A stretch of DNA of 23,727 nucleotides from a virus: the IMG/VR virus record IMGVR_UViG_3300009419_000097, positions 1 through 23,727 of that record; one strand, written 5' to 3'. Position 1 is the first letter of the stretch. Every line of letters begins with the position of its first letter. The notes below the pieces were generated by a model, which was not told the origin of the DNA, ran no database searches, and was given only the letters and a program-made list of their open reading frames with translations. Shown here one piece after another: positions 1 through 23,727 of the stretch. A program made the translations under genes and the position numbers.

Positions 1-160
1 CTTCAGGATTGAGCATGTGTTCATTCTTTGTTTTGGTGTGAAAATTCCATTCAGCAATAAAGTTTTCTTCATTGTTTTCTCTCATGACGATTCTAAAATA
101 GTCGCCAATCCATTGATTTGTTTCTTCGGAGTTACTTCTCCATGTTCTTAGTGTGTACAT
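1..160 (-). CDS. hypothetical protein, 3' end beyond the left edge
   Basis: An open leftward frame starts at the ATG at 158-160 (MYTLRTWRSNSEETNQW...) and runs off the window, so 53 residues are visible. It is rich in polar residues and aromatics (W, F, Y), with no motif I can name. The start is preceded by an A/T-only tract (AAATAAATAAATAAATAT), the type of leader that supports initiation in Bacteroidota without a Shine-Dalgarno sequence. It is the last visible gene of the leftward operon. Confidence 0.65.
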   Translation of the reverse strand, partial: MYTLRTWRSNSEETNQWIGDYFRIVMRENNEENFIAEWNFHTKTKNEHMLNPE

Positions 161-168
161 ATATTTAT

Positions 169-198
169 TTATTTATTTGTGTGTTTATTGTTTGTCAT
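169..198 (-). other. vestigial start cassette MTNNK (9-codon mini-frame)
   Basis: Overlapping the stop of the gene at 195-413 is ATGACAAACAATAAAC, the same start sequence that opens the genes at 413-562 and 559-837. Here it reads MTNNKHTNK and stops. It looks like a decayed or recombined copy of the repeated gene start rather than a functional gene. Confidence 0.45.
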
Positions 199-413
199 TG
201 CTCACCTCCTTCGTAGGTTTCGTTGTAGTAGTTGACGCCTATATTTTTCCACTTTGCTTCCAAAGGATTTGTATGATAAGCATCAATGATTTGTTGCTTT
301 TGCATTTCTTTGGCTTGTTCTAATAACTTATTCCATTCCAATATATTTGGCTCTGCATTAAGTAATTCATTATATAACCACTCCACTGCCGTTTGTTGTT
401 TATTGTTTTTCAT
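195..413 (-). CDS. small hypothetical protein, NNKQQTAVEW / YYNETY family
   Basis: A 72-residue protein with start cassette MKNNKQQTAVEWLYNELL and a C-terminal YYNETYEGGEQ. The ATG at 411-413 is preferred over the one at 420-422 because it matches the paralogue starts and touches the upstream stop (TAATG). It is a paralogue of the gene at 559-837: both have the same first 13 or so residues, a central helix with KEMQKQQIIDAY-type sequence, and the same C-terminus. Such short KQQTAVEW proteins are common in Bacteroidota phages, with unknown function. It is probably a helical, cytoplasmic early protein. Confidence 0.75.
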   Translation of the reverse strand: MKNNKQQTAVEWLYNELLNAEPNILEWNKLLEQAKEMQKQQIIDAYHTNPLEAKWKNIGVNYYNETYEGGEQ

Positions 414-562
414 TAATGCCATCCGTTTTTAAATGCTTCGTTATAGTCGTCAAACATTGCTATCAATAATTTACATATGATACCAACTGTTAAAAATAAT
501 ACTGCTTTTATTGTAAATACTAATACCTTTTTCACTGCCGTTTGTTGTTTATTGTTTGTCAT
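413..562 (-). CDS. 49-residue predicted membrane protein sharing the MTNNKQQTAV start
   Basis: This short frame begins MTNNKQQTAVKKVLVFTIKA and ends FKNGWH. The first ten residues are identical to the neighbouring paralogue at 559-837, but the rest is unrelated and contains one hydrophobic segment (about residues 13-36, VLVFTIKAVLFLTVGIICKLL) suited to a single membrane span. The start overlaps the upstream stop (ATGA at 559-562) and the stop overlaps the downstream start (TAATG at 411-415), so translation is probably coupled. The shared N-terminal cassette on a different body suggests recombination at gene starts. Confidence 0.65.
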   Translation of the reverse strand: MTNNKQQTAVKKVLVFTIKAVLFLTVGIICKLLIAMFDDYNEAFKNGWH

Positions 563-837
563 TGCTCACCTCCTCCGTAGGTTTCGTTGTAGTATTGTTC
601 AAAGTATTTAATAAACCATTCACTTTTAGGATTTTTATAGTGGTCATCACTCATTAAACCTTCAATATATGCGGTAAATATGTGCACCTTTTCTATTTCT
701 TTAGCTTGTTCTCTAATTTCCAAGTTCTTTTTAAGATATTCATCAAATGTGTATTCGCCATTGTTGAACTTCTCAAACGAATTAAACAATTGTTCAAATT
801 GCCACTCTACCGCCGTCTGTTGTTTATTGTTTGTCAT
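559..837 (-). CDS. small hypothetical protein, NNKQQTAVEW / YYNETY family
   Basis: A 92-residue paralogue of the gene at 195-413, starting MTNNKQQTAVEWQFEQLF and ending QYYNETYGGGEQ. The middle is predicted helical and charged (LKKNLEIREQAKEIEKVHIFTAYIEG). The start lies inside the end of the upstream gene (14-nt overlap), and its stop overlaps the next ATG. The DNA at both ends is repeated at 184-232 and 384-413, which is why the family sits in tandem here. Function unknown. Confidence 0.75.
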   Translation of the reverse strand: MTNNKQQTAVEWQFEQLFNSFEKFNNGEYTFDEYLKKNLEIREQAKEIEKVHIFTAYIEGLMSDDHYKNPKSEWFIKYFEQYYNETYGGGEQ

Positions 838-1207
838 CTTCTTCTTGTGTTAGTTTAAGGTAATACTTGTGATGGTATTTGTTTGACTTGTCTACCACCA
901 ACTCGTGTTCTTCTCCGCAGTGAGTGCACTCTTTGTTGTTCTCAACGTACTCTTTGATGTCATCGTTGTCCGGTTCCCAATCCTCATACTCCTGCCAGTC
1001 CGTATCAACATTTAGTTTCAAACACTTGCAACACTTCCAACTCATGGACATGTTGTATGTTGTCTTCTCGTTGAGGTTGACTTCTACAGCGCTACCATTC
1101 TCCGCATCGCTGAGAGCGTTCTTCAGTAATGCGATCTGCATCCTGTTGCCTATCTCTAATGGGACTTCCTTTCCGTCCACATAGAATTTTCCATCGCGTA
1201 ATATCAT
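824..1207 (-). CDS. hypothetical protein with zinc-ribbon-like cysteine pairs
   Basis: A 127-residue protein with C-C-x-x-C (WKCCKCLKLN, about residues 58-62) and C-x-x-C (ECTHCGEEH, about residues 94-97) about 35 residues apart, the arrangement of a zinc ribbon or rubredoxin-like knuckle. The spacer is very acidic. The C-terminus is hydrophilic. A 13-codon frame overlaps its start by ATGA. Likely a metal-binding accessory protein; no specific role can be assigned. Confidence 0.7.
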   Translation of the reverse strand: MILRDGKFYVDGKEVPLEIGNRMQIALLKNALSDAENGSAVEVNLNEKTTYNMSMSWKCCKCLKLNVDTDWQEYEDWEPDNDDIKEYVENNKECTHCGEEHELVVDKSNKYHHKYYLKLTQEEDDKQ

Positions 1208-1245
1208 GGCATACGCTTATTAATAATCCAGTAAAGATTGTTCAT
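1204..1245 (-). CDS. possible 13-residue leader peptide overlapping the next gene
   Basis: The frame MNNLYWIINKRMP begins 5 nt after a purine-rich GGAGA, one of the few Shine-Dalgarno-like sequences in this arm, and stops with TGA overlapping the ATG at 1205-1207. It could couple translation of the zinc-ribbon gene. It is too short to be confident. Confidence 0.3.
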   Translation of the reverse strand: MNNLYWIINKRMP

Positions 1246-1276
1246 AGTTCTCCGATAAGATTTGCTTTTGTTACTA

Positions 1277-1284
1277 CAAATATA
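1277..1284 (-). promoter_or_regulatory. possible -7 element TATATTTG
   Basis: In the 93-nt gap between 1207 and 1301 the minus strand carries TACTTTTG followed by TATATTTG, both fitting the Bacteroidota TAnnTTTG box. No good TTTG was found 20 nt upstream, so this is a weak promoter call. It would serve the gene at 824-1207. Confidence 0.35.
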
Positions 1285-1300
1285 ATACAAAAGTATTACA

Positions 1301-1474
1301 TCACTTTATTGATTCTTTTATTTTTTCTTTTAGTTCTTCAAGTTCTTCGAGCCAGTCTCCGATTACCACAATCTGCTGTGGTTCTTCGAAAGCACTGCCG
1401 TATATAAAGTTCTTGTTCTCGTCAATCTGATCAATGATTGTGTGTAATCTTCTGAATATTTCTTGGTGTGTCAT
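1301..1474 (-). CDS. 57-residue hypothetical helical protein
   Basis: Begins MTHQEIFRRLHTIIDQIDENKN and ends in a charged helix (LEELEELKEKIKESIK) that could form a coiled coil. The ATG at 1472-1474 is chosen. An upstream in-frame ATG at 1498 would start inside a copy of the palindromic repeat (1483-1498) and overlap the preceding stop. No family recognised. Confidence 0.6.
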   Translation of the reverse strand: MTHQEIFRRLHTIIDQIDENKNFIYGSAFEEPQQIVVIGDWLEELEELKEKIKESIK

Positions 1475-1482
1475 GGTAGTAA

Positions 1483-1498
1483 GTGTCTTCAAAGACAC
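1483..1498. repeat. palindrome copy 1 (variant GTGTCTTCAAAGACAC)
   Basis: One central base differs from the consensus; the GTGTC/GACAC arms are intact. It is intergenic, between the stop at 1499 and the start at 1474, so it falls in the leader of the 57-residue gene. Confidence 0.85.
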
Positions 1499-1594
1499 TC
1501 AGAACTTCCCTGTTTTGTTGAACAGCATAGCGTTCATGCACTGCCGGTCCAACCAACGGAAGAAGTTCCAAGTCTTTTTGATTGCTTTAATCAT
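1499..1594 (-). CDS. 31-residue basic peptide
   Basis: The frame MIKAIKKTWNFFRWLDRQCM...NKTGKF is lysine/arginine and aromatic rich. The start is immediately preceded by TTATATTTGAAC, a promoter-start arrangement also found at 16,336 and 21,292 on the other strand, which argues that this short frame is expressed. The stop touches the palindrome at 1483-1498. No family recognised. Confidence 0.5.
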   Translation of the reverse strand: MIKAIKKTWNFFRWLDRQCMNAMLFNKTGKF

Positions 1595-1597
1595 GTT

Positions 1598-1605
1598 CAA
1601 ATATA
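1598..1605 (-). promoter_or_regulatory. -7 element TATATTTG directly before a start codon
   Basis: TATATTTG-AAC-ATG follows the TAA stop of the gene at 1607. The same block (TTAATTATATTTG, then AAC ATG) occurs at 16,331 and 21,287 on the plus strand. No clear -33 TTTG was seen at the usual spacing. A transcript from here would have almost no leader. Confidence 0.5.
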
Positions 1606-1606
1606 A

Positions 1607-2014
1607 TTAACCGAATACAATTTCTCCCATCAACAAGTATTGAAACACAGCATCTGCATCTTCTGCGTCAAAGTCCTCGTTCAATATGTTGATCAAACAA
1701 CCAAGCACTCCCTTGTCTTCGTGTATCGTGAGCATGCGTTGAGCGATTAGGTCACGGGTCAATACCCCGAGTTCGTCTCCGCTCTCCACATCTTTCACCG
1801 GTACCTTGACATCGTATTCATGGATGGCTTTCCATGTGGCTTCAGAGAATGATCCATTGGGCACCGCGTTACGGATGGTATCGCATGTCTTGTTCGACAG
1901 GTAGGCCCAGTAGTTACTGCCACCCTCGAGTGCCGTAACGAATAGGTCTTCCATTGTTTGATAGGCGATGGGTAACATCACCATTAGTTCTTTTTGTTCA
2001 GTGTTTGCTTTCAT
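1607..2014 (-). CDS. conserved phage hypothetical protein (ALEGGSNYW family)
   Basis: A 135-residue protein with TALEGGSNYWAYLS at residues 28-41, a signature I associate with a widespread but uncharacterised phage family. The rest is mixed helix and strand, with the acidic stretch NEDFDAEDADAVFQYLLMGEIVFG at the end. There is no signal peptide or membrane span. It overlaps the upstream 59-residue membrane gene by 17 nt. Function unknown. Confidence 0.75.
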   Translation of the reverse strand: MKANTEQKELMVMLPIAYQTMEDLFVTALEGGSNYWAYLSNKTCDTIRNAVPNGSFSEATWKAIHEYDVKVPVKDVESGDELGVLTRDLIAQRMLTIHEDKGVLGCLINILNEDFDAEDADAVFQYLLMGEIVFG

Positions 2015-2177
2015 TTTTTTCTTGTTTTAGTTTGTATAATCCTACCATTGCGATGAATAGGAACGACAACCCTATGCCACCGGCTATGATTTGTGCAGTG
2101 ATTGGATAGTGAACGATGCACCACCCGTAAAGTAATCCGCTAAGGATTGTCGTAAATACTATCGCAAAGTTTCTCAT
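1998..2177 (-). CDS. 59-residue membrane protein with two predicted spans
   Basis: Begins MRNFAIVFTTILSGLLYGWC and ends KLKQEKNESKH. Two hydrophobic segments (about residues 4-22 and 28-48, IAGGIGLSFLFIAMVGLY) are joined by a short VHYP turn, followed by a positively charged tail. It fills what would otherwise be a gap of about 170 nt and overlaps the next start by 17 nt, the same overlap style as its neighbours. A small phage membrane protein of unknown role. A holin-like function is possible but unsupported, since the lysis genes lie at the other end. Confidence 0.65.
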   Translation of the reverse strand: MRNFAIVFTTILSGLLYGWCIVHYPITAQIIAGGIGLSFLFIAMVGLYKLKQEKNESKH

Positions 2178-2182
2178 GGTCT

Positions 2183-2377
2183 CTAGCTGATTGATTTGTA
2201 GATACGAGTCGAGCCATCATCCATGATGGACATCTGAGGTTTGAACTTCTTCATTGCAGTTTGCACCGTGTCGATGAACCGCTCTCTGTTGTCGGCGTCC
2301 AAGTACAACAAGCGATCGATGATCTCTTGCACAAACTCGCGCCTCTCTTCTACCGATGTAATTCTTTTGCGTCTCAT
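2183..2377 (-). CDS. 64-residue basic hypothetical protein
   Basis: Begins MRRKRITSVEERREFVQEII and contains a helical central part (RLLYLDADNRERFIDTVQTAMKKFKPQM). The basic N-terminus could contact nucleic acid. The start overlaps the upstream stop by ATGA (2374-2377), indicating translational coupling. No family recognised. Confidence 0.65.
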   Translation of the reverse strand: MRRKRITSVEERREFVQEIIDRLLYLDADNRERFIDTVQTAMKKFKPQMSIMDDGSTRIYKSIS

Positions 2378-2631
2378 ATGCGGTCCTCCTTTTCTATCTC
2401 CTTGTTGTCGATCAATAGCACATCGCCAAGCAGGAGAATGCCAGCCATGCTTGTCGCTATTGGGTTAGGTTCCAATCCAATCAGCGCTGCGTCTTCGTTA
2501 ACGCAGAACGTCATGTCGAGATTTGTACGGACATACTCGATGTAACCACCGACTGCCTTTTGCTTTTTGTTTAGGTCTGATGCGTCATACTTGTCGATCA
2601 CATCACCGTGTCTTGTAATTAGTATTGCCAT
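2374..2631 (-). CDS. DUF3846-like protein
   Basis: An 85-residue protein: MAILITRHGDVID..., then QKAVGGYIEYVRT, FCVNEDAALIGLEPNPIATSM and LLLGDVLLID. The order VGGYIE - VNEDA - GLxxNPxAT - GxxLL(I)GDVLLI is characteristic of the DUF3846 family of phage and plasmid proteins, whose function is unknown. The ATG at 2629-2631 gives the typical family start MAILI and leaves a 4-nt gap after the upstream stop. A longer start at 2652 would overlap the neighbour. Confidence 0.75.
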   Translation of the reverse strand: MAILITRHGDVIDKYDASDLNKKQKAVGGYIEYVRTNLDMTFCVNEDAALIGLEPNPIATSMAGILLLGDVLLIDNKEIEKEDRI

Positions 2632-2635
2632 GTTC

Positions 2636-3124
2636 TTAGTGTTTGATTTCAAATTCTACATAATCTTTGTCGAGACTCCGGCGAGCCAAGACTTTGTAAT
2701 CGTCATTGGTAATCTCAGTCAGCGCACCATACGAGTAGCCATCGGCACCATACTGGGATTGGTTGGTAATATACGACATCGCACAATACCACTTGTCTCC
2801 CGGCTTGATTATCTTGTACTGCTCTCTTGGCATACCCTGTACTGCTTTGTCATTCCTGTAATCTTCGCCATCGAAGAAACCAATCTGCTCGCTATGCACC
2901 TTGATGATTAGCTGATCAGGCGTCGACAACATGATGCGTGAATCCTCATGTGTGGCTTTCAACTCTTGGATGTTCATGCTTAAATCGAACGACACATCAA
3001 CACACCACACACCCTTGCGGACACGCTCGAATACTAAGCAATCTACTGTGTCGCTGACGACACAAGGATCTGATACTACCATGATGCCTGACTTGTTAAT
3101 AAACTTGAATCGTAAGTTAATCAT
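2636..3124 (-). CDS. hypothetical protein, 162 residues
   Basis: Starts MINLRFKFINKSGIMVVSD. Sequence character is beta-rich and soluble, with several aromatic residues near the C-terminus (YGADGYSYGALTEITNDDYKVLARRSLDKDYVEFEIKH). No signal peptide, membrane span or catalytic motif is visible. Its start overlaps the upstream stop (ATGA at 3121-3124). Not recognised. Confidence 0.7.
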   Translation of the reverse strand: MINLRFKFINKSGIMVVSDPCVVSDTVDCLVFERVRKGVWCVDVSFDLSMNIQELKATHEDSRIMLSTPDQLIIKVHSEQIGFFDGEDYRNDKAVQGMPREQYKIIKPGDKWYCAMSYITNQSQYGADGYSYGALTEITNDDYKVLARRSLDKDYVEFEIKH

Positions 3125-3393
3125 CTTCCACCAAATATTGAAAAGTTATTTGTCATTGCCAGTGTAATGATTGAATTAGTTGTGTCTTCAGATACCAATA
3201 AATCACGCTTCAATATGTCCTCATCAAAGTACCTTGAGCATAGCACATACCGCACCAACTCTGCCTCTATGTACTGATTGATTCTCATGCGCACCTCGTC
3301 ACTGGCTTCCTTGTACAAACTTCTTTGCTTTACAATTGATACCGCGTAGTTTACCTCGCGAATTAATAATGATTCTAAATCTTTTATTGTCAT
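3121..3393 (-). CDS. hypothetical helical protein, 90 residues
   Basis: The start at 3391-3393 (MTIKDLESLLIREVNYAVSI) follows an A/T-rich leader. An alternative ATG at 3447 would overlap the upstream gene by 39 nt. The protein is mostly helical. Near the C-terminus it has LLVSEDTTNSII, resembling the SVFEDTTN peptide encoded by the palindrome elsewhere; the DNA there (around 3180-3195) may be a decayed copy. Function unknown. Confidence 0.65.
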   Translation of the reverse strand: MTIKDLESLLIREVNYAVSIVKQRSLYKEASDEVRMRINQYIEAELVRYVLCSRYFDEDILKRDLLVSEDTTNSIITLAMTNNFSIFGGR

Positions 3394-3407
3394 ATGTCTT
3401 CTATTAA

Positions 3408-3659
3408 TTAACCTTCCCAAAGCATGATCGTTCCCGGATCGTGCCATTCAAAATACCATCCATTGATCTCTACAAAATTGTGGAGTTTAGGATTGACACC
3501 AAAGGTATCGTACCACCTCTCGCTGTGGTAGTTGAACCATTGGTCGGTGCCCTCTGCCGATATCCAAACACCGCCAATGGCGCCGTTGAATTCTTCGGTG
3601 ATGCCCACCACATTAACGCCCTTCTCTTGAAGGGATTTGATAATTTGTTTCCTTGTCAT
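3408..3659 (-). CDS. hypothetical protein, 83 residues
   Basis: MTRKQIIKSLQEKGVNVVGITEEF... is followed by a tryptophan-rich half (GVWISAEGTDQWFNYHSERWYD ... NGWYFEWHDPGTIMLWEG). The composition suggests a small alpha/beta domain with an aromatic surface. It starts 2 nt downstream of the preceding stop. I do not recognise the family. Confidence 0.65.
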   Translation of the reverse strand: MTRKQIIKSLQEKGVNVVGITEEFNGAIGGVWISAEGTDQWFNYHSERWYDTFGVNPKLHNFVEINGWYFEWHDPGTIMLWEG

Positions 3660-3661
3660 AG

Positions 3662-4390
3662 TTATGAGTGATTGAAAATGTATACTGATTTACTACCCTT
3701 CCCTCTTACACCACTGCACAGCGCACACTTACTGCATGTACTCTTGAACCCTGCCTCGCTTGATGCCGGGCAGTTGACCATGCCGTCATGCTTGGTGTGG
3801 GTGCTGTCGTCCATGAACGCGCGCCATCCCATCGTCTCTGCTGTCTTGGTCTGATCTACATCATGCGTCGATGCCATAAAGAAATCTCGGTAGCCGTACG
3901 CCCATGGCTTGTCCCATTGGTGTGTGTACCCCGACCATGTCTTGGCTACCACTGAGATACATCTCAACAATGAGATTGGTATGAGTGATGGCTCGCCATA
4001 GGTACCGAACCGTACATACCTTCTGTTGCACATCGCCACCACATCCGCACCGATCTGCTCGTTGTATTTTGGTATGTCGTCCCATGATTGGTATTGGTTA
4101 CCGATGCTACGCAGTTGCGATAGCATACCCGAATACTGCATCCGCTTGTGAGTGTAGCAACCCTTCAACTCTGCGCCATTGCTCATTGCATATGGGCAGT
4201 CCAAACATACATCGCCGTCCTTGCTGAAGAACGATTGCATGCTCGTCTTGGATTGTGCATTCTCAAACTGATCTCTACTGTAGTGGTAGGTCTGAATGAT
4301 CTTCTCACCTTTGGGTGCGATCTTGTCGTTCGTGGTCTTGTCCAAACGGACAACACACAGGGTGTCCCCGATAATAAATTCAGTTCTCAT
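3662..4390 (-). CDS. cysteine-rich phage protein, GP88-like
   Basis: A 242-residue protein with two cysteine clusters: CLDCPYAMSNGAELKGCYTH (about residues 62-81) and NCPASSEAGFKSTCSKCALC (about residues 206-225), followed by a basic tail. The arrangement resembles phage GP88/DUF7227-type proteins, where the C-terminal cysteines are thought to bind metal; the assignment is from memory of the motif and is tentative. It is the first gene after a strong promoter (4500-4531) and a leader of about 100 nt that carries two hairpins. Confidence 0.65.
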   Translation of the reverse strand: MRTEFIIGDTLCVVRLDKTTNDKIAPKGEKIIQTYHYSRDQFENAQSKTSMQSFFSKDGDVCLDCPYAMSNGAELKGCYTHKRMQYSGMLSQLRSIGNQYQSWDDIPKYNEQIGADVVAMCNRRYVRFGTYGEPSLIPISLLRCISVVAKTWSGYTHQWDKPWAYGYRDFFMASTHDVDQTKTAETMGWRAFMDDSTHTKHDGMVNCPASSEAGFKSTCSKCALCSGVRGKGSKSVYIFNHS

Positions 4391-4412
4391 TTGTTTTGCT
4401 TTTGTTACGATG

Positions 4413-4432
4413 CCTCACCAAACTTGGTGAGG
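4413..4432 (-). repeat. second hairpin of composite leader element A
   Basis: CCTCACCAAACTTGGTGAGG is a 9-bp inverted repeat with a 2-nt centre, located 4 nt downstream (on the leftward transcript) of the palindrome at 4437-4452. Three other palindrome copies have an unrelated-sequence hairpin at the same place. Confidence 0.75.
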
Positions 4433-4436
4433 ATTT

Positions 4437-4452
4437 GTGTCTTCGAAGACAC
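4437..4452. repeat. palindrome copy 2 (exact GTGTCTTCGAAGACAC)
   Basis: Located in the untranslated leader of the GP88-like gene, 47 nt downstream of the -7 box at 4500-4507. Confidence 0.9.
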
Positions 4453-4499
4453 GACACTGAGCAACCAACAAAAGATGCCGTGTCCTCTCCAACACAGTA

Positions 4500-4531
4500 C
4501 AAAGGTAATACAATTCTTCTACAATTCCAAA
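4500..4531 (-). promoter_or_regulatory. Bacteroidota-type promoter for the leftward genes from 4390
   Basis: On the minus strand, TTTG (4528-4531), 20 nt, then TACCTTTG (4500-4507): a full match to the TTTG/TAnnTTTG consensus. Predicted transcription start is near 4493, leaving a leader of about 100 nt with no ATG before 4390. Confidence 0.75.
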
Positions 4532-4553
4532 TTGCACCCCCATTTGTACACGG

Positions 4554-4778
4554 TTATAGATTGTCGATGTCCTCCAATCTTGATTCTTGTTCGTCCAAGT
4601 AGTCAGAATAGTAATCGAGCAGTTCCATTGTGTAGTCGGGCTCGAGTCCTCTGTCTTGCAATATCTCTTCTGGGTCTGCCCCATGGTCAATGAGTCTACA
4701 CATCGTGCGTATCTCTCTCGCCGCGTCGCACTGCCCGTGGTCATCCTCCCGGCATAGTGCTTCTAATAGTGTCATCAT
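4554..4778 (-). CDS. acidic hypothetical protein, 74 residues
   Basis: Begins MMTLLEALCREDDHGQCDAA and ends in an acidic segment (DYYSDYLDEQESRLEDIDNL). It is helical and strongly negative, with GADPEEILQDRGLEPDYTMELLDYY in the middle. The start overlaps the upstream stop by ATGA (4775-4778). The strong promoter at 4500-4531 lies just past its 3' end. Function unknown; a DNA-mimic role would be speculation. Confidence 0.65.
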   Translation of the reverse strand: MMTLLEALCREDDHGQCDAAREIRTMCRLIDHGADPEEILQDRGLEPDYTMELLDYYSDYLDEQESRLEDIDNL

Positions 4779-5476
4779 GATAAGTTATGTTGGTCTAATA
4801 ATTCTTGTGGTACTGGTTCGTATTCGCTGTAGTCGTAGTAGTAGCCGGCCTCGACACCTTCTCGGACAGGGCTTTCGCATATATCACTCATCAACTTGGT
4901 GATCTGCCCGTCGTCGGTTTCTATGCCCGTGCCTTCCCACTGCGGTGCTTCGTACTCCTCGAACAGTTCGAACACCCCATTCTCGTACTGCACATAGCCA
5001 CCCCACCCCTGCTCTTCCTCGTAGTGGAGGATGAAGTTGGGGAAGTCCACCGCCAATGCCTCCAATATAATCAGATTGAATGGTGCCCATGCCGTGCTGA
5101 ATCGGATCGTGTCGCCATCCACCTCGTGGTCGTAGCATCCCCACTTGGTGCCCCAATTTTGGAACGCCCAATCATACCAATTGTCCACCCCATACTTTCG
5201 CATCAACTCCACCTGCATTTTCTTGGTGATGACTTTCTTTCTGCGTACGCCATACGGATCGTCCTCGTCGGTGATCTTGGCATTCTCCTTCATGATTTTG
5301 TTGTACTCGCGCTGAGTTACCACCTTTGTTGGCGCTGTGGTATTACGAATGTCGTCCGGCATGGGTCGGTAGTACCCGCACAATCCGTTAAGTGTTGAGG
5401 CAATGACCTCAAGTTTCTGTCTCTGCTCGTCACTCAAATCCGTGAACGAGATCCTGTTGTAAACGTGGTTTGGCAT
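4775..5476 (-). CDS. YubB/DUF1281-like ferredoxin-fold protein
   Basis: A 233-residue protein that starts MPNHVYNRISF and has WAFQNWGTKWGCYDHEV in the middle, followed by FSTAWAPFNLIILEALAVDFP and a GWGGYVQYENGVFELFEEYE strand region. The MPNHVxN start, WGTKWxxY(D) and F.TAW.PP pattern is that of the DUF1281/Api92-like (YubB ferredoxin-like) proteins of plasmids and phages; function unknown. It begins 4 nt after the preceding gene ends and overlaps the next start by ATGA. Confidence 0.75.
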   Translation of the reverse strand: MPNHVYNRISFTDLSDEQRQKLEVIASTLNGLCGYYRPMPDDIRNTTAPTKVVTQREYNKIMKENAKITDEDDPYGVRRKKVITKKMQVELMRKYGVDNWYDWAFQNWGTKWGCYDHEVDGDTIRFSTAWAPFNLIILEALAVDFPNFILHYEEEQGWGGYVQYENGVFELFEEYEAPQWEGTGIETDDGQITKLMSDICESPVREGVEAGYYYDYSEYEPVPQELLDQHNLS

Positions 5477-5480
5477 AGTG

Positions 5481-5996
5481 TTATCTATTTAATTTGTGGT
5501 ATAGTTGGGTGATGGCGTTCTTGAATGTATCTCCTTTCATTAGGCCATCGAGTGAAGGGTATTCTATGGTGCGGATGTAATATATTAAGGTTGGCATCAG
5601 TTCGTACTGGCGCAGTCCGTTCTTGGCACGAAACAATGTTGGTGCTTTCGCGCTGATTGTGAACCGCTCGTCGTACCCTTGAGTCTTTCCGAACCAAACA
5701 GTTTCACCGCAATAGTCCGAGCCGGGGCTCCTGTGAAGCGGATCGCAGTCCACCTCAATACCCAACTTCTCGCACTCGGATATCAAGTACTTCATGTCCT
5801 GCTCGAATTGCTTGCTCAACTCAGCATAGATGGCTCGGTTCTTGATTTCAATGGCCTCGAAGTCACGCTTGGTCTGATTGATTTCGTCGAGCAAAATGTC
5901 CGCGAATGATGTTGGCTTGGGGTAATCGTTCATCGCCATAAATTCTTCCGTAATCTTGGCGATCAGTTGTTGTTGGTTTTCAGTTAATTGTTTCAT
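5481..5996 (-). CDS. hypothetical protein with coiled-coil N-terminal half
   Basis: A 171-residue protein. Residues 1-85 are helical (LTENQQQLIAKITEEFMAM ... EIKNRAIYAELSKQFEQDMKYLISECEKLGIEV); the C-terminal part is mixed, with the motif GSDYCGETVWFGKTQGYDERF. No signal or membrane span. It overlaps its upstream neighbour by 17 nt. Not recognised. Confidence 0.65.
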   Translation of the reverse strand: MKQLTENQQQLIAKITEEFMAMNDYPKPTSFADILLDEINQTKRDFEAIEIKNRAIYAELSKQFEQDMKYLISECEKLGIEVDCDPLHRSPGSDYCGETVWFGKTQGYDERFTISAKAPTLFRAKNGLRQYELMPTLIYYIRTIEYPSLDGLMKGDTFKNAITQLYHKLNR

Positions 5997-6174
5997 GTTG
6001 TTGTTCTTTGTCCCACAAGTTTGCTCGTAGGCTTACCTCTAAATTGTCTACATACACCTCGATGCATTCATCGAGTTGCTCGTTCCATACCTCGACGTAT
6101 ACGCCGAATACTGTGGCACCGGCAGTAAATCCCTTACCTTGGTACCACGCCACTGCTTTTTGTTCCTGTGTCAT
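5980..6174 (-). CDS. small hypothetical protein, 64 residues
   Basis: MTQEQKAVAWYQGKGFTAGATVFGVYVEVWNEQLDECIEVYVDNLEVSLRANLWDKEQQHETIN reads as a small beta domain (strand-turn repeats) between charged ends. The start overlaps the upstream stop by ATGA at 6171-6174. No family recognised. Confidence 0.6.
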   Translation of the reverse strand: MTQEQKAVAWYQGKGFTAGATVFGVYVEVWNEQLDECIEVYVDNLEVSLRANLWDKEQQHETIN

Positions 6175-6404
6175 ATCGTGTGAATTAATACGGCTCCGCT
6201 TTCGTTTTGGTAGAACATGGCTCCGCCGTCATTGCCTTCGTCATCTGCTTGTGGGATGAGAAGAGATCCGTCGGTGAACCTGATTACGAGTGGCCTGCTA
6301 TGCCACCCTGCCTCGTCCGCTTCTTCTTTGGTCATGTAGCGTACGCTTGAGATTTTCTTTGCCGCTAAGAACATGAAGTTGTTTGCGTATTGTTGGTCTG
6401 TCAT
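6171..6404 (-). CDS. small hypothetical protein, 77 residues
   Basis: MTDQQYANNFMFLAAKKISSVRY... is followed by RPLVIRFTDGSLLIPQADDEGNDGGAMFYQ. The strand-rich LVIRFTDGSLL/ADDEGNDGGA part resembles small phage proteins with a single beta-sheet domain, but I cannot name a family. Overlaps at both ends (ATGA) place it in the same operon. Confidence 0.65.
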   Translation of the reverse strand: MTDQQYANNFMFLAAKKISSVRYMTKEEADEAGWHSRPLVIRFTDGSLLIPQADDEGNDGGAMFYQNESGAVLIHTI

Positions 6405-6955
6405 GATATTTTATTTAAGATTGCTTCCTTGATTTCTGCCGTGGTAATTCTTGACAAGTAACTGTCCAATTCGTCCTTGAGTCCGCTCGTTTCGTGGTCG
6501 TGTCCATAGTAGCCGAGGTTTGTGTCGACCAACTCAGTGTCTTCGAAGACACTCACTCCAAACATCTCGCCGTTCATGTAGTGGCTGAATGTTTTTAGTT
6601 CGCTTGTCGCCCACTTATACGCCTGCTCTGCCGTGCCTGATTCTAGCACGATAAAGCCAACCTTGCCCGAGTCCCACTTGCAGTCGAATGAATTGATTGA
6701 GAATGCCAACCCGCTGTGGTCGTACATAAATACTGGGTATACCCACATATACTGAAGTTGCAATGCCTCTTCCATCTCAGCCCACGATGCGTAGTCGTTG
6801 TGGTCAATGCCAATCTCGTTGGGGAAATTGTACCGTTTGTGGAATAGGGCAAACTTGGTCTCATTGTCCCACTCTCGTGGGCTGTCTGCAAACTGATCGT
6901 AGAATATCTCTACCGAGATATTGTCTACACTGATTTCTTGTTGTGTCATAATCAT
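6401..6955 (-). CDS. conserved phage protein with palindrome-encoded insert
   Basis: A 184-residue protein. The core WVYPVFMYDHSGLAFSINSFDCKWDSGKVGFIVLE (about residues 72-106) matches a widespread phage family with the WDSGQVGFI-type motif; function unknown. Around residue 137 the peptide SVFEDT is encoded exactly by the 16-bp palindrome (6537-6552), in the segment between MFG and ELVDT. The start at 6955 overlaps the upstream stop by ATGA; a second ATG two codons later is equally possible. Confidence 0.75.
   Translation of the reverse strand: MIMTQQEISVDNISVEIFYDQFADSPREWDNETKFALFHKRYNFPNEIGIDHNDYASWAEMEEALQLQYMWVYPVFMYDHSGLAFSINSFDCKWDSGKVGFIVLESGTAEQAYKWATSELKTFSHYMNGEMFGVSVFEDTELVDTNLGYYGHDHETSGLKDELDSYLSRITTAEIKEAILNKIS
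6537..6552. repeat. palindrome copy 3 (exact), inside a gene
   Basis: Read in frame as SVFEDT in the C-terminal third of the gene at 6401-6955. Confidence 0.9.
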
Positions 6956-7626
6956 TTTGTGTCTTCGAAGACACTTCTTTTGGTCATCATATCTATTAAC
7001 TCGTCACTTGTGTATGTGATACTTGGATCGTCCGAGTCCACCGCTTCGATGAACCCCTCGCGTAGATCTTCGTCAATCTCATAACTGTCCATGTACTCAC
7101 GCAAGTATTCGTGTATGCTATACTCCTCGTGTGTGGTGAACAACTTGGCATTGGTATACCCACCCCGTGCATCGCACCCACCATGGATCTGCAACAGCAA
7201 GTACACGTCGCCGTTGATCTCAACCCAACTGCCCTGCAGTATCTGCGATAGATCCGAGTCCCCATTGTAGGTGTTGAATGTGTACCCCACCTTGACCTCG
7301 AACTTGGATTTGAGCCAATCCCATTGTGCCTTGCTCACACCATACACCTCGTCATCCGCATCCCAATCCCTGCATGGCATGGCGTTGAACTCTTCACACA
7401 ATTCGTCCATGTCCAACTGCGACAGGAAGTGGAACACCGATACAGTTCTCTCCAAATAGTTGCCACTCTTGTGGTAGGTGTACATCTCCTCGGGTTCTGA
7501 CTCGAAGTCCTCGATTGTCCGTGCTTGGTTTCTCTCCCATGCCCTGCCGTATGCACCCCCACTATCGAGGGGGTGACGGCCGGTGTTCTCGGTGAGCATG
7601 TCGAAAATTAGTTCCTTGATTCGCAT
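6952..7626 (-). CDS. conserved phage hypothetical protein, 224 residues
   Basis: Begins MRIKELIFDMLTENTGRHPLDSGGAYGRAWERN. The GRHxLDSGGAYGRxWERN motif (residues 16-33) is one I recall from large phage hypothetical proteins. A beta-rich segment (GDVYLLLQIHGGCDARGGYTNAKLF) and an acidic C-terminal region follow. The last eight residues, RSVFEDTK, come from a palindrome copy placed at the stop codon (6959-6974), so the repeat forms the C-terminus. It overlaps the upstream gene by 19 nt. Confidence 0.75.
   Translation of the reverse strand: MRIKELIFDMLTENTGRHPLDSGGAYGRAWERNQARTIEDFESEPEEMYTYHKSGNYLERTVSVFHFLSQLDMDELCEEFNAMPCRDWDADDEVYGVSKAQWDWLKSKFEVKVGYTFNTYNGDSDLSQILQGSWVEINGDVYLLLQIHGGCDARGGYTNAKLFTTHEEYSIHEYLREYMDSYEIDEDLREGFIEAVDSDDPSITYTSDELIDMMTKRSVFEDTK
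6959..6974. repeat. palindrome copy 4 (exact), at a gene end
   Basis: Encodes the last codons (SVFEDT-K-stop) of the gene at 6952-7626 and lies just upstream of the start at 6955. Confidence 0.9.
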
Positions 7627-7943
7627 GACAATTCATCTCTTAAATTAACCATCAACTGATAAGCCCAATCCTTGATCGTGCCTCCAACAGAGTATTCCCA
7701 TTCCAACTCGACTGATATCTCCATTCCACATACACTTGTGTCCATCTCCACCATGTCCGTGAGATACATGTCTGACCTGAAGTTTTCCGACATCTCCTCT
7801 GCGATGCGTCGAATCACCTCGTCGGTGAGTGTCATCGAAGACACTTGTGTTGCCTTGGCTTCTGCAAGTAATGCTTGCATCTGCTGTAAGTTTGCCTCGG
7901 TGCGTTGCACCATTTCTTCCATGATTTGAATTTGGTTGTTCAT
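7608..7943 (-). CDS. hypothetical protein with N-terminal coiled coil
   Basis: A 111-residue protein, with start MNNQIQIMEEMVQRTEANLQ at 7941-7943. The in-frame extension to 8003 would be mostly palindrome-derived and overlap the upstream gene end. Residues 1-32 form a coiled coil (MEEMVQRTEANLQQMQALLAEAKATQ). The peptide VSSMTL that follows is encoded by a variant palindrome (7829-7844), just where the helix ends. Then comes a soluble alpha/beta region. No family recognised. Confidence 0.65.
   Translation of the reverse strand: MNNQIQIMEEMVQRTEANLQQMQALLAEAKATQVSSMTLTDEVIRRIAEEMSENFRSDMYLTDMVEMDTSVCGMEISVELEWEYSVGGTIKDWAYQLMVNLRDELSCESRN
7829..7844. repeat. palindrome copy 5 (variant GTGTCATCGAAGACAC)
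   Basis: Inside the gene at 7608-7943, read as VSSMT. This variant is the exact reverse complement of copy 7 at 8458, while the outer arms stay intact. Confidence 0.85.
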
Positions 7944-7956
7944 ATTTTTTTTTGTT

Positions 7957-8256
7957 TTAATTGGTTGCGTTTGTTGTGTCTTCGAAGACACTTTCTTTCT
8001 CATATTCTACAAGTGGCTTGTCAGTGCCGTCAACTTCGTTGAACACTTGTATTAGTTCGTTTACATACGTCACGTAGAAGTCGGGATGGAACATGGAGAT
8101 ACGCCCATTAGCCGTGTCTTCTCTGTCCTTGGCGTAAATTGCCGGGATTTGTTCCACCAACTCCATCGTGTCGTGTTGGAGCCTCTGCATTAAGTACGAT
8201 GCGTAGATCGGATGCAGGTTTCGGATGGCTTTCGCCAGTTTGTCTTGTGATTTCAT
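7957..8256 (-). CDS. hypothetical protein, 99 residues, palindrome-encoded C-terminus
   Basis: The start MKSQDKLAKAIRNLHPIYAS at 8254-8256 overlaps the upstream stop by ATGA; the in-frame ATG at 8292 is therefore less likely. The protein is mainly helical (YLMQRLQHDTMELVEQIPAIYAKDRED), with YVNELIQVFNEVDGTDK later. The last residues, ESVFEDTTNATN, derive from the palindrome at 7976-7991. Function unknown. Confidence 0.65.
   Translation of the reverse strand: MKSQDKLAKAIRNLHPIYASYLMQRLQHDTMELVEQIPAIYAKDREDTANGRISMFHPDFYVTYVNELIQVFNEVDGTDKPLVEYEKESVFEDTTNATN
7976..7991. repeat. palindrome copy 6 (exact), at a gene end
   Basis: Encodes SVFEDT shortly before the stop at 7957 and sits about 35 nt upstream of the next start at 7943. 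Confidence 0.9.
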
Positions 8257-8606
8257 AGTTCTATTTCTTTGGTTGTTACATAGTATTCCCAATATGCGTC
8301 GGGTTCAACGCGTTGCAATTCGTCGGCAATCTCCTTGGCTTTCTGCTCACTTGTGCATACTCGCATTAGTTGTGGCACTGATCCCACCTCCCATGAGTCA
8401 GCACTGCTGTCAACGCCCATCACCAAGTAAACTTTGGTGATTGGCTCGGGCGTCGGAGTGTCTTCGATGACACTTTCTGTTAGTATTCCACCCCACTCAA
8501 GTGCCAACTTCTCCAAGGATGGAAGCAATGCCATGTACACCCACTCATCTTGGATTGTGGCCACGCATTCCGCATGGACGCTCGTTTCTATATATACTTT
8601 TATCAT
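8253..8606 (-). CDS. hypothetical protein, 117 residues
   Basis: MIKVYIETSVHAECVATIQDEWVYMALLPSLEKLALEWGG is followed by ESVIEDTPTPEPITKVYLV. The SVIEDT peptide is encoded by a variant palindrome (8458-8473) and forms a linker, with the PTPEP that follows, between two domains. The C-terminal domain (VYLVMGVDSSADSW ... SEQKAKEIADELQ ... YWEYYVTTKEIEL) has the pattern of a small alpha/beta fold. Its start overlaps the RadC-like stop by one base (TAATG). Confidence 0.65.
   Translation of the reverse strand: MIKVYIETSVHAECVATIQDEWVYMALLPSLEKLALEWGGILTESVIEDTPTPEPITKVYLVMGVDSSADSWEVGSVPQLMRVCTSEQKAKEIADELQRVEPDAYWEYYVTTKEIEL
8458..8473. repeat. palindrome copy 7 (variant GTGTCTTCGATGACAC)
   Basis: In-frame linker SVIEDT in the gene at 8253-8606. 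It has the same variant sequence as copy 5 but in the opposite orientation. Confidence 0.85.
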
Positions 8607-9064
8607 TACAATAAGCCCTCCTCGGCCATGGATGTGTGTGAATCTAATGTGAGAATGATGTGGTCGACCAACTTGATGTCGAACAGTTCAAGCCCACGCT
8701 TGACACGATCGGTAATTTGGATGTCCGCATCCGACGCCTGTGTCTTGCCACTCGGGTGGTTGTGCATCATAATTACTGCGGTTGAATTGCACATGACCGC
8801 ACCTTGCACCAAGCCCTTGATGTCAACCACCGTGGACGTGGTGTTGCCCTTTGACAACTGCAAGAACCCAATGGGGCGGTTCGCATTGTTGAGATACCCT
8901 ACCCACATTTCTTCGTGGTGTTCCATCACGTCTTCGGGAAAGATACCACGGAAAAAGTTCGCCGCGTGTTCGGAGTTCCTAATCTGAGTTTTGATGAGTT
9001 TCTCATCCAAGTTGGTGCGTCGGTATCCAATACTGACCTCACCCAAGAACCATTTGTTTTTCAT
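8606..9064 (-). CDS. radC: RadC-like JAMM/MPN+ domain protein
   Basis: A 152-residue protein covering the RadC C-terminal domain only. The JAMM metal motif is complete: E51 (HHEEMWVGYL), H101 and H103 in MMHNHPSG, and D114 in SDAD, with the expected ten residues between H103 and D114. The LxxxIxLxDHIIL segment near the end is also typical (RGLELFDIKLVDHIILT). The N-terminal helix-hairpin-helix domain of chromosomal RadC is missing, as in many phage and plasmid versions. The family is historically called a DNA-repair protein, but its biochemical role is unsettled. Confidence 0.9.
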   Translation of the reverse strand: MKNKWFLGEVSIGYRRTNLDEKLIKTQIRNSEHAANFFRGIFPEDVMEHHEEMWVGYLNNANRPIGFLQLSKGNTTSTVVDIKGLVQGAVMCNSTAVIMMHNHPSGKTQASDADIQITDRVKRGLELFDIKLVDHIILTLDSHTSMAEEGLL

Positions 9065-9092
9065 ATGTTGCTTTTGTTTTGGTATGCCTTGG

Positions 9093-9299
9093 TTACAAGT
9101 CCGCGGTGCGTCCTTGTGTCTTCGAAGACACTTTGTCTTTTATTTCTTGTGGCGTTTCCATTACACGTATCGTGCCTATCATCGTGGATACGATGGAGCC
9201 AGTGCCGTCTTCGTTTGATACATAGTAAATTGCCTCGGGGTTTACCAATACTCTTTGGATACCACCACTTGCCATGATTTGTTTGAGTGTGATTAACAT
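9093..9299 (-). CDS. FlbD-like small protein with palindrome-encoded C-terminus
   Basis: A 68-residue protein starting MLITLKQIMASGGIQRVLVNPEAIYYVSNEDGTGS. The order LITL - N-P-E-AI-Y - I-V-S - V-METPQEI resembles FlbD-like small proteins (I.VTRLNG..FVLN...I..ie..PDT.I.L..G....V.E). This is a fold-level guess; flagellar function is not implied. After KDKV the C-terminus SSKTQGRTADL comes from the palindrome at 9116-9131. The ATG at 9297-9299 is chosen because it overlaps the upstream gene by only 7 nt. Confidence 0.65.
   Translation of the reverse strand: MLITLKQIMASGGIQRVLVNPEAIYYVSNEDGTGSIVSTMIGTIRVMETPQEIKDKVSSKTQGRTADL
9116..9131. repeat. palindrome copy 8 (exact), near a gene end
   Basis: Read as VSSKTQ in the last codons of the gene at 9093-9299. 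It shares the flank GCGTCCTT with copy 11, but the second hairpin is absent or reduced to CGC-GGT-GCG. Confidence 0.9.
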
Positions 9300-9583
9300 A
9301 ATTGTTTTGTTAGTTGGGTGGTGTGGGTTTCGATTAAACCATAGGCGTTGCATACATCCTTTGCGAATACTTCTATCTCAATTTGTGTCTTCGAAGACAC
9401 TTGCTCGAGTAAGTAATAATCGGCGATGGTTTGTAGCATCTCCTTGTACATACACACAGCCCGTTCACGGGTGCATTTGTTGAACGTCATCAACTGCATG
9501 ATGACCTTTTCGGTTAACGAGTACACGGCAATCTTGCCGTGTCTTTGTGTCTTCGAAGACACTTGCTTTGGTTGGTTATTCAT
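9293..9583 (-). CDS. hypothetical protein carrying two palindrome-encoded peptides
   Basis: A 96-residue protein beginning MNNQPKQVSSKTQRHGKIAVYS. VSSKTQ occurs twice (residues 8-13 and 62-67), each encoded exactly by a copy of the 16-bp palindrome (9547-9562, 9385-9400). The body between them is helical (EKVIMQLMTFNKCTRERAVCMYKEMLQTIADYYLLEQ). A strong promoter ends about 23 nt upstream of the ATG. No family recognised; the two copies could mark the edges of the helical core. Confidence 0.7.
   Translation of the reverse strand: MNNQPKQVSSKTQRHGKIAVYSLTEKVIMQLMTFNKCTRERAVCMYKEMLQTIADYYLLEQVSSKTQIEIEVFAKDVCNAYGLIETHTTQLTKQLC
9385..9400. repeat. palindrome copy 9 (exact), inside a gene
   Basis: Second VSSKTQ of the gene at 9293-9583; no adjacent second hairpin. 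Confidence 0.9.
9524..9541 (-). repeat. second hairpin of composite element B
   Basis: CACGGCAATCTTGCCGTG is an 8-bp inverted repeat with a 2-nt centre, separated by 5 nt (9542-9546) from palindrome copy 10. It lies inside the coding sequence of the gene at 9293-9583. Confidence 0.75.
9547..9562. repeat. palindrome copy 10 (exact)
   Basis: Located in codons 8-13 of the gene at 9293-9583 and 43 nt downstream of the -7 box at 9606-9613. Confidence 0.9.
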
Positions 9584-9594
9584 AGTGCTGTTTA

Positions 9595-9759
9595 TTAGAA
9601 CAATACAAAGATACTACAAAGGTATGACATTGCCAAATCTAACTGCGGATAATCCACAGCCATGAACTTGCCTTGTTTTGTTGACGTGTCCGCATCGGTT
9701 CGATGCGTCCTTGTGTCTTCGAAGACACTTGCCATGATTAATTCGTTACGTTTTGCCAT
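9595..9759 (-). CDS. 54-residue hypothetical protein
   Basis: The frame begins MAKRNELIMASVFEDTRTHR and ends LDLAMSYLCSIFVLF. It starts about 17 nt downstream of a strong promoter (9777-9808), and codons 11-16 are the palindrome (SVFEDT). Its 3' part overlaps the promoter of the next gene. The segment FMAVDYPQLDLAM resembles FITVYGSPFDLAM read from the corresponding DNA near 9800-9835, so the two regions look like duplicates. Coding status is likely but not certain. Confidence 0.45.
   Translation of the reverse strand: MAKRNELIMASVFEDTRTHRTDADTSTKQGKFMAVDYPQLDLAMSYLCSIFVLF
9606..9637 (-). promoter_or_regulatory. Bacteroidota-type promoter for the gene at 9293-9583
   Basis: TTTG (9634-9637), 20 nt, TATCTTTG (9606-9613) on the minus strand; predicted start of transcription near 9599, 16 nt before the ATG. 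A second TACCTTTG lies within the spacer. The block is repeated at 9777-9808. Confidence 0.75.
9691..9707 (-). repeat. second hairpin of composite element C
   Basis: CGCATCGGTTCGATGCG is a 7-bp inverted repeat with a 3-nt loop, 5 nt from palindrome copy 11. Its sequence is unrelated to the second hairpins of elements A, B and D. Confidence 0.75.
9713..9728. repeat. palindrome copy 11 (exact)
   Basis: Located 48 nt downstream of the -7 box at 9777-9784, inside codons 11-16 of the 54-residue frame. Confidence 0.9.
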
Positions 9760-9776
9760 CCCTTAATTGAACAATA

Positions 9777-9808
9777 CAAAGGTACTACAAAAATACTACA
9801 TTGCCAAA
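9777..9808 (-). promoter_or_regulatory. Bacteroidota-type promoter for the gene at 9595-9759
   Basis: TTTG (9805-9808), 20 nt, TACCTTTG (9777-9784) on the minus strand. It belongs to a direct repeat of about 40 bp shared with 9606-9637 (GAACAATACAAAG...ACTACAAA...ACATTGCCAAATC). Confidence 0.75.
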
Positions 9809-9830
9809 TCAAATGGCGATCCGTACACGG

Positions 9831-9953
9831 TTATGAACTGGCTGTGCCTTGCCATATAAACCACAGCAAAACGGGTTGCGTCCTTGACGATTTCACGGCA
9901 AATTTTGCCGTGCTTTTGTGTCTTCGAAGACACTTTGTGTGTGTCCTTGCCAT
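9831..9953 (-). CDS. possible 40-residue protein
   Basis: The frame MARTHTKCLRRHKSTAKFAV... crosses palindrome copy 12 in the third reading frame (CLRRH) and the hairpin at 9894-9912. It is basic. It has no clear promoter box, and an overlapping frame reads VSSKTQKHGKI, similar to VSSKTQRHGKI of the gene at 9293-9583, so this stretch may instead be a broken duplicate of that gene's start. Confidence 0.25.
   Translation of the reverse strand: MARTHTKCLRRHKSTAKFAVKSSRTQPVLLWFIWQGTASS
9894..9912 (-). repeat. second hairpin of composite element D
   Basis: CACGGCAAATTTTGCCGTG is a 9-bp inverted repeat with a 1-nt centre, 5 nt from palindrome copy 12. It is closely related to the hairpin of element B but one base pair longer. 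Confidence 0.75.
9918..9933. repeat. palindrome copy 12 (exact)
   Basis: In a weakly coding segment upstream of the last confident leftward gene cluster. No TAnnTTTG promoter was found at the expected distance upstream. Confidence 0.9.
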
Positions 9954-10190
9954 ATTTCACACACCCAAAATGGGTGTAAACTTTCCACTATATGCGGACG
10001 CAATGCGAAGTGATGCAATGCGAAGCGAAGCGGACGCGTCGTATACTTTCCACAGCCAAAATGATGGGCTATTTTAAGCCCCATTTAAGGCAATGAAATG
10101 AGGCGTTAATAGGTAGGTATACCAAAGGGAAAGATAGTTGTTTATAGGGCTTAAAATGGGCGTGAAATTGAAGCCAATATAAAACAATAA
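9954..10190. other. non-coding stretch with hairpins and short direct repeats
   Basis: No convincing gene. It contains the inverted repeat ACACCCA-AAA-TGGGTGT (9961-9977), the direct repeat GCAATGCGAAG (near 10,002 and 10,015), and GGGCT...AGCCC at about 10,066-10,080, a weak terminator-like hairpin. It separates the 246-residue gene and its terminators from the small-gene cluster on the left. Confidence 0.5.
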
Positions 10191-10208
10191 AGCCCCAATA
10201 AAGGGGCT
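10191..10208 (-). terminator. second of two tandem intrinsic terminators
   Basis: AGCCCC-AATAAA-GGGGCT. On the minus strand it is followed by TTATTGTTTTA. It backs up the hairpin at 10,248-10,270. Confidence 0.6.
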
Positions 10209-10247
10209 ATTAATTAGGGGTGTAAATTGATAGGGCTATAAACAAAA

Positions 10248-10270
10248 ATAGCCCCAATGAATGGGGCTAT
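10248..10270 (-). terminator. intrinsic terminator of the 246-residue gene
   Basis: An 8-bp inverted repeat ATAGCCCC...GGGGCTAT with a 7-nt loop, 18 nt past the stop codon at 10,289. On the minus strand it is followed by TTTTTGTTT, a good U tract. The ATAGCCC arm can also pair with GGGCTAT at 10,233-10,239, giving two mutually exclusive stems. Confidence 0.75.
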
Positions 10271-10288
10271 CTTTGTGGGTTGGTTGGG

Positions 10289-11029
10289 TTAGATTAGTTC
10301 TTTTGATACGGGCAACTTTTGTACCCGTTTCTTTTGAATTTCGCCCAAATCGGTTTGAACCTTTTTCGTTCTCACTTGCTTGGGAAGTGGGAAGGTTGAA
10401 GTTATCGAAATTGTGAGAAGTTCGAAGGCTTCGCGAATTTCAAGGGCTGTAGAATTGGTATCAAAACTTCCGTCGGTGTAAAAAGTTACTTTTATGTTCT
10501 CGAACTTAAAAGAACTTTTTGCAACCTTTTTATCTCCGCCATTACGCAAATCGCTGATACTTTCCGCATCCGTGTCCGCTTCGCCCTTGTGTTCTTCGAA
10601 GTTCTTCGCCCACGTGTTTAGGGCTTCAATAGAACGGGCAAAGTCTTTGCCGTCTTTTTCCGCCTCATCGCATTTTTTGATGAACTTGTTTACAACGTGT
10701 TTGGGTAGTTCCCCGATTTTTACAAGTTTATAGTAATACGACGCTTTGAACCCGTAAACCATTTTGATAAAGTCCGCTTTGCTAATCATTTCTTTCGACG
10801 TCGTTCCGCCATCTTTTAACTTGTTTTTGATAGATACAAAAAACTCATCAAATTGCTGTTTGGTCTGTGCCAAAAGTTGGGCAAGTTCCAAAGACGTCAT
10901 AAACCTTTGCTTTTCCGCATTGGTCACCTTTGAATTCAAGTTTTTGATAGCCACTAATGAAAGGGCTGTTTTGGTTTGTGCAGTCGCTAACATTCCATTA
11001 ACGAGGTTGCTGATTTGTTGGTTGTTCAT
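10289..11029 (-). CDS. 246-residue hypothetical protein, probable early regulator
   Basis: Begins MNNQQISNLVNGMLATAQTK. Residues 1-125 are helical and contain LAQLLAQTKQQFDEFFVSIKNKLKDGG and KADFIKMVYGFKASYYYKLVKIGELPKHVV, a segment resembling the helical DNA-binding part of DUF3102/replication-accessory proteins (feeling-your-way helix, aromatic YYYKL), though I cannot confirm this. The middle is acidic, and the C-terminus is basic (KQVRTKKVQTDLGEIQKKRVQK). It is the first and best isolated leftward gene, with its own promoter (11,054-11,084) and tandem terminators. This suits an early regulatory or replication gene. Confidence 0.7.
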   Translation of the reverse strand: MNNQQISNLVNGMLATAQTKTALSLVAIKNLNSKVTNAEKQRFMTSLELAQLLAQTKQQFDEFFVSIKNKLKDGGTTSKEMISKADFIKMVYGFKASYYYKLVKIGELPKHVVNKFIKKCDEAEKDGKDFARSIEALNTWAKNFEEHKGEADTDAESISDLRNGGDKKVAKSSFKFENIKVTFYTDGSFDTNSTALEIREAFELLTISITSTFPLPKQVRTKKVQTDLGEIQKKRVQKLPVSKELI

Positions 11030-11053
11030 TTTCTTTTTGCCTTAATGGCACTA

Positions 11054-11084
11054 CAAAGAAACTATAAAGAAATGATATAAACAA
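11054..11084 (-). promoter_or_regulatory. leftward promoter of the 246-residue gene
   Basis: TTG (11,082-11,084), 20 nt, TTTCTTTG (11,054-11,061): one mismatch to TAnnTTTG. A palindrome copy lies 25 nt upstream of the -33 element. Confidence 0.55.
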
Positions 11085-11389
11085 GCAAGGGCGTAAAAAA
11101 ATATAGTTGTGTCTTCGAAGACACACCTTAAGTTATTGAAATTCAAGCAGTTAGCGAAGTGGGGAAATTTTGGATTGTGTCGTACGGGTGTGCGAAAGGG
11201 GCGTAACCCCAATGTTTACGGGGCTTGACGTGATAAAAAAGGCAAAAAAAAGGGGCAAAAAAGGGGAAAAAGGGAGGGGGGTGTGTTGCAAAATTTCGAC
11301 TTTCGGGAAGGGGATCATCGCTGAAATGGGGGGTATTACCCCCTTGTTTAGCATATCTAACCCCCTGATTCCAAGTCTTTCAAATGCAT
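11085..11389. other. divergent control region
   Basis: No convincing gene between the leftward and rightward arms. It contains the palindrome at 11,109, a GGGGCGTAACCCC inverted repeat near 11,199-11,211, and a strand-asymmetric purine tract (about 11,230-11,285, runs of AAAAAGGGG). Confidence 0.5.
11109..11124. repeat. palindrome copy 13 (exact), rightmost
   Basis: Intergenic and upstream of the leftward promoter at 11,054-11,084, unlike copies 2, 10 and 11, which lie downstream of theirs. No second hairpin is attached. Confidence 0.9.
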
Positions 11390-11397
11390 TATCTTTG
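11390..11397 (+). promoter_or_regulatory. -7 element TATCTTTG
   Basis: TATCTTTG ends 7 nt before the ATG at 11,405. No clear -33 TTTG at the expected distance. Likely rightward promoter with a very short leader. Confidence 0.45.
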
Positions 11398-11404
11398 CTG
11401 TATC

Positions 11405-11620
11405 ATGATAAAGAAGTTTAATATTATAGCGAGCCATGTTAGCAATGGTGCTATGCAGGAGAGTCCCAGTTACGAGATGGGCATTAGTAAGTATGCGAAG
11501 ATGAGACAGGATAGGATGAGGGAGAAGAAGATTGAGATGATGACGGAGGCTTACAAGAGGGCTGAGTCGAGTGAGATTGAGAATGAGATTGGCATGATTA
11601 TGCCATTTGTACGGAAGTAA
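11405..11620 (+). CDS. 71-residue hypothetical protein
   Basis: The start MIKKFNIIASHVSNGAMQES lies just after a -7 box. The C-terminal half is a charged helix (GISKYAKMRQDRMREKKIEMMTEAYKRAESSEIENEIG), probably a coiled coil, rich in Met and Lys. It is the first rightward gene, followed by a terminator-like hairpin. Function unknown. Confidence 0.6.
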   Translation: MIKKFNIIASHVSNGAMQESPSYEMGISKYAKMRQDRMREKKIEMMTEAYKRAESSEIENEIGMIMPFVRK

Positions 11621-11646
11621 ATTTGTTTTTAGTTTAGTCAGATGGG

Positions 11647-11663
11647 AGGGGCGTAATGCCCCT
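11647..11663 (+). terminator. terminator-like hairpin after the 71-residue gene
   Basis: AGGGGC-GTAAT-GCCCCT followed by TTCGTCGTTTATATA, a partly T-rich tail. It separates the short gene from the repeat region. Confidence 0.5.
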
Positions 11664-11690
11664 TTCGTCGTTTATATACCATCTGAAAGA

Positions 11691-12042
11691 TCAACATATT
11701 GCCCTAAAATGACCCTCATTTTCAACATGAATACTTTGAATATTTCCGTCATAAAAGCCAAAAATCATATTCAAAGTCAACATAATTTCGTACATAATTC
11801 AACATAATCCATGTCATTTTCAACATAAATCGGCGAATTTTCGTCATAAGTTGGAGTCAAGTTCGTCATAATTTGAATTTTCGTCATATGTTATTTCTAC
11901 ATAATTACTACAACCCTACAAAATTATTATATTTCTATGTTAAATTCGTCATAAACTATGTTAAAAATATGTTGAAAATGAAATTAGTAAGTCATTGTAA
12001 AACAATGAGTTAAGAAGAAATATGTTGAAAATGTTGAAAATG
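11691..12042. repeat. AT-rich iteron-like repeat region (candidate origin or control region)
   Basis: No gene. Two short motifs recur. TCAACATA(A) is at 11,691, 11,777, 11,799 and 11,820, with TCAACATG at 11,722 and inverted as TATGTTGAAAATG at 11,968 and 12,021, the latter followed by ATGTTGAAAATGACC. CGTCATAA is at 11,747, 11,842, 11,864 and 11,947, with near copies at 11,789 (CGTACATAA) and 11,882 (CGTCATAT). GTCATTTTCAACATAAA near 11,813 and ACCCTCATTTTCAACAT near 11,712 are mirrored by the TTGAAAATGACCCC near 12,035. Such arrays bind a dedicated protein at origins or partition sites; here the role is an inference. Confidence 0.6.
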
Positions 12043-12182
12043 ACCCCGTTTTAAAAATAAAAAAAAAAGTTGCACGTAGTAAAAAGAGAGAGAGAATAGG
12101 GAGCATGTGTTTTCAACATTGACATAATCACCATGATCTCATCATGATGATTTTGAAAATAGTTTATGGTGGTTTCATCCTA
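12043..12182. other. leader region before groEL
   Basis: An A-rich tract, a GAGAGAGAGA run, another TTTTCAACAT, and the small inverted repeat CATGAT-CTC-ATCATG near 12,132. Nothing coding is seen. Confidence 0.4.
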
Positions 12183-12213
12183 TTGCATCGACAATGTTGT
12201 TGGTGTATATTTG
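12183..12213 (+). promoter_or_regulatory. rightward promoter of the groEL gene
   Basis: TTG (12,183-12,185), 20 nt, TATATTTG (12,206-12,213). The leader to the ATG is about 28-30 nt and A/T rich. No CIRCE element is visible. Confidence 0.65.
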
Positions 12214-12245
12214 TCAGCGAATAATAAATCAAATCAAATTCAAAT

Positions 12246-13862
12246 ATGACATTAGGGTATTCTCCGAAAGAGTTATCATTTGACGAGCAAGGCAGGGCCA
12301 AACTTGTAAGTGGTATCAAGAAACTTTCCAAGGCTGTTAAGAGCACATTGGGGCCTAACGGCAACACGGTGTTATTGGAATCACCGAATCACACGCATGG
12401 GTTGACGGTCACCAAGGATGGTGTAACTGTTGCCAAGTCGATTGACTTGTTGGACCCGATTGAGAACTTGGCTGTAAGGATCATGAAGCAGGCGGCTGAT
12501 CGCACGGCGTCGGACGCAGGTGATGGCACGACCACAAGCATTGTGTTGACTGAGGCGATCATCATGAACGGGTTGGAGTACTTAAATGAGAAGTCGTTAA
12601 ACCGGTCGCAGTTGTTGAGGGAGTTGGTGGAGGTGAGTGAGAAGGTGGTGGAAGTGTTGAAGAAGAAGAGCAAGAAGTTGACGAACGCGATGCTTACGGA
12701 CGTGGCTACGATTTCTGCGAACAACGACAAGAGCATTGGTCAGATCATTGCGGAGGTTTACAAGGATGTGGGGAAGAATGGTATTGTGACGGTTGAGAAA
12801 AGCCAGAGCACTGAGACGATTGCCGAGACCACGTTGGGATTGAAGATTGACAGGGGGTATTTGAGTCCGTTGTTCATCAACGATCAGAAGAAGGACGAGT
12901 GCGTGTACGAGGATGTGATGGTGTTGGTGGCTGACATGGAGATTAGCAACATCTTGCAACTTGAGTTGGTATTGAAACCAATCATACAGGAGAACAAGCG
13001 GTTATTGTTGATTGCGCCATGCAATGCGAACGTTGTGAATACGTTGGCTGCGAACGTGATGAAGAACAATTTGAAGATTGTGGCTATCCAGCCGCCGAGT
13101 TTTGGGTACAAGCAGCACGAGTTGATGCAAGACATTGCGTTGAGTGTGGGTGCGACCTACTATAGCGAGAAGACGGGTGATGATTTGAGCCTTGTGAACT
13201 ACTCTGACTTGGGTCATGCGGCCCGGGTGATCGTGTCGAATGACAAGACCATCTTGTTGAAGTCCAATTTAAAGGCAAATCAGGCGGCGATCGATGAGAG
13301 AGTGGCTCAATTGTGGCAGGCACACAGCCAAGCGACGAAGAAGGCGGACAAGGACTTCCTGCTAGAACGCATAGCCTCCCTCACGGGAGGAATAGGCGTG
13401 ATCTACGTGGGTGGAAACACCGACTTGGAGCAGAAAGAGTTGTACGATCGTGTCGATGACGCGGTATGTGCGGTAAGATCTGCGTTAGAGGAGGGCATTT
13501 TGCCGGGCGCAGGACGCGCGTTACACGAGATTGCTACCCAACACCCCATCTTCCAAGAGATCTTCGCTCACAGCGCAGAGAAATCAGCCGCAATCGCCAT
13601 TTTGAGAGAGGCATTGCGTGCGCCGTTGGATCAGATTCTACAGAATGCCGGTATTAATCCGCAGGACGTGTACGATAACACGGAGGAGAGTGGTTTCGGG
13701 TACAACTTGAAGACGGGGCAGCACGGTGACTTGATCAAGATGGGTGTAATTGACCCGTTGAAGGTGACAAGGTGCGCGCTTCAGAACGCCATTAGCGTGG
13801 CTGTAACCATTTTGTCTACGAATGCTATCGTGACGATGGCAAGAACCTACGAGGCACAGTAG
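12246..13862 (+). CDS. groEL: phage GroEL-like chaperonin
   Basis: A 538-residue, full-length group I chaperonin. The equatorial ATP site is intact: TLGPNGNTV (34-42), TKDGVTVAKSI with D58 matching E. coli D52, DAGDGTTTS with D93 matching D87, and VDDAVCAVRSALEEGI with D405 matching D398. The usual GAGGG is GAGR (GILPGAG). The intermediate and apical regions are recognisable (QPPSFGYKQHELMQDIA, DLGHAARVIV, LERIASLTGGIGVIYVG), with a non-canonical apical face. The flexible Gly-Gly-Met tail is absent; it ends MARTYEAQ. It presumably folds phage structural proteins, with the GroES-like product encoded downstream. Confidence 0.97.
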   Translation: MTLGYSPKELSFDEQGRAKLVSGIKKLSKAVKSTLGPNGNTVLLESPNHTHGLTVTKDGVTVAKSIDLLDPIENLAVRIMKQAADRTASDAGDGTTTSIVLTEAIIMNGLEYLNEKSLNRSQLLRELVEVSEKVVEVLKKKSKKLTNAMLTDVATISANNDKSIGQIIAEVYKDVGKNGIVTVEKSQSTETIAETTLGLKIDRGYLSPLFINDQKKDECVYEDVMVLVADMEISNILQLELVLKPIIQENKRLLLIAPCNANVVNTLAANVMKNNLKIVAIQPPSFGYKQHELMQDIALSVGATYYSEKTGDDLSLVNYSDLGHAARVIVSNDKTILLKSNLKANQAAIDERVAQLWQAHSQATKKADKDFLLERIASLTGGIGVIYVGGNTDLEQKELYDRVDDAVCAVRSALEEGILPGAGRALHEIATQHPIFQEIFAHSAEKSAAIAILREALRAPLDQILQNAGINPQDVYDNTEESGFGYNLKTGQHGDLIKMGVIDPLKVTRCALQNAISVAVTILSTNAIVTMARTYEAQ

Positions 13863-13875
13863 TAAAGTTATATGT

Positions 13876-13909
13876 TCCCACGAGCATACCGTCAGATCTG
13901 CTCGTGGGA
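13876..13909 (+). terminator. terminator-like hairpin between groEL and the tmRNA
   Basis: An 11-bp perfect inverted repeat, TCCCACGAGCA...TGCTCGTGGGA, with a 12-nt loop, 13 nt past the groEL stop. The tail CTATGTTCTTTGATTT is only partly T rich, so it could also be a processing signal before the tmRNA. Confidence 0.6.
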
Positions 13910-13927
13910 CTATGTTCTTTGATTTAT

Positions 13928-14261
13928 GGGGAAGAATTGGAATCGACAGTATCGATTGGGTTTGGTGTTCACGCAGAGAGGAATCTCTATAATCATTCGA
14001 AGAAAAAAAATAAACGGCAACGTAGAATTATCAACAATGGCTTTTGAAGACGCTATGTCTTTCGTTTCTAACGAATACAAGGTAGCGGCTTAAGCCACGG
14101 GGAGTCATCCCTTGGAACAGAAAATGGCAAAATTTGTTTTGCTGGTTATGCCAGATGGTGGAATTGAAATACGGTGCAGGGCTTGCCCAGTACTAAGCGT
14201 GTAAATAAAGACATCGAATTGCGACTTTATCTGGACGGGGGTTCGAGGCCCCCCTTCTCCA
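13928..14261 (+). ncRNA. ssrA: tmRNA (trans-translation RNA)
   Basis: The 5' end is GGGGAAG followed by AATTGGAATCGACAG, the conserved tmRNA start. The 3' end has CTAAGCGTGTA, a 5-bp T-stem GGGGG/CCCCC around TTCGAGG, and CTTCTCC-A. The acceptor pairs GGGGAAG with CTTCTCC, including a G-U at the third pair, the alanyl-tRNA synthetase signal. CACGC (13,970-13,974) pairs with GCGTG (14,197-14,201) as part of helix P2. A short hairpin AGAGA-GGAA-TCTCT with ATTC after it fits pseudoknot 1. The tag frame probably resumes at GGC 14,016-14,018 and ends at TAA 14,091. CCA is not encoded. Confidence 0.9.
14016..14093 (+). other. tmRNA tag reading frame, 25 codons
   Basis: Resuming at GGC (after AAATAAAC, as in Bacteroidota tmRNAs whose tags begin with Gly), the frame reads GNVELSTMAFEDAMSF then VSNEYKVAA and stops at TAA. 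Ordinary Bacteroidota tags are about 9-10 residues and end ALAA; this one is longer and ends KVAA. The resume codon is inferred by analogy; a later codon in the same frame would give a shorter tag. Confidence 0.6.
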
Positions 14262-14267
14262 CAACAT

Positions 14268-14360
14268 GGCGCAGTGGCGGAATGCAATACGCAAGGTACT
14301 ACAAACGGGAAGTGTACATACCCTACCTACAAATTACAGGTTCAAGTCCTGTCTGCGCTT
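14268..14360 (+). tRNA. tRNA-like gene, isotype unresolved, unusual D-loop and anticodon region
   Basis: The acceptor GGCGCAG pairs with CTGCGCT (six Watson-Crick pairs plus a terminal G-U). The T-arm is canonical: ACAGG-TTCAAGT-CCTGT. The 5' part TGGCGGAATGCAATACGC resembles a leucine tRNA, but the D-loop lacks the usual GG. The segment between D-arm and T-arm is about 10 nt longer than in a class II tRNA and offers competing folds: GGGAA-GTGTACA-TACCC (anticodon GTA, one mismatch) or TACA..TGTA around AACGGGAAG, both inside AGGTA...TACCT. It may be a degenerate or modified tRNA, or one carrying an insertion. Confidence 0.5.
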
Positions 14361-14376
14361 CTAAAATAATCAAATC

Positions 14377-14634
14377 ATGCAACCCATAGGAAAATACATA
14401 GTGGTCTCCAACATTGAGGAGGAGATCAAGACAGACGGAGGGCTACTATTGTCAGCCCAAGACACAAGTGAATTTCGCTATAAGAAGGCGAAGGTGATTG
14501 AGGCTGGCACTGACGTGTCTGTGATCAAATCGGGTGACATTGTGCACTACGACAAGAGCCACAGTTTCACAATGGTGATACAGAACCACCACTATACGAT
14601 CATACAGGAGAGGGACGTGGTTATTGTCCTCTAG
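14377..14634 (+). CDS. groES: phage GroES-like co-chaperonin
   Basis: An 85-residue protein. MQPIGKYIVVSNIEEEIKTDGGLLLSAQD matches the GroES N-terminus and mobile loop (the family GG-I-V-L becomes GGLLL at residues 21-25, which docks into GroEL). AKVIEAGTDV...IKSGDIVHYDKSH and YTIIQERDVVIVL match the barrel core and C-terminal strand. It lies downstream of groEL but separated from it by the tmRNA and tRNA-like gene. The 3' end overlaps the convergent gene at 14,621 by 14 nt. It likely caps the phage chaperonin. Confidence 0.9.
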   Translation: MQPIGKYIVVSNIEEEIKTDGGLLLSAQDTSEFRYKKAKVIEAGTDVSVIKSGDIVHYDKSHSFTMVIQNHHYTIIQERDVVIVL

Positions 14635-15124
14635 CCTTTCTGATACGTTCGTCTCTGAGTCTTTCTTTTTCTAGGGCGGCCTTAAGTTCGGCTTGCTTTA
14701 GTCTGGTCTCTTTGATTTCATCGACCATATCCCCGATAAATTTACGGTATCTGCGATCCATGTAGCGCCTACGGGAGCGGTTCATGCGGCAGGTACCGGT
14801 GGGGAAGCCATCACCATTGAGGATTTTGTACAGGCTGGTGACAACGCGTTGGGTTTTCATGGTGACTTCGTATACATCGCGCATGCCGTACTTGTTACCG
14901 GATCCAAGTTTGTTGATCCATCCGCGTTCGGTGAGTCTCTTTAATCGTGTGAGGCTCCAAGAGAACAGGCGCTCATATTTTTCAAACTGGTAGTTGCTAA
15001 AGTATTTTTCATCGTGGATATAGAACAGGATATCCAGATCTTCTTGTGCTAATTCATACTTCTGCAGGGCGTATCTACGTACGACCCTCCAGTACTTCAT
15101 GTAGTTGTAGTGAGGCGCTTTCAT
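14621..15124 (-). CDS. winged-helix (MarR-like) DNA-binding protein
   Basis: A 167-residue protein and the only leftward gene in the right half. Residues 28-90 read as a winged helix-turn-helix: LDILFYIHDEKYFSNYQFEKY, then SWSLTRLKRLTERGWINKLGSG as recognition and wing, then YEVTMKTQRVVTSLYKILNG. The C-terminal half is a very basic helix (MNRSRRRYMDRRYRKFIGD ... ALEKERLRDERIRKA). Similar proteins lie next to structural modules in Bacteroidota phages. Convergent 3' ends with groES and a divergent promoter region with the gene at 15,169 make it a candidate late-gene regulator. Confidence 0.7.
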   Translation of the reverse strand: MKAPHYNYMKYWRVVRRYALQKYELAQEDLDILFYIHDEKYFSNYQFEKYERLFSWSLTRLKRLTERGWINKLGSGNKYGMRDVYEVTMKTQRVVTSLYKILNGDGFPTGTCRMNRSRRRYMDRRYRKFIGDMVDEIKETRLKQAELKAALEKERLRDERIRKARGQ

Positions 15125-15139
15125 TTAATTTGATTTTAT

Positions 15140-15147
15140 TATATTTG
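15140..15147 (+). promoter_or_regulatory. -7 element TATATTTG of the late region
   Basis: TATATTTG, 21 nt before the ATG at 15,169, in a 44-nt divergent gap. The opposite strand has TATTTTTG in the same gap, which could serve the winged-helix gene. Neither has a good -33 TTTG at 20 nt. Confidence 0.45.
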
Positions 15148-15168
15148 TATTGCAAAAATACTACAAAC

Positions 15169-15576
15169 ATGAAACCAAAGAAGCCTAGTTTTAATTCTTC
15201 TGAGTTGCCATCTCCCAAAGGCATCACTGCGAAGCCAGCAAAAATGAGAGATGCGTCTCCTAATTTTATTAACGAAAATAAAGTTGAAGAAATCAGAGAC
15301 AGTCGTGGATATAGACAGAGAAAAGTTGAAGATCCCGGAACAAATCCCGGAGGTTCGCCTAAAATTGGATACACACCACAAGGAACATCAGGCAAAGTTG
15401 CTATGAGGATTATGAAACCATCAGGCAAATTTGAATACGATAGCCAAGGTAAAGCATGTGGTCTTCCTTCTTGTGATATGCCTGTTAAAAACGAGCAATT
15501 GAACACGATCATGGATAAGAACAACAAGAACTTGAAGATCGGTAATGCCAAAAAAGTAGAAAAATACATAAAATAA
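15169..15576 (+). CDS. hypothetical late protein, 135 residues
   Basis: Starts MKPKKPSFNSSELPSPKGITAK, low-complexity and lysine/proline/serine rich, then a more ordered part (KVAMRIMKPSGKFEYDSQGKACGLPSCDMPVKNEQLNTIMDKNNKNL). Two cysteines in CGLPSC could bind metal or form a disulfide. No signal peptide. First gene of the late rightward operon. Not recognised. Confidence 0.65.
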   Translation: MKPKKPSFNSSELPSPKGITAKPAKMRDASPNFINENKVEEIRDSRGYRQRKVEDPGTNPGGSPKIGYTPQGTSGKVAMRIMKPSGKFEYDSQGKACGLPSCDMPVKNEQLNTIMDKNNKNLKIGNAKKVEKYIK

Positions 15577-15583
15577 AATAATC

Positions 15584-15709
15584 ATGAAAGCTACAATGAA
15601 AAAATCAGTTTCCGTTAAGTCGGGCAAAACTCCTGTTGCTAAAGCAGGCGCGAAGAAAATGATCATGGCTATCGCTAAGAAAGGCGATGTCAAAAAGAAA
15701 GGTTATTAA
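15584..15709 (+). CDS. 41-residue lysine-rich protein
   Basis: The frame MKATMKKSVSVKSGKTPVAK... ends AKKGDVKKKGY; 13 of 41 residues are lysine. The stop overlaps the next start (TAATG at 15,707-15,711). The composition suggests a nucleic-acid-binding or virion-internal peptide, comparable to the 49-residue protein at 22,347. Function unknown. Confidence 0.65.
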   Translation: MKATMKKSVSVKSGKTPVAKAGAKKMIMAIAKKGDVKKKGY

Positions 15710-15999
15710 TGGCTGACAAGTCCAAGATGGCGTGCAACCGCCCTGTCCCATCGGATAGGCCGGGCAAGAAGAAGATGGTGAAGGGGTGTGCCAATGGCAA
15801 GGAGAAACTCCTGCATTTTGGTGCCGAGGGCTACGGAAATAATTATTCCGCCGCTGCCCGTAAATCTTTTAAGGCACGCCATTCTTGTGACACAGCGAAC
15901 GACAAGTTAACGCCTCGTTACTGGTCGTGTAAGAATTTGTGGGCAGGCCCGGGTGGATCAACTACCCCGTCTCCCAAAAGTAAAAAAGGGAAGTACTGA
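15709..15999 (+). CDS. conserved phage protein with KSFKARHSC / YWSCKNLW motif
   Basis: A 96-residue basic protein: MADKSKMACNRPVPSDRPGKKK..., then LLHFGAEGYGNNYSAAARKSFKARHSCD and TPRYWSCKNLWAGPGGS. The cysteines (C9, C27, C60, C73) and the HFG...KSFKARHxC...YWSC pattern are a recurring phage family I have seen near head genes. The tail is Ser/Pro/Lys. Its end overlaps the next start by one base. The function is not established; it may bind metal or nucleic acid. Confidence 0.7.
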   Translation: MADKSKMACNRPVPSDRPGKKKMVKGCANGKEKLLHFGAEGYGNNYSAAARKSFKARHSCDTANDKLTPRYWSCKNLWAGPGGSTTPSPKSKKGKY

Positions 16000-16334
16000 T
16001 GAAAGACGCGTGCTACAAAAAAGTCAAGGCGCAGTACGATGTGTTCCCATCTGCGCGGGCATCACAGGCAATCGCCAAGTGCCGCAAGGGATCGGGCACC
16101 GTCCGCAAGACAAGCGAAGGCACGAGCCTAAAGAGGTGGCAGGCGGAGAAGTGGGTGGACACAAAGAGTGGTAAAGCGTGTGGGGCAGGTGGCAAGAACG
16201 AGTACTGCCGTCCGACCAAGAAGGTGTCGAGTCAGACACCAAAGACAAAGAGTGAAATCAGTCCATCAAAACTAGCCGCGAAGAAAGCGGAGAAGTCTAG
16301 GGTTGGTATGGGCAGAAGAGTTTCAAAAGTTTAA
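15999..16334 (+). CDS. DUF5872-like basic protein
   Basis: A 111-residue protein: MKDACYKKVKAQYDVFPSARASQAIAKCRKGSG ... SLKRWQAEKWVDTKSGKACG. The DACYxKVKxxYxVxPSAxAS and RWxxEKWVD motifs fit the DUF5872 family of phage and viral proteins of unknown function. The C-terminus is a disordered Lys/Ser tail. In it KVSSQTPK is encoded by GGTGTC-GAGTCA-GACACC (16,223-16,240), an inverted repeat with the same outer arms as the palindrome of the left arm. Confidence 0.75.
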   Translation: MKDACYKKVKAQYDVFPSARASQAIAKCRKGSGTVRKTSEGTSLKRWQAEKWVDTKSGKACGAGGKNEYCRPTKKVSSQTPKTKSEISPSKLAAKKAEKSRVGMGRRVSKV

Positions 16335-16335
16335 T

Positions 16336-16343
16336 TATATTTG
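16336..16343 (+). promoter_or_regulatory. -7 element TATATTTG directly before a start codon
   Basis: The upstream stop TAA leads directly into TTATATTTG-CAAC-ATG. The same arrangement occurs at 21,292 and, on the minus strand, at 1,598. Confidence 0.5.
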
Positions 16344-16347
16344 CAAC

Positions 16348-16512
16348 ATGGACAAAAGCAAAGGATTGGGTGACACCATTGAAAAATTTACCACTGCCAC
16401 CGGTATTAAGAAGGTGGTAGAAACTGTCGCTGCTGCTACTGGCAAGCCTTGTGGCTGCAAGGAGCGCAAAGATACATTGAACAGAATTTTCCCATACGAT
16501 AAAGAAAAATAA
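16348..16512 (+). CDS. 54-residue conserved phage protein
   Basis: MDKSKGLGDTIEKFTTATGIKKVVETVAAATGKPCGCKERKDTLNRIFPYDKEK. The CGCxxRKDTLNRIFPY end is a recurring motif in small phage proteins near virion genes; its function is unknown. The N-terminal half is helical. It is preceded by the TATATTTG box 4 nt from the start. Confidence 0.7.
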   Translation: MDKSKGLGDTIEKFTTATGIKKVVETVAAATGKPCGCKERKDTLNRIFPYDKEK

Positions 16513-16514
16513 TC

Positions 16515-16781
16515 ATGGCATATCAGAAACTTCAAGCATATAGGGCTGCCGCTGTAACGCCTAGCAACACAGTGGACATTCCAAGCGTATCTACCCAAGA
16601 CGGAACGGGCAACAATGGTTGCGTGTTGTACGTTGGCGGTGATGGAGACATCAAAGTTACCACTGCTGGTGGTGACGAAGTTACATTTGTTGGGTTATCG
16701 GCCGGTACATTTGTGCCTGTTCAGGTGATCCGTGTTTGGGCAACCGGCACAAACGCAACAGACATCGTCGCACTATGGTAA
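16515..16781 (+). CDS. conserved phage structural protein (spike/decoration-like)
   Basis: An 88-residue beta-rich protein: MAYQKLQAYRAAAVTPSNTVDIPSVSTQDGTGNNGCVLYVGGDGDIKV ... GLSAGTFVPVQVIRVWATGTNATDIVALW. The IPSVST - GCVLYVG - D(I/L)KVTTAGGD(E/D)VTF - PVQVIRVWATGT pattern is a very common phage family assumed to be virion-associated. No enzymatic motif. The last codons overlap the next start. Confidence 0.75.
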   Translation: MAYQKLQAYRAAAVTPSNTVDIPSVSTQDGTGNNGCVLYVGGDGDIKVTTAGGDEVTFVGLSAGTFVPVQVIRVWATGTNATDIVALW

Positions 16782-16918
16782 TTATCATTGGCAATATGAT
16801 CCGTGGCATCAAGTCGAAAGCAATCGTCTTGATCACTGGGCTTTTAGTGGCTGACAACGGAAATTACATTGTGACCGATAGCGGCAATAGATTTATAGTA
16901 ACCACAAGACAACCTTAA
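16775..16918 (+). CDS. 47-residue hypothetical late protein
   Basis: The start ATG at 16,775 overlaps the preceding stop (CTATGGTAA). Reads MVIIIGNMIRGIKSKAIVLITG, one hydrophobic segment, then DNGNYIVTDSGNRFIVTTRQP. The YIVTDSGxxxIV turn pattern is common in small tail-associated phage proteins. A longer start at 16,736 would run inside the neighbouring gene. Confidence 0.6.
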   Translation: MVIIIGNMIRGIKSKAIVLITGLLVADNGNYIVTDSGNRFIVTTRQP

Positions 16919-16920
16919 TC

Positions 16921-18153
16921 ATGGCAGATATTTTTATATATAACCTCACTACCATTGGTAGCATAGATCCTTCAAATGATTGGATGATCATTGAGGATAC
17001 TAGCGTAGGTGAGACCAAGAAGGCGGCTCCGGGGCAATTGCCCATAAGCACTGCAACACAGGCGGCTCTCGACACTAAGGTGGACGAGAATGCAGCCATT
17101 GTTGCGGCCACCAAAACCAAGATCACTTACGACGCTAAGGGGTTGGTGACTGCCGGTGCGGACTTGTCTGCCAGTGATATCCCAACGGGCATCAACGCTA
17201 CCAATATCAGCAGTGGCTTGATAAGCAATGCGGAGTTTGACTACTTGAACGGGTTGACGGACAACATCCAGACCCAATTTAATGGCAAACAGCAAACATT
17301 AACATTGACCACAACCGGTACTAGTGGCGCTGCCACATTGGTTGGTGGTACATTGAATATCCCACAGTATAGTGCTGGTGCAAGCGGCGTATCTCAGATT
17401 GTGGCAGGTACAAACGTCACCATTTCTCCAGCAGGTGGAACTGGTGTAGTGACCATCAATGCTACAGGTGGAGGCGGAGGCGGAGGAACAGTTACAAGCG
17501 TGGCTGCTCTGACTCTTGGCACTACCGGAACAGATTTGAGTTCTACGGTTGCTAACAGCACAACTACGCCTGTCATCACATTAAACGTGCCTACGGCGAG
17601 CGCTTCAAACAGGGGTGCATTATCTGCTGCGGATTGGAGCACATTCAATGGCAAGCAGGACCAGATCACAGCAGGCACTACCTCACAGTACTACAGGGGC
17701 GACAAGACGTTCCAAACACTTGACAAGACGGCTGTTGGACTTGGCAACGTGGCAAACGCAGACACTACCAACGCTGCAAACATCTCTAGTGGTGTACTTG
17801 CTGCGGCCAGGATCCCAACAAATTTAAACGCTCAAGTTCTTCAGAACTTCATCCCAAATACGGCGAGTACTTCTGCGAACTTAACTCTTAACTCAACGAA
17901 TGCTGCTACATACAACTCAAGCGTAATTGCATTGACAGGCGCTTTAACGATCACATTTGACGCATCATTGCCCAATGGCTTTAACGTAACGCTCATTCAG
18001 TTGGACGCTGCAATTTCAAGCATTGCAGGTACGGGCGGATTGGTGATCGGCAACAGACAGGGTCATGGCAAGAACAATGGGCAGTACTCAGTGGTGAGCA
18101 TCATTAAGTACACCAACGTATTGGCAATTTTAGGCGGAGACACATCTTTGTAA
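16921..18153 (+). CDS. tail fibre protein
   Basis: A 410-residue protein of serine/threonine/glycine/alanine-rich repeats typical of a trimeric beta-fibre: DTKVDENAAIVAATKTKITYDAKGLVTAGADL, TATLVGGTLNIPQY, a poly-glycine hinge (GGGGGGG near residue 185), then SASNRGALSAADWSTFNGKQ and TAVGLGNVANADTT. These blocks recur in long tail fibres of many phages. The C-terminal domain (about 310-410) is distinct and probably the tip-proximal or trimerisation part. Binding target unknown; likely a host-recognition structure. Confidence 0.85.
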   Translation: MADIFIYNLTTIGSIDPSNDWMIIEDTSVGETKKAAPGQLPISTATQAALDTKVDENAAIVAATKTKITYDAKGLVTAGADLSASDIPTGINATNISSGLISNAEFDYLNGLTDNIQTQFNGKQQTLTLTTTGTSGAATLVGGTLNIPQYSAGASGVSQIVAGTNVTISPAGGTGVVTINATGGGGGGGTVTSVAALTLGTTGTDLSSTVANSTTTPVITLNVPTASASNRGALSAADWSTFNGKQDQITAGTTSQYYRGDKTFQTLDKTAVGLGNVANADTTNAANISSGVLAAARIPTNLNAQVLQNFIPNTASTSANLTLNSTNAATYNSSVIALTGALTITFDASLPNGFNVTLIQLDAAISSIAGTGGLVIGNRQGHGKNNGQYSVVSIIKYTNVLAILGGDTSL

Positions 18154-18154
18154 T

Positions 18155-19198
18155 ATGTTCGCAGTCCCATCATTCTTTGGATACAACACGACATTCGTTA
18201 GCACCCCTGTGGCAACTGCTGCAACGGGTGTTGGTGAGACATCGTTTACAGCGAACTGGAACGCATTTGCCGGTGCTACGTACTACTTGTTAGATGTGTC
18301 CACTAGCAGTTCCTTTTCGTCATTCGTATTGGAAGATGAGGTAGTGTTGGCTCCTACTACGGCATATTTAGTTGCTGGATTAACTGCAAACACGACCTAT
18401 TACTACAGACTGCGTGCTAGTACTGATCCAGTTCCAATTACCGCCACGGGTGGAACAATCACCTATTCGGGTGGTATGACTATTCACACCTTCACAAGTT
18501 CGGGAACATTTACCGTAACATCAGCCCCCACTGGAGCAACTGTTGAGGCACTTGTTGTTGCTGGTGGCGGTGGTGGTGGTTCATATGCTGGTGGTGGAGG
18601 TGGTGCGGGTGGTTTGATATACAACGCTACAAAATCAATCGCAGTAACGGCTTACACTATTACCGTCGGTAGTGGTGGAAGTGGTACAGTTGGATTTGCT
18701 ACGCAAGGAACAAACGGAAATAATTCTGTTTTTGATACTTTGACCGCTATTGGTGGAGGTCGTAGTAATATAGATTCGAGTGGGCCGAGTAGTGGTGGTA
18801 GTGGTGGTGGTGGTGGTGCTTTTACTTATTCTGGTGGTGCTGGTACTGCGGGACAAGGTTTTGCAGGGGGTAGTGTTGGTGGTACATACGGTGGTGCTGG
18901 TGGTGGTGGTGCTTCGGCAGTTGGTCAAAATGGAATATCTTTTAGCCAAGCAGGAAATGGTGGGAATGGTACTGCTTATTCAATTAGTGGTAGTTCTACT
19001 TTTTACGCTGGTGGCGGTGGCGGTGGTGTGGAAACAGGCACTGTGGGAGCTGGTGGAAATGGCGGTGGTGGTGCGGGTGGCAGGAACGCGGTGGGAAACA
19101 ATGGTACAGCAAATACTGGTGGAGGTGGCGGTGGTGCTTGGATTCAAAATAGCGGTCAAGGCGGTTCTGGTATAGTCATAATTTCTTATCCTACGTAA
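18155..19198 (+). CDS. FN3 plus glycine-rich tail adhesin
   Basis: A 347-residue protein. Residues about 20-92 form a fibronectin type III domain (FTANWNAFAGATYYLLDVSTSS ... GLTANTTYYYRLRAST). From about residue 130 the sequence is glycine-rich (runs of GGGGGG, GAGGNGGGGAGG) ending in GGSGIVIISYPT, as in phage glycine-rich adhesin domains that form polyglycine helix bundles and bind surface ligands. The glycine region uses mostly GGT codons, whereas the upstream fibre uses more GGC and GGA, hinting at recent exchange. Probable receptor-binding protein. Confidence 0.85.
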   Translation: MFAVPSFFGYNTTFVSTPVATAATGVGETSFTANWNAFAGATYYLLDVSTSSSFSSFVLEDEVVLAPTTAYLVAGLTANTTYYYRLRASTDPVPITATGGTITYSGGMTIHTFTSSGTFTVTSAPTGATVEALVVAGGGGGGSYAGGGGGAGGLIYNATKSIAVTAYTITVGSGGSGTVGFATQGTNGNNSVFDTLTAIGGGRSNIDSSGPSSGGSGGGGGAFTYSGGAGTAGQGFAGGSVGGTYGGAGGGGASAVGQNGISFSQAGNGGNGTAYSISGSSTFYAGGGGGGVETGTVGAGGNGGGGAGGRNAVGNNGTANTGGGGGGAWIQNSGQGGSGIVIISYPT

Positions 19199-19199
19199 T

Positions 19200-19517
19200 A
19201 TGCAAGTTGCTAAATTAGAAAATAACATAGTTTTAGAAGTGATTGTTGCCGATTCTGTTGAATGGTGTATTGAAACATTTGGCGGTGAATGGGTGCGAAC
19301 CTACTACAACACAACTGGTAAAAACTTTGCGGGTGTTGGGTTTGTTTATTACCCTGATAAAGATAATTTTTCAAGCCCACAACCATACCCAAGTTGGACA
19401 TTGGATGCGGACTGTCTTTGGCAACCACCAACACCATACCCGAATGACGGATGTCTTTGGACTTGGGATGAAGAAACTTTAACTTGGATTAACCCTATTT
19501 GCCCACCTAGCGCATGA
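19200..19517 (+). CDS. tail-associated protein with PYPSW repeats
   Basis: A 105-residue protein: MQVAKLENNIVLEVIVADSVEWCIETFGGEW..., then NFAGVGFVYYPDKDNFSSPQPYPSWTLDADCLWQPPTPYPNDGCLWTWDEETLTW. The AGVGFxYxxxxxxFxxPxPYPSW / PPTPYP / W-DEET-W pattern occurs in phage proteins encoded beside tail fibres and presumed virion parts. No signal peptide. The start is 1 nt after the adhesin stop and its end overlaps the next start. Confidence 0.75.
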   Translation: MQVAKLENNIVLEVIVADSVEWCIETFGGEWVRTYYNTTGKNFAGVGFVYYPDKDNFSSPQPYPSWTLDADCLWQPPTPYPNDGCLWTWDEETLTWINPICPPSA

Positions 19518-20296
19518 TCACAGGATACTCAAATACCATCTCAGTAACAACACTGGCACCGAGTTTCGACCCAGATGCACAAGCATTCTTTGACCGCGTT
19601 ACAACTGCGGGTGGTACACTTACGACCACCGAAAAGAACGCAACCAATCAACTTGTACTTGATATGAAAAGTGCGGGTATTTGGACGGCCATGCGTGCTG
19701 TGTATCCAATGGTTGGGGCAAGTGCCGCGGCGTGTGCGCAGAACTTAAAGAGTTCAAGTTTTACGGGTACTTTTACAAGCGGTTGGACTTTTGCGAGTAC
19801 GGGGGTAAAAGGTAACGGAACGAGTGCGTATATGGATACGAATTTCAATCCAAATACTTCTTCAAATGCAAATTCCAAACATATGTCCTATTATTCACGC
19901 GATAACTTTAATAATTGTCAAATAGGTTTACTTGCGAGTATTATTGACCAAATATTTTATGTCGCGGGAGGGTATTATAATGTTTTATCAACTACTTCTT
20001 TTACGGCTATAATAACTGCAACTACTAAAGGATTAGTAATTGCCAGTAGAACAACCTCAACAAGCGGTTGCACAACATATGTCAACAATAGTAATTTAGG
20101 TAATGATGGTTTGACTGCAAATGCAAATCCTAACGGAAATTTATGGTTAAACGCTCGTGCTACATCTGCTTCAGGTACTGCAAGTGCAAACGAATGTGCT
20201 TTTGCTTCAATCGGTGACGGCTTAACCGACACCCAAGCATCCAACTTTTACACCGCCGTTCAAGCGTTTCAAACAACACTCGCCCGCCAAGTTTAG
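19514..20296 (+). CDS. phage tail or receptor-binding protein, 260 residues
   Basis: Begins MITGYSNTISVTTLAPSFDPDAQAFFDRVTTAGGTLT, then NQLVLDMKSAGIWTAMRAVYPMVGASAAACAQNLKSS and GVKGNGTSAYMDTNFNPNTSSNANSKHMSYYSRD, typical of phage tail-tip or fibre proteins of Bacteroidota viruses that precede variable domains. The end TDTQASNFYTAVQAFQTTLARQV is also conserved. The second half is a jelly-roll-like, Thr/Ser/Asn-rich domain with unusually low GC. Probably carbohydrate binding. Confidence 0.75.
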   Translation: MITGYSNTISVTTLAPSFDPDAQAFFDRVTTAGGTLTTTEKNATNQLVLDMKSAGIWTAMRAVYPMVGASAAACAQNLKSSSFTGTFTSGWTFASTGVKGNGTSAYMDTNFNPNTSSNANSKHMSYYSRDNFNNCQIGLLASIIDQIFYVAGGYYNVLSTTSFTAIITATTKGLVIASRTTSTSGCTTYVNNSNLGNDGLTANANPNGNLWLNARATSASGTASANECAFASIGDGLTDTQASNFYTAVQAFQTTLARQV

Positions 20297-20316
20297 GAAA
20301 TATGCTTACACTGTTG

Positions 20317-20324
20317 TATATTTG
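20317..20324 (+). promoter_or_regulatory. -7 element TATATTTG before the HNH gene
   Basis: TATATTTG-TGTT-ATG; the start codon at 20,329 follows after 4 nt. This supports the 20,329 start over 20,302. Confidence 0.45.
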
Positions 20325-20328
20325 TGTT

Positions 20329-21066
20329 ATGGGAAATAGATGGTCAACATTAAAACCATTGGATGCTAACTACATTGTAAGCAACTATGGAAAGAAAACC
20401 GTACAACAAATTGCAACTGATTTAAACGCAACCACAGACAGAGTTCGTAGGGTGTTAAAAATGCAAGGCGTACCAATGATGGGTAAATCTGAAATGTACG
20501 CCAACATTAAACAATTAAAATTTGATTACGAAGATGATTTGTGTGAGGATTATAAAAACGGTCTTTCACAAAATGGTTTAGTAAAAAAATACAATATTGG
20601 TGCAGACAAAGTAAAGTTTTTGTTAGATAGAAATGGCGTTGATAGGTTAAAAGGCAAAGGTGCTTTTATGACAAAAGTTTGGGCAAATGGAAAACGCCAA
20701 CCAAGAAATTGCAACAAGGGAGGTACTCAAGACATTCACAATGCTTTGTTTGGGAGGTGGATGCACAATGCCAAGTCAAGAAATTACTCATTCAATGTAA
20801 GCATCCAATATTTGCAGAGCGTTTTAGAATTACAAAATTACAAATGTGCTTTGACTGGCTCACAATTACTTTGCCCTAAAACATACAATGAAAAGCGTGA
20901 AATGACATCAAGCCCTTATTTGTTATCTTTGGATAGAATTGATAACGAGTTAGGATATGAGGAGGGCAATGTACAATTTGTGTGCGTATGGGCAAACAAG
21001 GCACGAGGAACTTATGACAACGATATGTTTAAAGAAATAATCAACAACCTAAAAAGTCAAGTATGA
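20329..21066 (+). CDS. HNH homing endonuclease with helix-turn-helix repeats
   Basis: A 245-residue protein. Residues 20-50 (YGKKTVQQIATDLNATTDRVRRVLKMQGVPM) and 70-107 (DDLCEDYKNGLSQNGLVKKYNIGADKVKFLLDRNGV) look like helix-turn-helix DNA-binding units. Residues 171-227 carry the nuclease motif: YKCALTG, SLDRIDNELGYEEGNVQFVCVWANKARG, as in HNH homing endonucleases. It is a free-standing gene between tail genes with about 30% GC in sampled lines against about 53% in flanking ones, indicating transfer. The start at 20,329 follows a TATATTTG box. Its stop overlaps the next start. Confidence 0.85.
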   Translation: MGNRWSTLKPLDANYIVSNYGKKTVQQIATDLNATTDRVRRVLKMQGVPMMGKSEMYANIKQLKFDYEDDLCEDYKNGLSQNGLVKKYNIGADKVKFLLDRNGVDRLKGKGAFMTKVWANGKRQPRNCNKGGTQDIHNALFGRWMHNAKSRNYSFNVSIQYLQSVLELQNYKCALTGSQLLCPKTYNEKREMTSSPYLLSLDRIDNELGYEEGNVQFVCVWANKARGTYDNDMFKEIINNLKSQV

Positions 21067-21290
21067 TAGGTTACACACTTACACCCGAACAAAAGGATTT
21101 GATACAAGGGCAGTACTACGCACCTTATCAGTTTTTTAATTGCGTTCAAGATATAAACGGAGTTTGGTTTTTATTCCTTTCCGATGAGGACAAACCCGAA
21201 GTTGCCATAACTGAATACGCTTGGGTTTTAGATTTACCCGAAGCCGAATACATCCCACCACCACCACCACCATTCCCTCCCGTAAATTAA
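21063..21290 (+). CDS. small tail-region protein with polyproline C-terminus
   Basis: A 75-residue protein: MIGYTLTPEQKDLIQGQYYAPYQFFNCVQDINGVWFLFLSDEDK ... LDLPEAEYIPPPPPPFPPVN. The GQYYAPYxFFNxVQDINGVWF core and the proline-rich end recur in proteins beside phage tail fibres. The start overlaps the HNH stop by ATGA, so it is co-translated with the endonuclease despite its likely structural role. Confidence 0.7.
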   Translation: MIGYTLTPEQKDLIQGQYYAPYQFFNCVQDINGVWFLFLSDEDKPEVAITEYAWVLDLPEAEYIPPPPPPFPPVN

Positions 21291-21291
21291 T

Positions 21292-21299
21292 TATATTTG
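21292..21299 (+). promoter_or_regulatory. -7 element TATATTTG directly before a start codon
   Basis: The stop TAA (21,288-21,290) leads into TTATATTTG-AAAC-ATG; identical in layout to 16,336 and to 1,598 on the other strand. Confidence 0.5.
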
Positions 21300-21303
21300 A
21301 AAC

Positions 21304-21645
21304 ATGAAAGCAATACAAATCAATACAGAAGTAAATCTTACAAGTGGATTGTCTACACCCAGCGGATCAGTTTGCGTAATCGCAGAGGGCTATGCTGATA
21401 TGAAGAGCCAGAAAGATGGATTCATCCCTGCGCAAATTGCAACGTTTGTTTATGCAAGCGCTCAAGCAATTGCAGAAGGCAAGCAACCCATCCAAGGTAT
21501 CCAAGATTTCAACACTACATTCTCTAACCTTCAGTTGTCAGTGGCTGATTACGAGACAGTGCCTGCTGAAACTCTCTTAGTAGATGCAGTATACAACGCA
21601 TTGAACGCAATCTACCCAGATCAGGTAGAAGTAATTACTTTGTAA
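21304..21645 (+). CDS. conserved phage hypothetical protein, 113 residues
   Basis: MKAIQINTEVNLTSGLSTPSGSVCVIAEGYADMKSQKDGFIPAQIATFVYASAQAIAEGKQPIQGIQDFNTTF... alternates beta strands and helices without signal peptide or catalytic motif. The AEGYADMKxQKDGxIPAQI segment looks like a conserved phage family near tail genes. Probably a small virion component; function not known. Confidence 0.7.
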   Translation: MKAIQINTEVNLTSGLSTPSGSVCVIAEGYADMKSQKDGFIPAQIATFVYASAQAIAEGKQPIQGIQDFNTTFSNLQLSVADYETVPAETLLVDAVYNALNAIYPDQVEVITL

Positions 21646-21655
21646 TAACAAAGAA

Positions 21656-21940
21656 ATGACTGCAAAGAAAACTCCGAATGCGAATCCGCTTCCAGTTTCG
21701 TTTGATCAGTTTCGTAAGAATCCTGTTGCTGCAGTGGCTTTTTGTATGCTACTGGCTGTTAGCTATTTGTATATGGACCTGCGTTCGAGCAATCAAGAGC
21801 AGATTGATGCATGCAGAAAAGAGATGGCAGAGATGCGCATTGAACAAAAGCAAGCGTATCGCGCATTGAAAACTGCAGACTCTGCCCTATCAGCAGCCAT
21901 TACAGAAATCCGTTTAATCAATTCAATGAAAAAGATATGA
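21656..21940 (+). CDS. membrane-anchored coiled-coil protein
   Basis: A 94-residue protein. A short polar N-terminus, a membrane span at about residues 24-42 (VAAVAFCMLLAVSYLYMDL), then a coiled coil (SSNQEQIDACRKEMAEMRIEQKQAYRALKTADSAL). The architecture is like that of phage inner-membrane lysis accessories (holin or Rz-type) but no family match is certain. Its stop overlaps the next start by ATGA. Confidence 0.65.
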   Translation: MTAKKTPNANPLPVSFDQFRKNPVAAVAFCMLLAVSYLYMDLRSSNQEQIDACRKEMAEMRIEQKQAYRALKTADSALSAAITEIRLINSMKKI

Positions 21941-22362
21941 ACCGCTTACTCTTGATATTTTCTACATTGTTCTTGCTCGGTTATATGATTACAGAGTCTA
22001 AGGCTGTAGAACAACCTAAGACAAATGAGATTGAGCAGATGCTCATGAGAATCAAAAAGAATACTGACGCCGCCGCCAAAGCCACAAAGCAAGCGCACGA
22101 GGTGAACGAGAAAATGATCAAGGCAAAGGTCGAAGAGAAAGCGGATTTGAAGCAAGCCGTTGCCCTTGCTGAAAAGCAAGTGCAGGTAATGCAACAGGTG
22201 AATGAGATCTTCGCCGCCAAGATGATTGCCAGTGGTATGGATACGGCCATCACCCCCATAAGTTATTCTGGTCCCATCTATGATGCGTGGTTAAACTACG
22301 TGGAAGAGGGTGGTACAGAGGAGTTTGACTATTTTAGAATGTACCTATGGCAACAAAAGTAA
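21937..22362 (+). CDS. secreted or anchored coiled-coil protein
   Basis: A 141-residue protein: signal-peptide-like N-terminus (MNRLLLIFSTLFLLGYMITESKA), a long coiled coil (NEIEQMLMRIKKNTDAAAKATKQAHEVNEKMIKAKVEEKADLKQAVALAEKQ) and a C-terminal domain (SYSGPIYDAWLNYVEEGGTEEFDYFRMYLWQQK). No lipobox is visible. Position between membrane and lysis genes suggests an envelope-associated function; alternatives are a virion-tail or lysis accessory protein. Confidence 0.65.
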   Translation: MNRLLLIFSTLFLLGYMITESKAVEQPKTNEIEQMLMRIKKNTDAAAKATKQAHEVNEKMIKAKVEEKADLKQAVALAEKQVQVMQQVNEIFAAKMIASGMDTAITPISYSGPIYDAWLNYVEEGGTEEFDYFRMYLWQQK

Positions 22363-22496
22363 AATCAATCAAGGAGTCCACCAAGTGGAAAGCGAAGCCA
22401 AAGGTTTCTAGACCCGGCGTTGTATCCAAGAAGAAGAGTTCTTCATTGAAGACCTCTAAGAACTACGTCAAGAAGTACAAAGGCCAAGGTAAATGA
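22347..22496 (+). CDS. 49-residue lysine-rich protein with YVKKYKGQGK end
   Basis: The frame MATKVKSIKESTKWKAKPKV...SRPGVV...KNYVKKYKGQGK is overlapped by its neighbours at both ends (16 nt upstream; ATGA downstream). It is very basic, and the YxxKYxGQG ending recurs in short basic phage proteins. Possibly nucleic-acid binding; function unknown. Confidence 0.65.
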   Translation: MATKVKSIKESTKWKAKPKVSRPGVVSKKKSSSLKTSKNYVKKYKGQGK

Positions 22497-22741
22497 GTAC
22501 TGTGGCAACCACCTTCATTGATAAGTTAAAGGATCAGTCCTTTACCATCATATTGATGATTGGCGCGTTGTACTATCAGAACCAAATATTTCAGCAAGAG
22601 ATTCAGCGATACGATGCTGTAGTCAAAGAGAAACAGGACTACATCAACAAGGTCGTAGACGCGGAGCGCGAGCGCATGATAGAACGCGAGAAGTATCTCA
22701 TGGCCCAGCGCGACATGTTCATTAAGCAATTACAGAAATGA
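22493..22741 (+). CDS. membrane protein with C-terminal coiled coil
   Basis: An 82-residue protein: N-terminal TTFIDKLKDQSF, one membrane span (about 17-30, FTIILMIGALYYQN), then a coiled coil (QEIQRYDAVVKEKQDYINKVVDAERERMIEREKYLMAQRDMFIKQL). A lysis-cassette accessory (spanin or holin-like) is likely from its position before the holin-like gene. Overlaps at both ends. Confidence 0.65.
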   Translation: MSTVATTFIDKLKDQSFTIILMIGALYYQNQIFQQEIQRYDAVVKEKQDYINKVVDAERERMIEREKYLMAQRDMFIKQLQK

Positions 22742-22968
22742 AAAAGATATTCGATATTTTTAAAGGTGACAAAGGCGAGTGGTCCTCAAAACGTTTTGTT
22801 GGAATCATTGGTGCCCTTGTTTTGTTTGGCACCATGGCCCACAACTCCATGAGTCCACAGGAAATCGCGCCAAGCCCAGAACTTGTAGCGGCAGTTGAGT
22901 GGGTGACCATCCTTTCGTTGGGCTTTACGTCTATCGATAAATTCGGCAACAAGAAATCAGAGGAATGA
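22738..22968 (+). CDS. putative holin-like two-span protein
   Basis: A 76-residue protein: MKKIFDIFKGDKGEWSSKRFVGIIGALVLFGTMAHN (first span about 20-34), IAPSPELVAAVEWVTILSLGFTSIDKFGN (second span about 49-67) and a polar tail. The SSKRFVG - two span - TSIDKF layout resembles putative holins of Bacteroidota phages. It sits between membrane proteins and the spanin/endolysin pair. Inferred role: inner-membrane hole formation. Confidence 0.65.
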   Translation: MKKIFDIFKGDKGEWSSKRFVGIIGALVLFGTMAHNSMSPQEIAPSPELVAAVEWVTILSLGFTSIDKFGNKKSEE

Positions 22969-23351
22969 GATACCTTCTCATCGTGCTATTGTTGTCATCG
23001 TGCTCTGCACAGTGGCATATAAAGCAGGCGTGCAAGAAGCAGCCGGCTCTGTGCGCTCCCGACACGTTCACCATCACCGATACCATCAAGGTCAACGACT
23101 CGTTGTACTTTGAGAAGATTGTCGTGACCAAGGAGATTGATACGATCACCATCGACACTGGTGGCATAAGGGTGAAGATCATCAGGGACAAAGACATCAT
23201 CAGAACCATTATCACGCAGGAGCCAAAGACAATCATCCGCACAAAAACAATCACAACCAAGCCAAGAATCGTCTATAAAGATGAAGATTATCCTTGGTGG
23301 CTTGTTATTTTGGCAGCAATTCTATTTATTTTGCTGATAATTAAGAAATAA
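22965..23351 (+). CDS. u-spanin-like lipoprotein
   Basis: A 128-residue protein. The N-terminal lipoprotein signal MRYLLIVLLLSSC has a lipobox LSSC with C13 as lipidation site. A long periplasmic beta-rich middle follows (repeated DTIT/KTIIRTKTI-type strands), then a C-terminal membrane span at 111-126 (WLVILAAILFILLIIKK). An outer-membrane lipid anchor plus an inner-membrane anchor in one chain is the single-gene spanin (u-spanin) architecture that fuses membranes at lysis. The neighbours (holin, M15 endolysin) fit. Inference from layout; no sequence family confirmed. Confidence 0.65.
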   Translation: MRYLLIVLLLSSCSAQWHIKQACKKQPALCAPDTFTITDTIKVNDSLYFEKIVVTKEIDTITIDTGGIRVKIIRDKDIIRTIITQEPKTIIRTKTITTKPRIVYKDEDYPWWLVILAAILFILLIIKK

Positions 23352-23362
23352 TATCTACAAAT

Positions 23363-23727
23363 ATGACAGACAATTTCTCATTGCGTGAGTTGACATACAG
23401 TCAAACTGCAATCAAAAACGGGATTCCAAACATTCCCAAAGACCCACAGGTAGCCGAGAACCTCAAGACATTGTGCGAGAAAGTATTAGAACCATTGCGT
23501 GCCGGTTTGGGATGCCCCATCAAAATCAGTAGCGGATACCGCTCACCAGAGTTGAACAAGTTGATCGGCGGTGCAAAAGCAAGCCAGCACAACATCGGTC
23601 AAGCAGTTGACATTGACTTGGATGGTAAGAACGCTGAGGTCTTCGAGTACATCGCAAACAACTTGGACTTCGATCAGATGATCTGGGAGTTCGGCGACGA
23701 CAAGAACCCTGACTGGGTGCATGTATC
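23363..23727 (+). CDS. M15 family peptidase (endolysin), 3' end missing
   Basis: At least 121 residues are visible: MTDNFSLRELTYSQTAIKNGIPNIPKDPQVAENLKTL... SGYRSPELNKLIGGAKASQHNIGQAVDID ... WVHV. The zinc ligands of the M15 (D-Ala-D-Ala carboxypeptidase-like) fold are H76 (SQH), D83 (AVDID) and H120 (WVH), with SGYRS at 57-61. The protein lacks a signal peptide, as expected for holin-dependent release. It cleaves peptidoglycan peptide cross-links during lysis. The window ends within the catalytic region. Confidence 0.9.
   Translation, partial: MTDNFSLRELTYSQTAIKNGIPNIPKDPQVAENLKTLCEKVLEPLRAGLGCPIKISSGYRSPELNKLIGGAKASQHNIGQAVDIDLDGKNAEVFEYIANNLDFDQMIWEFGDDKNPDWVHV

Follow-up and report, generated by a model that had tools for sequence, protein, structure and literature searches.

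A dispersed 16-bp palindrome as the probable operator of an undescribed protein family in apparently lytic phages of Bacteroidota

The operators of KorB and ParB, and parS, are dispersed palindromes of 13–16 bp that are bound by helix-turn-helix dimers, some of which regulate at a distance. The stoperators of cluster A mycobacteriophages, which are temperate, are asymmetric 13-mers, bound by a monomer of the repressor (L5 gp71/TipsytheTRex) and oriented with transcription (PMC9283540). Type III hammerhead ribozymes are known from bacteria and phages (Rfam RF00008; PMC3088659). The window analysed here is a whole stretch of 23,727 nucleotides from a virus (IMG/VR record IMGVR_UViG_3300009419_000097); by portal homology and groEL, this phage is of the same kind as the GroEL-bearing marine Bacteroidetes phages near Cellulophaga phi38:1 (group 2, PMC5332604) and Elemovirus (Flavobacterium). 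Its leftward arm carries a palindrome for which the first-pass annotation had proposed an operator, an RNA hairpin or a small mobile element. The operator was supported, because the palindrome pairs with a co-varying protein family. With a probability of roughly two in three, the palindrome is a DNA operator, a two-fold symmetric 16-bp site to which the 246-aa product of gene 10289–11029 binds as a dimer.

The 13 palindromes listed in the first-pass annotation were all found where it had placed them, 10 exact and 3 with one central change, and 13 of 13 carried the GTGTC/GACAC arms. A chance origin was discounted, as had been claimed: dinucleotide shuffles, with matches allowed up to 3 mismatches, yielded 0.06 ± 0.24 matches (maximum 1), against 13 in the window. 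The palindrome had also been described as confined to the leftward arm, and the rightward module indeed contained no equally good copy, but an arms-only match occurs there at 16224 (GTGTCGAGTCAGACAC), and the window has one other at 3048 (GTGTCGCTGACGACAC). Both were interpreted as variant or decayed sites because in both genes the aligned codons of relatives contain full sites; confinement therefore holds for the 13 good copies but is not absolute. The identical 16-mer was found in 67 IMG/VR stretches, and so is not private to this phage. The features of the window are as follows.

1483–1498, reverse strand: putative operator copy, GTGTCTTTGAAGACAC when read in the sense of the leftward genes, one central change; directly 3' of a TGA stop, 8 nt before the next ATG
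3048–3063: arms-only variant GTGTC-GCTGAC-GACAC inside gene 2636–3124; full-type GTGTCATCAAAGACAC at the aligned codons in G007 and G008
4437–4452: putative operator copy, exact; intergenic, with a TACCTTTG promoter element 47 nt upstream and the ATG of 3662–4390 46 nt downstream
4500–4507, reverse strand: consensus-predicted promoter element TACCTTTG, upstream of copy 4437
6537–6552: putative operator copy, exact, within gene 6401–6955; 16/16 identical in homologs, flanking DNA ~69% identical
6959–6974: putative operator copy, exact; final codons of gene 6952–7626, adjoining the next gene's start; 15-bp putative operator at the equivalent place in G007
7829–7844: putative operator copy, one central change, within gene 7608–8003; retained in G002, G007 and G008
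7976–7991: putative operator copy, exact; gene junction, 3' end of 7957–8292
8458–8473: putative operator copy, one central change, within gene 8253–8606
9116–9131: putative operator copy, exact; final codons of ORF 9093–9353
9385–9400: putative operator copy, exact, within ORF 9293–9583
9547–9562: putative operator copy, exact; seven codons past the ATG of ORF 9293–9583, 43 nt after a TATCTTTG promoter element; GTGTCGTTACGACAC at the homologous place in G008
9606–9613, reverse strand: consensus-predicted promoter element TATCTTTG with TTTG at -33, upstream of copy 9547
9713–9728: putative operator copy, exact; 48 nt after a TACCTTTG promoter element
9777–9784, reverse strand: consensus-predicted promoter element TACCTTTG, upstream of copy 9713
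9918–9933: putative operator copy, exact, in the region that follows the regulator gene
10289–11029, reverse strand: putative gene of the regulator (246 aa, family undescribed), for which prediction gives a helix-turn-helix-like segment (residues 84–125) and a C-terminal strand-strand-strand-helix domain
11054–11061, reverse strand: presumed regulator promoter TTTCTTTG, an imperfect match to the Bacteroidota TAnnTTTG; relatives have TATATTTG at the equivalent place
11109–11124: putative operator copy, exact; ~80 bp before the regulator ATG, upstream of its presumed promoter
16224–16239: arms-only relic GTGTC-GAGTCA-GACAC in gene 15999–16334, rightward module; at least 10 related contigs have a full site at these codons

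The putative regulator was the most widely shared ORF among the multi-copy contigs. Its family is undescribed, lacks curated annotation and is widespread among Bacteroidota phages from the environment. No credible match emerged from Pfam, PHROG or PDB, by sequence or by fold; the AlphaFold2 model (pLDDT 82.7) matched no fold in PDB, and the only matches were viral proteins that are themselves unknowns. The helix-turn-helix-like segment was predicted from secondary structure and sequence pattern. It had been suggested that an equal density in the host would speak against a phage-specific element; the regulator was not found in the 84,980 bacterial and archaeal genomes searched, and no prophage was found among them.

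When related phages were checked for the motif, as the first-pass annotation had advised, the protein and site recurred together in dozens of them. The generalised site was GTGTC-N6-GACAC, usually with TTYRAA at its centre, in 2–19 copies per genome in many related contigs; multi-copy contigs had 5–19 arm matches each, where 0.01–0.05 were expected. A de novo palindrome search of 80 loci chosen by the protein alone ranked this site first in 75, the other five comprising four loci with fewer than three copies and one with GTCCG. Conversely, the regulator was present in 21 of 25 contigs with at least four sites, against 1 of 22 with fewer; as a counter-example, G019, a contig of 55.7 kb, had 13 sites and no detectable regulator. 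Since this co-occurrence lies inside one phage lineage, it is partly shared ancestry. An association by linkage could also arise if a different linked factor, such as the phage or host transcription machinery, read the site and the 246-aa protein were a passenger of the same module. This is distinctly improbable: in G001 the regulator (29% identity) is the only ORF in common with the window, yet the same site is in use, while elemoF and Panino, relatives in which no match to the regulator was found, contained no comparable palindrome in the 50 kb of each that was searched.

The same explanation is opposed by changes in the arms. Divergence of the regulator was accompanied by altered palindromes, including GTCCG, GTCTG, 15-bp and GTTAAC-centred forms. 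Arms of GTCCG occurred in L185 and G098. Those of GTCTG, in G089–G091, were picked up through a scrambled control palindrome, which was multicopy only in these three contigs, all with a divergent regulator homolog; it was dropped as a null control, being the apparent operator of a divergent clade. The 15-bp GTGTCGTNACGACAC was found in G007 and G008 at homologous positions; G007, which counts against the pairing here, has eight 16-bp sites alongside nine of 15 bp. In MW202828 (regulator UOF82534.1), GTGTCGTTAACGACAC occurred 14 times. The regulators of the GTCCG and GTCTG contigs formed one clade (support 0.95), and both switches coincided with changes in the predicted recognition helix: position 101 is lysine in nearly all GTGTC regulators, but D or E in four and L in one of these five. 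Symmetric site and predicted helix thus co-vary, although the switches represent few independent events, about three to four. The predicted own operator duplexes are GTGTCTTCGAAGACAC for the window regulator and GTCTGTTCGAACAGAC for that of G089. By sequence comparison, then, protein and site co-occur, co-vary and adjoin; the 246-aa protein itself, rather than another linked factor, would bind the sites, and would bind DNA as a dimer.

Sites within genes were kept at the nucleotide level, being 94% identical between homologous genes where their flanks were 68% identical. Homologous genes with and without a site aligned codon for codon, with no indel; in GroEL, 37 of 78 homologs shared the site, at identical codon positions, and the remaining ones differed by substitutions only. 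Sites thus evolve by substitution and not by insertion. A mobile palindromic element (REP- or RPE-like) spreading by insertion would fit the dispersed, near-identical copies, some in reading frames; it was rejected as extremely improbable, there being no insertion polymorphism among orthologs, a repeat that stops at 16 bp without target duplication, and a palindrome sequence that follows the linked protein.

Gene calls came from a simple caller trained on pooled contigs of like GC, with uncertain start choices. By these calls, 337 of 511 distinct sites were intergenic, though the median sequence was 82% coding, and many lay 0–20 nt past a stop and 10–30 nt ahead of a start. The regulator gene was flanked on both sides, mostly 205–290 bp before its ATG and 3–35 nt after its stop. 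Among promoters within 60 bp, those pointing towards a site outnumbered those pointing away about fourfold, with distances peaking at 27–30 and 56–59 nt; these peaks partly reflect orthologous promoters of related phages and are not independent. The effect of binding, including the proposed silencing of gene boundaries, is most likely the following. The regulator would be made early in lytic infection from its own host-type promoter, would occupy sites where genes meet and those that closely follow early promoters, and would there block or dampen transcription, turning down the early gene block; it would also limit its own unit, both ends of which are marked by sites. Mid-gene sites in late genes fit poorly with a pure silencer of early promoters or gene boundaries.

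A dispersed 16-bp palindrome with a pyrimidine-purine step at its dyad might instead act as a centromere or organise the genome, in the manner of ParB/parS, KorB or Noc, serving segregation, packaging or replication rather than transcription, and the recognition segment, which by eye we take to resemble a ParB-type helix-turn-helix, was counted in its favour. This was considered improbable. A ParA-type ATPase (PF13614) was found in 0 of 43 records, and in Pfam, PHROG and PDB the regulator had no credible match to ParB or its CTPase/N-terminal domain; tyrosine integrase was found in 0 of 50 contigs, so that there would be no stable maintenance to serve; and the sites favour intergenic positions and are found downstream of promoters.

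The proposed RNA hairpin was borne out as an overlay in relatives, where a hairpin precedes a hammerhead at many intergenic copies, but not in the window, in which no hammerhead was matched and Rfam identified a tmRNA and tRNA only, with nothing at the palindromes. Among type III hammerheads in relatives, 103 of 139 were directly preceded by the putative operator hairpin. Covariation identified these intergenic ribozymes as true type III hammerheads: three covarying helices surround CUGANGA...GAAA and NUH, 96.6% of cells were paired, 12 of 14 pairs had double changes, and one of them passed the RF00008 gathering score (49.2 against 48.5 bits). By eye, the palindrome in G089 and G090 occupies the place of stem III in a hammerhead resembling type I. 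Site orientation (TTCAAA against TTTGAA) was 18:20 in divergent gaps, 51:26 in tandem gaps and 37:0 beside ribozymes; a stoperator-like bias in all contexts was accordingly rejected, being absolute only beside ribozymes and absent from divergent gaps.

A function in RNA only is unlikely, and so is an RNA operator, in which the regulator would recognise the hairpin GUGUC-UUYRAA-GACAC in the transcript and thereby govern translation, the stability of the mRNA or cleavage by the ribozyme. Besides the association with hammerheads, the hairpin's frequent place at the 3' end of an mRNA or 10–30 nt ahead of a start codon would suit such a role, as would the extended pairing of intergenic sites (z -13), with the sense strand more stable. 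Against it, 467 arms were exact and 15 had one mismatch, with zero compensatory pairs and no arm co-variation within any genome. Outside ribozyme contexts, the C.A mismatch and U.G wobble were equally frequent in the centres (25 and 23), and stem extension peaked at ribozyme-linked sites (46/51, against 43/105 at other tandem intergenic sites, 11/67 at genic sites and 25% with shuffled flanks); window copies lacked an extended stem by eye. At 61 of 62 loci a divergent gap contained the regulator's upstream site, which preceded the regulator promoter wherever one could be seen; the site's untranscribed status rests on consensus promoters, the regulator-side element being found in ~60% of loci and the leftward element being weak. 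Ribozyme-linked sites do show signs of constraint at the RNA level, in their 37:0 orientation and in centres with 8 U.G against 2 C.A, so that they may function as RNA as well.

Combined with the operator reading, these observations suggest that in relatives intergenic sites would be transcribed into a hairpin ahead of a self-cleaving hammerhead, so that a single inverted repeat would be an operator at the DNA level and an end-hairpin once transcribed, while the window copies lack the ribozyme. It is possible, though doubtful, that the repeat is a dual-read gene-boundary element, read in DNA by the regulator for early shut-off and in RNA as the end-hairpin of a hammerhead that cuts polycistronic early mRNA at the same boundary, both being coupled at many junctions. 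In open-access full text, no description was found of a phage early region with recurrent hammerheads that are coupled to the palindromic operator of a protein. If true, the coupling would assign to these ribozymes, whose role is mostly unknown, a task that can be tested: cleavage of phage mRNA at gene boundaries under regulation. Under the operator reading, a protein family that neither Pfam nor PHROG credibly matches gains a likely function, and the operator types, at least four, that pair with helix sequences form a ready-made specificity code.

In comparison with KorB and ParB, the window system has no ParA partner, no sequence or fold match and a different site sequence. Unlike stoperators, its sites are palindromes of 15–16 bp whose orientation follows no firm rule except beside ribozymes, and its regulator has no detectable similarity to the stoperator repressor, an immunity repressor that when bound halts elongation by RNA polymerase. 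Unlike stoperator phages, phages with the regulator-site pair bear no sign of lysogeny (tyrosine integrase in 0 of 50 contigs, the protein in 0 of 84,980 genomes) and are apparently lytic phages of Bacteroidota, which suggests that genome-wide dispersed operators are not restricted to temperate phages. As with stoperators, many copies of one short site occur genome-wide, often in short intergenic gaps; and, as there, one phage-encoded DNA-binding protein would read them all, with site variants that track variants of the protein.

The thirteen copies of a 16-bp palindrome with GTGTC/GACAC arms, as reported by the first-pass annotation, were confirmed in position, against 0.06 expected from dinucleotide shuffles. 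The window is the full extent of its record, a 23.7 kb IMG/VR virus contig; its left gene block is transcribed leftward and has TTTG/TAnnTTTG promoters of Bacteroidota type, and its right side carries groEL, a tmRNA and tail-type genes, with a possible tRNA (Rfam only) just behind the tmRNA. Features of the window include:

8606-9064: RadC-like JAB-domain protein (PF04002, E 4.7e-33), early block
12246-13862 and 14377-14634: phage GroEL and probable GroES
13928-14262: phage-encoded tmRNA with tag GNVELSTMAFEDAMSFVSNEYKVAA, directly after groEL (Rfam)

The exact 16-mer was contained in 67 IMG/VR stretches, and several contigs were multicopy. Across contigs the invariant part was GTGTC-N6-GACAC, with a centre that was mostly [TCA]T[CT][GA]A[ATG]. 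In the 13 contigs analysed there were 5-19 arm matches per contig, against 0.01-0.05 expected, and other arm spacings hardly occurred, apart from a 15-bp form in the related contigs G007 and G008. With the TTYRAA-type centre fixed, perfect arms were found in 467 distinct sites and one mismatch in only 15 (scrambled-arm expectation 0.28); no compensatory arm pair occurred among these.

The most widely shared protein in an all-against-all ORF comparison was the putative regulator (below, the regulator), encoded at 10289-11029(-) in the window. It was found in every compared contig but the truncated G011, and was the only ORF that the related contig G001 had in common with the window. Independently of the palindrome, 80 loci were collected through this protein alone; a blind palindrome search placed GTGTC-N6-GACAC top in 75 of them, counting cases in which the site was read from its inside, the other five comprising four with fewer than three copies and one with GTCCG-N6-CGGAC. 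Conversely, among contigs collected through the 16-mer, the regulator was present in 21 of 25 with at least four sites and in 1 of 22 with fewer. Three of the four regulator-less contigs with at least four sites are 15-37 kb in length; the real exception is G019 (L208-L210), where the regulator was not detected in 55.7 kb carrying 13 sites. Two related phages in which no regulator match was found, elemoF and Panino, had no comparable palindrome in 50 kb of each.

The regulator had no credible match in Pfam, PHROG or PDB, nor any in a phage-database search with the window protein as query; its relative in contig G014 retrieved one deposited homolog, UOF82534.1, listed as a hypothetical protein in the circular podovirus MW202828. 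The AlphaFold2 model (mean pLDDT 82.7) had a helical N-terminal part, predicted helices 84-92, 96-106 and 110-125 placed like a helix-turn-helix, a linker rich in acidic residues and, at the C-terminus, a strand-strand-strand-helix domain. A fold search of the model gave no match in PDB; its fold matches were three unnamed viral proteins.

Site and protein also varied together. GTCTGTTCGAACAGAC, scanned as the intended null control, was multicopy in three contigs only, all with a divergent regulator homolog, and these contained 15, 16 and 3 GTCTG sites. GTCCG arms were used by contig G098 and record L185. The GTCCG and GTCTG regulators formed one group in the tree (support 0.95), in which residue 101 was D, E or L, against lysine in nearly all GTGTC regulators. 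In MW202828, GTGTCGTTAACGACAC occurred 14 times, mostly a few nucleotides past a stop codon and 16-23 nt ahead of a start. In G007 and G008 GTGTCGTNACGACAC stood at the places of window GTGTCTTCGAAGACAC, for example seven codons into the gene that starts at 9583.

The following observations favour recognition of the palindrome as double-stranded DNA. Outside ribozyme contexts, C.A and U.G were tolerated equally at the centre (25 versus 23) and stem extension was weak or absent. The regulator's upstream site, mostly 205-290 bp upstream, lay in a divergent gap at 61 of 62 loci and preceded the recognisable regulator promoter, where one was visible. Lastly, coding copies were 94% identical in nucleotides versus 68% in their flanks; copy 6537 of the window matched at 16/16 positions in homologs with flanks about 69% identical. 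The first-pass annotation had also offered a mobile palindromic element as a candidate. This did not survive comparison of 78 GroEL homologs: the site occurred at the same codons in 37 and the remainder differed by substitutions only, so that sites arise in place, rather than by insertion.

In relatives, many intergenic sites were followed by CTGATGAG...CGAAA. A 21-sequence alignment fitted a type III hammerhead, with 96.6% of cells paired and double changes at 12 of 14 pairs, and the covariance model gave 141 matches (E below 1e-6) in 1.56 Mb. The window, its closest relatives and MW202828 had no match. Hammerhead and hammerhead-like loci, with one other feature of the window, were:

L110:11578-11633 and about 138 other places in L107-L186, L218, L216 and L185: type III hammerheads
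L206:1889-1904, 3195, 4357 and 5749; L158:12143; L185:6112: type I-like hammerhead motifs (GGTTAACTGATGAG..CGAAAC), by eye
L227:17864-17921 (-): single, weaker match (39.6 bits) in NC_055853.1, Flavobacterium phage elemoF
Window 9695-9712, 9530-9546, 9893-9910 and 4419-4436: second inverted repeat

Type III hammerheads were abundant in the early region of relatives, with up to about five per 20-kb locus. The type I-like motifs, read by eye, lay directly 3' of genes and were absent from the Rfam search results of L206 and L197; in G089 and G090 a GTCTG operator appeared, also by eye, at the stem III position of such a motif. The cultured phage elemoF, which has the one weaker match, lacks the operator.

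The operator lay within 40 nt upstream of 103 of 139 distinct hammerheads examined, mostly at 1-4 nt, and 24 of the other 36 had an unrelated hairpin there. Beside ribozymes, 37 centres read as TTCAAA-type in the sense direction and none in reverse, and the stem was extended in 46 of 51 adjacent hairpins. These results indicate that the ribozyme unit needs the hairpin; the GTGTC arms are required for something besides it, presumably the regulator. Several window sites were followed within about 5-10 nt by the second, different inverted repeat (e.g., CACGGCAAgaTTGCCGTG), which may correspond, in the window's clade, to the hammerhead unit.

Tyrosine integrase was found in 0 of 50 contigs, ParA in 0 of 43 records, and a regulator homolog in none of 84,980 bacterial and archaeal genomes. 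For one member, G014, the portal matched phages of Flavobacterium, Cellulophaga, Maribacter and Tenacibaculum, which agrees with a GroEL-bearing phage group related to phi38:1 (PMC5332604). Lytic infection of Flavobacteriia is the probable lifestyle.

Early shut-off by the regulator is proposed. The protein would be produced from its own promoter, and its predicted binding at the sites, presumably as a dimer, would silence or terminate transcription. The sites are placed past stop codons, ahead of starts and downstream of early promoters; the regulator unit is bounded by a site on either side, with almost none within it. Stoperators have an orientation rule, a temperate setting and a protein without counterpart here, but their mode of action is the most similar to that proposed for the regulator and its sites (PMC9283540).
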